From contig JAFXTN010000008.1 of assembly GCA_017535785.1 (NCBI GenBank), positions 279,063 through 343,062 of the forward strand: a DNA stretch of 64,000 nt, written 5' to 3'. The position numbers and the translations under genes are program-made. Below, piece by piece: positions 1 through 64,000 of the stretch. The notes under the pieces were generated by a model. The model was given only the letters and a program-made list of their open reading frames with translations, searched no databases and was not told the DNA's origin. The number at the start of each line of letters is the position of its first letter. Position 1 is the stretch's first letter. Source of the DNA: Butyrivibrio sp. (GTDB taxonomy: Bacteria; Bacillota; Clostridia; Lachnospirales; Lachnospiraceae).

Positions 1-1
1 A

Positions 2-847
2 ATGGAGCAAGATGCTGATATGGTGTCATCCAGTTATTGGCAGGAAGGGGAGTATACTAATATATCCAAAGATGCCGTTGCCTCAGGTGTGTACGAGGGT
101 AATAGGATGAGTGAGCTTAGGGATCATGCAATCTTGGATATAGAAAAGCATGATAAAGGGCTGAGTGGTTCTCTTTGTACAAAACTGTTTAGGACATCAA
201 TACTGAGGGATGTTATGCCGCAGATTCCCTTAGATATCAAAGTCTCCGAGGATAAGGTGACATCGTTGACTTTTCTGCTGGAAAGTAGCAGGGTAGTTAT
301 ACTCGATGAGGCATATTACCATTACAGAATTAATCATGACTCGATGTTTCATGTAGATGATCCGGATTATTTGTTGAATTACAATACTGTTTATAAATAC
401 TTCAGAAGTCTGTACAGTCACAGGAATTTTACTGAAAAAATGCGGATACAGGCAGAGTTGTATATTGTACAATTTCTCATTAAAGGTATTAATACACAGT
501 TGGGATTCTCTTTCAGAAATTTGATGTGGATCGATCCCAATTGGATAGACGAACCAGGATTAGGTAAAAGGGTGGCAATATACGGACAGGGTGAACTCGC
601 AAGGACGTATGAGAGACATTTGAAAACAAACAGTGAAAAATGTTTTGCCGGCTATATTGATGATCATAGCAGTGCTATAGATGGTTATGATAGTGTTGTC
701 ATAGCTGTTAAGAATAAAGAAGTTGCAATGAAAGCAAAAGAAAAACTTACAGCAGAAGGCATTGATGATAAGAAGATATTCTGGTTTAAGCAGGATGAAA
801 TTTTCTGGAAGTATGTGGATGCAATGGGGTTAGGAAAGGAAAAATGA
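2..847 (+). CDS. GT2-type glycosyltransferase, C-terminal part (cut by window edge)
   Basis: The frame is open to the first base of the window, so the N-terminal GT-A half with the nucleotide-binding strand is missing and the Met at position 2 is probably internal. The visible part matches the C-terminal half of capsule-type GT2 enzymes: a KLFRTSIL segment, then P..I..SEDKV (the acidic catalytic region) and a YYHYRINHDSM stretch. From about residue 186 a Rossmann-like unit begins (KRVAIYGQGELA), resembling the small nucleotide-binding domain of PglD-like or epimerase-like proteins, so this may be a two-domain protein. Its stop is directly followed by the next start, which indicates an operon with the polyol-phosphate transferase. 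The donor sugar cannot be told. Base composition is AT-rich compared with genes after 3.8 kb. Confidence 0.72.
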   Translation: MEQDADMVSSSYWQEGEYTNISKDAVASGVYEGNRMSELRDHAILDIEKHDKGLSGSLCTKLFRTSILRDVMPQIPLDIKVSEDKVTSLTFLLESSRVVILDEAYYHYRINHDSMFHVDDPDYLLNYNTVYKYFRSLYSHRNFTEKMRIQAELYIVQFLIKGINTQLGFSFRNLMWIDPNWIDEPGLGKRVAIYGQGELARTYERHLKTNSEKCFAGYIDDHSSAIDGYDSVVIAVKNKEVAMKAKEKLTAEGIDDKKIFWFKQDEIFWKYVDAMGLGKEK

Positions 848-2071
848 ATGGGAGACTTCAAGTATGAAGAGGAGTACAGAGAAAAGTATAAGAATACGCC
901 ACTTGAGGACATCATGATTTTTCGTAGTGGACCTATGGCTTCCATAAATATAGAGGGGATGGATTTTGATGATAATGCGCGGGCTTTGTTTGAGTATGCA
1001 TTACAGATAAAAATTAATGAGAAATACAAGCTTGTATGGATTGTTAAGAATCCTGCGAAGTTGAATGAGATGTTCAAGGAATATAAAAATGTTCTATTCC
1101 TTTCATGGGATGATGCTGATTCAGACGATATAAGTAAAAGGGATACTTTCTTTTATCATTTATGTCTTGCGAAATATTTCTTTTTAACAGATTCGTATGG
1201 TATTGCTCTTGGATGTAGAAAAGATCAGATAAGGGTGATGCTTTGGCATGGATGCGGATTTAAGACAAGATTAGGGTTTTCGCCAAATGAAGATCATTAC
1301 GAATATATGATTGTTACAGGTGATGAGTATGCAAGGACATATGCTAAGGTATTTGGTTTACGTGATGATCAGATGCTCGTTACCGGATACCCTAAGGTTG
1401 ATTATATCTTTCATCCGGATGAGGATTGGATTAAGAAATTGGATGTAAAAAGAGGTGCTAAGTATATTTTCTGGATGCCTACTTTTAGAAACACTAATAA
1501 AACGGGATTGGAAAGACATAATCACACAAAGCCCAAAGGTGAGACGGGGCTTCCTGTTGTTGAAACGCTGAATGAAATGAGTAAGTTGAATGGATTGCTA
1601 GCTTCTCGTGATACGGTCATGATTGTAAAACTCCATCCATTTCAGGATAGATCTTTGATCTGTGATGTATCTGAATTTAGTAATATACAGCTCATAGAAA
1701 ACGAGAGCTTGTTGAAAGCAGACATACAGATTAATCAGATCCTCGGGTATGCCGATGCACTCATCAGTGACTATTCATCTGTAGCTGTTGATTATCTTGT
1801 AAAAGACAGACCGGTTGCATTTACGTTAGATGATATTGATAGCTATGAGAAAGAAAGAGGCTTTTTTTGGACTGATCTAAAGTCGCATCTCCCGGGAAAA
1901 GAAATATACGACTATGATGAATTTTATAGTTTTGTTGAAGATGTTCTTAATGGTCTTGATCCGGGAGTGGATAAGAGGCATTTGATTTGTGAAGAAATGC
2001 AGAAATTCAGTGATGATCGCAACAGTGAGAGAGTATTCAAAGCATTGGGAATTGAGAGGGAGATTACATGA
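848..2071 (+). CDS. CDP-glycerol glycerophosphotransferase-like protein (TagB/TagF family)
   Basis: A 407-residue protein of the family that transfers glycerol-phosphate or a related polyol-phosphate from a CDP donor to a lipid-linked acceptor on the cytoplasmic membrane face. Family hallmarks are visible: VMLWHGCGFKT near residue 130, KLHPFQD near 262, and the C-terminal ALISDYSSVAVDYL followed by a P...F..DD...Y stretch. The usual long N-terminal membrane or GT extension is absent, so this is the short form. The start abuts the upstream stop and the stop overlaps the next start (ATGA), so translation is coupled to a cytidylyltransferase fusion that could make its CDP-activated donor. Whether the substrate is CDP-glycerol or another CDP-polyol is open. 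Confidence 0.85.
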   Translation: MGDFKYEEEYREKYKNTPLEDIMIFRSGPMASINIEGMDFDDNARALFEYALQIKINEKYKLVWIVKNPAKLNEMFKEYKNVLFLSWDDADSDDISKRDTFFYHLCLAKYFFLTDSYGIALGCRKDQIRVMLWHGCGFKTRLGFSPNEDHYEYMIVTGDEYARTYAKVFGLRDDQMLVTGYPKVDYIFHPDEDWIKKLDVKRGAKYIFWMPTFRNTNKTGLERHNHTKPKGETGLPVVETLNEMSKLNGLLASRDTVMIVKLHPFQDRSLICDVSEFSNIQLIENESLLKADIQINQILGYADALISDYSSVAVDYLVKDRPVAFTLDDIDSYEKERGFFWTDLKSHLPGKEIYDYDEFYSFVEDVLNGLDPGVDKRHLICEEMQKFSDDRNSERVFKALGIEREIT

Positions 2072-3405
2072 AGACGGTTATTACCTATGGAACTTTTGAT
2101 CTTTTTCATGAAGGGCACTATAACATATTGAAAAGAGCTAAGGCTTTGGGAGATTATCTGATTGTGGGGGTGACGACTGAAGGATATGACAATTCCAGAG
2201 GTAAACTAAATATTGTCGAGCCTCTTATGGAAAGAATTGAGCACGTTAAAGAATGCGGTTTTGCTGATAAAGTAATAATCGAAGACCATATGGGACAGAA
2301 GATAGAGGATATTCAGAAATACCATGTGGACACGTTTGTGATTGGTTCGGATTGGCTTGGAAAATTTGATTATCTGAAGGAATATTGCGAAGTTATATAT
2401 CTGGAAAGAACAAAGGGTGTCTCAAGTACATTGAAGAGAAAAGAGGAATTTCAGCTTATTCGCTTTGGTGTAGTGGGAAGCGGAAGGATAGCAACCAGAT
2501 TTGTGCTGGAGGCAAGATACGTTAGTGGTGTACATGTGGAAGGGGTATATAATCCTCATATTGAAAGTGCAAAAAAGTTTGCGATAGATCATGAATTGGC
2601 TGTTTATGAGGATGACTATGACAGTTTTCTTGAAAAGATAAATGCAGTATATATCGCATCGCCCCATGGTACGCACTATGAATATGCAAAGAGGGCATTG
2701 GAAAGAGGCAGGAATGTACTCGTAGAAAAACCGATGGTTTTGAAAAAGCGAGACGCCGAAGAATTGTTTGCGCTTGCAAAGAAAAATGGATGTATATTGA
2801 TGGAGGCCATAAAGACAGCCTATGCTCCTGGGTTTGTGAGATTGATAGCATTAGCCAAAAGTGGTGTCATTGGTGAGATAAGAGATGTAGAAGCATGTTT
2901 CACAAAACTTACAGGGGATAATACAAGAGAACTGACAGATACTGAATATGGCGGAAGTTTTACGGAACTTGCCAGTTACACGATACTCCCTATAATAAAG
3001 CTTCTTGGAACGGATTATAAGAATATACGGTTTAAGTGTAATAATACACAGAATAATTTAGATGGTTATACAAAGGCATATTTTGAATATGAAGATGCGC
3101 AGGCAACTTCAAAAACTGGACTTAAGGTGAAATCAGAGGGGCAACTTATCATATCCGGGACATCCGGATATATAAAGGTTACAGCACCCTGGTGGAAAAC
3201 AACAGAGTTTGAGTTGTGCTATGAAGACACATCGCAAAACGAAAAGATATATAATCATTTCAAAGGGGACGGACTCAGGTATGAAATCAGTGATTTTGTC
3301 TCTAAAGTAAATAGATATGGAAACAATGATTTTAAGCTCACAAGGGAAGATTCTATTGCTATAGCAGAAATTATGGAAAGATTTTTAAAAGAGCATAGAA
3401 GTTAA
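2068..3405 (+). CDS. TagD-like cytidylyltransferase fused to Gfo/Idh/MocA oxidoreductase
   Basis: A two-domain protein of 445 residues. Residues 1-130 match glycerol-3-phosphate cytidylyltransferase (TagD/GCT): YGTFDLFHEGHYNIL carries the HxGH nucleotidyltransferase motif and RTKGVSST is the RTxGxST signature. Residues about 130-445 match the Gfo/Idh/MocA family: GVVGSGRIA is the GxGxxA dinucleotide-binding turn and VEKPMVLKK is the conserved EKP motif. It overlaps the TagB/TagF-like gene by 4 bases. Family knowledge: fusion of a reductase to a cytidylyltransferase occurs in CDP-ribitol synthesis (Bcs1-type), but with different domain families. Inference: the oxidoreductase makes or modifies the polyol phosphate, or a sugar of the same glycan, that the cytidylyltransferase activates. 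A merged reading frame by sequencing error is unlikely because no stop or weak start separates the two domains. Confidence 0.85.
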   Translation: MKTVITYGTFDLFHEGHYNILKRAKALGDYLIVGVTTEGYDNSRGKLNIVEPLMERIEHVKECGFADKVIIEDHMGQKIEDIQKYHVDTFVIGSDWLGKFDYLKEYCEVIYLERTKGVSSTLKRKEEFQLIRFGVVGSGRIATRFVLEARYVSGVHVEGVYNPHIESAKKFAIDHELAVYEDDYDSFLEKINAVYIASPHGTHYEYAKRALERGRNVLVEKPMVLKKRDAEELFALAKKNGCILMEAIKTAYAPGFVRLIALAKSGVIGEIRDVEACFTKLTGDNTRELTDTEYGGSFTELASYTILPIIKLLGTDYKNIRFKCNNTQNNLDGYTKAYFEYEDAQATSKTGLKVKSEGQLIISGTSGYIKVTAPWWKTTEFELCYEDTSQNEKIYNHFKGDGLRYEISDFVSKVNRYGNNDFKLTREDSIAIAEIMERFLKEHRS

Positions 3406-3462
3406 TGGTAATAGAGATGATCCGTGTGAATGGTATGCTGAGGTATTACGAGGATATGCGGA

Positions 3463-3705
3463 ATGAGATTCATTGATTTCTTTTTTGGAAAAAGCAGGAA
3501 AATTTCATCAGTTCCTTCATATGATTACGACCCGTCAAAAGAAAAGCCAATAATCCGAGCATCTATCTGCACCGACGAGCAGGTTGCGGGTTTTAAGGAT
3601 TTAGTAACGGGCGAGTTCCACGAGATAATGCTGATCCGCGACGAGAAGGATCTTGAGGATTTCAAGAAGGCGTGCGGGGTGGAGAAAGTGGAGAAGGAGT
3701 ACTGA
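3463..3705 (+). CDS. Small acidic protein of unknown function
   Basis: An 80-residue ORF with an ATG and an AGGA-containing site about nine bases upstream. The sequence is soluble-looking with a mixed basic N-terminus (residues 1-14) and an acidic C-terminus; it contains RASICTDEQVAGFKD and ends in a charged helix-like stretch. No signal peptide or membrane segment is seen. I do not recognise a characterised family. It sits alone between the AT-rich polyol-phosphate genes and the promoter of the UDP-sugar dehydratase gene, in a region of more ordinary base composition. It is likely real given its codon use and ribosome binding site, but no function is proposed. Confidence 0.55.
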   Translation: MRFIDFFFGKSRKISSVPSYDYDPSKEKPIIRASICTDEQVAGFKDLVTGEFHEIMLIRDEKDLEDFKKACGVEKVEKEY

Positions 3706-3757
3706 AGGGACAATCTGCTTAAGCGAAAGCTCTTTTGTATAAATCTTATACTTCTAG

Positions 3758-3786
3758 TTGCCAATCCCGCCTCTGATAAATATAAT
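3758..3786 (+). promoter_or_regulatory. Sigma-A-type promoter P1 of the UDP-sugar dehydratase gene
   Basis: TTGCCA at 3758-3763 and a perfect TATAAT at 3781-3786 are separated by 17 bases. It lies about 70 bases upstream of the dehydratase start. Confidence 0.7.
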
Positions 3787-3808
3787 ATATCGGTAAACTT
3801 ATTTTTTC

Positions 3809-3817
3809 TGATATAAT
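3809..3817 (+). promoter_or_regulatory. Second, extended -10 promoter P2 of the dehydratase gene
   Basis: TGATATAAT is an extended -10 element (TGnTATAAT). No good -35 is seen 17 bases upstream, as expected for extended -10 promoters. Together with P1 it gives tandem starts. Confidence 0.5.
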
Positions 3818-3856
3818 AGGTAGTGATTTCAGATTTGTATGGAGATAGAAGACAAG

Positions 3857-4867
3857 ATGCAGAATTCAATTTTGGATAACAAGACAATATTGGTAACGGG
3901 CGGTACAGGCTCTTTTGGACATTGCTTTACTGAGTATGTCCTTCAGCATTACAATCCCAAGAAGATCATCATCTACTCAAGGGATGAGTACAAGCAGTTC
4001 ACCATGGCCAATGAGAAGATATACAAAGAGAACGCAGACAAGATGCGTTTCTTTATCGGTGACGTAAGGGACGGCGCTAGATTTGAGCGTGCGTGTGAGA
4101 ATGTTGATTACATCATTCATGCGGCTGCACTTAAGCAGGTGCCTGCCTGTGAGTACAATCCCGATGAAGCTATCAAGACTAATATTACAGGAGCTCAGAA
4201 CGTTATCAACGCAGCGCTCAATACCGGAGTTAAGAGGGTTGTAGCTCTTTCAACGGATAAGGCGGTTAATCCGGTTAATCTTTATGGTGCGACCAAGATG
4301 GTTTCCGACAAGCTCTTTATTGCAGCCAATGCATATTCGGGAACCAAGGATGTTAACTTCTCGATCGTTCGTTACGGTAACGTAGCAGGCAGCAGAGGAT
4401 CTATCATTCCTTTCTTCAAGCAGCTTATTGAGAAGGGTGAGAAAGAGCTTCCTATTACGGATTATCGCATGACTCGTTTCTGGATCAGTCTTCCCGAGGG
4501 TGTTGAGCTAGTTCTTAAGGCACTTGCAGAGGCTAAGGGCGGTGAGACATTCATCAGTAAGATTCCTTCATTCCATATCAAGGATCTTGCGGAGGCTATG
4601 TGCCCCGGCATCAAGACTGTTGAGGTTGGTATCAGACCCGGTGAGAAGCTTGATGAGATCATGGTAACAACCGAGGATGCTCCTTTTACATATGAGTACG
4701 ACAAGCACTTCATCGTATATCCTCAGGTTACATTTAACGACAAGCAGGTTCCGGATCTTTCCGGCAAGAAAGTTGCCGACGGTTTCTACTACAGCTCAGG
4801 TAATAACACAGAGTGGATGAGCGTGGAAGAGATCAGAAGAAGACTTTCTGAAGCTGTAGATCATTGA
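3857..4867 (+). CDS. UDP-sugar 4,6-dehydratase of the PseB/CapD/FlaA1 type
   Basis: A short-chain dehydrogenase/reductase-type nucleotide-sugar enzyme. TILVTGGTGSFGHCF near the N-terminus is the NAD(P)-binding turn, STDKAVNPVNLYGATK carries the family's modified active-site region, and IVRYGNVAGSRGSIIPFF plus TDYRMTRFWI are signatures of the soluble UDP-GlcNAc 4,6-dehydratase (inverting) group. It has no transmembrane N-terminus, unlike the long CapD/PglF form. A longer frame opens at 3839, but the GGAG at 3841-3844 lies inside it and would serve as the ribosome binding site for the ATG at 3857, so I prefer that start. It is transcribed on its own: two promoters upstream, a terminator downstream. 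The product, a UDP-4-keto-6-deoxy-hexosamine, is inferred from the family; no aminotransferase partner is next to it. Confidence 0.87.
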   Translation: MQNSILDNKTILVTGGTGSFGHCFTEYVLQHYNPKKIIIYSRDEYKQFTMANEKIYKENADKMRFFIGDVRDGARFERACENVDYIIHAAALKQVPACEYNPDEAIKTNITGAQNVINAALNTGVKRVVALSTDKAVNPVNLYGATKMVSDKLFIAANAYSGTKDVNFSIVRYGNVAGSRGSIIPFFKQLIEKGEKELPITDYRMTRFWISLPEGVELVLKALAEAKGGETFISKIPSFHIKDLAEAMCPGIKTVEVGIRPGEKLDEIMVTTEDAPFTYEYDKHFIVYPQVTFNDKQVPDLSGKKVADGFYYSSGNNTEWMSVEEIRRRLSEAVDH

Positions 4868-4877
4868 GATTTAGCGT

Positions 4878-4905
4878 AATATCCCCATTAAGGGGATATT
4901 ATTTT
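4878..4905 (+). terminator. Rho-independent terminator after the dehydratase gene
   Basis: Nine-base arms AATATCCCC and GGGGATATT around a five-base loop, followed by an ATTTT tract. Confidence 0.75.
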
Positions 4906-5007
4906 GATAACAATAAACGATATTTCGTTAACTCCTTAAGACTTTCTTAAGATTAGCGGCAGAAATTCTTAATTTTCTTCCAAAGGCATTTATTTCCCCC
5001 AAAAAGG

Positions 5008-5016
5008 TGATACAAT
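5008..5016 (+). promoter_or_regulatory. Extended -10 promoter of the SGNH lipoprotein gene
   Basis: TGATACAAT (TGn plus TACAAT) lies about 65 bases upstream of the start; only a weak TTTATT is seen at the -35 position. Confidence 0.45.
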
Positions 5017-5082
5017 GATTTTGGTGTACAGCAAAAGACGGGAAGGAACACAGCTTACACAGCTATAAGAGGAGAAAAAGGA

Positions 5083-6282
5083 ATGAAAAATATATACACA
5101 AAAGCATTTTCGATCATGCTTTCAATTTCAATGGTTCTTACCGCATGTTCAGCTCCGGGGAAGGGAACTGATACAGCGGAAGAATATGTTAACGAAGATA
5201 TCTTAGCAAAGGGAGAGCAGACAGATGAGGCAGCTCAAGACGGTTCTATCGTAGTTGCCGAGAATCTTGTACAGCCTACTTTGGAGCAGGCAGCAGCTTC
5301 TTCATCATCTTCTACTATTGTTAATGAAGAACCTAAGGAGGAAGCCCCTGCAGAGGAGAAGGCTCCTGACAGATGCTATATGGTATTCATCGGTGATAGC
5401 CAGATGGAGAATGGATTAAGTGAGAGAACGGACATTGCGCACTTGGTTGCTGAGAGAGTTCCTCATGCCAAGGTTTATAATCTTGGAATCGGCGGAACTA
5501 CTGCTTGTGTTGAGATGTCTACTTCAGACACTAATCTGGACAACTGGGATTCACCTTCATTTAACGGAATCTGCTACGGTCTTGCAGGCAAGATCGATGT
5601 AGACGGCGTATTTGCCAACCGTGAAGACGTAAGACATGCTATAAAAGAAATTAATCCCGCTACAGTTGATTATTATTTTATAGAATATGGTGCCAACGAT
5701 TTCTTCCAGAAGATGCCGCTTGATAATACTCAGCATGACGGCAATGATCTTCACACATACTATGGCGGACTTGAGAGAGGTATTGCTACCCTTAAGGAGA
5801 TCAGTCCCCAGGCTAAGATTATCGTTATGACACCTTTCTACGGAATTTATACAGACGGTAACGGTAAGTATCTCGGTGACTCTTACATCGTAAGTAACGG
5901 GGTGGATACACTTGCCAATTACGCTAGAAAGGCACTTAATGTTGCAGATGATATGAAGGTTATCGATTTCGATTGTATGAACGATAAGCGTTTTGATCTT
6001 TACCTTGATACTGCAGATGAGTACCTTATGGACGGAACCCATCTTACACTCAAGGGAAGACAGGTGGTTGCAAGACTTCTTGCACATATTCCGAATTTCT
6101 ATGAAGAAAATGAACCTTATGAGTATTTGGAACAAGATTATATTAAGATAGCAGATTTTGATCCCGAAGAATACTTCATGGTGCCCAATTCCGAGCTTAA
6201 GGAAGAGAATTTCAACAAACTGATTCGAGAGGGTGCATTCCCTCTGGCTCGTGAGCATGGCGCAGCAGACGATGATGACTAA
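5083..6282 (+). CDS. Lipoprotein with SGNH/GDSL-family esterase domain
   Basis: A 399-residue secreted lipoprotein. The N-terminus has a Lys-containing start, a hydrophobic core and the lipobox LTAC with Cys at about residue 22. A Ser/Glu/Ala-rich linker runs to about residue 95. The SGNH domain follows: FIGDSQMENG (block I, catalytic Ser), LGIGGTT (block II Gly), EYGANDFF (block III with Asn) and DGTHLTLKG (block V Asp and His). All catalytic residues are present, so an active esterase or acetyl transferase acting outside the membrane is likely. It is monocistronic, with its own promoter and a terminator after it. Given the acyltransferase-rich island beyond 9 kb, a role in removing or moving acyl groups on envelope glycans is plausible, but that is inference. 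The start is supported by AGAGGAG upstream. Confidence 0.82.
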   Translation: MKNIYTKAFSIMLSISMVLTACSAPGKGTDTAEEYVNEDILAKGEQTDEAAQDGSIVVAENLVQPTLEQAAASSSSSTIVNEEPKEEAPAEEKAPDRCYMVFIGDSQMENGLSERTDIAHLVAERVPHAKVYNLGIGGTTACVEMSTSDTNLDNWDSPSFNGICYGLAGKIDVDGVFANREDVRHAIKEINPATVDYYFIEYGANDFFQKMPLDNTQHDGNDLHTYYGGLERGIATLKEISPQAKIIVMTPFYGIYTDGNGKYLGDSYIVSNGVDTLANYARKALNVADDMKVIDFDCMNDKRFDLYLDTADEYLMDGTHLTLKGRQVVARLLAHIPNFYEENEPYEYLEQDYIKIADFDPEEYFMVPNSELKEENFNKLIREGAFPLAREHGAADDDD

Positions 6283-6283
6283 G

Positions 6284-6314
6284 TTTACGCACGGATTTCG
6301 CATCCATGCGTAAA
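6284..6314 (+). repeat. Stem-loop just after the SGNH lipoprotein gene
   Basis: TTTACGCA and TGCGTAAA flank an inner GGAT/ATCC stem with one mismatch. There is no T-tract, so it may protect or process the mRNA rather than terminate; the real terminator follows at 6340. Confidence 0.5.
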
Positions 6315-6339
6315 TCCTTCAACAAAATAACCTAAGGAA

Positions 6340-6374
6340 AGCCCACAGATACCCTCAAACGTCTGTGGGCTTTT
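6340..6374 (+). terminator. Rho-independent terminator
   Basis: Ten-base arms AGCCCACAGA and TCTGTGGGCT around a 12-base loop, followed by TTT. Confidence 0.8.
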
Positions 6375-6406
6375 CGCCGGGTAAAATCAAGGTGTTTTTC
6401 TGATTC

Positions 6407-6435
6407 TTGAAGAAATCAAGCGGTTAGAGTATACT
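6407..6435 (+). promoter_or_regulatory. Sigma-A-type promoter of the flavoprotein gene
   Basis: TTGAAG at 6407-6412 and TATACT at 6430-6435 with a 17-base spacer. Confidence 0.65.
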
Positions 6436-6451
6436 ACTAATATTAGTGGTA
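6432..6451. promoter_or_regulatory. Palindrome at the expected transcription start (operator candidate)
   Basis: ACTAATATTAGT at 6436-6447 is a perfect 12-base palindrome, and the symmetry extends to 20 bases with one mismatched pair. It overlaps the -10 edge and the expected +1 of the promoter, a typical place for a repressor site. No regulator gene is nearby. Confidence 0.45.
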
Positions 6452-6506
6452 CTATGCCCTAAGGGCGACCGCTTATTTTAAACTATAGAAGTTGAGGGTA
6501 AACAAT

Positions 6507-8090
6507 ATGAAAAAGGCTCTTATAATTGGTGCAGGTCCTGCGGGACTTACAGCTGCTTACGAGCTTTTGACTAAGTCAAAAGATTATCAGGTAGTGATCT
6601 TCGAGGAGACCGACCAGTTTGGAGGAATATCCAGAACCGTAGAATACAAGGGTAACCGCATGGATATGGGCGGTCACAGATTTTTCACCAAGGTTCCCGA
6701 AGTTAACGAGTGGTGGGACAAGATGCTTCCCAAGCAGGGAAAGCCTACTTATGACGATATAGTTTTGGACAGAAAGATGCAGATGGCTGAGGGTGGCCCG
6801 GATCCTGAGAAGACGGACAGGGTTATGCTCAGGAGGAACAGAGTATCCAGAATCTTTTTTGACCGTAAGTTCTATGACTATCCTATTTCTTTGAAGGCTG
6901 AGACTTTCAAGAATATGGGACTTATAAAGACAATTGAGTGTGGATTCTCATACATCGGCGCAATGCTCTTTAAGCGCAAGGAGAATTCACTTGAAGATTT
7001 CTATATTAACCGTTTCGGCAAGAAGCTTTATTCTATGTTCTTTGAGTATTACACAGAGAACCTCTGGGGCAGACATCCTTCCGATATTGATCCTTCATGG
7101 GGCGCACAGCGAGTTAAGGGCGTTTCCATAATGGCGGTTCTTAAGAATGCTTTCCGCAAGCTTTCCGGAAAGACGGGCGGTAAGGTTGAGACATCTCTTA
7201 TCGAGGAGTTCAGCTATCCCAAGCTCGGCCCCGGTCAGCTCTGGGAGGTAACAGCCGATGAGATCAAGAGGCTTGGCGGTACCATCATCATGAACGCCAA
7301 GGTTACAGGTATCAAGAAGGACGGCAACCATATCAAGGGTGTTTCTTATATGATGGATGGTAAAGAGGTTGAGATCGACGGAGATATAGTTATCAGCTCA
7401 ATGCCGATCAAGGATCTCGTTGCAGGAATGAATGACGTTCCCGCTGATCCCGCAAGGATCGCGGCAGGACTTCCTTATCGTGATTACATGACTCTCGGCG
7501 TACTTGTTCCCAAGCTTAATCTTGAGAATAAGACCAATATCAAGACTATCGGCAATATCGTACCGGATAACTGGGTTTACGTTCAGGACAGAACGGTTAA
7601 GATGGGAAGATTCCAGATTTACAACAACTGGTCTCCTTATCTTGTTAAAGACCTTGAGAACACAGTATGGGTCGGACTTGAGTATTTCTGTTTTGAAGGC
7701 GATAACATGTGGAACATGACTGAGGATGAATTCGCTAAGATGGCTATCGATGAGATGGTGACACTTAACCTTATTAGCAGCGCCGACGAGGTTATGGACT
7801 ATCACATGGAAAGAGTTAAGAAGGCATATCCTGCTTACTTCGATACCTATGAAGAGATGGATAAACTTATCGAGTATCTCGATACGATCGACAATCTCTA
7901 CTGTGTAGGTAGAAACGGTCAGCATAGATACAACAATATCGACCATTCAATGTGCACTTCATTCGAGGTTGTAAAGAATATCATAAATGGCGAGACAGAT
8001 CGCAGCAATATCTGGAACGTCAATACCGAGAAGGAATACCATGAAACTGATGCGGCAGAGAACGCAGAAGAAGAGGTTGAAGTAGACTAA
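6507..8090 (+). CDS. FAD-dependent oxidoreductase, UDP-galactopyranose-mutase-like
   Basis: A flavoprotein of about 527 residues. The N-terminal [18 protein letters not shown] is the FAD-binding GxGxxG segment, followed by an [12 protein letters not shown] stretch, the usual second FAD contact in amine-oxidase and mutase relatives. The C-terminal [17 protein letters not shown] is the conserved closing FAD site of UDP-galactopyranose-mutase-like proteins. It is longer than classical Glf (about 380 residues), so it belongs to the longer uncharacterised branch often found beside GtrB-like glycosyltransferases, as here. An in-frame TTG exists at 6492, but AGGG at 6495-6498 lies eight bases before the ATG at 6507, which I take as the start. 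The tail is acidic. Whether it is a mutase or another sugar redox enzyme is open. Confidence 0.8.
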
Positions 8091-8096
8091 ATATAC

Positions 8097-8134
8097 AATG
8101 CGGTGCTTATACAGACATGGCACCGCATTTTTTT
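8097..8134 (+). terminator. Rho-independent terminator after the flavoprotein gene
   Basis: Arms AATGCGGTGC and GCACCGCATT (10 bp) around 13 bases, followed by a run of T. It may be leaky, because no clear promoter lies before the next gene 36 bases later. Confidence 0.75.
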
Positions 8135-8169
8135 AAGTAATACCGGACTCGGTTTTTAGGAGTTATTTT

Positions 8170-9123
8170 ATGAAAAAGATCAGTATTTTAATCCCCTGTT
8201 TTAACGAGGAAGAGAACGTAGAGGGGATCTCGGCAGCAATAGAAAAGGTTCTGATAAAAGACCTTTCAAATTATGACTACGAGATCGTATTTATAGACAA
8301 CGCATCAACAGACAGCACAAGAGCCAAGATCGAGAAGATCTGTGAGGGTAACAAGAAGATCAAGGCTATCTTCAATGTCACCAATTTCGGACAGTTCAAT
8401 TCTCCCTTCCACGGGATGTGCTCACTTGACGGTGACTGCGTTATCCCTGTATGTGCGGACTTCCAGGATCCCGTTGAGATGATCCCTATCTTCGTTAAGA
8501 AGTGGGAAGAGGGACACAAGATTGTAAGCGGAGTTAAGTCCTCAAGTAAGGAGAATGGATTCATCTATTTCCTCAGGACTATCTACTACAAGACCATCAA
8601 GAACATGTCCAGCGTCCGCATGATAGAGCACTTCACGGGCTTTGGACTTTACGATAAGACTTTTATCCGGCTTCTTAGAAAGCTGGACGATCCGGTGCCC
8701 TTCATAAGAGGTATCGTTGCGGAGTACGGCGAGGGCTTCAACATGACGACCGTCGAGTACGAGCAGCCTCAGAGAAGAGCCGGCAAGACTCACAATAATT
8801 TCTACACTTTATATGATGCGGCTATGCTCAGCATTACATCCTACACAAAGGTGGGACTTCGTCTTTGCACTATTGCGGGATTTGTCTGTGCACTTATAGA
8901 TATGATCGTAGCTTTTGTTTATCTCATACTTAAGCTTACTCACTGGTACAGTTTCCATGCAGGTTACGCGCCGATGATCATCGGTATGTTCCTTATCGGG
9001 GCTATCCAGCTCTTTTTCATAGGACTTATGGGCGAGTATATTCTCAACATCAATACGAGAGTTATAGGAAGACCCATCGTAGTCGAGGAGAAGCGTATAA
9101 ACTTCGATACAGAGCAGAAGTGA
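8170..9123 (+). CDS. Polyprenyl-phosphate glycosyltransferase, GtrB/DPM1-like (GT2)
   Basis: A 317-residue GT2 enzyme that would move a sugar from a nucleotide donor to undecaprenyl phosphate on the cytoplasmic face. ISILIPCFNEEENV opens the GT-A fold, FIDNASTDST and CADFQDP carry the acidic donor/metal residues, and QRRAGKTHNN is the R-x-G-x-S/T-like region of DPM1-type enzymes. Two C-terminal transmembrane helices (about residues 230-255 and 270-295) are typical of GtrB. It is the first gene of a plus-strand run that continues into acyltransferase, GT-C and SMR-like flippase genes, fitting a GtrABC-like decoration route. The sugar is unknown. Confidence 0.87.
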   Translation: MKKISILIPCFNEEENVEGISAAIEKVLIKDLSNYDYEIVFIDNASTDSTRAKIEKICEGNKKIKAIFNVTNFGQFNSPFHGMCSLDGDCVIPVCADFQDPVEMIPIFVKKWEEGHKIVSGVKSSSKENGFIYFLRTIYYKTIKNMSSVRMIEHFTGFGLYDKTFIRLLRKLDDPVPFIRGIVAEYGEGFNMTTVEYEQPQRRAGKTHNNFYTLYDAAMLSITSYTKVGLRLCTIAGFVCALIDMIVAFVYLILKLTHWYSFHAGYAPMIIGMFLIGAIQLFFIGLMGEYILNINTRVIGRPIVVEEKRINFDTEQK

Positions 9124-9154
9124 TGCGCATCTAATAAATCATTCGGGAGAGAGT

Positions 9155-10615
9155 ATGAGTTTTATTTCGTTTGCATTCATGGTGTTTTTGCCGGTAGCAG
9201 TGCTTATAAACTTCATAGTTCCAAGAAAATACCGCTATATATGGCTGCTTATCGTGAGTCTTGCTTTTTATGCAACGGCGGGGATTGCCGCTACGGTGAT
9301 CCTGGTGGTATCGATGGCATCGATCTACGCGGCAGGACTTTTACTTGATAAATACAAGAATAAAGCCAAGCAGATATTTATTGCATGCCTGATCTTTAAT
9401 CTTGGGATTCTTTTTGTTTTTAAATATCTGAATTTCTTTATGAGAATATTGGGGCTTGTGTCATTCGGCGCTATCGGTGACATTCGCTTCAATCTTGTGC
9501 TCGTGCTTGGATTATCTTTTTATATCCTTAAGGCTGTGGGATATCTCTTCGACGTTTACAGAGGTGATATAGAGGCCGAGAGAGATCCGGCCATGCTGGC
9601 TCTTTTTATCTCATTCTTCCCGCAGATACTTGCGGGACCTATTGAGAGAGCAGGTAATTTATTGCCTCAGTTTAGAGAGCCTAAGACTGTTGATTTCGAC
9701 AGATTCAGAGACGGGCTTTTGCAGATCCTCTGGGGATATTTCTTAAAGCTTGTTGTTGCCGACAGACTGGCGATATTTGTTAACGCCGTCTTTGATACGG
9801 AGGCGCAGCTTGACATCAAGGGTGCGACAGCTCTTGTAGCTATCATTTTCTACACATTTGAAATATATACCGATTTCGCGGGCTATTCGCATATATCGAT
9901 CGGTGTGGCTAGGATCCTTGGGATCGATGTTATGAAGAATTTCGATACTCCGTATCTTGCGATGTCGATCGCGGAGTTCTGGAGAAGATGGCACATTTCG
10001 CTCTCATCCTGGCTTAGAGATTATCTCTACATTCCGCTTGGCGGAAACAGGAAAGGTACGCTTAGGAAGTACTTAAATATCCTTATAGTCTTTGCGGTCA
10101 GCGGACTGTGGCACGGCGCGAACTTTACGTTCGTTGTCTGGGGACTTCTTCACGGTCTGTATCAGGTGATCGGAAAGGCGATCACTCCTGCAAGAGATAA
10201 GATCATAGAATTGTTCAATATCGGAAGATACAGTTTTTCTCACAAGGTGGTAAAGACTGCGGTCACCTTTTTCCTTGTAAGCTATGCGTGGGTGTTCTTT
10301 AGAGCGGACAGTATCGCAGGTGCGATAAGGGTCATCAGGAGCTCTTTTTACTTCACACCGTGGAAGTTTGTTGATTCAAGCTTGTATGGCTTTGGACTTT
10401 CAAGAGGAAACTTTTTGCTGGGCGCTGCAGGTATCGTGCTTGTGATCATTGTAGATCTGTTTAACAGTAGAGGCGTTGTGATCAGGGAGAACATCTTAAA
10501 GCAGGGACTTTGGCTTAGATGGATCATCATGATCGCGGGAATTTTGATCACTGTCATCTGCGGCATCTGGGGACCCGGCTACAACGTAGCAGACTTTATA
10601 TATAAACAGTTTTAA
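9155..10615 (+). CDS. MBOAT-family membrane O-acyltransferase (AlgI/DltB-like), first copy
   Basis: A 486-residue polytopic membrane protein with about ten hydrophobic segments. Signatures of the AlgI/DltB branch are intact: AGYSHISIGVARILGI, the SIAEFWRRWHISLSSWLRD block, YIPLGGNRKG, and SGLWHGANFTFVVWG with the catalytic His in WHG. Members take acyl groups, usually acetyl or D-alanyl, across the membrane for modification of surface polymers. Nine bases downstream is an SGNH-type partner, matching AlgI-AlgJ/X and DltB-DltD pairing. A second MBOAT/SGNH pair lies at 16.4-19.1 kb. No dltA or dltC is seen, so acetyl or another acyl group is more likely than D-alanine; this is inference. Confidence 0.9.
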   Translation: MSFISFAFMVFLPVAVLINFIVPRKYRYIWLLIVSLAFYATAGIAATVILVVSMASIYAAGLLLDKYKNKAKQIFIACLIFNLGILFVFKYLNFFMRILGLVSFGAIGDIRFNLVLVLGLSFYILKAVGYLFDVYRGDIEAERDPAMLALFISFFPQILAGPIERAGNLLPQFREPKTVDFDRFRDGLLQILWGYFLKLVVADRLAIFVNAVFDTEAQLDIKGATALVAIIFYTFEIYTDFAGYSHISIGVARILGIDVMKNFDTPYLAMSIAEFWRRWHISLSSWLRDYLYIPLGGNRKGTLRKYLNILIVFAVSGLWHGANFTFVVWGLLHGLYQVIGKAITPARDKIIELFNIGRYSFSHKVVKTAVTFFLVSYAWVFFRADSIAGAIRVIRSSFYFTPWKFVDSSLYGFGLSRGNFLLGAAGIVLVIIVDLFNSRGVVIRENILKQGLWLRWIIMIAGILITVICGIWGPGYNVADFIYKQF

Positions 10616-10623
10616 AGGTATCT

Positions 10624-12117
10624 ATGAAGAGAAAGATAAATATAGCTTTAAAGTGCATATTTTTTACTATAACCGTTGCGGCGCTCTTACTTGCATCTAC
10701 TGTTGCCCTTAGGAGAAAGGACAGCATTTATAAGTATGCGGATTTTTTTGAGGTAGCCAAAAAGGATCAGGTGGATGTTCTTTTTCTCGGATCGTCACAT
10801 GTGATCAATGCGGTAAATCCGACGGTTCTGTATAATAAATACGGCTATACTTCCTACAACATGGGAGGCCACGGCTCGCTCCTTCAGGCGACCTACTGGG
10901 AGCTCATGGAGGCGCTTCAGTACACGACACCTGAGTGGGTTGTTGTCGATGCTTACATGCTTGAGAAGGACTACCGCTATCTTGATGACAGGGATGCCAA
11001 TCCCGATGAAAGCGAGGTCAATACTTCCATTGAGCAGCTTCATCTGAACATGGATGTCTGGCCGCTCAATAAGCTCAAGGTCGAGGCGATGAACGATCTT
11101 GTCCAGGATAAAGATCTTAAGAGGGAGTTCCTCTTTGATTTCATTGTTTATCACAACAGGTGGGAGTACATCACTGAGGATGATTTCAAGTCGATCGTCG
11201 GAAGCGAGTCAAGAAACGAGCTCTTCGGAGCGGAGATGAGATATGACGTTGAGACTGCGCCTGTCGTTTATCCAAGGCCCGAGGAGGGTGAGATTTTTGC
11301 GGATGAGACGGTTGGAATGACATATCTTACTAAGATCATCGAGGAGTGTCAGGATAGAGAGATCGGAGTTCTTGTTACCTTTGATCCTTTTAATCCGGAG
11401 CCCAAGGATGTTATAGCGGCAAACACAGCAGGTGCTATATGCAGTGCTTACGATGTGCCGTATCTGAATATGCTTGATGCGGACGTTATCGATATTTACT
11501 CGGATCTTAATGACCGCGGACATTTAAATGTTACCGGAGCAACCAAGGTTACGAATATCATCGGTCAGTGGCTCAAAGACAATGCAGGCCTTGAGGATCA
11601 CAGGGGCGATGCGAAGTATGCGTACTGGGAGAAGCTCAGCAACAAGTACTACGAGGATCTTAGGGAAAAGATACTTTCCGAGGATAATCTTTTTACCAAG
11701 TTAAGAGCCTTGTCTCTTGGCGAGTACGGCTTTGTGCTTTATTGTAACAGCGGTTCGCAGGTGTTTACGGACTATCCGATGAAGCATTTGATAAAAGAGA
11801 TCTCGGATACCAATGTGATCATGGATACGAAGACGGGGCCTTATATAATGATCTACGATCCAGGCTTTAACAAGGTTTATGAGGCATCGGGAGATTCAGG
11901 TCTTGAAAACGTCGAGACTGCGATGGGCTATATGTATTATCAGCCGGTTGAGCAGAATTTCAGACTTTTGTATGAGGAAGATGACGAGGACACCAATTAT
12001 CTCTATGATGAATCGCATGTGTCTGAAGATATCCAGCTTCTTATCTATGATAAGAATACCGGAGAAGTGATAGATAAAGAGTATTACACTTCCAAAGGAG
12101 GCAATTATGGCAAATAA
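10624..12117 (+). CDS. Membrane-anchored SGNH-like partner of MBOAT, with extra C-terminal domain
   Basis: A 497-residue protein with an N-terminal signal anchor (about residues 8-25) and an outside-facing domain. VLFLGSSHVIN near residue 56 is the block I nucleophile region of DltD/AlgX-like proteins and NDRGHLNVTG near residue 300 is the block V region with His. It follows the MBOAT gene by eight bases, so it is the probable acyl-transferring partner. After about residue 330 comes an extension of roughly 165 residues, beta-rich in appearance, containing GEYGFVLYCNSGS and FRLLYEEDDED, that is not part of the SGNH fold; I do not recognise it. The last 11 bases overlap uridine kinase. Confidence 0.78.
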   Translation: MKRKINIALKCIFFTITVAALLLASTVALRRKDSIYKYADFFEVAKKDQVDVLFLGSSHVINAVNPTVLYNKYGYTSYNMGGHGSLLQATYWELMEALQYTTPEWVVVDAYMLEKDYRYLDDRDANPDESEVNTSIEQLHLNMDVWPLNKLKVEAMNDLVQDKDLKREFLFDFIVYHNRWEYITEDDFKSIVGSESRNELFGAEMRYDVETAPVVYPRPEEGEIFADETVGMTYLTKIIEECQDREIGVLVTFDPFNPEPKDVIAANTAGAICSAYDVPYLNMLDADVIDIYSDLNDRGHLNVTGATKVTNIIGQWLKDNAGLEDHRGDAKYAYWEKLSNKYYEDLREKILSEDNLFTKLRALSLGEYGFVLYCNSGSQVFTDYPMKHLIKEISDTNVIMDTKTGPYIMIYDPGFNKVYEASGDSGLENVETAMGYMYYQPVEQNFRLLYEEDDEDTNYLYDESHVSEDIQLLIYDKNTGEVIDKEYYTSKGGNYGK

Positions 12118-12727
12118 GGTCTGTATCGTAGGAATTGCGGGAGGTACCGCATCCGGAAAGACTACAATTGTTAGGAAGATAAAAGAGAGTTTTGGCGACG
12201 ATATCGTTGTCATAAACCATGATTCATATTATAAGGCGCACAACGATCTTTCCTATGAGGACAGAACAAGGCTTAACTACGATCATCCCGATGCGTTCGA
12301 TACGGAGAGAATGATCGAGGATGTAAAAAAGCTTAAGAACAACGAGGAAGTTGATATCCCGGTTTATGATTTCTCGATCCATAACAGGGTTGATTCTACG
12401 GTACATATCGTTCCTAAGAATGTCATAATCCTTGAGGGTATCCTGGTCCTTGAGAACAAGGAGTTGCGCGATCTTATGGACATCAAGGTCTTTGTCGACA
12501 CAGACGCCGACGAAAGACTTATGCGCAGGATCATCCGCGATATGGCTGAGCGTGCAAGAAGCATCGAATCGATCCTTACTCAGTACAGAGATACCGTTAA
12601 GCCGATGCATGAGCAGTTCATCGAGCCCAGCAAGAAGTACGCGGACATCATAATCCCGCGCGGCGGCGAGAACCTCACGGGTATCGGAATTTTACAGCAG
12701 CATCTTAAACTAATGTTGGGAGAGTAA
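12107..12727 (+). CDS. udk: Uridine kinase
   Basis: A 206-residue cytoplasmic kinase that phosphorylates uridine and cytidine in pyrimidine salvage. GIAGGTASGKTT is the P-loop, HDSYYKAH and YDHPDAFDTE are the substrate-binding blocks of uridine kinases, VPKNVIILEGIL is the next conserved strand, and RRIIRDMAERARS covers the lid arginines. Length matches the family. An AAAGGAGG site precedes the ATG, which overlaps the upstream SGNH gene by 11 bases, so the two are translationally coupled. A salvage kinase inside a glycan-decoration run is unusual; it could help supply UMP/CMP-derived nucleotide donors, but this is only inferred from position. Confidence 0.92.
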   Translation: MANKVCIVGIAGGTASGKTTIVRKIKESFGDDIVVINHDSYYKAHNDLSYEDRTRLNYDHPDAFDTERMIEDVKKLKNNEEVDIPVYDFSIHNRVDSTVHIVPKNVIILEGILVLENKELRDLMDIKVFVDTDADERLMRRIIRDMAERARSIESILTQYRDTVKPMHEQFIEPSKKYADIIIPRGGENLTGIGILQQHLKLMLGE

Positions 12728-12730
12728 AAT

Positions 12731-13915
12731 ATGTTGCAGGTCTTATGGTCTGTGGTACGTCTCATCTTCTGGATGGTGGCGGTTCCGTTCTTTATAGGAC
12801 AGCTTTTTAATTTCATATTGCCGGTTGATAAAAAGAGAAGATCCTTTGGCATCACGTATCTTCTGGGGCTTTTGATCTACTTCGCATTATTTGATATCAT
12901 CGCGCTTCCTTGCATGATACTTATCAAGTACAGCGCATTTAAGTGCTGTACCCGGATCTACGGCGTTATATCTGTGTTGCTTGCAGTGCTTGGTGCATGC
13001 AAGCATTTCGGAGTTCTTTTTACCAAGGAAAAAGAGCCTTCGCGCAAGGTGACTCTTGATTATATCGAGGATTTCAAGAGCTTTAAGACTGAGACTAAGA
13101 TATATTTCGGGATCTTTATCGCACTGGTTCTTTTGCAGATGGTGATGAGCCTTGTATATGCGCCGTTTGACGGAGATGATGCGTTCTATGTTGTGCAGTC
13201 GCTTCAGGCGCAGCAGGCAGATGTGATGAATACGATAAACCCGTATCTTGGAAGGTCACAGCTTCTTAGTGCTGAGTACAGGCATGCGCTTGCGGTCATT
13301 ATCATGTGGATCGCATTTATCGCTAAGGCTTCGGGAGTTCATGCGACGATCCTTTCACACTCGGTAATGCCGGTCTTCGTGATACCGCTTGTTTACTTCG
13401 TTTATTATGAGATCGCGAAGGTTTTATTTAAGGATAAAGAGAACAGCACGGGGAAAAAAGAGCTTTTGCCTGTGTTTATGATATTCATAACGCTTTTGAT
13501 CATGTTCGGAAATGTATCGATAAATACGCCTGCGACGTTCCTTCTTATGAGGACCTGGCAGGGAAAGACGATCTTTTGCAATCTGATTCTTCCGATGATG
13601 CTCTGGATCTTTTTACTTATGTTTGAAGATGCCAAGAAGGTTGGCGAAGTATCGGGTGGATTAAAAGAGACTACAAGAGTTGCGGCTCCTTGGTGGATCA
13701 TGCTTACGCTTGCAAATATACTCTCGTGTATGTGTACGATGCTTGGAGCAGGTATCGGGGCAGGCTTTGCGGCACTTCTTACACTGGCTCTTTTGATAGT
13801 TACCAAGAGAAAGTCTGTGATCCTCGGATTATGTATTTCGGTCATTCCAAACATTGTCTATGTCGGACTTTTTTTGATGCTTAAGAAGGGCTGGTTACAT
13901 ACTATTTTTAATTAA
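12731..13915 (+). CDS. GT-C-like polytopic membrane protein, N-terminal part or short form
   Basis: A 394-residue membrane protein with many hydrophobic helices. After the first helices an outside loop has YAPFDGDDAFYVVQ, an acidic cluster in the place where GT-C enzymes carry the catalytic Asp or Glu. It ends in a hydrophobic stretch and a lysine-rich turn (LMLKKGWLHTIFN) just 11 bases before another membrane ORF whose content looks like the continuation: more helices plus a soluble C-terminal domain. Together they make about 673 residues, a usual size for such glycosyltransferase-like proteins (a DUF6077-type relative is possible). So this may be one ancestral gene now split in two. I cannot name substrate or sugar. 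Confidence 0.68.
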   Translation: MLQVLWSVVRLIFWMVAVPFFIGQLFNFILPVDKKRRSFGITYLLGLLIYFALFDIIALPCMILIKYSAFKCCTRIYGVISVLLAVLGACKHFGVLFTKEKEPSRKVTLDYIEDFKSFKTETKIYFGIFIALVLLQMVMSLVYAPFDGDDAFYVVQSLQAQQADVMNTINPYLGRSQLLSAEYRHALAVIIMWIAFIAKASGVHATILSHSVMPVFVIPLVYFVYYEIAKVLFKDKENSTGKKELLPVFMIFITLLIMFGNVSINTPATFLLMRTWQGKTIFCNLILPMMLWIFLLMFEDAKKVGEVSGGLKETTRVAAPWWIMLTLANILSCMCTMLGAGIGAGFAALLTLALLIVTKRKSVILGLCISVIPNIVYVGLFLMLKKGWLHTIFN

Positions 13916-13926
13916 ATGAGGCTTAT

Positions 13927-14766
13927 ATGTACGGAATATTCAGAGAATGTTGGGTGACGCTGCGCCAGTACTTTGGCGGCTATGGCGAGCCCGCTGACAA
14001 TTTCAGAGCGTATTTGTATATAGTTCTTTTGCTTGCGGCAGCCGTTTATATCACGGCCCGTGAGCGCAATGCGGCGAAGAAGCTTTTACTTGGCATCGCA
14101 CCGATCGTGATCGTTTTGGGATTTCTTTTTCCCGTGACGAGATGGGCGTACGTAAGCAAGATCGATCCGCCTATGGGAGAGACCTATTACAGGATCCTGT
14201 GGCTGATCCCGATGTATGTTGTCATCGCCTATGCGGTGTGTCTTCTGATATCTCGTGTAAAGAGATATAGGTTTAAGACTGTTATTGCGGTTGCGACGGT
14301 GCTTGTGATCGCGCTTTCAGGCTCGCTTGTCTATGTAAATCAATATATGACCAGAGCCGAGAATATGTATCACATCCCGCAGTATGCTATAAATATCTGC
14401 GATGCGATAAAGCCCGCGGACGGCGAGGAACGTGTGACGGCGGCTTTTCCGACGGAGCTTACTTATTTTGTGAGGCAGTACACTACGGATATAAATATGC
14501 CGTTCGGCAGAGATTATACGGACTGGACCGAGAATAATTATTATCATGCGGTTTATGATGCAATGGAAAAGCCAGAAGTTATAAACGCAGATGAGCTTAT
14601 AGCAGCGACGCGCGATCCGGAAGGAAACGGAAACACGGCGGTGAGCTGCAAGTATATCGTGCTGAAAGAAGACCGCAAGATCGACAAGGATCTTACGAGC
14701 CTTGGACTTAAGCTTGTCGGTACTATCGACGGCTACAATATATACGAGGACCCGGAAGTGGAGTAA
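13927..14766 (+). CDS. Membrane protein, likely C-terminal half of the preceding GT-C-like protein
   Basis: A 279-residue ORF in a different frame from its upstream neighbour. It holds about four hydrophobic helices in the first 145 residues, then a soluble domain of about 130 residues ending in CKYIVLKEDRKIDKDL and VGTIDGYNIYEDPE, a closing pattern seen in large GT-C-like membrane proteins. An AGG lies six bases before the ATG, so it can be translated alone, coupled to the upstream stop. A single inserted or deleted base near the junction does not merge the two frames because stops occur in both alternatives; two changes or a genuine split are needed. Function unknown beyond probable surface-glycan transfer. 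Confidence 0.65.
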   Translation: MYGIFRECWVTLRQYFGGYGEPADNFRAYLYIVLLLAAAVYITARERNAAKKLLLGIAPIVIVLGFLFPVTRWAYVSKIDPPMGETYYRILWLIPMYVVIAYAVCLLISRVKRYRFKTVIAVATVLVIALSGSLVYVNQYMTRAENMYHIPQYAINICDAIKPADGEERVTAAFPTELTYFVRQYTTDINMPFGRDYTDWTENNYYHAVYDAMEKPEVINADELIAATRDPEGNGNTAVSCKYIVLKEDRKIDKDLTSLGLKLVGTIDGYNIYEDPEVE

Positions 14767-14782
14767 AGGGAGTGGACCTGAT

Positions 14783-15649
14783 TTGAAAACAGAAGTACAA
14801 CAATACCTCGACAGAGTGCATGAGTCGGATTATGCGATGCTCTCGGAGGTTGACAGAATATGCAGGAAATATGATATACAGTATTATCTTCACGGCGGCA
14901 CGATGCTCGGCGCTGTGAGGCACGAGGACTTCATCCCGTGGGATGACGACGTGGACATTTTATTCTTAAGAGAAGACTACGAGAAGTTTTTGGAAGTTTA
15001 TGAAAAAGAGGCGGATCCTCGCTTTAAGCTTTTGAGGTTCGAGCAGTATCCGCAGTTCTTTGACTTTATCACCAAGATAGCGGACAGTGAGCTTACCTAC
15101 GAGGAGACGACTTTTGGGGCGGAGGATTTCTACGATCACAGATATTCACACCCGACACTCGATCTTTTCGTGTTTGATAAAGAGGCTGATAACCACAAGT
15201 GGCAGCTGATCAGGATGAAGCTTTTGTATGCGCTTGCGATGGGACACAGGCCTTACGTTCATTACAGCAAGTTTAGCGGCGCGATGAAGGCGGTTTCCTT
15301 CGTGCTCACTACGATCGGAAAGCTTGTGCCTTTTAAAACGATCGCGCGTAAGTACATGATGCTTCAGACACTTGGCGGCGTAGCAAAGCGCGCTGTGCAG
15401 AGCGGCAGTGAGCCTGCGGATGAGACGACTCTTTTTATCTCTAATGAGCAGCCGGATCCCAGGTACTGGGGACTTGATTTCGATGCGGAGCATCTGATCT
15501 ACGGACCTGATACAGCTAAGATCCGAGACAAGGAGTTCCCTATCCCCAAGCACCACGACAGGTGGCTTAAGAAGACTTATGGCGACTATATGAGTCTTCC
15601 ACCGGAGGACAAGCGCGTTCCGATGCATGTGAACGTGATAAAGGAGTAA
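14783..15649 (+). CDS. LicD-family transferase (phosphocholine or polyol-phosphate transfer to glycan)
   Basis: A LicD/FKRP-type nucleotidyltransferase-fold protein. IQYYLHGGTMLGAVRH followed by IPWDDDVDI is the diagnostic motif with metal-binding aspartates. The open frame extends upstream to 14702, deep inside the previous gene; AAAGGGAG at 14765-14772 sits ten bases before a TTG at 14783, which gives the protein LKTEVQQYL and is my preferred start. LicD proteins move phosphocholine, and the related FKTN/FKRP proteins ribitol-phosphate, from CDP donors to sugars. The next gene is an IspD/TarI-like CTP transferase that could make the CDP donor. Substrate not determined. Confidence 0.82.
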   Translation: MKTEVQQYLDRVHESDYAMLSEVDRICRKYDIQYYLHGGTMLGAVRHEDFIPWDDDVDILFLREDYEKFLEVYEKEADPRFKLLRFEQYPQFFDFITKIADSELTYEETTFGAEDFYDHRYSHPTLDLFVFDKEADNHKWQLIRMKLLYALAMGHRPYVHYSKFSGAMKAVSFVLTTIGKLVPFKTIARKYMMLQTLGGVAKRAVQSGSEPADETTLFISNEQPDPRYWGLDFDAEHLIYGPDTAKIRDKEFPIPKHHDRWLKKTYGDYMSLPPEDKRVPMHVNVIKE

Positions 15650-15732
15650 CGTGGCGAGAAAGAATTACGCAGTGCGGACAGAATTACGCGGCGCGGCTAA
15701 GTAAATCAGCGCGGCGACAAGGAGTGATTTTT

Positions 15733-16446
15733 ATGAAGACAATAGCACTTATAATTGCGGGCGGAACCGGCGAGAGAATGCATCAGGATATTCCGAAGCA
15801 GTTCCTTACGGTAAACGAAAAGCCCGTGATCGTGTATACGCTCGAGGCGTTCCAGAACCATCCCGAGATCGATTCGATCGCGGTTGTTTGCGTCGATGGT
15901 TGGGAGCAGATGCTTAGAGCTTACGCAAGACAGTTTAATATAGACAAGTTAGACATCGTGGTACCCGGCGGCGAAAACGGCCAGGGCTCAATAAGAAACG
16001 GTGTTTATGAGCTTGAAAAGCACTTTGATAAAGACGACATCGTGCTCATTCACGACGCGATCCGTCCCATGGTCTCTGCTGAGATCATTTCTGATTGTCT
16101 TATGAAGACTAAGCAGTTTGGAAATGCGATCACATCGATCCCCTGCGCGGAGGCTATGCTCACAACTTCAAACGGCGAGGACAGCGAGGAGACTTATCCA
16201 AGAGACAACCTTAAGAGAACTCAGACTCCGCAGGGCTTTAAGCTCGGCGAGATCTGCGACCTTCACAGAGAAGCACTCGAAAAGGGCATCACTAGCTCTG
16301 TTGCTTCCTGCACGCTTATGATCGAGCTCGGTCGCAAGGTCTTTTTCTCACAGGGATCTGAAAAGAACATCAAACTCACAACGGTAGATGATATCGATAT
16401 TTTCAAGGCGCTTCTTATCAGCAAGAGAAGTGAATGGTTAAAATAA
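15733..16446 (+). CDS. IspD/TarI-like cytidylyltransferase linked to LicD
   Basis: A protein of about 238 residues of the IspD family. ALIIAGGTGERM is the CTP-binding loop, IPKQFLTVNEKPV the conserved Lys/Gln region, LIHDAIRPMV the metal site, and LKRTQTPQGF plus NIKLTTVDDI complete the fold. Compared with the second IspD at 62.9 kb it lacks the NRD/W pattern before QTPQ and has the SASC-like segment SVASCTLMIE, pointing to the TarI/ribitol-phosphate or other polyol-phosphate branch. A GTG opens the frame at 15724, but AAGGAG at 15719-15724 lies eight bases before the ATG at 15733, the likely start. Position after licD suggests it supplies a CDP-linked donor for that enzyme. Direct CDP-ribitol synthesis is not proven; no TarJ-type reductase is adjacent. 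Confidence 0.8.
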   Translation: MKTIALIIAGGTGERMHQDIPKQFLTVNEKPVIVYTLEAFQNHPEIDSIAVVCVDGWEQMLRAYARQFNIDKLDIVVPGGENGQGSIRNGVYELEKHFDKDDIVLIHDAIRPMVSAEIISDCLMKTKQFGNAITSIPCAEAMLTTSNGEDSEETYPRDNLKRTQTPQGFKLGEICDLHREALEKGITSSVASCTLMIELGRKVFFSQGSEKNIKLTTVDDIDIFKALLISKRSEWLK

Positions 16447-16447
16447 C

Positions 16448-17965
16448 ATGTTATTCAATTCGTATGGATTTGTGATGCTTTTTTTGCCAATCTTCATACT
16501 TGGTTTTGGATTGCTAAGGCGGGCTCTTTCGGATCATGAAAACAGGTCAAAAGAGCTTGCTCTTGATATATGGATCATCGCGGGATCTTTGGTTTTCTAC
16601 GGTCTGTTCGGCCTTAGAAATCTATTTGTCCTGCTTGTCAGTATCTTGTGGAACGCGGCGATCGTTCGCGCGCTCACAGGCAAGAGGGCTCAGGAAAAAG
16701 AGCCTGCGTATAAAAGAAATATTCTGATGATAGGGGTCACGGTTGACGCCCTTCTTCTTTTGGCGTGCAAGTTTACGGGTGTGTTCTTCCCGGTCGCCAT
16801 CAGCTTTTACACCTTCAATCAGATAGCGTTTATTGTGGATGTGTACAGAGGCGAAGCCGAATTTGACGGCGACTTTCTCACATATCTTTCGTACATTCTC
16901 TTTTTCCCAAAGCTCCTTCAGGGACCGCTCATGCCTTACAAAAAGTTTGTTGAAGAGCAAAAGAAATCCTTCGAAGCTAAGACTGACTGGGAAAATGTGA
17001 TGCGTGCGATGCTTCTTTTGTCCATGGGCCTTTTTAAGAAAGTAATTCTTGCGGATACCTTCGGAAAGGCAGTTAACTACGGCTTTTCAAACATCGCTGT
17101 GCTCGGACGTTTGGAAGCGATCCTGTCAGCATTCTTTTATTCATTCCAGCTTTATTTTGATTTTAGCGGCTACTGCGACGTTGCGACGGCGGTATGCATG
17201 CTGATGGGCTTTGAGCTTGTCGTGAATTTCAATTCGCCTTACAAGTCAGTGAACATCATGGATTTCTGGAAAAGATGGCACATCACGCTCACGGACTTTT
17301 TTACAAAGTACATTTACATTCCGCTCGGCGGTAACAGAAAAGGTGCGGTCCGCACGTACGTAAACATTCTGATCGTGTTCCTTGTGAGTGGCATCTGGCA
17401 CGGGACCGGCTGGACGTTCATAGTATGGGGGCTCATGCACGGCGTGATGAACGTCATCACACGCGCAGTGAAGAAGGCGCGCGATGCAAAGGCCGCAAAG
17501 GCCGGCGCGGAGCAGAACGTCGGCGAGAATGCGAATGGCGACGTGATTCGAACACGTGGCGGCGTGGCGCATGCGGCGGCTGTTCTTCTGAACTTCCTGT
17601 ACGTGACGGCTGCGTGGGTGTTCTTTAGGGCGGCGAGTGTGAAGGATGCGATCGGCCTTTTCGGGCGCATGATCTTAGGTGGCGTGAGACCTTTCTACAG
17701 CACCTTTGCGGACGGCTTTAATCTTGATGAGATCTGGTATTTCATCAAGGTCACGCCTCTTATGAAGCTTAGTTTTTCGTGGGATATATGTTTATGGCTT
17801 TTCACGGCGTTTGCGGTGATCATCATTTTCTTTTGCCCAAATGCTATTGAATATACTAAGAAGTGCAAGATCGGAGTCCGCACGACGCTCCTTACGGCGT
17901 TTCTGCTGTTCTGGTGCGTGCTGAGTTTCGGCGGCGTTGCGACTTATCTTTATATGAATTTCTGA
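16448..17965 (+). CDS. MBOAT-family membrane O-acyltransferase, second copy
   Basis: A 505-residue AlgI/DltB-branch protein with the same landmarks as the first copy: FSGYCDVATAVCMLMGF, NIMDFWKRWHITLTDFFTKY, IYIPLGGNRKG and SGIWHGTGWTFIVWG with the catalytic His. A charged cytoplasmic loop of about 40 residues (around 340-380, rich in Ala, Lys and Glu) is inserted after this block. It starts two bases after the cytidylyltransferase stop. The partner SGNH-like gene follows at 18.0 kb. Two MBOAT/SGNH pairs within 9 kb suggest two different acyl acceptors or positions. Confidence 0.88.
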   Translation: MLFNSYGFVMLFLPIFILGFGLLRRALSDHENRSKELALDIWIIAGSLVFYGLFGLRNLFVLLVSILWNAAIVRALTGKRAQEKEPAYKRNILMIGVTVDALLLLACKFTGVFFPVAISFYTFNQIAFIVDVYRGEAEFDGDFLTYLSYILFFPKLLQGPLMPYKKFVEEQKKSFEAKTDWENVMRAMLLLSMGLFKKVILADTFGKAVNYGFSNIAVLGRLEAILSAFFYSFQLYFDFSGYCDVATAVCMLMGFELVVNFNSPYKSVNIMDFWKRWHITLTDFFTKYIYIPLGGNRKGAVRTYVNILIVFLVSGIWHGTGWTFIVWGLMHGVMNVITRAVKKARDAKAAKAGAEQNVGENANGDVIRTRGGVAHAAAVLLNFLYVTAAWVFFRAASVKDAIGLFGRMILGGVRPFYSTFADGFNLDEIWYFIKVTPLMKLSFSWDICLWLFTAFAVIIIFFCPNAIEYTKKCKIGVRTTLLTAFLLFWCVLSFGGVATYLYMNF

Positions 17966-18026
17966 GAAATGTCGTGCGGATCTGCGCATTTAGGTGTTAC
18001 AAAGAATCTTTTTATCGAGGTTACGG

Positions 18027-19097
18027 ATGAAGAAGTATAGGAATCTTTTCATCAGTTTAATAGCGATCTTATTGGCTTTGACGGTGGCGGTGACGGCACT
18101 TGTTGTTTACGTGGATCCGTTTTTTCACTACCATGCGCCGCTCAAGGGCTTTCCTTACATCGTCGACAATCAGCTTAGCCAGAATCCGGGCATGGCAAAG
18201 AACATGCTCTATGATTCATGCATAATCGGCTCTTCGATGACGGTTAATTTTGATACGGATGATTTTAAGGAACTTCTTGGAAGGGATACCGCTAAGCTCA
18301 GCTACAGCGGGGCTTATCCCAAGGACGATAACAATATTTTATCGATCGTTTTTGACAAAGATACGTACGCAAGGAAAAACCGCGACATGAAGGCGGTGTT
18401 CATCGCGGCGGACATTCCGACTATGACGGCGGATGTGGATGAGATCAAGTATCCGCTTCCAGAGTATCTTTACGACGACAATTATCTCAACGATGTTGAG
18501 TATGTGCTCAACAAGGATGTTTTGTTTGAATATATCTTAAAGCCGATGATCCAGGGCAAGGGCTCGGATCTTTCGGAGATCTACTTTAGCTGGTGGACGC
18601 CCGATTATTACAATATCCAGTGGGTAATGCACAACTACGAAAAGCCGGAGGCTGTGGCTGAGAGCGCATCCGAGGACTCTTTTATCCCGGCGACGGAGCG
18701 CAACCTTGAGGCAAATATCTTGCCGTTTGTTGAGGCCAATCCCGATACGGAGTTCTATTTCTTTTTCCCGCCCTACAGCATTCTTTATTTGAACAATGTG
18801 CTGTGCGAGAACACGTACGAGGCGACGATGAACCAGTACAGGTACGTTGCGAAGCGGCTTTTGGAATATGATAATGTGCGCCTGTTTTATTTTCAGAACA
18901 TTGACGAGGTGCTGGACCTCAACAACTACGCGGATTACTCGCATTACAAGCCCGAGATCAACAGATTTATGGTAGAATGCTTTAAGAGCGGCGAGCACGA
19001 GATCCACTCAGAAGATGAGATGGCAAAAGAGCTGTCGAAGATGGACGAGATGGTGCGCGACTTTGATTTCGAGGCGCTCTTCTCGAAGGAGTGGTGA
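18027..19097 (+). CDS. Membrane-anchored SGNH-like partner of the second MBOAT
   Basis: A protein of about 356 residues with an N-terminal anchor (about 6-28) and VYVDPFFHYH just outside it. SCIIGSSMTVNF is the block I Ser region and YADYSHYKPEIN near the C-terminus carries the Asp/His of block V. The WW/PDYYN region in the middle is typical of these DltD/AlgX-like partners. The frame is open from a GTG at 17994, but GAGG at 18017-18020 fits the ATG at 18027. The gene order MBOAT then SGNH repeats that at 9.1-12.1 kb, though the two SGNH proteins differ in length and share little beyond the motifs, and this one lacks the extra C-terminal domain. Confidence 0.76.
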   Translation: MKKYRNLFISLIAILLALTVAVTALVVYVDPFFHYHAPLKGFPYIVDNQLSQNPGMAKNMLYDSCIIGSSMTVNFDTDDFKELLGRDTAKLSYSGAYPKDDNNILSIVFDKDTYARKNRDMKAVFIAADIPTMTADVDEIKYPLPEYLYDDNYLNDVEYVLNKDVLFEYILKPMIQGKGSDLSEIYFSWWTPDYYNIQWVMHNYEKPEAVAESASEDSFIPATERNLEANILPFVEANPDTEFYFFFPPYSILYLNNVLCENTYEATMNQYRYVAKRLLEYDNVRLFYFQNIDEVLDLNNYADYSHYKPEINRFMVECFKSGEHEIHSEDEMAKELSKMDEMVRDFDFEALFSKEW

Positions 19098-19137
19098 GCG
19101 CCGCGGTGGGGCTGAGGCTGCTCGATTTGTGGCAGGA

Positions 19138-19430
19138 GACTGCTACTATTGAAGATTTGCGGATATAGGCAGTTGATTTCTGGGGCGAGAGACTGCTACT
19201 TTTGGAGATTTGTGGATATAGGCAGTTGATTTCTGAGGCGAGAGACTGCTACTTTTGGAGATTTGTGGATATAAGCAGTTGATTTCTGAAGTGAGAGACT
19301 GCTACTATTGAAGATTTGCGGATATAGGCAGATAATCACAGTGAAAAACAACTGCTACTTTCGAAGAATTGCAAATATAGGCAGATAAACCCCGAAAAAA
19401 ACATCTGCCGGAAATACGATTTGCAAAATC
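19138..19430. repeat. 53-bp tandem array, five full units plus a decayed sixth
   Basis: Units begin at 19138, 19191, 19244, 19297, 19350 and 19403, each exactly 53 bases apart. Units 1-4 begin GACTGCTACT, continue with a GATTTG-like centre and GGATATA, and carry a GGCAG arm; units 5 and 6 are degenerate. In each, CTGC and GCAG lie about 35 bases apart as inverted arms, so every unit can fold. The array fills the gap between the second SGNH gene and the next membrane protein and runs into the region where that gene's leader must start. There are no unique spacers, so it is not a CRISPR. Only some diverged short ORFs on the opposite strand cross it; they look like chance. Confidence 0.85.
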
Positions 19431-19447
19431 TAGCAGTAATAATAGGT

Positions 19448-20971
19448 ATGAAACAGATGAATTTAGAAAAGACAAAGAAAATTGCATCACGGGCATTGCT
19501 GATATTATCAGTACTGGCGCTGATTGTCATGATTGGCACGGTGCTGGTGACTTCGCTGTACACGGTGCCGATATCGGATGATTACTGGTACGCGAGGACC
19601 GGCATAGGCGCAAAGGGGCTGTGGCACAGGCTTATCGTTGCGGTGCAATTTTCATATGAGATATATGTGCATCACCAGGGAACATACTTCACGTCGTTCA
19701 TCGGCTCGCTGTTTAACCCGCTTATTCACGGCGGTTTCCCGAAGCTGAGAGTGGTCATGTTCATCAATGCTGTGATGGCTTTTGCATCGATTTTATCATT
19801 TGTATATGTTGCTCTTGGCAAGTTAAAAGTAAAGTCGGCCACCGCAAAGGTGTTCATTCTTGCGGCCGCAACCTTCGTAATTACAGGCTTTGACGCCTTT
19901 CAGGAGATATTCTACTGGTTCGTTGGCGCGTGCGTTTACGGCTTCCCAATGTCACTTGGGATGTTTGCGGTGACGCTCCTGCTTCTTGCAAACGGCCGCG
20001 GAACCGCGCATACACCGGAACTCGACGCCTCAACATCAGAAGGCAAAGTAGCCGCGGCATCCAAGACCAAGCTCCTCTATATCTTATCCGCGATACTTGG
20101 TTTCTGCGCGGTCGGAGCTTCGCTTGCGATCACGGGAACGGTGTGCTGGATTGTGCTCAGCATTGTTGTGTTCTACGCTATTAAAGATAAGAAACTTGAT
20201 AGAAAAAACATTTCGGTATTTCTTGCTTGCTTTGGCGGAGCGTTGATAAATGCGGCGGCGCCGGGCAATTTCATTCGTCTGGATCTTGAAAGCGGCGAGT
20301 CATTTACACTTGTCGACGGAATCAGCAATACATGGGGCTATTTCATCTACGCGCTTAAATGGCTCTTTTTAAATAAAAACTACGGATGCGTATTTCTTGC
20401 GCTGATCATCACGGGATTTGTGGTGTTGGGCAATCGCAAGATCGCACGTGAATACGTGATACTTTCCGTAATGCTTTTGTTTACACCGTTTGTCACTGTT
20501 TTTCCGGTGCTTATGGGATACGGTGTAGGATGGATGCCGAACAGATGCTTCTACATCCTGATCGTTGTCATGGATTTCGCTTTTGGAAACCTTGCGCTTG
20601 CGGTGGGAGCTCTTTTGTCTGATATATTAAAAGAGAACTTCAAGAAGCCTGCGCTTATCGCGTTAGCCGCAGTTTTACTTGTTTTATTCGCTGCAACGCC
20701 GTATAACATAAGAGAGTACATTTTCCTAAAGATGGACAAGCAGCTTGTCATGGGAGAGTTCCAAGAAAACTATAAGAATACAAAGGCTATGCTTGATGGA
20801 TTTGCGGATATGGAGGGAGAGGACGTTGAGGTCGATGTGCCGCTTCATCCCGAGGAAGTCAGGAATTTCTATTGCTTTTATCTGACGGAAGATCCGACAA
20901 GTGATTTTAACAAAGACATTGCCAAGGCCTACGGGCTTAATTCAATCGTGAATATAAGGAAGGAGGACTGA
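19448..20971 (+). CDS. Large polytopic membrane protein, DUF6056-like (GT-C type)
   Basis: A protein of about 507 residues with ten or more hydrophobic helices. After the first helix comes YTVPISDDYWYART: the SDDY motif in the first outside loop is the mark of DUF6056-like GT-C proteins, with the acidic pair in the place of the GT-C catalytic residue. HHQGTYFTSFIGSLF follows. The C-terminal 75 residues are soluble. A TTG at 19421 also opens the frame but would place the start inside the repeat array with no ribosome binding site; ATG at 19448 or 19457 is more likely, though neither has a strong site. It is followed two bases later by a degenerate SGNH protein. Function inferred: lipid-linked sugar transfer to a surface glycan. 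Confidence 0.72.
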   Translation: MKQMNLEKTKKIASRALLILSVLALIVMIGTVLVTSLYTVPISDDYWYARTGIGAKGLWHRLIVAVQFSYEIYVHHQGTYFTSFIGSLFNPLIHGGFPKLRVVMFINAVMAFASILSFVYVALGKLKVKSATAKVFILAAATFVITGFDAFQEIFYWFVGACVYGFPMSLGMFAVTLLLLANGRGTAHTPELDASTSEGKVAAASKTKLLYILSAILGFCAVGASLAITGTVCWIVLSIVVFYAIKDKKLDRKNISVFLACFGGALINAAAPGNFIRLDLESGESFTLVDGISNTWGYFIYALKWLFLNKNYGCVFLALIITGFVVLGNRKIAREYVILSVMLLFTPFVTVFPVLMGYGVGWMPNRCFYILIVVMDFAFGNLALAVGALLSDILKENFKKPALIALAAVLLVLFAATPYNIREYIFLKMDKQLVMGEFQENYKNTKAMLDGFADMEGEDVEVDVPLHPEEVRNFYCFYLTEDPTSDFNKDIAKAYGLNSIVNIRKED

Positions 20972-20973
20972 TC

Positions 20974-21984
20974 ATGGGAGATAATGAAATGAGAGATCCG
21001 AACGTAGAAAATATGGGAAATGAGGAGAGGAAGATCCCGATCTGGGCGCATCTTATCGCGCTCGGTGTAATAGTTGCAGTGGTTGTTTGTTCTGCGATCG
21101 CACTTTTGAAGTGGAATAACGGAACAGTGAAAGTTGAAGGAGATGCAGATGGGGACTATGAGGTAGAGGTCCTTGACCAGATTTTTCTTTTGCCCGAGGA
21201 TAAGAAGGCGGGTCATACATATGACGAGGAGGAGACGATCCTCATGCTCGGAAATGACGCGCTTACTTACGACATGAAGGAGTCGGGATTTGCGGGGCAG
21301 GTTTCTGAGAAGCTTGGCGCGACATGCATAAATGCAGGCTTCCCGGCATCTACTGTGGCTTGCAAGAACAAGGACTACAGCGATGAATATCCACTTGATG
21401 CCTTCAGTTTCTATAACGTTGCGAAGGCTATAAGCACCGGAGATTACTCGCAGCTTCTTTCTTCAGCGGAGAAATTTGAGGATTCGACTTACGATAAGAG
21501 CGCAGAGACACTTGCTGCTGTTGATTTTGAGAAGGTAGATACGCTTGTAATTTTCTACAATGCGCAGGATTACTTGAACGGCAGGATTGGTCTTAATCCC
21601 GACGACAAGGGAGATGTCATCACTTACAGCGGTGCGCTTAATTCAGGAATAAAGCTCATTCAGGAGAAGTATCCTTACATAAGGATCGTGTGCATGTCGT
21701 TCCCGATGTGCTATGCGTATGATTCTAGCGGAGCGCTTGTGAGCGGCGACAGAGTTGACTTTGGAAACGGTAAGCTCACGACTTATCTTCAGTTTATGAT
21801 GGATAATTCCGGCGAGACGGGAGTTTCTTTTGTCGACAATTATTACGGAACAATCCATGAGGACAACAGCTCACAGTGGCTTCTTGACAACGTTCACGTC
21901 AACGCGGCCTGCAACGAGCATATGGCGCAGCACTTTATAAACGCTATCTATCCTGATAGCGAGGCTGCTGAGAAAAACGACTAA
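20974..21984 (+). CDS. Membrane-anchored SGNH-fold protein with degenerate catalytic motifs
   Basis: A 336-residue protein with a soluble N-terminus of about 22 residues, one transmembrane helix (about 24-44) and an outside domain. The layout is that of an SGNH hydrolase: strand plus LMLGNDALTYD where block I should read GDS, then FYNAQDYL at the block III position and DNVHVNAACNEH at block V. The nucleophile Ser of GDS is absent (GND), and the block III Asn context is altered, so hydrolytic activity is doubtful; it may bind rather than cleave. GGAGG precedes the ATG and the gap to the upstream GT-C-like gene is two bases, so the two are one unit. Family assignment is from motif order only. 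Confidence 0.62.
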   Translation: MGDNEMRDPNVENMGNEERKIPIWAHLIALGVIVAVVVCSAIALLKWNNGTVKVEGDADGDYEVEVLDQIFLLPEDKKAGHTYDEEETILMLGNDALTYDMKESGFAGQVSEKLGATCINAGFPASTVACKNKDYSDEYPLDAFSFYNVAKAISTGDYSQLLSSAEKFEDSTYDKSAETLAAVDFEKVDTLVIFYNAQDYLNGRIGLNPDDKGDVITYSGALNSGIKLIQEKYPYIRIVCMSFPMCYAYDSSGALVSGDRVDFGNGKLTTYLQFMMDNSGETGVSFVDNYYGTIHEDNSSQWLLDNVHVNAACNEHMAQHFINAIYPDSEAAEKND

Positions 21985-22043
21985 GCCGGGGCTTAGTAAT
22001 ATTTGGTAAAAAGAGCCGGCGCCTTTAGCCGGGAGGAATTATT

Positions 22044-22415
22044 ATGAAAAAGAAAATCGGTATTGTGGACATTTTGCAGATCCAGAGCGCGGTGGTTGTC
22101 TATTCGCTTTCGACGGTTGCCGCTAATCTGGCGTCCAAGCAGGCTTTTTTGTCTTGGAAATACATAATGTTTTTTGGCTTGGAATTTGCGATCTTGGGCA
22201 TTTATGCCATCGTCTGGCAGCAGATGATAAAGAAATTCCAGCTTTCAATCGCGTATGCAAATAAGGCGCTGACCCTCATGTGGTCTATGCTTTGGAACTT
22301 TGTGATCTTCAGTCAGGGCATCACGCCGTGGAAGGTCGTCGGCGTCGTGATTGTTGTGATCGGCGTTATTGTCATGAATCTGAGCAATGAGGAGGGAAAA
22401 GAAAATGATAAATAA
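22044..22415 (+). CDS. SMR/EamA-like small membrane protein, ArnE/F-like subunit A
   Basis: A 123-residue protein with four predicted helices and a charged tail, the size of small multidrug-resistance-fold proteins. SVVVYSLSTVAANLASKQ-like content in helix 1 lacks the catalytic Glu of EmrE, and LSIAYANKALTLMWSML plus ITPWKVVGVVIVVIGVIVM matches the lipid-linked-sugar flippase branch (ArnE/ArnF). A strong GGAGG site precedes the ATG. The next gene overlaps by 11 bases and codes for a second protein of the same type, so a heterodimer is likely. In this context the pair may flip the undecaprenyl-phosphate-sugar made by the GtrB-like enzyme. Confidence 0.75.
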   Translation: MKKKIGIVDILQIQSAVVVYSLSTVAANLASKQAFLSWKYIMFFGLEFAILGIYAIVWQQMIKKFQLSIAYANKALTLMWSMLWNFVIFSQGITPWKVVGVVIVVIGVIVMNLSNEEGKENDK

Positions 22416-22749
22416 GTTCTTTTTCCTGATGCTGCTTGCAGAGCTCATTGCATCAACATCGCAGGTTTTACTTAAAAAGAGTGCGGAGAAAAATTATCCG
22501 AACATTATCCGGGAGTATCTGAACGCGCTTGTTATAGGCGGCTATTCGCTGCTTGTGCTTTCTATGGTGATCTCGATTTTTTGCTACGATGGGCTTGGTT
22601 ACATGGGAGTTGTTGTCATGGAGCCTGTCGGATACATCATCGTGATGATCATGTCGAGGCTGTTCTTTGGGGAAAAGGTCAGCCGGAGAAAGCTTCTCGG
22701 AGTAGCGCTGATCCTCAGCGGAATTGTTATATTTAACGTACTTGGGTGA
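22405..22749 (+). CDS. SMR/EamA-like small membrane protein, ArnE/F-like subunit B
   Basis: A protein of about 114 residues with four helices. LAELIASTSQVLLKKSAE is helix 1 with an acidic residue near its start, and VVMEPVGYIIVMIMSRLFFGEKVSRRKLLGVALILSGI is the typical EamA/SMR final part (MEP, then GE.....R..G..LI..G). The frame opens at 22387, but GAGGAGG at 22388-22394 is the ribosome binding site for the ATG at 22405. The 11-base overlap with the first subunit suggests coupled, equal synthesis. The two halves differ in sequence, like ArnE and ArnF, rather than being a recent duplication. Confidence 0.76.
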   Translation: MINKFFFLMLLAELIASTSQVLLKKSAEKNYPNIIREYLNALVIGGYSLLVLSMVISIFCYDGLGYMGVVVMEPVGYIIVMIMSRLFFGEKVSRRKLLGVALILSGIVIFNVLG

Positions 22750-22775
22750 GATATGGGGGCTATTGGAGGCTTAAT

Positions 22776-24494
22776 ATGAATGCAAAAAAAGACAGATTAC
22801 CCGGTATTTTACGTCATTTGGCACTGATCCTTCTTGATGCGGTTTTGGTGCTTATCTTGTGGACTTACGCGGATGCAAATCTGCATCACTACACAGCTAG
22901 GATGGATGCGGATATCGCATCCGAAACGCTTCTGGGGACGAGGATCTATGAGAATGGTTTCAGACAGCCCGATACGTGGGTTGTGTCGACTCATAATTAT
23001 GTGATCATGGCGCCGAACCTCGCGGCGTTTATTTATCCTATCGTTGAAAAGAACATGAATCTGGCGATGGGGATCGCGATCGTTTTGTTGTTTCTTTTGA
23101 TGGCGAGGCTCATGTATGTCTATCTGCGTGACATGGAGCTGTCGCACATCGGGATCATCAGCGCGATGATCTTGTCGTTTTCGCTCATGCGAACGAGTGA
23201 CGACATCCAGCAGATGATCTTTTTGTACGCGGCTTATTACGTCGTGCATTTCATTACGTTATTCCTGTTTCTTATCTTGTATAACAAGGCTATTGAAAAG
23301 GACAAGGTCCCGCTTTGGACCTTTGGTCTTACGCTTTTATTGTCGTTTCTTAACGGACTTCAGGGCATGCATGCTGCGCTTTTCTGCTACATGCCGCTTC
23401 TTGGAGTTGAGCTTGTAAGAAGATTTGTTTCATTCATAAAAAAGGAAAAGCAGAGCAATTTCCTGATACTCGGCTGGCTCTTGGCTACTTCGTTCCTGTC
23501 AGTCTTTGCGACTAAGATCGTGGGTTCGTACACTCTCGGCGCAAGCAGGAATATACGTCACGCCGGCGAAAAGTTTATCGAGTACGTCTGGCCGTTTTTC
23601 CTAGACGTCATCAGTTTTGAAAAGTTGCCGGTGCTCGTTGCGCTGTTCTGCGTACTCGCCGCGCTTGGATATATCTATACGATAAGAGAGTTGTTGATTG
23701 GGGCCGCGGGGGCTGAGGCAGCACAGGCCGGGGCTACTGAAGCGCCTGTAGAGGCTGCGCTTGCAAAATCACCGTTTTGGAGTGTGCTTGCGTTTCCTTT
23801 CGGTGTTATCGTGTGCATGCTTTCATCGACATTTACTACAGCCGAGGCTGCGCCCAGATACTACATCATGATCTTGTTTGTGGTCGGCGTCGGCGTTGCA
23901 CTGTTCCTACGCGGCGTGACAGAGTTGGCTGCGCGCAGCGCGAAGGGCGAATCCGCGAGTGGTGCAAAGGCGGCTACGGAGGATGATGCAAGGGCAGTTC
24001 CTACGCGCAGCGCCGCTGATGCAAAGAACGGCAAGGCTTGGGCGAAGTATGTCTGCGCCGCTATCGCTGCGCTTGTGATCATATATGGCCTTGATAAGGC
24101 TTATGTGTTCAACAAAGATCTGATCATAAATGATGATTCCTTTGAGCAAGCTGCATCGCAGATTGCTCGCTGGATGGAAGATAATGGCTATGAGTACGGC
24201 TACTCGACCTTTAATCATGCCAATACCATCACGGTTATGAGCAACAACAAAGTAAAGGTCCGCGCGGTAAACTCCATGAGCGAGCTTGAAGGCGCCAAGT
24301 GGCTTTCCGACAAGACTTGGTATCCTCCGCTTAAATCAAGCGAGGGCCCGACTTGCTACATCGTCAGCGAGTCTAATGCCGAGGACTTCGAGTGCTTCCT
24401 GGCTGCGAAGCAGCCCACAGTCGTTGAAGAGATCAAGATCGGAGACTTCGAAGTTTACGTCCTCGATCACGACTATACGTTGTGGGTGGATTAA
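22776..24494 (+). CDS. Large GT-C-like polytopic membrane protein
   Basis: A protein of about 572 residues. After helix 1 a loop has MDADIASETLLGTRIYENG, an acidic cluster like the first outside loop of GT-C glycosyltransferases, and STHNYVIMAPNL follows. About ten helices reach to residue 440, with two Ala-rich, charged low-complexity insertions (around 310-335 and 400-430). The last 130 residues are soluble and end in IGDFEVYVLDHDYTLWVD. The frame opens at a GTG at 22746, but GGAGG at 22765-22769 fits the ATG at 22776. It lies right after the SMR-like pair, so flippase and transferase may act on the same lipid-linked sugar. The family name is not certain. Confidence 0.7.
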   Translation: MNAKKDRLPGILRHLALILLDAVLVLILWTYADANLHHYTARMDADIASETLLGTRIYENGFRQPDTWVVSTHNYVIMAPNLAAFIYPIVEKNMNLAMGIAIVLLFLLMARLMYVYLRDMELSHIGIISAMILSFSLMRTSDDIQQMIFLYAAYYVVHFITLFLFLILYNKAIEKDKVPLWTFGLTLLLSFLNGLQGMHAALFCYMPLLGVELVRRFVSFIKKEKQSNFLILGWLLATSFLSVFATKIVGSYTLGASRNIRHAGEKFIEYVWPFFLDVISFEKLPVLVALFCVLAALGYIYTIRELLIGAAGAEAAQAGATEAPVEAALAKSPFWSVLAFPFGVIVCMLSSTFTTAEAAPRYYIMILFVVGVGVALFLRGVTELAARSAKGESASGAKAATEDDARAVPTRSAADAKNGKAWAKYVCAAIAALVIIYGLDKAYVFNKDLIINDDSFEQAASQIARWMEDNGYEYGYSTFNHANTITVMSNNKVKVRAVNSMSELEGAKWLSDKTWYPPLKSSEGPTCYIVSESNAEDFECFLAAKQPTVVEEIKIGDFEVYVLDHDYTLWVD

Positions 24495-24559
24495 GGGCCG
24501 GAGATGGCGTAGCGTCGCGACAAGTTTTATTTGTGGATTATTGAGGATTGTATAGGTTG

Positions 24560-24690
24560 TGCACCGTTGGAAAAGGGTTCGATGGAATTCCAACGGTGCA
24601 TTTTGTTGGGGGCGCACCGTTGAAATCGCTATCACCTTGATATCAACGGTGTAATTTGGATGCTTTGCACCGTTAAAAACGAGCTTGATG
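24560..24690. repeat. Second 53-bp-period array of inverted repeats (three units)
   Basis: GCACCGTT recurs at 24561, 24614 and 24667, exactly 53 bases apart. Unit 1 is a perfect 13-bp hairpin (TGCACCGTTGGAA at 24560-24572 with TTCCAACGGTGCA at 24588-24600). Unit 2 is GCACCGTTGA with TCAACGGTGT at 24643-24652 (nine pairs plus one G-T). Unit 3 keeps only its left arm. The stems differ completely from those in the 19.1 kb array, but the period, arm-loop-arm-spacer order and a T-then-G-rich spacer are shared. There is no T-tract after each hairpin, so these are not ordinary terminators. Confidence 0.85.
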
Positions 24691-24759
24691 TCAAAACACC
24701 CGTACACATGTCGTTATAACGTTATGCAACGCGCGTTTTGTGATAATTCTGTGAAGGAC

Positions 24760-24788
24760 TTGTCTATTCAGTACACTGATGTTACAAT
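24760..24788 (+). promoter_or_regulatory. Sigma-A-type promoter of the GH25 gene
   Basis: TTGTCT at 24760-24765 and TACAAT at 24783-24788 with a 17-base spacer. It leaves a 5' leader of about 140 bases before the ATG at 24934. Confidence 0.55.
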
Positions 24789-24800
24789 CACAATATATAG

Positions 24801-24821
24801 TGTATTACTAGGAGTAATACA
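24801..24821. promoter_or_regulatory. Inverted repeat downstream of the GH25 promoter (operator candidate)
   Basis: Nine-base arms TGTATTACT and AGTAATACA around AGG, just after the expected +1. The rest of the 24495-24933 gap holds the 53-bp array, the promoter and about 110 bases of leader in which I see no other motif. Confidence 0.45.
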
Positions 24822-24933
24822 GTGACAATAAACACGATAAAAACACTGGTTTTAAGATACTTTGAATAAGCACTGTATGTAATGAGGAGAATATGCTTTG
24901 TCTATATATGGCAAGCAGGGTTAGGTAGAGAGT

Positions 24934-27900
24934 ATGAAAAAGAAAAAATTTGGTTTGTTTGCCGGTAAAAAAGCTGGTGCAAGACGTAGAGAAGAGGCCG
25001 GTAGATTCAAAGACTACAGGGACTCTTATTATGAAGACGACGATTTTAACGACGACTTTGAAGATGAATACGACAGAGACGATTACGATGACAGAGACTA
25101 CGCTGAAGATGATGATTACTACAGCGAAGACTATGACGACGTAGATCGCAATTATAGAGATGAAGACGCTCGTTATGAAGACGAGCGTGATTATCGTGAC
25201 GACAATCGCTATGCCGACGAAGATGATCGTTACGAGGACGAGGAAGACGACCGTTATGCTGACGACGAGCGCTATGAGGATGAATATGGCGACCGTTATG
25301 CTGACGACGAGCGCTATGAGGACGAAGATGGCGAGCGTTATGCGGACGATGATTATTATGAAGATGAAGATAGATACGAAGACGATGTAGACGATCGCTA
25401 TGCCGATGAGGAAGATGACCGCTACGAAGACGAAGAAGACGACGCCGACTATCGCGAAGACGATCGTTATGAAGACGAAGAAGGCGATGCCGACTACCGC
25501 GAAAATGATCGCTATGAAGACGAAGAAGACGACGCCGACTACCGCGAAGACGATCGTTATGAAGATGAAGAGGACGATCGCTACGAAGATGCTGACGTAG
25601 ATTACGCTGAAGACGATCGCTACGAGGATGAAGATGCTCGCTATGATGACGAGCGCGATTATGGCGAAGACGACGTCGATTACCGCGAAGACGATCGCTA
25701 TGAAGATGAAGAAGACGATCGCTACGAAGATGATGACCGCTACGCCGACGATGAAGAGCGCTACGCGGACGATGATGACCGTTACGCCGACGATGAAGAG
25801 CGCTACGCGGACGAAGATGATCGTTACGAAGACGACTACGATGACCGCTATGCGGATGATTATGATGACTATGAGTATGACAGGTACGATGATGACGACC
25901 GTTATGCTTCTGATCTTGCGCGCGGAAATAAGAGCGCCGCATTTGCAGGCAAGGCTTCAAAGAGCAAGGCTCTGAAGAGCGCCAAGAAATCTGCGAAGAA
26001 ATCTCGCAAAGATTCAAGAAGGAAAAACAAAAAAGAGAGAGACGACAGAGACAGCGTTTTTGCGCGTTTCCTTACTTTTGTTAAAGGAACAAGCGCTGTT
26101 GAGAGAACGGCTGCGGCTGTCGGAATCGTTATTCTGGCAGGTGTTATTGTGACGATGTCTTTCTTTAGCACCGTTATGGGTAGAAATCATGAGATCAGCT
26201 CTTTTGCCGACGTAGGTTCAAACATGGGCAATGGCGAAGTTGTCGGCCAGAGCGGACTTATTGCGGTTGCCGATGCTGAAAAAGCAAAAAGCATGGCTGC
26301 CGAGATGGTGGAGTCTCCTGAAGAGGAGGAAGAAGAGGAAGAAGACGTTGAAGATGTTGAGATCAAAATGAATCTCACAACGATCAAGAGCGACATGAAG
26401 ATCAAGTTTGTAAGTGCAAAGACCAACAAACTTGTTGCCAGTGTTCCTTTCAAGGTTGACGTTACAACTCCCGACGGCTCCAAGATTTCATATGAGGATG
26501 ACGACAAGGACGGAATTATTTATAAAAAAGAGCTTAAGGCAGGAAAATACACAGTTACTCCTGTTGCACTTTCAGGCGACTATGCCAAGTACAAGCTCGA
26601 TACTTCATCAAAGACTCTTAACGTAAAAGACACTGTAGAGATGAAGGCAGTCGATGTCAGCAACGAGATCAAGAAAGAATCTCAGGTCAATGCGGCAAAA
26701 GAGGATACGGCTGTCCAGACACAGGTTGAATCCGTGTTAAAAGACACAGTTGAATGGGTAGAGAGCACCAAGACTCCCGTCGGTGACGGCGAAGGCGAAG
26801 GTGATTATACCTACGAAGAGATAGATAATAATAATATCAAAAATCCCATCGCATTCAGCAGAAATTTTGCGCCGGGTACATTTGTAAAGACAGCGCTTTT
26901 TACCGGCGCCGGAACTGATGCAACTCTTCCACCGACTACGGGGGACGATAATTCAAATACTGATAATACAGGCGACAAAACAGAAACTCCGAAGGAAAAG
27001 ACTGACGAGGAAAAGGCGGCTGAGGAAAAAGCTGAGCAGGAAAGATTAGCTAAAGAAAAAGAAGAGCAAGAGAAAGCTGAACAAGAGAGATTAGCTAAAG
27101 AGAAAGAAGAACAGGAAAAAGCCGAGAAAGAGAAGGCTGAGCAGGAGAGATTAGCTAAGGAAAAAGAAGAGAAAGAAAAAGCAGAAAAGGAAAAGGCAGA
27201 AAAAGAAAGGCTTGAAAAAGAGAAAGCTGATAAAGAAAAGGCAGATAAAGAGAAAGCCGACGCAGAATTAAAGGCAAAGCCTATTGTTCCAAGTCCTAAC
27301 CTAAACGGTAAGGAAATGAAGGTCGGAGAAAAATCCGCTGAGATTAAGGCAACAAATGCAAACGGCGAGTCTATTCCGGTTAAGCTTGTTGCAAGGAATG
27401 ATGTTGCCAAGATAGAAGGAAATTGTATCGTTGCTGTAAAAGAAGGAAAGGCGCTTGTTGACGTTACTTCAGAAGGATACAAAACACCTTATAGCTTTAA
27501 TATTCAGGTAAAGGCTGCACCTCTTAAGAAGATGAAGCTTAGCGTTGAAAACGGCATCAAGCTTAAAGTCGGCAGTGTGACAAATGCGATCACAGCCGTT
27601 GATGAAGCTGATGGAAAGACTGCTGTTAATATCAAAGCTATTACAATTAGAAACGAAGATAAGAATGTACTTGAACTTGTAGACGGAAATAAGATCAAGG
27701 TAAAAGCTAAAGGATCCGGAAAAGCATTTGCTGATGTTACGGCAGATGGTTACACAACCTATAGCCTTACGATCTATATAGAAGGTACCGGTGGAAAGAT
27801 ACCTCTCAAGGTCAGCAATATGACCTTGATGGAAGGCAAGAAGGTTTCACCTGCGGTTTCTGAGCTTGTGAAAGATGACAATATTAAAAAGATCAAGCTT

Positions 27901-28899
27901 ACTTCAGACAATACAAAGATTGTTCAGATCGAAGGAGATGCTTCGATCGTTCCTGTGGCAAAGGGTGTTGCTAATGTCACTGTTACCGCAGACGGATATG
28001 AAGCATCCGATAAGATCAAGATCACCGTTCTTGGAAAGAAAGATCCGCTTACAGACAAAGACGGAAAGCCTCTGTATATGAAGAATTCCGATGGCAAGTT
28101 TGTGGAAGCGACGCTTGCGGATTACGATCCGAACAAGAAGTTCTATACAAGAAAGGCCGGCAAGCAGGAGTACAAATACACCGGATGGCAGACGATCGAC
28201 GGAAAGACATACTTCTTTAAGAAGGATCATGAGTATGTTACCGGCGAGCAGGTAATCCAGGGTGCAAAGTATACGTTTGGTGCGGACGGTGTGCTTGCGA
28301 GCGGTTCGGGATCCAGAGGAATCGACGTAAGTAAGTGGAACGGATCGATCGATTGGAATAAAGTTAAGAACGAAGGAATCGATTTTGCTATAATAAGATG
28401 TGGATACAGAGGTTCATCTGCGGGTGCGCTCATCGAGGATCCTACATTCAGGACCAACATGAAGGGAGCGCAGGCAGCAGGGATCAAGGTTGGAGTGTAC
28501 TTCTTCACTCAGGCTGTCAACGAGGTTGAGGCGGTTGAGGAAGCTTCAATGGTAATCAATCTTTGTAAGGGATACGGTTTGACATATCCGGTATACCTTG
28601 ACGTTGAGGGCTCTAACGGACGAGGCGATTCGATCAGTGCGGCTCAGCGTACAGCCAACATCAAGGCGTTCTGCGGAACAATTCAGAATGCAGGTTACAA
28701 GGCAGGTGTATACGCTAACAAGACTTGGTTCACAAGCAAGATCAACACTTCACAGCTTACAAATTACAAGATCTGGCTTGCGCAGTATGCGGCAGCTCCG
28801 ACATACAACGCTACAAGATACGATATGTGGCAGTACACATCCAAGGGAAAAGTATCCGGAATATCAGGAAATGTCGATATGAACACTTGGTATCGTTAA
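24934..28899 (+). CDS. Giant membrane-anchored GH25 muramidase with cytoplasmic polyampholyte domain
   Basis: A 1321-residue type II membrane protein. Residues 1-27 are basic. About 28-325 is a low-complexity stretch built from repeats such as DDRYEDEEDD, RYADDEERYADD and DADYREDDRYED, dominated by Asp, Glu, Tyr and Arg. About 328-371 is a Lys/Ser/Arg-rich patch, and 393-415 a transmembrane helix, so the charged part faces the cytoplasm by the positive-inside rule. Outside come an acidic run, a beta-rich domain, a Lys/Glu/Ala helical rod (about 690-783), Ig-like repeats (about 790-1037), a cell-wall-binding-like stretch (YTGWQTIDGKTYFFKKD) and from about 1129 a GH25 lysozyme domain: GIDVSKWNGSIDW, YLDVEGSN with the acidic catalytic pair, GVYANKTWF, WLAQY, MWQYTS and NVDMN. 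The catalytic motifs are intact. The weak AGGTAGAG site is the only ribosome binding site seen. Confidence 0.9.
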   Translation: MKKKKFGLFAGKKAGARRREEAGRFKDYRDSYYEDDDFNDDFEDEYDRDDYDDRDYAEDDDYYSEDYDDVDRNYRDEDARYEDERDYRDDNRYADEDDRYEDEEDDRYADDERYEDEYGDRYADDERYEDEDGERYADDDYYEDEDRYEDDVDDRYADEEDDRYEDEEDDADYREDDRYEDEEGDADYRENDRYEDEEDDADYREDDRYEDEEDDRYEDADVDYAEDDRYEDEDARYDDERDYGEDDVDYREDDRYEDEEDDRYEDDDRYADDEERYADDDDRYADDEERYADEDDRYEDDYDDRYADDYDDYEYDRYDDDDRYASDLARGNKSAAFAGKASKSKALKSAKKSAKKSRKDSRRKNKKERDDRDSVFARFLTFVKGTSAVERTAAAVGIVILAGVIVTMSFFSTVMGRNHEISSFADVGSNMGNGEVVGQSGLIAVADAEKAKSMAAEMVESPEEEEEEEEDVEDVEIKMNLTTIKSDMKIKFVSAKTNKLVASVPFKVDVTTPDGSKISYEDDDKDGIIYKKELKAGKYTVTPVALSGDYAKYKLDTSSKTLNVKDTVEMKAVDVSNEIKKESQVNAAKEDTAVQTQVESVLKDTVEWVESTKTPVGDGEGEGDYTYEEIDNNNIKNPIAFSRNFAPGTFVKTALFTGAGTDATLPPTTGDDNSNTDNTGDKTETPKEKTDEEKAAEEKAEQERLAKEKEEQEKAEQERLAKEKEEQEKAEKEKAEQERLAKEKEEKEKAEKEKAEKERLEKEKADKEKADKEKADAELKAKPIVPSPNLNGKEMKVGEKSAEIKATNANGESIPVKLVARNDVAKIEGNCIVAVKEGKALVDVTSEGYKTPYSFNIQVKAAPLKKMKLSVENGIKLKVGSVTNAITAVDEADGKTAVNIKAITIRNEDKNVLELVDGNKIKVKAKGSGKAFADVTADGYTTYSLTIYIEGTGGKIPLKVSNMTLMEGKKVSPAVSELVKDDNIKKIKLTSDNTKIVQIEGDASIVPVAKGVANVTVTADGYEASDKIKITVLGKKDPLTDKDGKPLYMKNSDGKFVEATLADYDPNKKFYTRKAGKQEYKYTGWQTIDGKTYFFKKDHEYVTGEQVIQGAKYTFGADGVLASGSGSRGIDVSKWNGSIDWNKVKNEGIDFAIIRCGYRGSSAGALIEDPTFRTNMKGAQAAGIKVGVYFFTQAVNEVEAVEEASMVINLCKGYGLTYPVYLDVEGSNGRGDSISAAQRTANIKAFCGTIQNAGYKAGVYANKTWFTSKINTSQLTNYKIWLAQYAAAPTYNATRYDMWQYTSKGKVSGISGNVDMNTWYR

Positions 28900-28942
28900 C
28901 GCGATATGTTTAAGCTCTGCGCAATACGCTCCGGAGGAAAAA

Positions 28943-30451
28943 ATGACTAGAAATTATAAGAACAAAGGATTAGGGCCTTTTCAAACCCTGTCCTTTGTTT
29001 TGCCTTTTCTTTTTTATATGGGATTTGCAGTGATCGACGGGCCTGTTTGGTGCGTCGATTCTCCCAGTTATACGAGTATGGACTTTTCAAGGGAACCGGT
29101 TTATCCGCTGTTCCTTTTGCTGTTTAGAAAGATATTTGAATTATTCGATTGGTCAGGAAAGATGTATGGCCTTGAGTCTTATCTTTTTCCCGTGATACTC
29201 ATTCAGAGTATGCTCTGGGTCTACGTTACCTACAGATTGGGAAAAGAAGTCTATGAGGAAGCACGCTCTTTTCTCCCTGAAAAAAGGGCGCTGATCCTTG
29301 GCTATACCGCGATCGGAACGCAGATAGCGGTCTCCGCGCTCAACAGATTTATGGCAAACAGAGGCTCGATGTACTCGGAGTGCATCATGACGGAGTCGCT
29401 TGCGATGCCGCTTCTTGTGCTGTTTATCATCTATCTGTGGAAGCTTCTTAGGAACTTCAGCAATGACAATCTCATAAAAACATTTTTACTTGGGGTCCTT
29501 AGCGCGAGCATCAGAAAGCAGATGCTGATCCTGCTCATCGTTTGGGGCGGCACGGCGCTTGTGGTCTATCTTTTGGCGATCAGAAATAACGGACTTCACA
29601 AGCTCTTTATCACGATCCTTATGATATTTGCGGCGTATGCGTGCATCGGCATCTTCGACAGGACCTACAACTACTTTGTGCGCGGCGAGTTTGCGGAGCA
29701 CATCGGAAACAGTAAGGGCGGGCTCGACACGGTTCTTTACACGGCGAAGGCTGAGGATAAAGAGCTGTTTACGAAGTACGACGATTCCGAGGATTATCCG
29801 AATCTTTCCGGGCTCTACGAGGAGATCTACAGCACTTTACAGGAAAAAGAGCTGACGATTGATTTTGCACCCGGCTATGAAAATAAAGAGGAGTCGAACG
29901 TGCTTAACAGCGACTGGGCGGCTATGGCTTCGCACTACGCGGACTGCTACGATGTGATCGGCTTTGACGTTGTGCAGGTTAAGTGCGATGAGTACGTGGC
30001 GGAGAATTTCCCGGGGCTTGAGCTTACCAAGGCTCAGTTAAAAGAGAATGCGGTTGAGGGAGTTCTTTTTAAAACACTCCTTAAAAAGGATCTGAATGAT
30101 GTCTTTCATAAAAAAGGCGGCGCGGTCAAATACGTATTTACCGCAAACGTCCTTAAGGCATTTGTGATCTCGGCGGCAAACATGAGACCGGAGATCCTGA
30201 TAAAGGCGTCGTTCCTTATCTATCTCTTTTACCTTGCCATATTTATCATGACGGCGCTCAAGGCAGCGCAGGGTGCAGGGTCAAGTGTGACGAACGGACG
30301 AAGAGTTTTCTTGCTTTTATCGTTTATAACTTTGGCGGCAGTTGCCGTAAACTGCGTGGTTACGGGCTCCATGATATTCCCACAACCAAGATATATGTGT
30401 TACACAATGGGGCTCTTCTACTTGACACTGACTTGTGGTATACTGTGCTAG
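28943..30451 (+). CDS. GT-C-like polytopic membrane protein
   Basis: A 502-residue protein with about nine helices. The first outside loop has CVDSPSYTSMDFSREPVYPLF; a D...REP.YP pattern after helix 1 is seen in GT39-like and other GT-C glycosyltransferases. A soluble domain of about 150 residues (about 240-395) is inserted between helices and ends before the last three membrane segments. RBS GGAGG is seven bases upstream. It lies between the GH25 gene and the rfb operon, whose extended -10 promoter lies inside its last codons. Exact family not identified. Confidence 0.68.
   Translation: MTRNYKNKGLGPFQTLSFVLPFLFYMGFAVIDGPVWCVDSPSYTSMDFSREPVYPLFLLLFRKIFELFDWSGKMYGLESYLFPVILIQSMLWVYVTYRLGKEVYEEARSFLPEKRALILGYTAIGTQIAVSALNRFMANRGSMYSECIMTESLAMPLLVLFIIYLWKLLRNFSNDNLIKTFLLGVLSASIRKQMLILLIVWGGTALVVYLLAIRNNGLHKLFITILMIFAAYACIGIFDRTYNYFVRGEFAEHIGNSKGGLDTVLYTAKAEDKELFTKYDDSEDYPNLSGLYEEIYSTLQEKELTIDFAPGYENKEESNVLNSDWAAMASHYADCYDVIGFDVVQVKCDEYVAENFPGLELTKAQLKENAVEGVLFKTLLKKDLNDVFHKKGGAVKYVFTANVLKAFVISAANMRPEILIKASFLIYLFYLAIFIMTALKAAQGAGSSVTNGRRVFLLLSFITLAAVAVNCVVTGSMIFPQPRYMCYTMGLFYLTLTCGILC
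30436..30444 (+). promoter_or_regulatory. Extended -10 promoter of the rfb genes
   Basis: TGGTATACT fits TGn plus TATACT, about 87 bases before rfbB and overlapping the end of the previous gene. A TTCTAC lies 17 bases upstream as a weak -35. Confidence 0.4.
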
Positions 30452-30530
30452 TGTAATTGTCAAAAATATGCTTTCAAAGCAGTTACATATTTACATTTCA
30501 TTTTGAAAGGATAACAAAAAGGAAAATAAA

Positions 30531-31616
30531 ATGAGAACTTATCTTGTTACAGGAGGAGCCGGATTCATCGGTTCTAACTACATCCATTACATGTTTAAGA
30601 AGTATGACAACGACATCCGTATCATCAATGTGGATGTACTTACATATGCGGGTAACCTCGAGAACCTCAGAGATGTTGAGAATCGCGATAACTATACATT
30701 CGTAAGAGCCGACATCACTGACAGAGAGGCGATCGACAAGATCTTTGCAGAGAACGATATCGACAGAGTTGTTCATTTCGCTGCAGAGAGCCACGTTGAC
30801 AGATCTATCGTTAATCCTGAGATCTTCGTTCAGACCAACGTTCTTGGAACAGCTACAATGCTCAATGCTGCCAAGAAGGCTTGGGAGCTTCCTGACGGAT
30901 CTTTCAAGGAGGGCAAGAAGTTCCTTCATGTTTCAACAGACGAAGTTTACGGAACACTTGATGACGATCCGAATGCATATTTCTATGAGACAACTCCTTA
31001 CGATCCTCACAGCCCTTACTCAGCAAGTAAGGCAGGATCTGATATGCTTGTTAAGGCATATATGGACACATATAAGTTCCCTGCAAATATCACAAACTGC
31101 TCCAACAACTACGGACCTTATCAGTTCCCCGAGAAGCTCATTCCTCTTGTGATCAACAACGCACTTGCAGGAAAGGATCTTCCTGTTTACGGTGACGGTA
31201 AGAACGTTCGTGACTGGCTCTATGTTGAAGACCACGCTAAGGCTATCGATATGGTTCAGGAACAGGGCAGACTTTTCGAGACATACAATGTCGGCGGACA
31301 TAATGAGAAGCAGAATATTGAGATCGTTAAGACTATCATTGACGTTCTCAAGGAAGAGCTTGATGATTCAGATCCCAGAAAGGCACATCTTTCATACGAC
31401 CTTATCAAGTACGTAACAGACAGAAAGGGTCATGACAGAAGATATGCGATCGCACCCGACAAGATCAAGAGTGAGATCGGCTGGGAGCCTGAGACAATGT
31501 TCAAGGAAGGCATCAGAAAGACAATCAAGTGGTACTTCGAGAACCATGATTGGATGGAGCACGTTACAAGCGGCGACTATGAGAAATACTACGAAAAAAT
31601 GTACGATAACAGATAA
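30531..31616 (+). CDS. rfbB: dTDP-glucose 4,6-dehydratase
   Basis: A 361-residue NAD-dependent dehydratase making dTDP-4-keto-6-deoxyglucose in the cytoplasm. TGGAGFIGSNYI is the NAD-binding turn, HVSTDEVYG carries the catalytic Thr/Asp/Glu, YSASKAGSD the Tyr-x3-Lys pair, and SNNYGPYQFPEKLIPL and DWLYVEDHAKAI are RfbB signatures. Its length agrees with RfbB. AAAGGA precedes the ATG. It heads the group rfbB, rfbA, a small membrane gene and rfbC; the fourth rhamnose gene, rfbD, is not in the window. Confidence 0.95.
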   Translation: MRTYLVTGGAGFIGSNYIHYMFKKYDNDIRIINVDVLTYAGNLENLRDVENRDNYTFVRADITDREAIDKIFAENDIDRVVHFAAESHVDRSIVNPEIFVQTNVLGTATMLNAAKKAWELPDGSFKEGKKFLHVSTDEVYGTLDDDPNAYFYETTPYDPHSPYSASKAGSDMLVKAYMDTYKFPANITNCSNNYGPYQFPEKLIPLVINNALAGKDLPVYGDGKNVRDWLYVEDHAKAIDMVQEQGRLFETYNVGGHNEKQNIEIVKTIIDVLKEELDDSDPRKAHLSYDLIKYVTDRKGHDRRYAIAPDKIKSEIGWEPETMFKEGIRKTIKWYFENHDWMEHVTSGDYEKYYEKMYDNR

Positions 31617-31668
31617 TGATGCGGACTGATCCGTATCATACCTATAAAGAAAATCAGGAGACTATACA

Positions 31669-32538
31669 ATGAAGGGTATTATTTTGGCGGGTGGCTCAGG
31701 AACAAGGCTTTACCCCCTTACAAGAGCGATTTCCAAGCAGATCATGCCTGTTTATGACAAGCCTATGATCTACTATCCTCTTTCAACACTTATGCTTGCT
31801 GGTATCAGAGATGTACTTATCATCTCAACTCCCAGAGATCTTCCTATCTTTGAGGATCTTTTCGGAACAGGCGAGCAGCTTGGTATGCACTTTGAGTATG
31901 CTATCCAGGATCAGCCAAGAGGCCTTGCTGATGCGTTTATCATCGGTGAGAAGTTCATCGGAAGCGACAGCGTAGCACTTGTACTTGGTGACAATATCTT
32001 TTACGGACAGAGCTTTTCTAAGCTCCTTAGAGATGTTGCGGCAAGAGAAAAGGGCGCGACGATCTTCGGATACTATGTTCGCGATCCCAGAGCTTACGGC
32101 GTTGTAGAGTTTGATGAGAACGGAAAGGCTATCAGCATTGAGGAGAAGCCTGAGCATCCCAAGAGCAACTACGCAGTACCCGGACTTTATTTCTACGACA
32201 ACGATGTTGTCGATATAGCTAAGAACGTTAAGCCTTCTGCTCGTGGTGAGATCGAGATCACAAGCATCAACAATGAGTACCTCAGAAGAGGAACTCTTCA
32301 TGTTGAGACAATGGGAAGAGGCTTTGCTTGGCTTGATACAGGCAATCACGATTCCCTTCTCGATGCGGCAGATTTCGTTTGCGCATTCCAGAAGAGACAG
32401 GGACTTTACGTTTCATGTATCGAAGAGATCGCGTATAAGCGCGGATTCATAGATAAAGAGCAGCTTCTTAAGCTTGCGGAGCCACTCATGAAGACCGATT
32501 ACGGTAAGTATCTGGTTGAGGTAGCTAACGGGCTGTGA
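31669..32538 (+). CDS. rfbA: Glucose-1-phosphate thymidylyltransferase
   Basis: A 289-residue enzyme joining dTTP and glucose-1-phosphate to dTDP-glucose, the first step of the rfb pathway. [16 protein letters not shown] is the nucleotide-binding signature, [17 protein letters not shown] the substrate loop, LGDNIFYG the metal site and [12 protein letters not shown] the C-terminal block. An AGGAG site is nine bases upstream and it follows rfbB by 52 bases without a terminator. Confidence 0.95.
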
Positions 32539-32582
32539 GCTGTGAGCACTTGACGACGTATTTTGGAGTCTAGTGCGAACGT

Positions 32583-32616
32583 CTTCCGGCGAGCGAAGCG
32601 AGAGCGGAAGCTCTTT
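32583..32616 (+). terminator. Weak hairpin after rfbA, possible attenuating terminator
   Basis: CTTCCG at 32583-32588 pairs with CGGAAG at 32605-32610, followed by CTCTTT. The same gap holds an 11-base direct repeat, GAACCTGACGA at 32624 and 32641. Confidence 0.35.
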
Positions 32617-32668
32617 GTGAATAGAACCTGACGAAGGAAAGAACCTGACGACAAAGAGGGGAAGAGCG

Positions 32669-33154
32669 GTGGACAAACGTGTTTTCACTATGGCGATCCT
32701 TACGATCATCAGCGCCTTTATTCTTGTGCTCGTGATCGTATACGCCACTAATGCTGATAAGATAAAAGATCTGACGGGGAAGGGCGGAACGGATGAGGCA
32801 GATGCAGCAACGTCTTTTGTGTCCGAGACCGGTATGATAGAGGGGGATCAGATAGGAGATAATCTCGATGCCTTTCTTAATGATGAAGATTTTTTTGACG
32901 AGAACGACAATCTTCCTTCCATCGTTGTGATAAAAGAAAATGAAGAAGGCTCCGCAAACAGCGCATCTTCAGGCGCTTCCGTTTCCGAGGATGATGCTAA
33001 GAAGAATTCCAAGGATAAGGTAGACGCCGTTGGAAGAGTTGAGGGCGGAACTATTGAAAATCCAAATCCTATAGATGCGGATGAGCTTCCTATGGCGGGT
33101 AGCACATTGCCACCAGTTGAGGGAACGCCTGTTGGATCTGCAGCAGGTAACTAA
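32669..33154 (+). CDS. Small single-helix membrane protein of unknown function
   Basis: A 161-residue protein started by GTG with a GAGGGG site eight bases upstream. One transmembrane helix covers about residues 6-25; the rest is an acidic, Ser/Ala/Asp/Gly-rich chain without Cys, disordered in appearance, ending in a Pro/Gly-rich tail. It looks like a membrane-anchored flexible extracellular protein. It lies between rfbA and rfbC on the same strand, so it is probably co-transcribed with them, but no link to dTDP-sugar synthesis can be read from it. No family recognised. Confidence 0.6.
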   Translation: MDKRVFTMAILTIISAFILVLVIVYATNADKIKDLTGKGGTDEADAATSFVSETGMIEGDQIGDNLDAFLNDEDFFDENDNLPSIVVIKENEEGSANSASSGASVSEDDAKKNSKDKVDAVGRVEGGTIENPNPIDADELPMAGSTLPPVEGTPVGSAAGN

Positions 33155-33178
33155 TATATTTTTATTCGGAGATGTAAA

Positions 33179-33724
33179 ATGGGCAAGATAACAGTAGAAA
33201 CATGCAAAATCGAAGGGCTGAAGGTGATCACTCCGCAGGTTTTCGGAGATGCCAGAGGTTATTTTGTAGAGACTTACAATAAGAACGATTTCGTAGAAGC
33301 AGGAATAGATGTAGAGTTTGTTCAGGATAATCAGTCAGCAAGCAAGCAGGGAGTTTTAAGAGGACTTCACTTCCAGAAAGAATTTCCTCAGGATAAGCTT
33401 GTACGCTGCATCAACGGTGAGGTATTCGATGTTGCCGTTGACCTCAGAAAGGGTTCCAAGACTTTCGGTAAGTGGTTTGGTGTAACTCTTTCGGCAGAGA
33501 ACAAAAAGCAGTTTTTTATTCCCAAGGGTTTTGCCCATGGATTTTATGTTTTATCGGAATATGCCGAGTTTGCTTATAAGTGCTCGGATTTTTATCATCC
33601 TAATGATGAGGGTGGACTTATTTGGAACGATCCCGATATTGGAGTAGAGTGGCCTCTCATTGAAGGCGTAGAGCTCAATCTTTCCGACAAAGACACCAAG
33701 TGGGGAGGAATCAAGGAATATTGA
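33179..33724 (+). CDS. rfbC: dTDP-4-dehydrorhamnose 3,5-epimerase
   Basis: A 181-residue cupin-fold epimerase that inverts C3 and C5 of dTDP-4-keto-6-deoxyglucose. DNQSASKQGVLRGLHFQ carries the catalytic His, KLVRCINGEVFDVAVDLR and FIPKGFAHGFYVLSE are family signatures, and the Tyr of EFAYKCSDFY is the usual active-site Tyr. Length and motifs are complete. GGAG precedes the ATG. Its stop overlaps the likely TTG start of the ABC permease, tying sugar synthesis to export. Confidence 0.94.
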   Translation: MGKITVETCKIEGLKVITPQVFGDARGYFVETYNKNDFVEAGIDVEFVQDNQSASKQGVLRGLHFQKEFPQDKLVRCINGEVFDVAVDLRKGSKTFGKWFGVTLSAENKKQFFIPKGFAHGFYVLSEYAEFAYKCSDFYHPNDEGGLIWNDPDIGVEWPLIEGVELNLSDKDTKWGGIKEY

Positions 33725-34740
33725 ATAAGGGATTAGAAATCAGAAGACCCCCCAAGAAGGCATTCTTGGGCGTTTTCTATGTATTGGCACTTGCACTTTT
33801 TCTGTTGCTTGTGCTCCATAAGAATCCTCTTGCAGACCAACATACAGAGATGCTGAAAAAGATTTGCGGAAGTCTTTTGATAGCAATGAGCTGTATAGGG
33901 GTCTCTTTTGGATATGACAAACTGACAGTGCTTCCGGGAGAACTCTTCCAGAACAGGAAGCTCATCAAGAAGCTTGCCATCAATGATTTCAAAAAGAGAT
34001 ACGCAGGTTCCAACTGGGGTATTATCTGGGCATTGGTTCAGCCTATTGTCACAGTTATTTTGTATTACATTGTATTCGGTGTTATTTTCAAGGGCGGAAG
34101 AACCGAAGAGTTGGCAGAAGCGCAGGCTGCAATGGAGGTTCCTCAGGTGTTGTTCCTTACAGCGGGACTCGTTCCTTGGTTCTTCTTTATGGAGGGTCTT
34201 ACCAACGGTACCACGTCACTTCTCGAATATAATTATCTTGTTAAGAAGGTGCTCTTTAAGATAAGCATTCTTCCTGTCATCAAGGTCATCGCGGCCATGT
34301 TTATCCATGTTTTCTTTATACTGCTGCTGTTTGTTGTGGCTGTAATTAACGGATATGGTCCGAGTATTTATTGGATTCAGATAATCTATTACATGGGTTG
34401 TGAGTTCATTCTTATTCTTTCACTTAGCTTTTTAACCTGTTCAGTTGCTGTGTTCCTGAGAGATATCATTCATTTCATCGGTATCTTTATGCAGGTGCTT
34501 CAGTGGGCTACGCCCATTCTCTGGAACATCGAGATGCTTCCGGACAAATACAGATGGATAGTTAAGCTTATTCCCGTGACTTATATCGTAGAGGGCTACA
34601 GAAACTCTATCTATGGTGAGACGTGGTTCTTTGAGCATTTCTATTCATCCACTTATTTCTGGATATGCGTTGTAATATTATTCTGCATCGGCACGCTTGT
34701 ATTTAAGCGCACTAAGCCTCATTTTGCAGACGTATTGTGA
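33721..34740 (+). CDS. ABC-2 polysaccharide exporter permease (Wzm/TagG-like)
   Basis: A protein of about 339 residues. The ABC-2 core starts near residue 85: NDFKKRYAGSNWGIIWALVQPIV is the classical Wzm/TagG entry motif, and the core has about six helices. Before it stand roughly 80 extra residues with two predicted helices (about 15-35 and 50-65) that normal Wzm/TagG proteins lack. The frame is open from GTG at 33700, but the TTG at 33721 overlaps the rfbC stop (TTGA) and has GGGGAGG/AAGGA upstream, so I prefer it. It overlaps the ATPase frame at its stop. Role: moves the finished lipid-linked glycan to the outer face of the membrane. Confidence 0.88.
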   Translation: MNKGLEIRRPPKKAFLGVFYVLALALFLLLVLHKNPLADQHTEMLKKICGSLLIAMSCIGVSFGYDKLTVLPGELFQNRKLIKKLAINDFKKRYAGSNWGIIWALVQPIVTVILYYIVFGVIFKGGRTEELAEAQAAMEVPQVLFLTAGLVPWFFFMEGLTNGTTSLLEYNYLVKKVLFKISILPVIKVIAAMFIHVFFILLLFVVAVINGYGPSIYWIQIIYYMGCEFILILSLSFLTCSVAVFLRDIIHFIGIFMQVLQWATPILWNIEMLPDKYRWIVKLIPVTYIVEGYRNSIYGETWFFEHFYSSTYFWICVVILFCIGTLVFKRTKPHFADVL

Positions 34741-34760
34741 TAAATGACACGGAGAAATAC

Positions 34761-36146
34761 ATGAACAGTGATGTAGCTATAGAGGTCAAGAACCTCAGCA
34801 AATTATATAAGTTGTACGACAAGCCTATCGACAGACTTGCGGATTCTCTGGGACTTGCAGGGAAAAAGCAATTCAAGGAACACCTTGCGCTGAACAATGT
34901 CAGCCTCACGGTCAAGAAGGGCGAGACGGTTGGTATCATCGGAACCAACGGCTCAGGTAAGTCCACGATCCTCAAGATCATCACAGGTGTCCTGACACCT
35001 ACTGCAGGAGAAGTCAACGTAGACGGCCATATCTCAGCTCTTTTGGAACTGGGAGCAGGTTTTAACATGGAATACAACGGAATCGACAACATCTACCTCA
35101 ATGGTATGATGATTGGTTTTTCCGAAGAAGAGATAAATCAGAAGATGGACGCGATCCTTGAGTTTGCGGACATCGGAGATTACGTATATCAGCCCGTTAA
35201 GACTTACTCCAGCGGTATGTTTGTGCGACTTGCTTTTGCGGTTGCCATCAACATCGACCCTGAGATCCTCATCGTCGATGAGGCACTTTCCGTAGGAGAC
35301 GTGTTCTTCCAGGCAAAGTGCTACCACAAGTTTGAGGAGTTCAAGAAGCAGGGCAAGACCATATTATTCGTATCACACGATCTGTCCAGTATCAGCAAAT
35401 ACTGCGACAGAGCTGTGCTTCTCAATCAGGGTGTTCTCATCGGAGAGGGAGCTCCCAAGAAGATGATCGATATCTACAAACAGGTACTTGTGGGACAGTA
35501 CGAGCTTCCATCAAGCGAAGGAGAGAACCTTCTGGACGACGACGATATCCGCAAGGCCGCAGGAGAAGCTGATGAGCGCGCCAATGCGAAGCTCGGCAAG
35601 AGCGACAAGGGCGCGACAGATGCCAAGGCTGGCGACAATGCCGGCGCAGCTTCCAATAAGGCAAAAGATGCAGCGGCTAACCCCAACGCCCTTGAATACG
35701 GCGATGGTAAGGCTGAGATCACGGACTTTTTTGTCACCGATTCCAACGGAACTGTGACATCATCTATCATAAAGGGCACGGAATTCACCGTGCACATGAA
35801 GGTTAAGTTCAAGGAGGATGTTGCGGCACCTATCTTTGCTCTTACCTTCAAGAACATAATGGGTATCGAGATCACAGGTACCAACTCCATGGTGGAGAAG
35901 GCATTCCTTGAGCCTGTCAAAAAAGGTGACGTAAAAGAAATATCTTTTACCCAGAAAATGTCTCTCCAGGGCGGCGAATACCTTCTAAGCTTTGGTGTTA
36001 CGGGCTTTGAACAGAATGATTTTACCGTATATCACAGGTTATATGATGCACTAAATATCACGGTAGTTTCCGACAAGAACACGGTAGGCTACTATGACAT
36101 GAACACAACATGTAAGGTGAAAGACGCAGATGCAGGAACAGATTAA
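34761..36146 (+). CDS. ABC exporter ATPase with Wzt-like C-terminal domain
   Basis: A protein of about 461 residues. The nucleotide-binding domain has Walker A GTNGSGKST at 61-69, the signature YSSGM at 149-153, Walker B ILIVDEAL at 169-176 and the switch His in FVSHD. The H-loop and the GVLTPTAGEV segment match Wzt/TagH. An Ala/Asp/Lys-rich linker (about 245-310) joins it to a C-terminal beta-sandwich (about 310-455) with ITDFFVTDSNG and GGEYLLSFGVTG, typical of Wzt carbohydrate-recognition domains. The frame opens at 34737, but GGAG at 34751-34754 fits ATG 34761. In family members this domain recognises the finished non-reducing end of the glycan, which fits the methyltransferase-kinase that overlaps it by 17 bases. 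Confidence 0.9.
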   Translation: MNSDVAIEVKNLSKLYKLYDKPIDRLADSLGLAGKKQFKEHLALNNVSLTVKKGETVGIIGTNGSGKSTILKIITGVLTPTAGEVNVDGHISALLELGAGFNMEYNGIDNIYLNGMMIGFSEEEINQKMDAILEFADIGDYVYQPVKTYSSGMFVRLAFAVAINIDPEILIVDEALSVGDVFFQAKCYHKFEEFKKQGKTILFVSHDLSSISKYCDRAVLLNQGVLIGEGAPKKMIDIYKQVLVGQYELPSSEGENLLDDDDIRKAAGEADERANAKLGKSDKGATDAKAGDNAGAASNKAKDAAANPNALEYGDGKAEITDFFVTDSNGTVTSSIIKGTEFTVHMKVKFKEDVAAPIFALTFKNIMGIEITGTNSMVEKAFLEPVKKGDVKEISFTQKMSLQGGEYLLSFGVTGFEQNDFTVYHRLYDALNITVVSDKNTVGYYDMNTTCKVKDADAGTD

Positions 36147-38319
36147 GATCGGAAGCGTTACGCTGAACTTCAAACATTACTCAGGGGTTGATCTTTATAG
36201 CGACGGTGCTATAGAGAACGACCTTCTTGAGATTGTAAAAAATCATACAAAAGACGAGTATCAGAAGATAATCGAGGAGCGCGCAAGCTGGCCTATTCTC
36301 TATCATCTTTCGGATCAGAGGGCCAATATCGTAGAGTGGATTCCTATGAGCAAGAACGCCAAGGTCCTTGAGGTTGGCTCCGGATGCGGTGCCATTACGG
36401 GCATGCTCTCAAGTAAGGCTGGGCAGGTTGTAACCTGCGACCTCTCAAGGAGAAGATCTGAGATCAATGCGACAAGGAACAAGGACTGCGACAACGTTAC
36501 AATTCATGTCGGCAATTTCCGCGACATAGAGCCCGACCTTGATAAGGATTTTGATTTTATCTTTTTGATAGGTGTATTTGAGTACGGACAGGGCTACATC
36601 GGCACCGAGAACCCTTACGAGAAGTTTCTTTTGATGCTTAAAAGACATCTCAAAAAAGACGGACGTATAGTTATCGCAATTGAGAATCGCCTCGGACTTA
36701 AGTATTTTGCGGGATGTACAGAGGATCACCTCGGAACATACTTTTCCGGAATCGAAGGATATACCGCGGACAGCGTAGCCAAGACCTTCACAAGGGGCGG
36801 TCTTATCAATATATTCAAAAGATGCAGGATAAACGATTATCATTTCTATTATCCTTATCCCGATTACAAGCTTATGACGCTTCTTCACTCGGATTCATAT
36901 CTTCCGAAGTTCGGAGAGCTTCAGGACAATGTAAGGAACTTCGACAGAGACAGGCTTGTTTTGTTTAACGAAAAGCATGCATACGAGGATCTTGTTAAAG
37001 ACGGCTTGTATCCTGAGTTTGCAAACTCTTTTGAAGTAATAATCGGACCCGGATTCGACACCATCTACAGTAAGTACAGCAATGACAGAGTGGATGAATT
37101 CAAGATCCGTACTGATATCGCGATCGGCAGGAACGGTCGCAAGGTCATAAAGAAATTCCCTCTTACGGAAGCTGCAAGAGAGCATGTATACAGCATCAGA
37201 GATGCGTACGTGGGATTAAAAGAGAAATACCACGGCGGCGATCTGGAGATCAATGACTGTCAGATCGATGAGAACGAGGGCTGTGCCGTATTTTCTTTTG
37301 TCAACGGTGTACCGCTTGCTTCCCTTCTTGATGAGTGTATTGATAAGGACGATATGGAGGGCTTCAACGCTCTTATCGGCGAGTATGTAAAGAGGATCAG
37401 GTACAAGGAGGATTATCCCGTATCCGACTATGACCTTATCTTCAGCAATATTATGGTTAACGGTCCGATCTGGACTATAATAGATTATGAGTGGACTTAC
37501 GGTAAGTGCATCCCTGCAAAAGAGCAGGTGTGGAGGGCACTTTACTGCTACAGGCTTGAAGACAGAAAGAGGGAGAAGTTCGATCCCAAGCCTATCTTCA
37601 AGAAGCTCGGTCTTTCGGAAAAAGAGATGAAGGTGCTCCTTGAAGAGGAGTATGCTTTCCAGAAGTACGTGACCGGCAATCGCAAGTCCATGGTTGAGAT
37701 CTGGAAAGATATAGGCAGAAAGGTCATCGTGCCAAAAGAGCTTGCGATGAACCCTGAAGCAGCTAGGGCTGCGGACTGCATACAGATATATATGGACGAG
37801 GGTACAGGCTATTCCGAGGATGATTCGATCTTCCCCGAGGAGCAGTACGATGAGAAAAATACCGTGACACTTACTATCGAGGTGCCTTCTTCATGCAAGA
37901 CGCTTCGTGTTGATCCGGCTTTTTCGCCTTGTCTTGTGACGATACTTGATGCGACCTGGAACGGCGCTTCAATCGAGGACGGAACGGCTGATATTTCGGT
38001 CGAGCCCGGAAACGGCGAGTGGCTTAGCGATGATTCTTTTGTCTTTAATTCGGATGATCCGAATATTGAATTTGACCTGTCGAGCAGCAGACTTTCGGTA
38101 AAAGAAAACAACAAGCTCGTGCTTAAGCTTCTTACAACGCTTGTTCCGAAGAACGCCGCAGATGCCGTTGCAGCGTCCGTAAAGTCAAACGATGATGACG
38201 ACAAGGAAAAGGTGAGCATCATCCGAAGGATCGGAAGAAAGCTCAAGAATAAGCGCAAGGAACGCCGCGCGGAAGAATATGACTACGAGGATCTAGACGA
38301 TTATATTGACGAGGAGTAA
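36130..38319 (+). CDS. WbdD-like methyltransferase-kinase fusion (putative glycan chain terminator)
   Basis: A 729-residue protein. Residues about 50-250 form a class I SAM methyltransferase with LEVGSGCGAITG at 80-91 and an acidic residue in TCDLS at the second strand. Residues about 325-480 look like a small-molecule kinase of the APH/LPS-kinase fold: a Lys pair in RKVIKKF near 341, and YDLIFSNIMVNG...IIDYEW at 434-455 with Asp435, Asn440 and Asp452 in the order of the catalytic loop and metal site. From about 590 there is a beta-rich domain and a basic amphipathic-looking stretch (IIRRIGRKLKNKRKERR) that could touch the membrane. WbdD of Gram-negative O9a-type systems has the same order, methyltransferase, kinase, then membrane-linked C-terminus, and acts with Wzm/Wzt. 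The kinase call is from motif order and needs structure support. Confidence 0.75.
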   Translation: MQEQIKIGSVTLNFKHYSGVDLYSDGAIENDLLEIVKNHTKDEYQKIIEERASWPILYHLSDQRANIVEWIPMSKNAKVLEVGSGCGAITGMLSSKAGQVVTCDLSRRRSEINATRNKDCDNVTIHVGNFRDIEPDLDKDFDFIFLIGVFEYGQGYIGTENPYEKFLLMLKRHLKKDGRIVIAIENRLGLKYFAGCTEDHLGTYFSGIEGYTADSVAKTFTRGGLINIFKRCRINDYHFYYPYPDYKLMTLLHSDSYLPKFGELQDNVRNFDRDRLVLFNEKHAYEDLVKDGLYPEFANSFEVIIGPGFDTIYSKYSNDRVDEFKIRTDIAIGRNGRKVIKKFPLTEAAREHVYSIRDAYVGLKEKYHGGDLEINDCQIDENEGCAVFSFVNGVPLASLLDECIDKDDMEGFNALIGEYVKRIRYKEDYPVSDYDLIFSNIMVNGPIWTIIDYEWTYGKCIPAKEQVWRALYCYRLEDRKREKFDPKPIFKKLGLSEKEMKVLLEEEYAFQKYVTGNRKSMVEIWKDIGRKVIVPKELAMNPEAARAADCIQIYMDEGTGYSEDDSIFPEEQYDEKNTVTLTIEVPSSCKTLRVDPAFSPCLVTILDATWNGASIEDGTADISVEPGNGEWLSDDSFVFNSDDPNIEFDLSSSRLSVKENNKLVLKLLTTLVPKNAADAVAASVKSNDDDDKEKVSIIRRIGRKLKNKRKERRAEEYDYEDLDDYIDEE

Positions 38320-38329
38320 TCCCTGACAG

Positions 38330-40441
38330 ATGCTTAAAGATTTAGTTAAGAACACTCTTATAACGCAGAGGAAAACTAAATACAATAAGACTTTAAAGGC
38401 CAAATCGGCGGCCTATGACAAGTGGCAGAAGGAAGTCGAGAGACAGCCCGTCATTACTGCCGAGGCTCCGGTTTCTTACGAGGAAGATGAAAACGGAGAG
38501 CTTGTACCGCACAAGCTTCCGGCACCCAAGGTTAAGATAGTTCCTTATGCCAAGGTCTGGGAGATGACGGATGCCAAGAACGATGATAATGTCGTTTATC
38601 TTTTTGTAAGTCCCAAGGGAAAGCTTACAAAGAGGGCTCCCGAGGTTGTTAAACAGTATTTTGTGGCTCACCCGGAGCACAATGTTGTTTACGGAGATGA
38701 AGATGAACTGGGCAACGGCGGCAAATACATTCATCCGTATTTTAAACCCGACTGGTCACCTGATTCATATCTAAACGCTTTTTATATCGGCAGCTTTTTT
38801 GCCTGCAGAGCGAGTGCGCTTCATGCGGCTACTCCCGAGTATGACAATGCGGTCAAGATGCTCGGCGGAACAGCTAATAAGAAGAACTCACCAGAGCAGG
38901 TGGGGCTTGAGGCTTCTCTTTTGTCTGCAGACGTATTGTTCTGTATGCTTGCGATCAGCGAAAGAGCTTTCGCAAAGAGAACGGGAACCGAGCTTCCGAT
39001 AGGACATATCAAGGAAGTTTTGTATCACAGAAACGCGGGACAGGATGTCTTTTACGGAAGATCTTTCCACAATTCAAAGCACATGCTGCTCAAGCCTACG
39101 ACGGTGAGTATCATCATTCCGTCCAAGGACCATCCCGAGATTTTCAGGCAGTGCCTTAATTCGATCATCGAGACGACGAAGGATGTGGGTATCACCTACG
39201 ATATCGTTGTCATTGACAACGGAAGCAGTGCGTCCAACAGAGTCAAGTACGGCGTGTATGCTTCACGAGCGGAGCGAAAGAACGGTCTTACCAAGATCAA
39301 TTACATATACAAAAATCAGGAATTTAATTTCTCCGCGATGTGTAATCAGGGCGTGAGAAATTCAAACGGAGAGTATCTTCTTTTCCTTAATGACGACATT
39401 GAGGCGGTTAAGGAAGGCTGGCTTACCGAGATGGTGTCTCAGGCGCAACTGCGTCACGTGGGCGCTGTCGGAGCAAAGCTCATTTATCCCGATACCGATC
39501 TTATCCAGCATGCGGGAATAGCTAATGTGCGTCGCGGTCCGGTGCACAAGCTTCAGAAGATGCACGACGGAAAGAGTCACTATTTTGGCTACAACAGAGG
39601 CATCCACAATACTATCGGGGCTACGGCTGCCTGCCTTCTTATCAGCAGAAAGAAGTTTCACGATGTCGGTGGCTTCCCCGAGGAGCTTAAGGTTGCCTTT
39701 AATGACGTTGATTTTTGCTACAGCGTTTTTGAAAAGGGTTATTACAACGTTTGCTGTAATCACATATATCTTTATCACCACGAGTCTCTTACAAGAGGTC
39801 TTGATAATTTAGATCCCAAGAAGATGGAGAGGCTTGCGGTTGAGGGCGATACGCTCATGAGGAGACATGCGTATCTTTACAATGTCGATCCTTTCTATAG
39901 CCCGCATCTTACGGAGGATGAGACGATATCTGCGATCATCCCGAGAGAGGATTACACACCTGTTGAAGACATCTCTTATGCGGCTGTTTCGATCCACGAC
40001 AACGGTATCAAGGGCGCGCATGAAGATCAGTGTCTGAGAGTCGGATGCGAGTACAACGGAACCATGGATAACTGGCTCTACGGCGTGAATGCGACCGGCA
40101 ACGAGGAGGGATACTTCCTCAAGGGTTACAGCTTTGTCATCGGTTCGGACAATGCCTTTTATGAAAAGAGATTGCTCCTTCGCCTTGTAGAGAGATTTGA
40201 AGACGGAGCGGGACCTGTAGGAAGCAAGGTTTACAGCTTCCCGATCTATACCTGGTACAGACCGGACATCAGAGTAAGGCTTCAGGATCAGGTGAATGTC
40301 GATCTTACGGGATACAAGCTCAGGATCAAGAAGGGTGACCTTACACCGGGCTTTTATCAGATAGGTATGCTTGCGGTTGATAAGACCGGCAGAAACAAGC
40401 TTATCAACTGGGTTCCCAATATTTTACATATTAAGAATTAA
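38330..40441 (+). CDS. Large GT2 glycosyltransferase, likely rhamnan-type, with degenerate first GT domain
   Basis: A 703-residue cytoplasmic protein. The first GT-A unit is reduced: only its second half is clear, with VYGDEDELGN near 120 and FKPDWSPDSYLNAFYIGS. The second unit is complete: VSIIIPSKDHPE from about 259, VVIDNGSS, LLFLNDDIE near 350 and VAFNDVDFCYSV with the ED/ND acidic site plus HHESLTRG. The C-terminal 140 residues form a beta-rich domain. Two-domain GT2 proteins with HESLSRG-like motifs are common in rhamnose- and hexosamine-polymer loci. Nine bases after the methyltransferase-kinase stop, it belongs to the export operon. Confidence 0.87.
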   Translation: MLKDLVKNTLITQRKTKYNKTLKAKSAAYDKWQKEVERQPVITAEAPVSYEEDENGELVPHKLPAPKVKIVPYAKVWEMTDAKNDDNVVYLFVSPKGKLTKRAPEVVKQYFVAHPEHNVVYGDEDELGNGGKYIHPYFKPDWSPDSYLNAFYIGSFFACRASALHAATPEYDNAVKMLGGTANKKNSPEQVGLEASLLSADVLFCMLAISERAFAKRTGTELPIGHIKEVLYHRNAGQDVFYGRSFHNSKHMLLKPTTVSIIIPSKDHPEIFRQCLNSIIETTKDVGITYDIVVIDNGSSASNRVKYGVYASRAERKNGLTKINYIYKNQEFNFSAMCNQGVRNSNGEYLLFLNDDIEAVKEGWLTEMVSQAQLRHVGAVGAKLIYPDTDLIQHAGIANVRRGPVHKLQKMHDGKSHYFGYNRGIHNTIGATAACLLISRKKFHDVGGFPEELKVAFNDVDFCYSVFEKGYYNVCCNHIYLYHHESLTRGLDNLDPKKMERLAVEGDTLMRRHAYLYNVDPFYSPHLTEDETISAIIPREDYTPVEDISYAAVSIHDNGIKGAHEDQCLRVGCEYNGTMDNWLYGVNATGNEEGYFLKGYSFVIGSDNAFYEKRLLLRLVERFEDGAGPVGSKVYSFPIYTWYRPDIRVRLQDQVNVDLTGYKLRIKKGDLTPGFYQIGMLAVDKTGRNKLINWVPNILHIKN

Positions 40442-40453
40442 TGGATTTTGATT

Positions 40454-42517
40454 ATGTCAGAGCAAAAAGATTTTGATTTTAAAGCCGCATATGAGCGGGA
40501 AAAATTAAAGAGCGCAGACCTTGCTGAGAGGATCGCGGAGCTTGAGGATAAGAATTCGGAGCTTGAGTTTAAGCTCAATCGAATCAAGAATAATCCGATC
40601 TGGAAGGCGAGTACGCCCATGCGTAACACTATGCACTGGGTCATCAGACAGCGCGACCGTATAAGAAATCAGGGATCTCTTCGCGGTGTTATCGCCAAGA
40701 TCAAGTACAAGCAGATCGAGAAAAAGGCGATGACTCACTACGGAACAGAGAGCTTTCCGGATGAGAACACAAGAAAAGAGCAGGAGAATGCGGTTTTTGC
40801 CAACATGACAAAGATCTCTATCCTTGTTCCTTTATACAATACTCCCGAGAAATTTCTTCGCGATATGATCGAGTCTGTGCTTGATCAGACCTATGCAAAC
40901 TGGCAGCTTTGTCTTGCGGACGGATCGGATGAAGCGCATATCGAAGAGGTTTCAAGAATAGTTTCAGAGTACATGAAGGATGCACGTGCACTCGATAAAA
41001 GCGGTGAGTGCAAGATCTCGTACATGAAGCTTGAAAAGAATGAGGGAATAGCCGGAAACACAAACCACTGCCTTGAGCTTGCGGCAGGAGAATACATCGG
41101 TCTTTTCGATCACGATGATATCCTTCATCCCGAGGTTCTCTACTGGTATGTGAAGGCTATCAATGAAGAAAATGCGGATTACATCTATTGTGATGAGACT
41201 ACCTTCAAGGGTGATGACATCAACAAGATGATAACCATGCACTTTAAGCCTGATTATGCGATTGATAACTTACGTGCCAATAATTATATCTGTCATTTCA
41301 GCGTGTTCAAGAGAACTCTGCTTGAAGGAACAGAGCTCTTTAGGACTAAGTTTGACGGAAGCCAGGATCACGATATGATCTTAAGGCTCACCGACAGTGC
41401 GCAGCATATCGTGCATATACCTAAGCTCTTGTATTATTGGAGATCTCACGCAGCTTCCGTTGCGTCGGATATAAGTGCTAAGCCTTATGCGATCGAAGCA
41501 GCGAAGGGCGCGGTAGCGGACCACTTAAAGCGTCACGGCTACGATCACTTCAAGATCACAAGCACGAGAGCTTTCGAGACTATATTTAAGATCACTTACG
41601 AGGTTAAGGGAACGCCCAAGATCAGCATTGTCATTCCTACATGCGAGCATGCTGAGGACCTCAGAAGATGCATTGATTCTATTTATGAGAAGTCTGTTTA
41701 CGACAACTACGAGATCATTGTTGTCGAGAACGGAAGCAAGTCTTCCGAGACTTTAGGCTACTACGAGGAGCTTAGAAACGGCTCGTTAAAAGATATAGTG
41801 AAGGTCGTTGACTTCTATGCGGATCCGGCCAATGCCGTTCCTGCGGGAGAAAAGAGATCTTTTAACTATTCAAAGGTTGTAAACTACGGTGTGTCAAAGG
41901 CTACGGGTGATTACATCATCCTTCTCAATAACGACACACAGGTTATAACAGTAAACTGGATGGAAGAGCTTCTTATGTACGCACAGAGAAGTGATGTCGG
42001 AGCGGTTGGCGGAAAGCTCTACTTCCCTGACAGAAAGATCCAGCACGCAGGTGTTGTTCTGGGACTTGGAGCTCACAGGACAGCGGGACATTCTCATTAC
42101 GGTCAGGCCGGAATGAACCTCGGATACATGGGAAGATTGTGCTATGCGCAGGATGTGAGCGCGGTTACAGGCGCTTGTCTCATGGTTTCGAGGGCGAAGT
42201 ACGATGAGGTAGGCGGCTTCGATGAGTCTTTTGCCGTAAGTCTCAATGACGTGGATTTCTGCCTGAAGCTCAGGGAAAAAGGATATCTCAATGTATTCAC
42301 ACCGTTTGCGGAGCTGTTCCACTATGAGTCGCTTTCAAGAGGCCTGGACCTTGAGGGAGAGAATGCGAAGCGCTACGACGCAGAGTCTGAGCACTTCAAG
42401 GATAAATGGAAAAAAGTTCTCGAAAAGGGAGATCCGTACTATAATCCGAATTTCTCGCTCGACAGAAGTGATTACAGCTTAAATGTCGAAGGTTATTCGA
42501 GTTTGAGAGTGCAGTAA
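40454..42517 (+). CDS. Bifunctional GT2 glycosyltransferase with two complete GT-A domains
   Basis: A protein of about 687 residues. A coiled-coil region rich in Glu, Lys and Leu covers about 15-45. GT domain 1 begins near 119 (TKISILVPLYNTPEKF) and has GLFDHDDILHPE and YIYCDETTF; GT domain 2 begins near 389 (PKISIVIPTCEH) with IIVVENGSKS, ILLNNDTQV and VSLNDVDFCLKL, closing with FHYESLSRGLD. Two active-looking centres suggest alternating additions in a polymer repeat. The start is ATG at 40454, with a TTG six bases before it; no strong ribosome binding site is seen, so coupling to the upstream gene is likely. A weak hairpin follows the stop. Confidence 0.88.
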   Translation: MSEQKDFDFKAAYEREKLKSADLAERIAELEDKNSELEFKLNRIKNNPIWKASTPMRNTMHWVIRQRDRIRNQGSLRGVIAKIKYKQIEKKAMTHYGTESFPDENTRKEQENAVFANMTKISILVPLYNTPEKFLRDMIESVLDQTYANWQLCLADGSDEAHIEEVSRIVSEYMKDARALDKSGECKISYMKLEKNEGIAGNTNHCLELAAGEYIGLFDHDDILHPEVLYWYVKAINEENADYIYCDETTFKGDDINKMITMHFKPDYAIDNLRANNYICHFSVFKRTLLEGTELFRTKFDGSQDHDMILRLTDSAQHIVHIPKLLYYWRSHAASVASDISAKPYAIEAAKGAVADHLKRHGYDHFKITSTRAFETIFKITYEVKGTPKISIVIPTCEHAEDLRRCIDSIYEKSVYDNYEIIVVENGSKSSETLGYYEELRNGSLKDIVKVVDFYADPANAVPAGEKRSFNYSKVVNYGVSKATGDYIILLNNDTQVITVNWMEELLMYAQRSDVGAVGGKLYFPDRKIQHAGVVLGLGAHRTAGHSHYGQAGMNLGYMGRLCYAQDVSAVTGACLMVSRAKYDEVGGFDESFAVSLNDVDFCLKLREKGYLNVFTPFAELFHYESLSRGLDLEGENAKRYDAESEHFKDKWKKVLEKGDPYYNPNFSLDRSDYSLNVEGYSSLRVQ

Positions 42518-42523
42518 GACTGT

Positions 42524-42536
42524 CTCGCTTAGCGAG
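42524..42536 (+). terminator. Short hairpin after the bifunctional GT2 gene
   Basis: CTCGC, TTA and GCGAG, followed by a short T-rich stretch. Too small to be sure it terminates. Confidence 0.3.
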
Positions 42537-42558
42537 GTATTTTAGAATTTATAATTTA

Positions 42559-42567
42559 TGGTATAAT
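42559..42567 (+). promoter_or_regulatory. Extended -10 promoter of the phosphohexomutase gene
   Basis: TGGTATAAT (TGn plus a perfect -10) lies about 31 bases before the ATG. The -35 region is poor. Confidence 0.5.
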
Positions 42568-42597
42568 TCAAACGATTAAACAGAGAGGAGTGTTATT

Positions 42598-44340
42598 ATG
42601 AGCACAGCAACAGATCAGCTTAACTACTGGTTAAATGATTCTTATTTTGACGATGAAACCAAAGAGGAACTTATGGCTATCCGCAATAATGAAGCGGAAG
42701 TTGAAGACAGATTTTATAGAGAGCTTGAGTTCGGTACAGGCGGACTTCGCGGAGTTATCGGAGCAGGCACAAACAGAATGAACAAGTACGTGGTAAGAAA
42801 GGCTACACAGGGTCTTGCCAATTATATAAAGAAGAACGGCGGTCCCGACGTTTGTAAGAAGGGTGTAGCTATTTCTTTTGACTGCAGAAGATTTTCTCCC
42901 GAATTTGCGGATGAGACAGCACTTTGCCTTGCAGCTAACGGCATCAAGGCTTATGTCAGCGATATTCTTCGTCCCACACCCGAGCTTTCTTTTGCACTCA
43001 GAGAATTTGGATGTATCGCCGGAGTTATGATCACGGCTTCTCACAATCCACCTGAGTACAACGGATACAAGGTATACTGGGAGGACGGCGCGCAGATCAC
43101 ACCTCCTCATGATAACGGTATTATCAAAGAAGTACTTGCTATCACTGATTATCACGAAGTTAAGACAATGTCCAAAGAGGATGCTATCGCTCAGGGACTC
43201 TATGTATCTTTCGGAACAGAGATCGACGACAAGTACATGGTTGAGCTCAAGAAGCAGATCATCCACCAGGATGTTATTGATGAGATGGCTGACAAGTTCA
43301 CCATCGTATACACTCCTTTCCACGGAACAGGTAATCTTCCTGTAAGACGTGTTCTCAAGGAGCTTGGATTTAAGAATGTATTCGTAGTTCCCGAGCAGGA
43401 AGCTCCGGATCCGGATTTCACAACACTTGAGTATCCCAATCCCGAGGATCCCAAGGCATTTAAGCTCGCGCTTGAGCTTGCAAAAGAAAAGGACGCAGAT
43501 ATCGTTCTTGCTACAGATCCCGATGCGGATCGTCTCGGAATCTATGCAAAAGACCTTAAGACAGGCGAATATGTTGGATTTACAGGAAATATGTCAGGTA
43601 TGCTCATCGGTGAGTATATTTTAAGAGAGCGTCAGGCTACAGGCACAATGCCCGTCAATCCTGCGTTCGTAACAACTATCGTTACAACCAACATGGCTAA
43701 GAAAGTTGCAGAAAAATACGGACTTTACTACACAGAGGTTCTCACAGGCTTTAAGTACATCGGTGAGCAGATCAAAATCTACGAAGAGAATGGTCAGTCT
43801 CACAACTATGTATTCGGTCTTGAGGAGTCCTACGGATGTCTTGCCGGAACTCATGCAAGAGATAAGGACGCTATCGTTGCTGTTATGTGTCTCTGCGAGC
43901 TTGCTGCTTTCTACAAGAAGCAGGGCAAGAGCGTATGGGATGCTATGATCGATATGTATGAGCAGTACGGATACTACAAAGAGGGTCAGTACTCCATCAC
44001 CATGAAGGGTAAAGAAGGAGCTGACAAGATCGCAGCTATTATGGATGGCCTTAGAAGCAATCCTCCCAAGGAGTTCGGAAGCTTCAAGGTTGAGGAGTTC
44101 AGGGATTACAAGACAGGAAAGACTCTCAACATGGCAACAGGCGCCGAGGGTTCAACAGGTCTTCCTACTTCAAACGTTCTTTACTTTGCGCTTGATAATG
44201 ACGCATGGTGCTGCGCAAGACCTTCAGGAACAGAGCCTAAGATCAAGTTCTACATGGGCGTTAAGGGCAAGAATCTGGACGATGCAGCAAAGCTTGAGGA
44301 CGAGCTCACACAGGCAGTAAAAAATGCGATACAGGAGTAA
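42598..44340 (+). CDS. Phosphoglucomutase/phosphomannomutase
   Basis: A 580-residue cytoplasmic mutase of the PgcA-like long group, interconverting hexose-6-phosphate and hexose-1-phosphate and so feeding nucleotide-sugar synthesis. GTGGLRGVIGAGTNRMN is the N-terminal block, TASHNPPEYNGYK the phosphoserine loop, DPDADRLGI the metal site, GLEESYG the sugar loop and RPSGTEPKIKFY the phosphate-binding end. All are intact. AGAGAGGAG precedes the ATG. It has its own promoter, but the next GT2 gene starts six bases after its stop. Glucose-1-phosphate from it would be the substrate of RfbA. Confidence 0.93.
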   Translation: MSTATDQLNYWLNDSYFDDETKEELMAIRNNEAEVEDRFYRELEFGTGGLRGVIGAGTNRMNKYVVRKATQGLANYIKKNGGPDVCKKGVAISFDCRRFSPEFADETALCLAANGIKAYVSDILRPTPELSFALREFGCIAGVMITASHNPPEYNGYKVYWEDGAQITPPHDNGIIKEVLAITDYHEVKTMSKEDAIAQGLYVSFGTEIDDKYMVELKKQIIHQDVIDEMADKFTIVYTPFHGTGNLPVRRVLKELGFKNVFVVPEQEAPDPDFTTLEYPNPEDPKAFKLALELAKEKDADIVLATDPDADRLGIYAKDLKTGEYVGFTGNMSGMLIGEYILRERQATGTMPVNPAFVTTIVTTNMAKKVAEKYGLYYTEVLTGFKYIGEQIKIYEENGQSHNYVFGLEESYGCLAGTHARDKDAIVAVMCLCELAAFYKKQGKSVWDAMIDMYEQYGYYKEGQYSITMKGKEGADKIAAIMDGLRSNPPKEFGSFKVEEFRDYKTGKTLNMATGAEGSTGLPTSNVLYFALDNDAWCCARPSGTEPKIKFYMGVKGKNLDDAAKLEDELTQAVKNAIQE

Positions 44341-44346
44341 TCCTTT

Positions 44347-45756
44347 ATGGGCGTAAAAAATGCTATATCAAAGACAATAGCATACGCAAAAAGAAATGGT
44401 GCAAGGGCGGCGTTTTACGCCGCTCTTGAAAGAATAAAGATCAATTCATCCGACAAGTATTCTTATCATGAACTGTCGGATGATATTCTTAGAGAACAAA
44501 ACCAAGAATACAGACTTTTGGCAGAAACAGGGGACGCTGTGCGCTTTAGCATAGTTGTGCCTCTTTTTAATACTCCGGAAGTTTATCTTAAGCAGATGAT
44601 AGCTTCAGTTGTTGAGCAGTCCTACGGAAACTGGGAGCTCATACTTGCGGATGCTTCGCAGGATCCGCTTGAGGCTGCGGTTTCAGCGGCTAACGAAGAT
44701 CCCAGGATAAAGTACTACCATCTTGATAAAAATGCAGGGATCTCGCATAACACCAACAGAGGACTAGAGAAGGCGACGGGTGACTACGTGGGACTTTTGG
44801 ACCACGATGATATCTTGACTCCCGACGCGCTATATGAGGTCTCAAGAGTTATAAAAAAGAGCATGCAAAAGAATAAGCTCTCGAGATTTATTGATTGTCC
44901 TATAAGGCTTATTTATTCAAATGAGGATAAGTTTGAGGATGAGAAGGGCGTGCGCAAGTTCTTTGAGCTTCACGAGAAGCCTTCCTTTAATATGGATCTT
45001 CTTTTGTCCAATAATTATATCTGTCACTTTGCGGTGATGAGGGTTGATATCATAAAGAGATTAAAGCTTCGCGCAAAGTTTGACGGAGCGCAGGATTTTG
45101 ACTTATTCCTAAGATGCTGCACTGAGGCGGCGCTTTCTATGGATATGGCTTCAAGTCAGATCGCGCATATCGACAAGGTGCTCTATCACTGGAGATGTCA
45201 CAGGGCTTCGACTGCGGCGAATCCGGCAAGTAAGACCTATGCTTATGAGGCAGGAAAAGCGGCGATCGAAGACGCTCTTAATAGTAACGGTATAAAGGGC
45301 GAGGTGGCCGAGCTTCCGCATGTCGGCTTCTATCGAGTAAATTACGAGCCTGATATTCTGGCGGCAAGATCGGATGTAGCCTGCGTCGGAGGAAAGCTTG
45401 TAAATAGGAAGGGCAGGATCGCCGGAGGAATTTATAATAAAGGTAAGACGGCCCTTTTTAAGAACATGCCGGTATCTTATAGCGGAGGACTTCAGCACAG
45501 AGCGGTCCTTACGCAGGATTGCTACGCCGTAGACATAAGGTCCATGGCTGTAGATCCTTCATTTACGGATATATATAAAGATGTTGTGGGAATAGATTAT
45601 ACAGACACATTCAGTGATCCTATGCTTGATACGACAGCTCTTTTTACAGGAATGAGCGAAGATGAGATAATAGAAAAGAGCATTCGCTTCTGCGAAGAAG
45701 TAAAGAAGCGCGGCAAGAGAGTTGTTTGGGATCCTCAGGTGGTAAAAAAGATATGA
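44347..45756 (+). CDS. GT2 glycosyltransferase
   Basis: A 469-residue protein. Residues 1-55 are a basic helical N-terminus, then FSIVVPLFNTPEVY starts the GT-A domain near 63, with LILADASQDPLE, GLLDHDDILTPD (acidic metal site) and IYSNEDKFED. AKFDGAQDFDLFLRC and YHWRCHRASTA resemble the first domain of the bifunctional GT2 upstream, so these two are probably related by duplication. The second half (about 330-460) has no complete second GT domain; only a remnant with VACVGGKLVNRKGRIAGG remains. Its stop overlaps the next gene's ATG. Confidence 0.85.
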   Translation: MGVKNAISKTIAYAKRNGARAAFYAALERIKINSSDKYSYHELSDDILREQNQEYRLLAETGDAVRFSIVVPLFNTPEVYLKQMIASVVEQSYGNWELILADASQDPLEAAVSAANEDPRIKYYHLDKNAGISHNTNRGLEKATGDYVGLLDHDDILTPDALYEVSRVIKKSMQKNKLSRFIDCPIRLIYSNEDKFEDEKGVRKFFELHEKPSFNMDLLLSNNYICHFAVMRVDIIKRLKLRAKFDGAQDFDLFLRCCTEAALSMDMASSQIAHIDKVLYHWRCHRASTAANPASKTYAYEAGKAAIEDALNSNGIKGEVAELPHVGFYRVNYEPDILAARSDVACVGGKLVNRKGRIAGGIYNKGKTALFKNMPVSYSGGLQHRAVLTQDCYAVDIRSMAVDPSFTDIYKDVVGIDYTDTFSDPMLDTTALFTGMSEDEIIEKSIRFCEEVKKRGKRVVWDPQVVKKI

Positions 45757-46730
45757 GCAAAGTCAGCGTGGTAATTCCTTGCTACAACAGCATAAAGTTT
45801 CTCGGAGCATGCCTTAAGAGTCTTTCAAAGCAGACTTATAAGGATTTTGATGTTATCATCGTAAATAACGGCTCAACGGACAAAAGCGCGGATTATGTGC
45901 GCAGGGAGCATCCGAAGGTTAAGCTTATAGATCTTCCCGAAAACACGGGCTTTTCGTGTGCGGTTAACACGGGGATCAAGGCTTCGGACGCCGAGTACGT
46001 CTTTCTTCTTAATGACGATACGGCGTGTGATGAGCATGCTATTGAGGCGCTCGTTGCTACTATGGAGCGCAATAAGAAGGCGTTTGCGGTTCAGGCTAAG
46101 ATGCTTCAGATGAAGCACCCAGAGCTCATCGATGATTCGGGCGATTATTATTGTGCGCTCGGTTGGGCGTTTTCACCGGGACGCGATAAAGAAAGCAGTA
46201 GATTTAAGAAGAAAGCTCTTTTGACAAGTGCTTGTGCAGGTGCGGCTTTGTACAGACGCAGGCTCTTTGATGAGGATATGGTGGGCCTTTTTGATGAGGC
46301 GCATTTTTGCTATCTCGAGGACGTTGATATCGGCTACAGGGCGCGGCTTATGGGATATCAGAACATTTGCGAGCCGGGTGCTGTCGTTTACCACGAGGGA
46401 AGCGGAACAAGCGGCTCCAGATATAATTCATTTAAGGTTGAACTTACTGCGGCGAATAATCTATACTTAATGTATAAGAATATGCCGTTTTTGCAGATAC
46501 TGATCAATCTGCCGCTTATCATCGCGGGCATTTTGGTAAAGCATGCGTTTTATACGAAGAGGGGACTTGGAAGGACTCATCTTAAGGGACTTAGGAAGGG
46601 AATCTCCAAGATATTTAAGAACACAAATAAAAAAGTTAAGTTTGGGAGAAAAGAACTGCGTAATTGCGTGAGGATGCAGCTTGAGCTGTGGATCAACCTC
46701 GCAAGGCGGTTTGGAGCACTCGGTTTATGA
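45753..46730 (+). CDS. GT2 glycosyltransferase, WbbL/rhamnosyltransferase-like
   Basis: A protein of about 325 residues. VSVVIPCYNSIKFLGAC opens the GT-A fold, VIIVNNGSTDKSADYV and FLLNDDTACDEHAI carry the acidic donor residues, and FCYLEDVDIGYRARL with a YHEGSGTSGS tail matches WbbL-like rhamnosyltransferases. A hydrophobic stretch near 250-270 may attach it to the membrane. The longer open frame from 45726 is less likely: the ATG at 45753 overlaps the upstream stop (ATGA) in the same way the downstream gene overlaps this one. Confidence 0.88.
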   Translation: MSKVSVVIPCYNSIKFLGACLKSLSKQTYKDFDVIIVNNGSTDKSADYVRREHPKVKLIDLPENTGFSCAVNTGIKASDAEYVFLLNDDTACDEHAIEALVATMERNKKAFAVQAKMLQMKHPELIDDSGDYYCALGWAFSPGRDKESSRFKKKALLTSACAGAALYRRRLFDEDMVGLFDEAHFCYLEDVDIGYRARLMGYQNICEPGAVVYHEGSGTSGSRYNSFKVELTAANNLYLMYKNMPFLQILINLPLIIAGILVKHAFYTKRGLGRTHLKGLRKGISKIFKNTNKKVKFGRKELRNCVRMQLELWINLARRFGALGL

Positions 46731-48127
46731 TAAAAGATAATCAGGTTCATCTTAACAGAGCGCATGTTATAGTCGACGCCCTTTTGGTGGCGGCTTCCTA
46801 CATTGCCGCATATTTTATAAGATTTGTACTTTTGTGGGGCGACAGACCGAGGACCGGTATTTTGTCGATGCGCACATATTTTATGGCGCTGTATTTTTTG
46901 GTGCCCGGTTATAGCTTCCTGTACTACACGGTTCAGCTGTACACCTCGAAGAGGGCTAAGAGGCTGTGGGATGAATTCAAGGATATCGGTAAGGCCAATA
47001 TCCTCGGAATGATCGCATTCTGGCTTGTATTGTTCTTCTTCAAGCAGGTTCACTTCTCTCGAGGAATGATGGCGGTCTTCTTCGTACTCAATACGACTTC
47101 GACAGCGTTAGCGCATATGATGCTGCGCAAGTTCCTTAGATTTATCAGGAAGCAGGGTTATAATCTTAAGCACATTCTACTTGTCGGATATTCAAGAGCT
47201 GCGGAAGGATATATCAGCAGGATCCTCGACAACCCTCAGTGGGGCTATGTTATCTCGGGTATCCTCGATGATTTTGTCCCGATCGGAACGAGCTATCACG
47301 GTGTGGAAGTTATTGGCGGGATAGAGCAGCTTGAGCATTATCTTGAAAAGCACAGCTACGATGAGATCACGATAACGCTTCCTCTGAATGACTACGACAG
47401 ACTGGAAGAGCTCGTCGCACAGTGTGAGAAATCGGGCGTTCATACCAAGTTTATCCCGGATTATTCATCTCTTTTCCCCAGTAACCCGTTTACAGAGGAT
47501 GTGCAGGGACTTCCGGTTGTAAATATCAGATATGTTCCGCTCACCAATTCGTTTAATAAACTATGTAAAAGAATTGTTGATATCATAGGTTCTATCGTTG
47601 CGATAATCATATTTGCGATCCCTATGGTCGCAGCGGCTATCGCGATCAGGCTTACGAGCAAGGGGCCCGTCATCTTCAAGCAGGAGAGAGTCGGACTTGG
47701 CGGAAAGCTCTTTATGATGTATAAGTTCAGGACGATGGATGTTCAGTCGGAAAAAGAGGAAAAGAAGGGCTGGACGACCAAGGGTGATCCGAGAGTTACC
47801 AATGTCGGAAGGTTCCTTAGAAGAACGAATATCGATGAGCTTCCTCAGCTTTTCAATATCTTATCCGGTCAGATGTCACTTGTGGGACCAAGACCCGAGA
47901 GACCACAGTTTGTTGAAAAGTTCAAGGAACAGATCCCTCGCTATATGGTAAAACACCAGGTTCGTCCGGGACTTACGGGCTGGGCACAGATCAACGGATA
48001 CCGAGGAGATACTTCTATCAGGAAGAGAATTGATTACGATATTTATTACATTGAGAACTGGTCGATGGCATTCGACATAAAGATAATAATAGGTACGTTT
48101 TTACACGGAAATAAGAATGCCTACTGA
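46727..48127 (+). CDS. Polyprenyl-phosphate sugar-phosphate transferase (WbaP/WcaJ-type initiating enzyme)
   Basis: A protein of about 466 residues that starts a glycan by placing a sugar-1-phosphate on undecaprenyl phosphate. Four or five N-terminal helices (about 10-130), a Rossmann-like middle part (HILLVGYSRAAEGYI) and a final helix before the catalytic domain are typical of the long form. The catalytic part has GPVIFKQERVGLGGK, MYKFRTMDV, RRTNIDELPQLFNIL and MSLVGPRPERPQFV, the signatures of the bacterial sugar transferase family. The frame opens at GTG 46688, but ATG 46727 overlaps the upstream stop as ATGA and gives a normal N-terminus. It is the last gene of the glycan operon. Glucose or galactose is the usual first sugar in relatives. 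Confidence 0.93.
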   Translation: MIKDNQVHLNRAHVIVDALLVAASYIAAYFIRFVLLWGDRPRTGILSMRTYFMALYFLVPGYSFLYYTVQLYTSKRAKRLWDEFKDIGKANILGMIAFWLVLFFFKQVHFSRGMMAVFFVLNTTSTALAHMMLRKFLRFIRKQGYNLKHILLVGYSRAAEGYISRILDNPQWGYVISGILDDFVPIGTSYHGVEVIGGIEQLEHYLEKHSYDEITITLPLNDYDRLEELVAQCEKSGVHTKFIPDYSSLFPSNPFTEDVQGLPVVNIRYVPLTNSFNKLCKRIVDIIGSIVAIIIFAIPMVAAAIAIRLTSKGPVIFKQERVGLGGKLFMMYKFRTMDVQSEKEEKKGWTTKGDPRVTNVGRFLRRTNIDELPQLFNILSGQMSLVGPRPERPQFVEKFKEQIPRYMVKHQVRPGLTGWAQINGYRGDTSIRKRIDYDIYYIENWSMAFDIKIIIGTFLHGNKNAY

Positions 48128-48132
48128 AACAG

Positions 48133-48157
48133 AAATGTGCACTCCGCTGCACATTTT
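48133..48157 (+). terminator. Terminator of the glycan operon
   Basis: Nine-base arms AAATGTGCA and TGCACATTT around CTCCGC, followed by T and C bases. Confidence 0.65.
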
Positions 48158-48181
48158 CGTAAGAAAGTGATTCAGGTGTGA

Positions 48182-48219
48182 GGGGCAATCTTTGCAAAGC
48201 AAATTCTCATTATTGCCCC
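48182..48219 (+). repeat. Second hairpin after the glycan operon
   Basis: GGGGCAAT at 48182-48189 pairs with ATTGCCCC at 48212-48219; an A-rich run follows. It forms part of a row of three hairpins. Confidence 0.5.
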
Positions 48220-48225
48220 GAAAAA

Positions 48226-48270
48226 CAAGTGCTGTAACAGTAATACTGTTACAGCACTTGTATTATTTTT
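48226..48270 (+). terminator. Strong third hairpin and terminator before the LCP gene
   Basis: Perfect 15-base arms CAAGTGCTGTAACAG and CTGTTACAGCACTTG around TAATA, followed by TATTATTTTT. It isolates the LCP gene from the operon; I could not identify the LCP promoter with confidence. Confidence 0.75.
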
Positions 48271-48352
48271 GGTTTTGTGGCAAAATGTATGGGGTGTGCG
48301 CTGCACTTTTTGGCGCAAATATTAGGAAAGTTGGGAATAGGAGAGAATAAAA

Positions 48353-49660
48353 ATGTCAAATCGAGACGACGAATTTTATGGCAGAGACGGCAGAAGACCT
48401 TCTCGAAGAGATGACAGATATAGAGATGATAGAAGACCCGTAAGAGATTCTAGGGATTCCGGAAGGAGACCCGCAGGCAGATATGACGATTATGAAGACA
48501 GACCTGTCAGAAGAAGAGCTTATGATGAGCGTGACGATTACGGTTCATCTCGCAGAAGTGCATCAGGAGCAGGAGCTTCGGCGTCCAGAGGAGCTCGCAG
48601 AGGCGGCTCAGGTAAAAAGAAGAACAACAAGGCACTTATCTTACTTATTGCAGAGGTGCTTGTTGCGGCAATCCTTGTAGTAGTTGCTTATAATGTATTT
48701 ATTAAGATGGGTGCTACCAAGGTAGGTAAGGTTAACCTTGATGAGGAAGCAATTTCAAGGAGTATCAGTGAGAATGTTGCAGGTAACCAGCAGATGAAGG
48801 GATATACCAACATCGCGCTCTTTGGTGTTGACTCACGTAAGGAAGAACTCAGCAAGGCAAGCAGATCTGATACGATCATTATTGCTTCTATCAATAACAG
48901 CACAGGTGACATTAAGCTTTGCTCAGTTTACCGTGATAATTACTTCAATATAGGCGGCGGCAATTATACTAAATGTAATGCTGCATATGCAAAGGGTGGC
49001 CCCGATCAGGCTATAAAAATGCTCAACTCAAATCTTGATATGGATATCACAGATTTCATTACTATCGGATTCAGAGGACTTACCGATGTGGTTGATGCCC
49101 TTGGCGGAGTCGAAATTGATGTAACTGAGGATGAGATACCTCATATTAATAGCTATGGTGGAACAATGGCTCAGGAGCTTAAGCTTGAGTACAAGCCTAT
49201 AGAGTCTGCAGGAAGACAGACACTTAATGGTCTTCAGGCAACAGCTTACTGCCGTGTCAGATACACAAAGGGCGATGACTTCAGACGTGCCGAGAGACAG
49301 AGAACAGTTCTTATGGCTTGTATCGAGAAGGCTAAGGGAATGGATTATTCCAAGCTCGAGAAAGTTGCAAATGATGTATTCAATGAGACATATACATCAT
49401 TTGACCTCACGGAGATTTTCGCACTTCTTAAGAATGTCGCCAACTACAACGTGGCTGATAACAACGGATTCCCTGAGGAGAGCATGCGTAAGACAGGTAC
49501 TATCGGTAAGAAGGGTAGCTGTGTAGTAGCCAGCGATCTTGAAAGTAATGTTAAGTGGCTTCACGAGTTCTTGTTTAATGAATCCGATTATGAGGTTTCA
49601 CCCACTGTCAAGGAGTACAGTGATAAGATCAAGGCTGACACAAGTCCGTACTTAAACTGA
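48353..49660 (+). CDS. LytR-CpsA-Psr (LCP) glycan ligase with Arg/Asp-rich cytoplasmic N-terminus
   Basis: A 435-residue membrane-anchored enzyme that attaches lipid-linked glycans to peptidoglycan on the outside. Residues 1-86 are a low-complexity Arg/Asp/Tyr/Ser stretch with RDDRYRDDRR-like repeats, ending in a Lys/Gly-rich patch; a transmembrane helix follows at about 94-116. The LCP domain has IALFGVDSRKEEL, SDTIIIASINN, VYRDNYFNI, LGGVEIDVTEDE and YCRVRYTKGDDFRRAERQR with the pyrophosphate-binding arginines. All key residues are present. The N-terminus resembles in composition the much longer cytoplasmic region of the GH25 protein. Downstream is a terminator, so it is monocistronic. Confidence 0.93.
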   Translation: MSNRDDEFYGRDGRRPSRRDDRYRDDRRPVRDSRDSGRRPAGRYDDYEDRPVRRRAYDERDDYGSSRRSASGAGASASRGARRGGSGKKKNNKALILLIAEVLVAAILVVVAYNVFIKMGATKVGKVNLDEEAISRSISENVAGNQQMKGYTNIALFGVDSRKEELSKASRSDTIIIASINNSTGDIKLCSVYRDNYFNIGGGNYTKCNAAYAKGGPDQAIKMLNSNLDMDITDFITIGFRGLTDVVDALGGVEIDVTEDEIPHINSYGGTMAQELKLEYKPIESAGRQTLNGLQATAYCRVRYTKGDDFRRAERQRTVLMACIEKAKGMDYSKLEKVANDVFNETYTSFDLTEIFALLKNVANYNVADNNGFPEESMRKTGTIGKKGSCVVASDLESNVKWLHEFLFNESDYEVSPTVKEYSDKIKADTSPYLN

Positions 49661-49686
49661 TAAGAAATTTAACTCTTGGTTATTTA

Positions 49687-49722
49687 GGGGGCGGGTTCGC
49701 ATGGAACTGTCGCCCCTTTTTT
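49687..49722 (+). terminator. Rho-independent terminator after the LCP gene
   Basis: GGGGCG pairs with CGCCCC, followed by TTTTTT. Confidence 0.8.
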
Positions 49723-49751
49723 CAACATTATGAATTGCGTTAGAGGTTATG

Positions 49752-50681
49752 ATGCAAACAGTTGATATAATAATACCTACCTACAAGCCTGATATATCTC
49801 TTTTTACCCTGATCGAGGATCTGGAGAAGCAGCTGCTTCCTCCGGAGCACATCATCATTATCAATACGGAAGAAAAGTACTGGAATGAGTTAAAAGAGAA
49901 ATCGGGTGTTGATATCACTTCGAAATTTGACAACATAATATTGAGGCACATTTCAAAGAAAGAATTTGATCACGGCGAGACAAGGAACCTTGGAGTATCT
50001 CTTTCAAATGCAGAGTTTTTCCTTATGATGACTCAGGATGCATTTCCGAGGGACAAGATGCTCACATCGAGTCTCGTAAAGTCTTTTGACAGTGACAGTG
50101 CCGCAGCATACGCAAGACAGTATCCTAAGTCTGATTGCAATCTTGCTGAGAGATATTCAAGGAAGTTCAATTATCCGAACGAGCCCATGAAGAAAACTCA
50201 GAAGGATATCGGAAGGCTTGGCATAAAGACTTATTTTTGTTCCAATGTCTGCGCGATGTATAAGAGAGAAGTCTATGACAAGATAGGCGGATTTACCCAT
50301 AAGACTATTTTTAACGAGGATATGGTGTACGCCGGAACAGCTTGCCAGAAGGGATATGCTATAATGTATGTTCCCGAGGCCGGTGTCATCCACTCTCATA
50401 ATTATACTTACATGCAGCAGTTCCACAGAAACTTTGACCTTGGAGTTTCACAGACGGATCATCCGGAGATCTTCGGAGGCATCAAGTCTGAGACCGAGGG
50501 CAAAAAAATGGTCAGACAGACCATCGATCATTTCAAGAATATCGGAAAGCCTTTTCTCATACCTGATTATGTGATCATGTGTGCTTTCAGATGGCTTGGA
50601 TACAAACTGGGAAGAAATTACAAGAAGCTTCCCAAGAAACTGGCAATTAGTTTTTCAATGAATAAAGAGTACTGGAATTAA
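49752..50681 (+). CDS. GT2 rhamnosyltransferase-like protein
   Basis: A protein of about 309 residues. VDIIIPTYKPDISLF opens the GT-A domain, KKEFDHGETRNLGVSL is the FDHG.TRN block typical of RfbF/RmlT-like rhamnosyltransferases, LMMTQDAFP carries the Asp near the metal, and FNEDMVYAGTACQKGY is the acidic acceptor region. Two ATGs stand side by side at 49749 and 49752 after an AGAGG. It is outside the main glycan operon and sits just upstream of the alarmone synthetase gene, with 17 bases between them. The rhamnose donor would come from rfbBAC if rfbD exists elsewhere. Confidence 0.86.
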   Translation: MQTVDIIIPTYKPDISLFTLIEDLEKQLLPPEHIIIINTEEKYWNELKEKSGVDITSKFDNIILRHISKKEFDHGETRNLGVSLSNAEFFLMMTQDAFPRDKMLTSSLVKSFDSDSAAAYARQYPKSDCNLAERYSRKFNYPNEPMKKTQKDIGRLGIKTYFCSNVCAMYKREVYDKIGGFTHKTIFNEDMVYAGTACQKGYAIMYVPEAGVIHSHNYTYMQQFHRNFDLGVSQTDHPEIFGGIKSETEGKKMVRQTIDHFKNIGKPFLIPDYVIMCAFRWLGYKLGRNYKKLPKKLAISFSMNKEYWN

Positions 50682-50698
50682 GTACTCCGGAGAAAAAG

Positions 50699-51358
50699 AT
50701 GGAATTGGATCTTGCGGGAAGCAATATAAAGATTTCTGATGATATCAACTCTTGGGAAGAAGTTAACCTTCTTTATAATTCAGCGCTTAAGCAGATAGGT
50801 ACCAAGATTGAGATCCTCAATGAGGAATTTCAGGCAGTTCACAGATATAATCCCATAGAGCACGTTAAGTCAAGACTGAAGGTGCCTGAGAGCATAGTTA
50901 AAAAACTCAGAAGAAACGGATATGAGTCGACGATCGCCAACATGGTCCGCTATGTCAACGATATCGCAGGTATCCGTATCATCTGTTCATTTACTTCAGA
51001 TATATACAGGATCGCTGAGATGATCAGCAATCAGAAGGATATCCAGGTGCTTACCATAAAGGATTACATTATGAATCCTAAGGCGAGCGGATACAGAAGC
51101 TATCATATGATAGTTTCAATTCCTGTTTATCTTTCGGACAGGATCGTCAACGTTAAAGTTGAGATACAGATAAGAACGGTAGCTATGGATTTCTGGGCTT
51201 CACTCGAGCACAAGATTCAGTACAAGTTCGAATCTAAGGCTCCCGCCCATATCAATTCAGAGCTCTATGAGTGCGCAAGAATGGTAGCGGATCTCGATGC
51301 ACGTATGTTGTCGCTTAATGAGGAAATTCAGGCGATAGGGACTGCGAAAGAAGGGTAA
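50699..51358 (+). CDS. Small alarmone synthetase, RelQ/YjbM-type GTP pyrophosphokinase
   Basis: A 219-residue cytoplasmic protein with only the (p)ppGpp synthetase fold and no hydrolase, TGS or ACT domains. IEHVKSRLKVPESIVKKL is the ATP-binding block, VNDIAGIRIICSF the core motif, DYIMNPKASGYRSYHMIV the GTP/GDP-binding block with Tyr stacking, and VEIQIRTVAMDFWASLEHKIQYK the closing block with the catalytic Glu. C-terminal helices match RelQ, which forms tetramers. Role in relatives: makes (p)ppGpp during envelope stress. Its position between a glycan gene and wall hydrolase genes fits that, by inference. Confidence 0.93.
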   Translation: MELDLAGSNIKISDDINSWEEVNLLYNSALKQIGTKIEILNEEFQAVHRYNPIEHVKSRLKVPESIVKKLRRNGYESTIANMVRYVNDIAGIRIICSFTSDIYRIAEMISNQKDIQVLTIKDYIMNPKASGYRSYHMIVSIPVYLSDRIVNVKVEIQIRTVAMDFWASLEHKIQYKFESKAPAHINSELYECARMVADLDARMLSLNEEIQAIGTAKEG

Positions 51359-51588
51359 TGACTTATGAGTCAAGACTCGAAAAAAGTCCCCTAAAATGAG
51401 GAGTGGGTAGACACGTTTCCGCACCTACCCTATTATGAAAAAATCTATCTTTTGTTATTAGGTTTGCCGTTTGTTCATCGGCTGTAATAATAATATACAA
51501 GTGAAATATGAACAAAGTATGAACGCAGAATGAATAAACAGTAAAAGTGCATAATGAAGTTCTTTTTTCTAATACCATCTTGTCTAAA

Positions 51589-51616
51589 TTGCACAATAAA
51601 TGTTAAGCTATATTGT
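51589..51616 (+). promoter_or_regulatory. Possible promoter of the coiled-coil gene
   Basis: TTGCAC and TATTGT with a 16-base spacer, about 44 bases before the ATG. The gap 51359-51659 otherwise holds only a small hairpin (GGGTAG at 51405 with CTACCC at 51425) and AT-rich sequence. Confidence 0.4.
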
Positions 51617-51659
51617 ACGCTAGTGAGGGGAGATGTGCTTTGTGTTTGGAGGAAAAGTC

Positions 51660-52136
51660 ATGGATAGCATAATGGACAAAATTGCAGAGAAGATCAGTGC
51701 TCAGGACCTTATCAGAGCCAATTCACAGGCAGAAACTGCAGAAGCTGCACGCATTAAGCAGGAAGCCGAGCAGTACAGACAGCAGCTTGAAGAGATCAGG
51801 AATAATGACAAGGATTACAGACAGCAGCTTGATGAATTCATGAAGCATAGCAAGGATTATTCCGGAGATTTCGATGTCATCACTGACAAGCTTGCACAAA
51901 ATGAACAGAAAATACATGATATAGGAGTTCAGACTTATCGTAATGTTCAGGCCGTTGTTGAGAAATCCGGCAACAAGACGATGGATGAGCTTAAGGAGAT
52001 AGAGAGAAGGATAGAGACGGTCACTGCTATTTCAGATAATAAGAATGGCGGTCTTATGCCTGTTGTCATCATCACTCTCATAATCTCCGCTGCGAATCTC
52101 GTTATCAATATTTTGAGACTCCTTGGGATAATTTGA
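51660..52136 (+). CDS. Tail-anchored coiled-coil protein of unknown function
   Basis: A protein of about 158 residues. Residues 1-120 are highly charged and helical with heptad-like Leu/Gln/Glu spacing (QYRQQLEEIRNNDKDY repeated as DYRQQLDEFM), so a coiled coil is likely. One hydrophobic helix covers about 133-157 at the very end, giving a C-terminal membrane tail with the coil inside the cell. A strong GGAGGA before the ATG at 51660 makes this start better than the ATG at 51633. No family recognised. Its stop is 27 bases before the M23 peptidase gene, so the two may share a transcript. Confidence 0.62.
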   Translation: MDSIMDKIAEKISAQDLIRANSQAETAEAARIKQEAEQYRQQLEEIRNNDKDYRQQLDEFMKHSKDYSGDFDVITDKLAQNEQKIHDIGVQTYRNVQAVVEKSGNKTMDELKEIERRIETVTAISDNKNGGLMPVVIITLIISAANLVINILRLLGII

Positions 52137-52163
52137 CTAAGTTAGGAAGATTTTTTTACTGTT

Positions 52164-53753
52164 ATGAAGTTTGGAAATACAGTTTTTCACAATAAGATAA
52201 AAATATGGTTTTTGCACAGTTCTCTTTTCATAATAGTACTGTGGATATTGTTCATGCCCAGCATGGTTACTTACCGTAAGGGCGGCAACAACTACTTTAC
52301 CGTAAAGCTCAATGACGTGGTTGTGGGGCATGCGGGCTCCAAGATGGATGCGTACGCTGCCTACAGAAAGGCGAGAAAGGCATTTGCGGTAGGTACGGAA
52401 GAGCTTACTCTTTCGGATGCCGACTTGAGTATCGAGGGCAAGAACATTAACTGGGGAGCAGTGGATTCTTCGGATGCAATGTCTCACAGAATGCTGGATA
52501 TCCTCGCTAAGAACAAGAAGACTACCCTTAACAGGGCTTATTCTATAAAGATCAATCAATTCTCGATCAATCTTTCAAGTATAGAAGAGGTCATGCAGCT
52601 TCTTAATTCATCTATCTACAAGTATGATGAAGAGAAGGCGTTTGACGTTAAGCTTAACTTGGATCCCACGAGAGAAGTTAATGTCCTTACACCAATGGTT
52701 ATCAGTAAGGAAGAAGCCAAAAAGGAAGAAGTGAACGCTGAGAACAAGATGCCGGAGGCAGGTTTCACGGCTCTTGTTACCGAGGAATTCAATAAGGCGG
52801 CTCCGCTTGCCTATGACAGAGATTTCTCGGATTATAAGCTCGGCCTTATGGATATTGATTTTGTCGACAAGGTTGAGATCGTTGAGAGTTATCTTCCCGA
52901 TGAGGAAATAACGGATCTGGCAACGGCGATAGAAGAAGTCACCAAGGATAAAGAGACTCCGACAATATATGAAGTTCAAAAGGGAGATGTTCTCGGAACA
53001 ATTGCAGAGAAATTCAATCTGAGTGTTGAGGCTCTCGTTAAGATGAACGAGACATTGAACGATGAAAATACAATGATCAGAGACGGGGACGAACTTAAGG
53101 TTAATGTTCCCAAGCCTTTGCTTTCCGTAAACTATACTATCGAAGAGTATTACGAGGAAGACTATGAAGCAGAGGTTCAGTACGTTGACAATGATTCCTG
53201 GTATACGACAGAGACTAAGGTGCTTCAGGAGCCTTCTGCCGGACATCGTAAGGTGGTTGCTAAGAGAAACTATACCAACAATGATGTAACAGGAACCGAG
53301 ATAGAAAAGGAAGAGATAACTTATAGGGCAGTTCCCAAGATCGTAGAGAGGGGAACGATCGTGCCTCCTACATATATCAAGCCTATTTCAGGAGGACGAC
53401 TTACTTCCGGATTCGGAAAGAGAAGCAGACCTACCAAGGGAGCCAGCACCATCCATAAGGGAGTCGACTGGGCCACACCTGTCGGAACAGCTGTTAAGGC
53501 ATCTTCATCAGGTACAGTCACAAGAGCCGGATGGGGAAGCGGATACGGATACTGCGTATACATTAAACACCCTGACGGAAAAGAGACCAGATACGGACAT
53601 CTGTCCAAAGTACTTGTTAAGGTAGGACAGAGTGTCGATCAGGGACAAAAGATAGCACTTTCCGGTAATACCGGTGTATCGACAGGACCTCATCTTCACT
53701 TCGAGATCCTTGTAAACGGAACACAGGTTAACCCGTTGAATCTTTTAAATTAA
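52164..53753 (+). CDS. Membrane-anchored LysM-G5-M23 peptidoglycan endopeptidase
   Basis: A 529-residue wall enzyme. An N-terminal anchor lies at about 14-32, then a region of unknown fold to about 265, a LysM domain (YEVQKGDVLGTIAEKFNLS, about 270-315), a G5 domain (about 320-400) and a C-terminal M23 metallopeptidase with GFGKRSRP, HKGVDWATPVG (zinc ligands His and Asp), YGHLS and GPHLHFEIL. The zinc ligands are all present, so it should cleave peptide cross-links. LysM and G5 bind glycan. An AGGAAG lies rather far upstream of the ATG. It ends in a terminator. Confidence 0.92.
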   Translation: MKFGNTVFHNKIKIWFLHSSLFIIVLWILFMPSMVTYRKGGNNYFTVKLNDVVVGHAGSKMDAYAAYRKARKAFAVGTEELTLSDADLSIEGKNINWGAVDSSDAMSHRMLDILAKNKKTTLNRAYSIKINQFSINLSSIEEVMQLLNSSIYKYDEEKAFDVKLNLDPTREVNVLTPMVISKEEAKKEEVNAENKMPEAGFTALVTEEFNKAAPLAYDRDFSDYKLGLMDIDFVDKVEIVESYLPDEEITDLATAIEEVTKDKETPTIYEVQKGDVLGTIAEKFNLSVEALVKMNETLNDENTMIRDGDELKVNVPKPLLSVNYTIEEYYEEDYEAEVQYVDNDSWYTTETKVLQEPSAGHRKVVAKRNYTNNDVTGTEIEKEEITYRAVPKIVERGTIVPPTYIKPISGGRLTSGFGKRSRPTKGASTIHKGVDWATPVGTAVKASSSGTVTRAGWGSGYGYCVYIKHPDGKETRYGHLSKVLVKVGQSVDQGQKIALSGNTGVSTGPHLHFEILVNGTQVNPLNLLN

Positions 53754-53762
53754 AGTAAGTTA

Positions 53763-53803
53763 TCGGTATGGGCGGTCAGTAGGCCGTTCATACCGACTTT
53801 TTT
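53763..53803 (+). terminator. Rho-independent terminator after the M23 gene
   Basis: TCGGTATG pairs with CATACCGA with an inner CGG/CCG stem, then TTTTTT. Its T-tract overlaps the -35 of the next promoter. Confidence 0.78.
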
Positions 53804-53830
53804 GACACCCGTATTGTAATGTGCTATTAA
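53802..53830 (+). promoter_or_regulatory. Sigma-A-type promoter of murA
   Basis: TTGACA at 53802-53807 and TATTAA at 53825-53830 with a 17-base spacer. Confidence 0.6.
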
Positions 53831-53890
53831 TATATCTTGGTTGAGTATGTTTTTTCATACAATACTTAGTACCAAGCAGAGAGGCTGCAT

Positions 53891-55183
53891 ATGGATAAAT
53901 ACGTGATTAAAGGCGGCAATTCTCTCGTAGGTGAAGTTGAGATCGGCGGTGCCAAGAACGCGGCACTACCAATCATTGCTGCTTCACTTATGACGGATGA
54001 GACCGTTGTTATAGAAAATATGCCTGATGAAGCTGATACTAATGTCATGCTTCAGGCCATACAGAGCGCCGGTGCATTTGTTGAGAGGACCGGAGCACAC
54101 TGCGTTAAGATCAATGCATCTCAGATCAAGGGATATACCTTTGATAACGAGTATATCAAGAAGATCAGAGCTTCTTATTATTTCTTGGGAGCGCTTCTTG
54201 GTAAGTGCAGAAAGGCAGGTGTAGTTCCTCCCGGAGGCTGCAGTATTGGTCTTCGTCCTATGGACCAGCATATCAAGGGCTTTAAGGCTCTTGGAGCTGA
54301 GGTGAATATTGAGTACGGCATTATTGATGTTAAGGCTGACAAGCTTGTTGGTAGCCATATCTATCTCGATGTTGTCAGTGTAGGTGCGACTATCAATGTT
54401 ATGATGGCGGCTTGCATGGCAGAGGGTAAGACCATCATCGAGAACGCGGCTAAGGAGCCTCACGTCGTTGATGTAGCTAACTTCCTTAACAGCATGGGAG
54501 CAGATATCAAGGGCGCAGGTACCGATGTCATTAGGATCAAGGGAGTTGAGAAGCTCCACGCTACAGAGTATGCTATCATTCCCGATCAGATCGAGGCAGG
54601 TACATTCATGCTTGCAGCGGCTGCTACAAAGGGTGATATCACGATCAAGAATGTTATTCCCAAGCACTTGGAGTCGATCAGTGCTAAGCTTGTTGAGATG
54701 GGATGCCAGATACATGAATCAGATGACGCAGTTAGAGTAGTTGCTACCAAGAGACTTAACAACACACATGTTAAGACCCTTCCTTATCCGGGATTTCCTA
54801 CGGATATGCAGCCGCAGATCGCAGTTGCATTGGGACTTGCAAGCGGCATCAGTATTGTGACTGAGAGTATCTTTGAGAACAGATTTAAGTACGTTGATGA
54901 ACTGACACGTATGGGAGCAAGCATCAAGGTTGAGGGCAGCACAGCTATCATAGAAGGTGTGGATAAGTACACCGGAGCTGCTATTTCTGCACCTGACCTT
55001 AGAGCGGGAGCAGCACTTGTTATCGCGGCTCTTACAGCTGAAGGTGTCTCAACGGTTGAGAACATCCATTATATCGAGAGAGGTTATGAGGACTTTGATC
55101 TCAAGCTTCGTGAGCTCGGCGCTCAGATCGAGAAGGTGGACAGTGAGTACGATGCTCAGAAGTTCAAACTTAAGAATGCATGA
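53891..55183 (+). CDS. murA: UDP-N-acetylglucosamine 1-carboxyvinyltransferase
   Basis: A 430-residue enzyme for the first committed step of peptidoglycan synthesis, joining phosphoenolpyruvate to UDP-GlcNAc. GEVEIGGAKNAALPII is the N-terminal Lys/Asn substrate block, and PPGGCSIGLRPMDQHI has the catalytic Cys at residue 117, the site of fosfomycin attack in relatives. GVEKLHATEYAIIPDQIEAGT and PYPGFPTDMQPQ are further signatures. The enzyme is complete and has the fosfomycin-sensitive type of Cys. GAGAGG precedes the ATG. It has its own promoter and faces a convergent HD-GYP gene. Confidence 0.96.
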   Translation: MDKYVIKGGNSLVGEVEIGGAKNAALPIIAASLMTDETVVIENMPDEADTNVMLQAIQSAGAFVERTGAHCVKINASQIKGYTFDNEYIKKIRASYYFLGALLGKCRKAGVVPPGGCSIGLRPMDQHIKGFKALGAEVNIEYGIIDVKADKLVGSHIYLDVVSVGATINVMMAACMAEGKTIIENAAKEPHVVDVANFLNSMGADIKGAGTDVIRIKGVEKLHATEYAIIPDQIEAGTFMLAAAATKGDITIKNVIPKHLESISAKLVEMGCQIHESDDAVRVVATKRLNNTHVKTLPYPGFPTDMQPQIAVALGLASGISIVTESIFENRFKYVDELTRMGASIKVEGSTAIIEGVDKYTGAAISAPDLRAGAALVIAALTAEGVSTVENIHYIERGYEDFDLKLRELGAQIEKVDSEYDAQKFKLKNA

Positions 55184-55200
55184 TATGAATTCATAATAAA

Positions 55201-55237
55201 ACCCGGCAGGATGATTCCTGTCGGGTCTTTTGTTTTT
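55201..55237. terminator. Bidirectional terminator between murA and the HD-GYP gene
   Basis: Ten-base arms ACCCGGCAGG and CCTGTCGGGT (one G-T pair) around ATGATT. T-rich tracts flank it on both strands, so it can serve both convergent genes. Confidence 0.75.
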
Positions 55238-55250
55238 TGTGATAATTGCA

Positions 55251-56336
55251 TTAAACGATCTCTTTGATATAAACGCCGGGACACTTTGCAAGATCTATAT
55301 AATTGTCGCCGACTTTAATGGTTGGCTTTGAGAGCTTCATTTTATTTATGAATATGATCTCGCCGATCTCTCCGGTATTTAGTTTTACGGTGTTCAGGAT
55401 GTATGTGTTTACTATGTTTGTTAGGAAGGCGAGGATCATTTCGGGATCGTACTTCTGGAAACCTTCATCTTCAAACATTGAAATCGCGATAAACGGACAC
55501 AGCGGTCCGCGGTAATATCTTGCACTTGTCATCGCATCATATACATCTGCAATGGCAACGAGTTTTGCAAATTTATCGATCTGAGGTCCCTGAAGGTGGT
55601 AAGGATATCCCGAACCGTCGCATCTTTCGTGATGCATAAGGCATGCGTTCTTTACATGCGCACTGATTTCAAGATTCTTTATGCTCTCATAGCCTTGGAT
55701 CGGATGAGTCTTAACTATTGTATATTCATCCTGCGTCAGCTTGGCCGGCTTGGTTATGATCGCTTCGGGGATAAGGATCTTTCCGATATCGTGGAAAAGA
55801 CCTGCCTGAGTTGCGATCTCTATTTCCGAATCGCTCCATTTGAGCCACTGCGCAAGTATGTTTGAGATGAGCGCTACGTTGATACTGTGAGTAAACGTTG
55901 CGTCATCATAGGTTCTCAAATTGTGAAGCATATCAAATACACCCGATGCTGTACGTTCCTTTTCCAGAAGACCGTAGATCGGAGCAGTCATATCTTTTAT
56001 ATTGAGATCATCGTTGTTCGCCAAAATATCTTTTATCGTGTGTTCGAAGTTGGCGGCGCAGACCTCAAAGTCATGTTTAAATTCAATAAATTCGGGGGAA
56101 TGCTTAACGCGCTCAGAATAAGAAAGCCCCAGATTTGGAGAAGAGTTTTCAGATGATAATTCTTGATAGTCATCTTCAACAAGGACGTCGATAACGGAAT
56201 GAAATGCAAGTCTGGCTATTTCTTTCTCGTCAAGTATTGTTCCTTTTTCCAAAAGTGTAGTAGTTGAGTCAAAGGTATGTACATCGTTTGCTAGTACCAT
56301 TCCCGGTACCAACTGTCTGGTAAGAATTCGCTTCAT
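55251..56336 (-). CDS. HD-GYP domain phosphodiesterase-like protein
   Basis: A 361-residue protein, the only minus-strand gene here. The N-terminal 100 residues form a small domain (LVPGMVLANDV) common to DUF3391-like/HD-GYP relatives. The HD-GYP part starts near 125: THSINVALIS, FHDIGKILIPE with the HD metal pair, ILTKPAKL-like KPAKLTQDEY, THPIQGYE and the full MHHERCDGSGYP motif, then ADVYDAMTS. All metal and GYP residues are present, so c-di-GMP hydrolysis is expected. It has a near-perfect promoter and a GAGGG site. Confidence 0.91.
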   Translation of the reverse strand: MKRILTRQLVPGMVLANDVHTFDSTTTLLEKGTILDEKEIARLAFHSVIDVLVEDDYQELSSENSSPNLGLSYSERVKHSPEFIEFKHDFEVCAANFEHTIKDILANNDDLNIKDMTAPIYGLLEKERTASGVFDMLHNLRTYDDATFTHSINVALISNILAQWLKWSDSEIEIATQAGLFHDIGKILIPEAIITKPAKLTQDEYTIVKTHPIQGYESIKNLEISAHVKNACLMHHERCDGSGYPYHLQGPQIDKFAKLVAIADVYDAMTSARYYRGPLCPFIAISMFEDEGFQKYDPEMILAFLTNIVNTYILNTVKLNTGEIGEIIFINKMKLSKPTIKVGDNYIDLAKCPGVYIKEIV

Positions 56337-56380
56337 AAAGCCCTCATAACAGCGTTCTTCAACAAAATAGTGATAACTAA

Positions 56381-56409
56381 ATTATAGTTTTGCACATAGT
56401 GTTTGTCAA
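56381..56409 (-). promoter_or_regulatory. Sigma-A promoter of the HD-GYP gene (minus strand)
   Basis: On the minus strand TTGACA, a 17-base spacer and a perfect TATAAT, about 45 bases before the ATG. Confidence 0.75.
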
Positions 56410-56453
56410 ACAATCAGCGGTATTTCGACTATAAAAATTGCGTCCGAAAATGA

Positions 56454-56482
56454 TTGACACTTTTGCAGTTTAGGACTAACAT
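56454..56482 (+). promoter_or_regulatory. Sigma-A promoter of the ribU leader
   Basis: TTGACA at 56454-56459 and TAACAT at 56477-56482 with a 17-base spacer, just before the FMN riboswitch. Confidence 0.6.
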
Positions 56483-56499
56483 ATCCATTGAAAATAATA

Positions 56500-56611
56500 A
56501 TTCTTCGGGGCAGGGTGAGATTCCCAACCGGCGGTAAAGTCCGCGAGCCGCTTAGGCGGTTGATTTGGTGAGATTCCAAAACCGACAGTACAGTCTGGAT
56601 GAGAGAAGAAT
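56500..56611 (+). promoter_or_regulatory. FMN riboswitch (RFN element)
   Basis: The P1 stem is ATTCTTC at 56500 and GAAGAAT at 56605. The conserved core is clear: GGGGCAGGGTGAGATTCCC, ACCGGCGGTAAAGTCCGCGA, GGTGAGATTCCAAAACCGAC and AGTCTGGATG. Binding of FMN is expected to favour the terminator that follows, reducing riboflavin uptake. The gap 56337-56700 is thus fully explained by two divergent promoters, this aptamer and its expression platform. Confidence 0.96.
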
Positions 56612-56641
56612 GCAATCATATTTGCTATGCTCGATTATCGT

Positions 56642-56671
56642 CCCCAGGTCTTTTAGGCTTTGGGGCTTTTT
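56642..56671 (+). terminator. Expression-platform terminator of the FMN riboswitch
   Basis: CCCCA and TGGGG with imperfect inner pairing, then a run of five T, before the ribU ribosome binding site. Confidence 0.7.
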
Positions 56672-56700
56672 CTTTCTCCTCCCCGAAAAAAGGAGAACGT

Positions 56701-57456
56701 ATGAATCTTATAACCAACATAATGACCAACTTCGCTCGCTTTGGTGCACTCATGGTCATTATCCTTTTGACATTCGTCATTGCTTATCTTTTTGAAAAGA
56801 TCGCGAAGAAGAGACAGGGAGATACCACCAGGGTACTTGATGTAAGAAAACTTGCTATCATCGGTGTTTTCTCAGCTGTAGCATTTGTGCTTATGCTCAT
56901 TGAATTCCCGCTTCCCTTTGCACCGGAATTTTACAAGTTTGATTTCAGCGATATTCCGGCACTTATAGGCGGATTTGCGGCGGGACCGCTTGTGGCTGTT
57001 ATGATCGAGTTCGTTAAGCTTCTTTTGAAGATGGTTTTCAGAGGAACCAATTCGGCATTTGTCGGAGAGATAGCAAACTTTGTTGTCGGAGCGGCATTTG
57101 TGCTTCCTGCGACTATCATCTATAGATTTAAGAAGACCCGAATATCTGCGTTGATGAGCTGCCTTTGCGGTGCGCTTTGCATCACTGTTGCCGGAGTTCT
57201 CCTCAATGCATACTTCCTTTTACCGGCTTATGCGGGTATGTACGGAATGGATATCCAAACTCTTATCGGATATGGAACAGAAATAAATCCTTCAATAAAT
57301 AACCTATTTACATTTTGCTTACTTGCGGTAGCACCGTTCAACCTTTTAAAGGGTGTTGTAGATAGCTTGGTCACCTTCCTTGTTTACAAAAAGCTAAGTC
57401 CGATCCTTAAGAATGGATTTACTTCAACAGCTAAAAAGACTAAAACAGAAGCCTAA
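56701..57456 (+). CDS. ribU: Riboflavin ECF transporter substrate-binding component RibU
   Basis: A protein of about 251 residues with six or seven helices. After an N-terminal helix and a charged linker, VRKLAIIGVFSAVAFVLMLIEFPLP is the S-component opening with its A-x3-A-like stretch; FDFSDIPALIGGFAAGPL and GTNSAFVGEIANF are RibU signatures. A longer frame runs back to 56599 inside the riboswitch, but AAGGAG before the ATG at 56701 decides the start. The energising EcfA and EcfT parts are elsewhere. FMN riboswitch control confirms riboflavin as substrate. Confidence 0.94.
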   Translation: MNLITNIMTNFARFGALMVIILLTFVIAYLFEKIAKKRQGDTTRVLDVRKLAIIGVFSAVAFVLMLIEFPLPFAPEFYKFDFSDIPALIGGFAAGPLVAVMIEFVKLLLKMVFRGTNSAFVGEIANFVVGAAFVLPATIIYRFKKTRISALMSCLCGALCITVAGVLLNAYFLLPAYAGMYGMDIQTLIGYGTEINPSINNLFTFCLLAVAPFNLLKGVVDSLVTFLVYKKLSPILKNGFTSTAKKTKTEA

Positions 57457-57476
57457 AAAGCTTCTGTTTTTTATTT
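57442..57476 (+). terminator. Rho-independent terminator overlapping the ribU stop
   Basis: Eleven-base arms AAAACAGAAGC and GCTTCTGTTTT around CTAAAAA, followed by a T-rich tract. The stop codon lies in the loop. Confidence 0.8.
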
Positions 57477-57511
57477 TGGTGATAAACCCTAACGAACATT
57501 GATCATCCACT

Positions 57512-57540
57512 TTGCCATACACCCTTAAGAATGATATAGT
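57512..57540 (+). promoter_or_regulatory. Sigma-A promoter of the tsaE operon
   Basis: TTGCCA at 57512-57517 and TATAGT at 57535-57540 with a 17-base spacer, about 35 bases before the tsaE ATG. Confidence 0.65.
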
Positions 57541-57574
57541 AAAAGTGGATTTTTATGATTGGTGCGAGGAAAAT

Positions 57575-58012
57575 ATGGAGATAGTTACTAGGCACGAGAC
57601 GTTTAGTGCACAGGAAACCTTTGAAATAGGTAAAAGAATCGGTGAGAACGCCACTCCTGGAATGGTCTATACTTTGATAGGCGATCTTGGCGTTGGCAAG
57701 ACGGTTCTTACGCAAGGCGTTGCGGCGGGACTTGGGATACAGGGACCTGTTAGCAGCCCTACTTTTACAATATTACAGGTGTACGACGAGGGCAGGATCC
57801 CGTTCTATCATTTCGATGTCTACAGGATAGGCGATGTGAGCGAGATGGATGAGATCGGCTACGAAGACTATTTTTACGGAGACGGAGTCTGCTTCATAGA
57901 GTGGGCTAATCTCATAGAAGAGATACTTCCCGAGCACTACACTGAGATCGTTATTGAGAAGAACCTTGAGAAGGGCTTCGATTATCGTCTCATAACAATG
58001 ACATCCAAGTAA
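57575..58012 (+). CDS. tsaE: tRNA t6A synthesis ATPase TsaE
   Basis: A protein of about 145 residues. LIGDLGVGKTVLTQGVA is the P-loop, SSPTFTILQVY the conserved Thr block and FYHFDVYRIGD the family signature; the C-terminal half has CFIEWANLIEEILPE. It helps TsaB-TsaD make the t6A37 base on ANN-reading tRNAs. The frame opens at 57512, inside the promoter; GAGG five bases before the ATG at 57575 fixes the start. First gene of the run up to tsaD and ispD. Confidence 0.95.
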   Translation: MEIVTRHETFSAQETFEIGKRIGENATPGMVYTLIGDLGVGKTVLTQGVAAGLGIQGPVSSPTFTILQVYDEGRIPFYHFDVYRIGDVSEMDEIGYEDYFYGDGVCFIEWANLIEEILPEHYTEIVIEKNLEKGFDYRLITMTSK

Positions 58013-58050
58013 AAGGCGATGTAGCATCGCTATATATAAAGAGAGTTCAA

Positions 58051-59271
58051 ATGAAGATACTTGCAATCGATACATCGGGACTTGTGGGCGCAGTCGCTGT
58101 TTCGGACGGCGATATATTGCTTTCGCAGTTCTCGATACAATATAAAACTACACATTCGGAGATACTTATGCCGATGCTTGATGACATCAGGGAAAAGGTT
58201 CATCTTGATCTCAAGAGCATCGATGCCATTGCAGTGGCGATGGGCCCCGGTTCTTTTACCGGACTTAGGATAGGAAGTGCGACAGCCAAGGGACTGGCGC
58301 TGGCGCTTGATAAGCCTATCATCCCGATACCTACTGTTGACGGCATTGCATATAATCTCTACGGAGTTGAAAAGATAATATGTCCCATGATGGATGCCAG
58401 AAGAGGCCAGGTTTACACCGGCCTTTATACTTTTGTGCCCTGCAAGGGCGAGGGTGAGAGCTGTGAGCAGACCTTCGAGATGCAGGTCATAAACGAGCAG
58501 ATGGCGACATCGGTTGAAGACATAGCAGATAAGATAAACGCGATCGGTAAGCCCGTTGTCCTCTTGGGAGACGGTGTTCCGGTCTACAGAGACAAGCTTG
58601 ATAAGCTTATAAAGGTTCCGTATTCACTTGCTCCTTTTCACCAGAACAGGCAGAATGCCGCTGCACTTGCCGCGCTTGCGGTTCAGTATGCAAATGAAGG
58701 CAGGATGATAAACGGTGATGACTTTGCGCCCGAATACCTCAGGCTTTCACAGGCTGAGAGAGAAGCGAGTGAAAAAGGTACAAACGCAGCACCTACGGAT
58801 AAGATCGCTAAAGCACCCAAGAATCCGGGTATCATAAGAGTGAGCGAGATGACGGCAGAAGACGTATCGGATGCCGCAGCGCTTGAAGCTCTGTGCCTTG
58901 GAAAAGAAGCTTGGACCGAGAAGCAGCTCCTTGAGGCGCTTTCGCTTGATGATACGATATATCTTGTTGCCAAGAAGGCGGGAAGAGTTGTCGGACTGTG
59001 CGGCGTTCGCAATGTTTCGGGAGACGGTGAAGTTACCAATGTATCCGTTTCGGGAGATTGCAGAAGAGAGGGCGTCGGTTACAAGATGGTAAAGCAGCTC
59101 CTTGAGAGGGGCCATGGCATCGGCATCGAGAATTACACTCTGGAAGTCAGAGCAGGCAATGCCGCTGCGATAAGACTTTATGAGAAGCTTGGATTTGTGA
59201 GTGAGGGCGTAAGACCCGGCTTTTACGACGAGCCCAAAGAAGACGCTGTAATATACTGGAAAAGGAAATGA
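58051..59271 (+). CDS. tsaB: TsaB-RimI fusion: t6A synthesis protein joined to a GNAT acetyltransferase
   Basis: A 406-residue protein. Residues 1-235 are TsaB: ILAIDTSGLVGAVAV, VAMGPGSFTGLRIG and MMDARRGQVYTGLY are signatures. After a short charged linker, residues about 260-405 are a RimI-type N-acetyltransferase: IIRVSEMTAEDV, VTNVSVSGDCRREGVGYKM (acetyl-CoA loop, R..G.G form) and EVRAGNAAAIRLYEKLGF. RimI acetylates the N-terminal Ala of ribosomal protein S18 in relatives. In many genomes tsaB and rimI are adjacent genes; here they are one frame. Next gene after 3 bases. Confidence 0.93.
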   Translation: MKILAIDTSGLVGAVAVSDGDILLSQFSIQYKTTHSEILMPMLDDIREKVHLDLKSIDAIAVAMGPGSFTGLRIGSATAKGLALALDKPIIPIPTVDGIAYNLYGVEKIICPMMDARRGQVYTGLYTFVPCKGEGESCEQTFEMQVINEQMATSVEDIADKINAIGKPVVLLGDGVPVYRDKLDKLIKVPYSLAPFHQNRQNAAALAALAVQYANEGRMINGDDFAPEYLRLSQAEREASEKGTNAAPTDKIAKAPKNPGIIRVSEMTAEDVSDAAALEALCLGKEAWTEKQLLEALSLDDTIYLVAKKAGRVVGLCGVRNVSGDGEVTNVSVSGDCRREGVGYKMVKQLLERGHGIGIENYTLEVRAGNAAAIRLYEKLGFVSEGVRPGFYDEPKEDAVIYWKRK

Positions 59272-59274
59272 TTT

Positions 59275-60195
59275 ATGATAGATGTTTGTTTACTTGGAAC
59301 CGGCGGGATGATGCCGCTTCCAAACCGTTTGCTTACGTCGCTTTTCGTTAAGTACAACGGTAGAGGAATATTGATAGATTGCGGAGAAGCGACTCAGATC
59401 GCGATGAAGAAAAAGGGCATCAGCTCCAAGCCTATAGATGTTATCTGCTTTACGCACTACCATGCAGATCACATCAGCGGACTTCCCGGACTTCTTCTTA
59501 CGATGGGAAACGCGGAGAGGACGGAGCCTCTTTTGATGGTCGGTCCCAAGGGACTTGAGAGAGTTGTTAATTCGCTTAGAGTCATCGCACCTGAGCTTCC
59601 ATTTGAGATAAAGTTCAAAGAGCTCAGCGAGAGTGAAGAGTCTTTTGAACTCGAAGGTAATCCTGAGTTTACGATAAATGCATTTAAGGTCAATCACAAT
59701 GTTGTCTGCTATGGCTATTCGATGAACCTTAGAAGACAGGGCAAATTCAATGTCGAGGCCGCAACCGGGGCCGGCATTGACAGGAAATACTGGAACGCAC
59801 TTCAAAAGGGCGAGACGGTAACTCTTGATAACGGCGTTGTTTATACGCCCGATATGGTGCTCGGTGAAGAGAGAAAGGGCATAAAGCTTACCTACACAAC
59901 GGACACCAGACCTACGGACAGCATAGTGACCGGCGCTAAGGATTCAGATCTTTTTATCTGCGAAGGAATGTACGGCGAGCAGGACAAGCTTGCCAAGGCG
60001 CGTGAGCACAAGCACATGACGTTTTATGAGGCGGCCAATCTCGCCAAGAAAGCGGGGGTGAAAGAGCTGTGGCTTACGCATTACAGCCCGTCGCTGGTCA
60101 ATCCGAAAGAATTTTTACCTGATACCAAAAAGATATTTGAAAAGACTGTGGCAGCCAAAGACGGCCGCAGCGTGACACTAAGATTCGAAGAATAA
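59275..60195 (+). CDS. rnz: Ribonuclease Z
   Basis: A 306-residue metallo-beta-lactamase-fold enzyme that trims tRNA 3' ends. FTHYHADHISGLPG is the HxHxDH zinc motif, VNHNVVCYGYS the next His block, TYTTDTRPTD the Asp block and EHKHMTF and LTHYSPS the later His ligands. This is the arrangement of the short RNase Z/ElaC family, with somewhat unusual loops. Three bases from the tsaB-rimI stop, so in the same operon; a tRNA-processing role matches the t6A genes around it. Confidence 0.9.
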   Translation: MIDVCLLGTGGMMPLPNRLLTSLFVKYNGRGILIDCGEATQIAMKKKGISSKPIDVICFTHYHADHISGLPGLLLTMGNAERTEPLLMVGPKGLERVVNSLRVIAPELPFEIKFKELSESEESFELEGNPEFTINAFKVNHNVVCYGYSMNLRRQGKFNVEAATGAGIDRKYWNALQKGETVTLDNGVVYTPDMVLGEERKGIKLTYTTDTRPTDSIVTGAKDSDLFICEGMYGEQDKLAKAREHKHMTFYEAANLAKKAGVKELWLTHYSPSLVNPKEFLPDTKKIFEKTVAAKDGRSVTLRFEE

Positions 60196-60215
60196 GACAG
60201 GGGGCTTAGACTAAG

Positions 60216-60803
60216 ATGAGCAGCACAAAATCAGCAGTTATCAAATCGGTAGTATTGGTATTTTTCGCAGCACTTATTGTTCTTGGAATGTACATTCTTT
60301 TGACAAGGAATAAGGAAAAAGAGCCTAAGTATGACGAGAGTTATTCTCTTTCATCGGTTGACGAGATCACGACGACAGATCTTGAAAAGAGCTATCCGGC
60401 TAATCCTAAGAAGGTAGTCGAGCTCTACGCCAAGACAATGCAGGTTCTCTACAGAGAGACATATACCGCTGATCAGCAGATCAAGATGATCAACGTCCTT
60501 GCGGGGCTTATGGATGCTGAGCTTCTTGCTAATCAGGGCAATTTCACGCAGTCCATGAAGAATGAGGTTGAGGAGCGCAAAAAAGAAGATTACTCAATTT
60601 CGAATTATGTGCTTCTTTCCAAGGATGTCCAGGAGACTACGGTAGACGGCAGAAAGATGTGCCACGTCGATCTTATGTATTCCTTGAGAAAAGGTACATC
60701 CGGAACTTCGATCTTAAAATATCGCTATGTAATGAGACAGGACGATGCAGGAAAGTGGAAGATCATGGGATGGGATCTTGCACCCAACGAAGACGACAAC
60801 TGA
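60216..60803 (+). CDS. Membrane-anchored protein of unknown function
   Basis: A 195-residue protein with one N-terminal transmembrane helix (about 8-29) and an outside domain of about 150 residues. The domain has ANPKKVVELYAKTMQVLY, then helices, then a C-terminal beta region with MCHVDLMYSLRKG and GKWKIMGWDLAPNED, an arrangement like NTF2/cystatin-like folds. A DUF6715-type family is possible but I cannot confirm it. It lies in the middle of the t6A operon, 20 bases after rnz and 12 before the deacetylase, so it is co-transcribed. Confidence 0.7.
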   Translation: MSSTKSAVIKSVVLVFFAALIVLGMYILLTRNKEKEPKYDESYSLSSVDEITTTDLEKSYPANPKKVVELYAKTMQVLYRETYTADQQIKMINVLAGLMDAELLANQGNFTQSMKNEVEERKKEDYSISNYVLLSKDVQETTVDGRKMCHVDLMYSLRKGTSGTSILKYRYVMRQDDAGKWKIMGWDLAPNEDDN

Positions 60804-60815
60804 CGGGAGATTTAT

Positions 60816-61706
60816 ATGACAGAATATCATGCAGACGACTACGGGCTTTTTCCCGAACAGAGTCGCCATATAATAGATTGCTATCACAGGGGCGCGCTTA
60901 ACGGCATCAGTATCATGCCCAACAGCCCATACTTGTCCGCTTGTATGGACGAGATAAAAGATATCAAGGACAAGCTCTTTATCACGGTTCACCTCAACTT
61001 TGTCGAGGGTAAACCGCTTACGGGCAGCAATGCCGACAGACTCACCAATGACGCCGGCAACTTTGATATCGGTTTTTTGAAACTTCTTATTATAAGTTAT
61101 ATTCCTGTGCTAAGGCTCTTTTACAAAAAACAGCTTGCGACTGAGATCAAGGCACAGCTTAAGGCGTGCGAGCCATATATGAATAACGGAGAGTTCAGGA
61201 TCGACGGGCATGTTCACTATCACATGATCCCTGTTGTATTCGACGCCCTTATGGATATCCTTAAGGCTGAGGATTATAAGGTTACTTATATCAGATTTCC
61301 TAAGGAAGAGCTTGGCATCTACTCCAAGGCCTTTGGCAAGGTAAAAGATATCAAGCCTATAAATTTAGTTAAGTCTCTTATTTTAAATGTTCTGAGTGTG
61401 CGCAACGAAAGAAAGTACGGTGAGGATTTAAGACGCATGGGCGTTAAGAGCAAGTTCTTTATGGGAGTCATGCTCTCGGGTCACATGTTCTATGAGAACG
61501 TAATGGCTTGTCTTCCGTATGCGGGCGACGTGCTTGCAGACAGGGGAGAAAGCGAGATGGAGCTTTTGTTCCATCCCGGAGATGTGAGCGTTCCTGAGGA
61601 TATCGAGCGCCTTACAAGTAAGGACGACTATGAGTTTCTTACTTCCGCTAACAGGAAAAAAGAGGCTGAGGCTCTCAAGAAGCTCGGAAGCAATATTGCT
61701 CGCTGA
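60816..61706 (+). CDS. YdjC/ChbG-family carbohydrate deacetylase
   Basis: A 296-residue cytoplasmic protein. EYHADDYGLFPEQS has the Asp pair that binds metal and acts as base, VHLNFVEG the first His, and RIDGHVHYHMIP the HxxxH-like metal site of YdjC/ChbG enzymes, which remove acetyl groups from chitooligosaccharides and similar sugars. The metal residues are present. GGGAG precedes the ATG. Its neighbours are tRNA and unknown genes, so its substrate (possibly a wall GlcNAc fragment) is inferred only from the family. Confidence 0.87.
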   Translation: MTEYHADDYGLFPEQSRHIIDCYHRGALNGISIMPNSPYLSACMDEIKDIKDKLFITVHLNFVEGKPLTGSNADRLTNDAGNFDIGFLKLLIISYIPVLRLFYKKQLATEIKAQLKACEPYMNNGEFRIDGHVHYHMIPVVFDALMDILKAEDYKVTYIRFPKEELGIYSKAFGKVKDIKPINLVKSLILNVLSVRNERKYGEDLRRMGVKSKFFMGVMLSGHMFYENVMACLPYAGDVLADRGESEMELLFHPGDVSVPEDIERLTSKDDYEFLTSANRKKEAEALKKLGSNIAR

Positions 61707-61748
61707 GTATTGTGTGGCTAGCGCATATTTGTGATTTAAGGAAAAGCT

Positions 61749-62888
61749 ATGGAAATAAATAAGAACGTTGAGGATGACGGCGTCATCTTCATGTCGATCA
61801 AAGATAAAAACGAAAAAGAAGACGAGAAGAACGTGGCAGGCGGCGACGGAGACGTTACCATCCTTGCCATTGAGAGTTCTTGCGATGAGACTGCGGCGGC
61901 GGTCGTGCGAAACGGAAGGGAAGTTTTGTCCAATATCATTTCTTCCCAGATCGCGCTTCACACGATTTACGGCGGCGTGGTGCCTGAGATCGCGTCCAGA
62001 AAGCACGTCGAGAAGATGAACGGCTGTGTTCGCGCGGCACTTTCTGAGGCGGGACTTACATTGGATGATATAGATGCAGTTGCCGTAACTTACGGGCCGG
62101 GGCTCGTGGGTGCTCTTTTAGTTGGCGTTTCTGAGGCTAAAGCAATCTCTTTTGCCACAGGAAAGCCTCTTATCGGCGTGCATCACATAGAGGGCCATAT
62201 CAGCGCCAATTTCATAGAGAATAAAGAGCTGAAGCCACCGTTCATGTGCCTTGTCGTATCGGGCGGACATTCGCACCTCGTTGTCGTTAAGGACTACGGT
62301 GAGTACGAGATCGTCGGACAGACCAGGGACGATGCGGCGGGAGAAGCTTTTGACAAGGTGGCGAGAGCCATAGGGCTTGGATATCCCGGCGGCCCCAAGA
62401 TAGACGCGGCGGCAAAGAAGGGTAATCCCGAGGCTTTCACATTCCCTCAGGCCAAGATAGCCGATGCGGAATATGATTTTTCTTTTAGCGGGCTTAAATC
62501 CGCAGTTCTTAATTATATAAACCAGGCCAAGATGCAGGGACAGGAGCTTGATCCCAATGACGTTGCGGCTTCGTTCCAGAAGGCAGTTGTTGAGGTACTT
62601 GTTGGTCACGCGATCAGAGCGTGCAAGGAGTACAAGATAAACTCGCTTGCGATCGCAGGTGGAGTGGCTTCAAATACGGCGCTTCGCGAACTTATGGAAA
62701 AAGAGTGTAAGGCTGAGGGGATAAGCTTCTACAAGCCTTCACCTGTTCTGTGCACAGACAATGCTGCTATGATAGGTGCAGCGGCATATTACGAATACAA
62801 AAAAGGAAAGAAGTTTGGGCTAGATCTCAACGCTGTTCCCAATCTTCCTTTGGGAGACAGAGAGAGGCGTTATCACGCGGGAAGGTGA
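61749..62888 (+). CDS. tsaD: tRNA t6A threonylcarbamoyltransferase TsaD
   Basis: A 379-residue enzyme with an acidic, charged N-terminal extension of about 36 residues before [31 protein letters not shown] has the HxxxH-related His, [12 protein letters not shown] the second metal pair, VSGGHSHLV and [19 protein letters not shown] the ATPase-fold blocks, and [13 protein letters not shown] the nucleotide end. All key residues are present. AAGGAAAAG precedes the ATG at 61749; a second ATG at 61791 would shorten the extension. Four bases from ispD. Confidence 0.95.
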
Positions 62889-62892
62889 GCTT

Positions 62893-63597
62893 ATGAAGAC
62901 AGTAGCGATAGTTCTTGCGGCCGGCAGCGGCAGCAGGATGAAATCTGACGTTAAAAAGCAGTATCTTGATATAGGCGGGAAGCCTCTTATCTACTATTCA
63001 TTAAAGACTTTTGAGGCGAGCATCATAGACGATATCGTACTTGTAGTATCAAGGGGCGATATTGATTATGTAAAAAAAGAGATCGTGGAAAAGTACGGCT
63101 TTGATAAGGTAAAAGCCGTTGTTGAGGGCGGACTCTACAGATATCACAGTGTGCGACTGGGGCTTGAAGCAGCGGATGAGGACTGCGACTATGCTTTTAT
63201 CCACGACGGCGCAAGACCTTTTATCGACAACGATATAATAATGAGGGCGCTTCATGCGGTTAAGGAGTTCGGAGCGTGCGTAGTGGGAATGCCTGCAAAG
63301 GATACCGTAAAGATCGCAGACGACAAGGGATTTGCAGAGTCTACACCTAACAGAGATAAGGTCTGGATGATACAGACACCGCAGGTCTTTGAATATAAGA
63401 CGATACTTGAGCTGTACAGACGCCTCGACAGGGAAGAAGGCGAGCTCATGTCGAAGGGTATCAATATAACCGACGACGCTATGGTATGCGAGTATTATTC
63501 CGACCAAAAGATCAAGCTTGTAGAGGGCTCATACAACAATATCAAGATCACAACGCCCGAGGATATTGCGGTTGCGGAAACGATATTGCGAAAATAA
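62893..63597 (+). CDS. ispD: 2-C-methyl-D-erythritol 4-phosphate cytidylyltransferase
   Basis: A 234-residue enzyme of the MEP isoprenoid pathway. AIVLAAGSGSRMKSDVKKQY is the CTP loop, FIHDGARPFID the metal site, AKDTVK the substrate Lys block and TPNRDKVWMIQTPQVF the Arg and Trp motif special to IspD; GSYNNIKITTPEDI closes the fold. Compared with the LicD-linked cytidylyltransferase at 15.7 kb this has all the diagnostic IspD residues, so it is the housekeeping copy. It supplies isoprenoids needed for the undecaprenyl carrier. Confidence 0.92.
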   Translation: MKTVAIVLAAGSGSRMKSDVKKQYLDIGGKPLIYYSLKTFEASIIDDIVLVVSRGDIDYVKKEIVEKYGFDKVKAVVEGGLYRYHSVRLGLEAADEDCDYAFIHDGARPFIDNDIIMRALHAVKEFGACVVGMPAKDTVKIADDKGFAESTPNRDKVWMIQTPQVFEYKTILELYRRLDREEGELMSKGINITDDAMVCEYYSDQKIKLVEGSYNNIKITTPEDIAVAETILRK

Positions 63598-63641
63598 AGT
63601 TTACAGCTTGAAAAAAACTTAAAAAAACTTTGAAAACATGC

Positions 63642-63670
63642 TTGACATGCGTGCCGAGCTTTGTTAATAT
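63642..63670 (+). promoter_or_regulatory. Promoter of the tRNA-Ser genes
   Basis: TTGACA at 63642-63647 with TAATAT at 63665-63670 (17-base spacer); an overlapping TATAAT at 63668 would give 20 bases. Confidence 0.5.
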
Positions 63671-63747
63671 AATTCTTGCGCTGCGCGAGATGCGACAGCA
63701 ACTTGCACAGAGCGTTATCTCATCTGAGGTAAGAAATAAGTTAACTC

Positions 63748-63833
63748 GGAGCGATATCGAAGCGGTCATAACGAGGCGGTCTTGAAAACCGTTTGGCGGC
63801 AACGCCACAAGGGTTCGAATCCCTTTCGCTCCG
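63748..63833 (+). tRNA. tRNA-Ser (anticodon UGA)
   Basis: Acceptor arms GGAGCGA and TCGCTCC, anticodon loop CTTGAAA after GGCGGT, a long variable arm (TGGCGGCAACGCCA) as in tRNA-Ser, and the T-loop GGTTCGAATCC. Discriminator base G; CCA is not encoded. Confidence 0.93.
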
Positions 63834-63887
63834 CTTTAATTATGAACACGCTGTTAGTAACATACTTATGTTGTAATCAACTATTTT

Positions 63888-63976
63888 GCAGAAGTACTCA
63901 AGTGGTTGAAGAGACACCCCTGGAAAGGGTGCAGGTCGTTAATAGCGGCGCGAGGGTTCAAATCCCTCCTTCTGCG
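63888..63976 (+). tRNA. tRNA-Ser (anticodon GGA)
   Basis: Acceptor arms GCAGAAG and CTTCTGC, anticodon loop CTGGAAA between ACCCC and GGGGT-like arms, a long variable arm and the T-loop GGTTCAAATCC. Discriminator G; CCA is not encoded. A TTGCCTTACG tail follows toward the window end. Confidence 0.92.
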
Positions 63977-64000
63977 TTGCCTTACGCAATCAGTAAGGAT

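Follow-up and report, generated by a model that had tools for sequence, protein, structure and literature searches.

An O7-type methyl-phosphate terminator predicted beside a reader-domain Wzm/Wzt exporter in a Butyrivibrio glycan locus

The described system closest to the locus reported here is that of K. pneumoniae O7, whose ORF6 was reported to modify O3 of the terminal rhamnose in vitro, first with phosphate and then with methyl (PMC11231755). According to the same source, a D441A variant had no activity in vitro and gave only high-molecular-weight material in vivo, interpreted as unexported, and the layout given for ORF6-N is a methyltransferase, a kinase, and an Ig-like module, followed by a coiled coil (reported in all ORF6 orthologues of that study) and two GT2 modules. 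In E. coli O9/O9a, WbdD, which has a trimeric coiled coil, is described as adding phosphate and then methyl at the chain end, as required for export (PMC3482155), and the present locus would resemble it in this respect if our reading is right. Other systems are reported to use methyl caps. The Wzt of Aquifex aeolicus carries a reader domain, as does the Wzt described below, but its cap lacks phosphate and consists of either 3-O-methyl-mannose or 3-O-methyl-rhamnose (PMC9445017). For its S-layer glycan, the Gram-positive Geobacillus stearothermophilus combines Wzm/Wzt with WsaE, which adds methyl only and has no kinase, and the reading of this terminal-rhamnose cap by Wzt is a prediction of the source (PMC2943079).

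Within the class Clostridia, the ABC-exported S-layer glycan of C. difficile SLCT-11 bears a cyclic phosphate on its terminal rhamnose, which its authors likened to O9a (PMC6254364). This glycan resembles the predicted product of our locus in its rhamnose content, its ABC export, and the phosphate at its non-reducing end; however, the phosphate is cyclic rather than a methyl ester and the glycan belongs to the S-layer rather than the wall, the comparison being one of glycans. The text of that paper, as searched, mentions neither a methyltransferase nor a kinase and names no capping enzyme. The idea that the cyclic phosphate was an alkali product of methyl-phosphate was dropped because the NMR sample had been prepared by proteinase K digestion (PMC6254364). 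As far as these sources go, the cap-and-read device has been worked out in detail only in Gram-negatives, and methyl and cyclic phosphate caps are already published for Gram-positives; the first-pass annotation of this locus, which knew of no such description in Clostridia, was thus too wide on this point. We found no report of a methyltransferase-kinase in Gram-positives in the literature.

We analyzed a window of 64,000 nt from Butyrivibrio sp., a Gram-positive rumen bacterium of the Lachnospiraceae (GCA_017535785.1, contig JAFXTN010000008.1, 279,063-343,062 forward). All genes and domains given here lie on the + strand of the window. Positions 33700-38319 encode Wzm, a reader-domain Wzt, and a methyltransferase-kinase in overlapping genes, confirming the earlier observation of a permease, an ATPase with a Wzt-like C-terminal domain, and a methyltransferase-kinase that overlap one another. 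The Wzm-like ABC-2 permease (33700..34740; 346 aa; Pfam ABC2_membrane, 1.5e-14) overlaps the RmlC gene on its upstream side and, by 4 bases, Wzt on its downstream side; its real start codon may sit a few codons 3′ of 33700. Wzt (34737..36146; 469 aa) consists of an ATPase (residues 11-255; ABC_tran, 3.7e-24) and a Wzt_C reader domain (residues 315-462, DNA 35679-36122; Pfam match 8.5e-42 over residues 318-455), and it overlaps by 17 bases the gene for the 729-aa methyltransferase-kinase (36130..38319), a predicted O7-type chain terminator on the basis of profile comparisons. The latter has a methyltransferase domain (residues 6-307, 36145..37050; Methyltransf_11, 1.3e-9, over residues 80-182), a kinase domain (residues 312-572, 37063..37845) with K342, D435, N440, and D452-Y-E-W, a beta-rich domain (residues about 577-690, 37858..38199), and a variable tail containing a basic stretch (38200..38316).

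Two glycosyltransferase genes follow, which encode a 703-aa GT2 protein (38330..40441) and a 689-aa dual-GT2 protein with a short heptad-like N-terminus (40448..42517). On the upstream side lie genes for a dTDP-glucose 4,6-dehydratase, which we take to be RmlB (30531..31616; Pfam sugar-nucleotide dehydratase/epimerase families), a nucleotidyltransferase, presumably RmlA (31669..32538; NTP_transferase), and RmlC, the dTDP-4-dehydrorhamnose 3,5-epimerase (33179..33724; dTDP_sugar_isom, 1.5e-74). Further downstream are a candidate initiating enzyme, a polyprenyl-phosphate sugar transferase (46688..48127; Bac_transf, 1.2e-71), and a candidate wall-attachment enzyme of the LytR-CpsA-Psr type (48353..49660; LytR_cpsA_psr, 9.1e-35). 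The methyltransferase-kinase is present in one copy in its own genome, where no second Wzt_C was found beyond that of the locus.

Only two Gram-negative relatives of the methyltransferase-kinase were found. For comparison with the O7 type, a Pseudomonas asturiensis protein stood in for the O7 ORF6 sequence itself by way of residue numbering: it has Y28, Y66, G91, G93, E112, and Y158 exactly at the ORF6 numbering, i.e., 6 of 7 published positions (PMC11231755), and F at position 441, the motif aspartate being D443. The Lachnospiraceae protein family aligned with this protein by hhalign over 637 columns covering the methyltransferase, kinase, and beta domains (probability 100, E 6e-54). The kinase region alone matched over 189 columns (E 6e-10), scoring 68.6, with none of 40 shuffles exceeding 25.8, and D435 of the window protein paired with D443. 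The window protein shares five of the six SAM-site residues (as Y23, Y58, G83, G85, and Y152), with D104 replacing E112. The O7 cluster shares with the window the dTDP-rhamnose genes and wzm-wzt, and ORF6-N shares the domain order and a close number for the catalytic aspartate (435 in the window, 441 in O7), with the putative beta-rich domain occupying the position of the Ig-like module. The dual-GT2 partner, fused in O7 ORF6, is a separate gene in the window; its product aligns to the Pseudomonas protein within the latter's C-terminal half (37% identity, 3e-124).

The window protein differs from the O7 type in its host, a member of the Lachnospiraceae rather than a Gram-negative, and in stopping after the beta domain. 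A crude heptad scan detected no long coiled coil after the kinase, with 3 marginal windows in the methyltransferase-kinase and 4 in the dual-GT2 protein, compared to 17 in WbdD, 15 in the Citrobacter relative, and 7 in the Pseudomonas protein. Since a coiled coil is reported in all orthologues (PMC11231755), we regard the window protein as a variant rather than a standard member of the O7 type. Also, the Lachnospiraceae loci depart from the O7 arrangement in having the methyltransferase and kinase on separate adjacent ORFs in 8 of 93 cases, and five long ORFs that were examined join the kinase to GT2 modules and to glycosyltransferase modules of other kinds. The final 38 residues of the window protein, in which acidic residues come after a basic stretch, have a net charge of 0, the net charge ranges from -10 to +7 across 19 of 83 fused proteins, and the pattern is common only to a Butyrivibrio-dominated set, which does not bear out the suggestion of a membrane-binding basic tail.

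The first-pass annotation had called the protein WbdD-like. A methyltransferase and an active-looking kinase tied to a reader-domain Wzt were indeed found, but kinship with WbdD itself was rejected. E. coli HS O9 shares with the window the order of methyltransferase and then kinase and the position behind wzm-wzt, and the weak WbdD alignment pairs the D-x4-N...D residues with each other, as a true homologue would have them. However, the WbdD kinase (211-459), which entered as a single sequence and might score better as a profile, reached 18.3 against the kinase profile versus 17.0 for the best of 40 shuffles, so that its homology was not detectable; the methyltransferase aligned over a generic 83-column SAM-binding core only, and the heptad region of WbdD (490-596) had no equally long counterpart in the crude scan. 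We therefore find true WbdD homology scarcely credible. By these comparisons, the 729-aa protein belongs with the O7-type methyl-phosphate terminators rather than with WbdD and is predicted to synthesize a terminal methyl-phosphate.

The Pfam search of the window protein matched no kinase family, and the same search with 61 aligned kinase regions gave two weak APH matches (best 0.003), two choline kinase matches (best 0.024), and other chance-like matches. A profile of the 61 sequences matched eukaryotic-type kinases in the PDB, JAK1 being the best at 3e-5. The matched region spans the N-lobe up to and including the catalytic loop, and the beta-3 lysine, the catalytic Asp, and the catalytic Asn all line up. 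K342 was conserved in 91/91 rows of the family alignment, and D435, N440, D452, E454, and W455 were conserved in all 90 rows reaching these positions. Judged from the profile match and these residues, the kinase domain looks real and active. A dead or protein-directed kinase would leave the methyltransferase alone to cap the chain, as in E. coli O8 or with Geobacillus WsaE, and would fit the missing Pfam match, the Citrobacter relative, which has EREW instead of DYEW, lacks the DFG-type aspartate, and matches weakly in the kinase region (E 1e-4), and the Pseudomonas protein, in which the beta-3 lysine is absent and K342 aligns with H. We nevertheless consider it very unlikely, given the invariant catalytic residues on the Lachnospiraceae side and the genomes whose Wzt_C match was weak at best, 26/28 of which lacked the kinase (at E 1e-15, a cut-off set after data inspection). 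The kinase has no Pfam model of its own, and two plasmid relatives are annotated merely as methyltransferase or glycosyltransferase.

Mapping of the co-occurrence with reader-domain Wzt, which the first-pass annotation had suggested, showed a strong association. The kinase was present in 156/299 Lachnospiraceae genomes, i.e., in 149 of the 176 with Wzt_C and in 7 of the 123 without it, and where the reader-domain match was strong (split from weak at E 1e-34, also set after data inspection), 147 of 148 genomes held it. The Wzt_C and kinase genes had identical order and strand in all 88 loci showing both, 78 of them within 100 bases, and RmlC homologues occurred in 63 of the 68 loci of at least 15 kb. 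A class-wide search with the full-length profile (180/291) returned chiefly short generic methyltransferase matches and was not taken as a count. Among 13 neighbor proteins from 11 of 12 added Gram-negative Wzt loci, phmmer with O7-type and WbdD domains gave no match, and the methyltransferase profile gave one weak match (L158, 2e-6).

The best PDB match of Wzt was 8dku (1e-75), which we take to be the Aquifex Wzt. In a first FastTree of 81 rows, 57 kinase-linked reader domains from Lachnospiraceae joined those of E. coli O9, Pseudomonas, and Citrobacter with a support of 0.998; a careful tree of 61 rows, including 25 of the 57, supported the grouping at 84/88, and two very long rows fell within the group. 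After removal of six long rows (gL156, gL158, gL159, nL146, nL147, and nL148), the Lachnospiraceae and the Gram-negative methyl-phosphate readers grouped at 93/68, and taxonomic alternatives were not rejected (p 0.43 and 0.42). The tree was given up as proof of methyl-phosphate reading, and the grouping is a hint.

Because a methyltransferase and an active-looking kinase are tied to a reader-domain Wzt, a phosphate-plus-methyl cap is probably read for export. In our main reading, to which we assign a probability of about 0.72, the locus encodes an O7-type terminator with its cognate exporter. An undecaprenyl-linked, probably rhamnose-containing glycan would be built in the cytoplasm, the kinase of the 729-aa protein would phosphorylate its non-reducing terminal sugar, and the methyltransferase would then methylate the phosphate and end chain growth. 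The C-terminal domain of Wzt would bind this end such that Wzm/Wzt passes capped chains only, and the LytR-CpsA-Psr protein may then join them to the wall. A different decoration, e.g., a cyclic phosphate, a methyl on a sugar hydroxyl with the phosphate placed separately, or modified internal residues, would suit the generic Pfam methyltransferase matches, the loci with separate polypeptides (whose domains need not act on one group), and the 2,3-cyclophospho-rhamnose end in C. difficile SLCT-11 (PMC6254364). We hold it to be unlikely, since the homology covers both domains of a type whose assayed member makes methyl-phosphate, and the tie to the reader-domain Wzt is strong.

Beyond this locus, we tentatively propose, at somewhat less than even odds, that methyl-phosphate cap-and-read export is a common finish of rhamnose-containing wall or surface glycans in Lachnospiraceae, with an O7-type terminator that lacks a long coiled-coil ruler and a methyl-phosphate-specific Wzt reader subtype that tracks it. 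Without such a ruler, chain length would depend on how capping competes with elongation or on a partner glycosyltransferase, and the natural fused, split, and glycosyltransferase-fused versions are material for testing the coiled-coil ruler idea. If this is true, a methyl-phosphate terminator is carried by roughly half of the Lachnospiraceae genomes sampled, accompanied in nearly every case by a reader-domain exporter, and the gut and rumen members of the family gain a predicted glycan end group checkable by 31P NMR. It may also provide the missing enzyme type for the phosphate-capped chains of Clostridia.

Genes encoding RmlB-, RmlA-, and RmlC-like proteins lie on the + strand ahead of those encoding the Wzm permease (33700-34740), Wzt (34737-36146), and a 729-aa protein (36130-38319), which are followed on the same strand by genes for GT2 glycosyltransferases, a phosphoglucomutase, a polyprenyl-phosphate sugar transferase, and a LytR-CpsA-Psr protein; a dual-GT2 protein is encoded at 40448-42517. 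Consistent with the exporter parts claimed in the first-pass annotation, Pfam searches confirmed the permease, the ATPase and the Wzt_C (reader) domain of Wzt (8.5e-42), and the methyltransferase of the 729-aa protein. The window's own genome has a single copy of this protein and a single Wzt_C. Judging by 38 related loci in named genomes, 36 of which are from Butyrivibrio (L005 and L039 coming from one isolate), the source is a Butyrivibrio relative.

We compared 93 loci, namely the window, 38 of the Butyrivibrio-dominated set, 14 more, and 40 chosen for spread, some of the latter picked because each appeared as a pair of separate matches. The methyltransferase and the kinase-like region were fused in 83 of the 93 loci and encoded by two ORFs in 8 (gaps of -23 to 1 bases). 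The methyltransferase was not found at the threshold in 2 of the 93: L039, truncated at the edge of its contig, and L040. Where a reader-domain Wzt and the methyltransferase were both visible, they had one strand and one order (88/88 loci), lying at most 100 bases apart in 78 of the 88 and 3.6 kb at the maximum. Because possession of the methyltransferase-kinase was the basis for choosing the loci, and many of them are closely related, this result speaks to linkage rather than frequency.

The kinase region of the window protein had no match in Pfam, nor in the PDB by phmmer. We aligned 61 of the 91 regions found, with residue 306 as the first column; the rows set aside were L047, L085 (truncated at a contig end), and 28 from the Butyrivibrio-dominated set. 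Nine columns were invariant in all 61 rows, including K342, D435, N440, D452, E454, W455, and R469; across all 91 rows, K342 was present in 91/91, and the D435, N440, D452, E454, and W455 set in 90/90, L085 stopping ahead of these residues. The 61-row profile matched PDB kinases, with JAK1 the best (3e-5) and the match spanning the N-lobe through the catalytic loop; the kinase proposed in the first-pass annotation thus looks real. An additional, divergent protein with a 798-aa open frame occurs in two genomes of the genus to which the window belongs; its match to the methyltransferase-kinase profile covers positions 140-495 in G207:C18:671318-672472 and 140-493 in G475:C16:279639-280787.

The proposed likeness to WbdD was not supported at the family level. 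WbdD was absent among the best 60 of 320 PDB matches of the kinase profile. We used the E. coli HS gene product (708 residues, annotated merely as a methyltransferase), which has D351, W355, N356, and D369 in place (numbers from the available part of PMC3482155). Its alignment with the full methyltransferase-kinase profile was confined to 83 columns, all in the SAM-binding core (probability 62, E 8e-5). For its kinase, the score was 18.3, with 40 shuffles reaching 17.0. The two kinases likely share a superfamily, since the weak kinase alignment puts the catalytic residues in register.

When 72,556 plasmid records were searched with the window protein (tblastn), two relatives emerged, one from Citrobacter braakii and one from Pseudomonas asturiensis, each encoded immediately after wzm-wzt. 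We built a profile from 49 sequences, comprising the window protein, 44 relatives in other Lachnospiraceae, and 4 members of the Butyrivibrio-dominated set; against it, the Pseudomonas protein aligned over 637 columns (probability 100, E 6e-54) and the Citrobacter protein over 468 (E 8e-48); their kinase regions alone scored 68.6 (shuffle maximum 25.8) and 36.1 (24.7). As described in the accessible text of PMC11231755, the K. pneumoniae O7 terminator, ORF6, comprises a methyltransferase, an unannotated kinase (catalytic D441), an Ig-like module, a coiled coil, and two GT2 modules, with orthologues in alpha- and gammaproteobacteria and cyanobacteria. In vitro, the enzyme adds phosphate at O3 of the terminal rhamnose and then methylates part of that phosphate; the D441A variant lacks both activities, and in vivo yields high-molecular-weight material alone, unexported in the authors' reading. 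Because six residues (Y28, Y66, G91, G93, E112, and Y158) sit exactly at the published O7 numbers, we infer that the Pseudomonas protein is a close ORF6 orthologue; it has F at 441, the aspartate of its D-x4-N motif being D443. Its GT half matched the window's dual-GT2 protein (37% identity, 3e-124), and thus what is one polypeptide in O7 appears to be divided among separate genes here. The kinase was fused to glycosyltransferase modules in all five long ORFs examined from other Lachnospiraceae.

With a profile built from the reader domains of kinase-linked loci, which themselves score 201 to 262 bits by construction, those of E. coli O9, Citrobacter, and Pseudomonas scored 51 to 63 bits, that of E. 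coli O8 (methyl only) 48, and controls 16 to 44; the controls came from 19 Lachnospiraceae genomes (20 loci in all) that have Wzt_C and no kinase at 1e-15 (G043 having a match at 8e-6). In a 55-row tree, the kinase-linked Lachnospiraceae domains formed one group (support 99/98) and E. coli O9, Citrobacter, and Pseudomonas another (99/84); their union had 93/68, and taxonomic alternatives survived testing (p 0.43 and 0.42). The grouping of O9, whose terminator kinase is unrelated, with the O7-type readers of Citrobacter and Pseudomonas is a hint, and no more, that the reader domain follows cap chemistry. In L132-L151, loci with a reader-domain Wzt in genomes without a strong kinase match, different proteins surround wzt, and terminators of other cap types may be among them.

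Among 299 family genomes, 166 had a match to the kinase profile at 1e-5, which in 156 was below 1e-15; Wzt_C was present in 176. Using the 156, both were present in 149 genomes, Wzt_C alone in 27, the kinase alone in 7, and neither in 116, for which a Fisher p-value is not meaningful given common ancestry. At a Wzt_C cut of 1e-34, set post hoc, 147 of 148 genomes had the kinase, and 9 of the 156 kinase genomes lacked such a Wzt_C. The kinase was rarer outside Lachnospiraceae: in a phylum draw of 348 genomes, 23 matched at 1e-5, and of the 6 that matched below 1e-30, 2 belong to other families; in a class-wide draw of 291, the full profile fell below 1e-40 in eight genomes of other families.

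Elsewhere in the window, a 1321-aa protein (24934-28899) has a long, acidic N-terminus of Asp/Glu/Arg/Tyr-rich repeats (tandem repeats at 25097-25866), its C-terminal part being a GH25 muramidase that carries a choline-binding repeat; the LytR-CpsA-Psr protein (48353-49660) has an Arg/Asp-rich low-complexity start of similar composition. Regions 9155-12117 and 16448-19097 each encode what we take to be an MBOAT-like acyltransferase paired with a second protein. Genes at 848-3405 and 14702-16446, presumably CDP-glycerol glycerophosphotransferase-, cytidylyltransferase/oxidoreductase fusion-, LicD-, and IspD-like, hint at a second, teichoic-acid-like pathway next to the rhamnose cluster.

The first-pass annotation knew of no description of such a cap-and-read length control in Clostridia. 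A Wzt-read methyl cap has been proposed for the Geobacillus S-layer glycan (available part of PMC2943079), and a 2,3-cyclophospho-rhamnose ends the ABC-exported rhamnose glycan of C. difficile SLCT-11, for which the authors speculate a role as in O9a (available part of PMC6254364), so a clostridial phosphate cap is already published. What stands is narrower: among the matches listed (titles and abstract starts, with subscription journals mostly outside coverage), no paper described a methyltransferase-kinase terminator in Gram-positives. The SLCT-11 cap also adds weight to the reading that the window's domains make a cap other than methyl-phosphate, which we nevertheless consider unlikely.

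In the reading we favour, a methyl-phosphate cap, the kinase would phosphorylate the chain end, the methyltransferase would methylate that phosphate, and growth would stop after capping. Of the proposed steps, length control is the least secure, because a crude scan found no long coiled coil in the window protein, whereas WbdD and O7 ORF6 have one, thought in WbdD to work in length control (available part of PMC3482155). The glycan likely contains rhamnose, as RmlC homologues occur in 63 of the 68 loci that span 15 kb or more; a LytR-CpsA-Psr homologue lay inside the flanks covered in 3 of the 68, a count that does not establish linkage. Wzt_C would let only capped chains through to the pore, and, given its gene 10 kb downstream, we infer that the LytR-CpsA-Psr protein may join the glycan to the wall.
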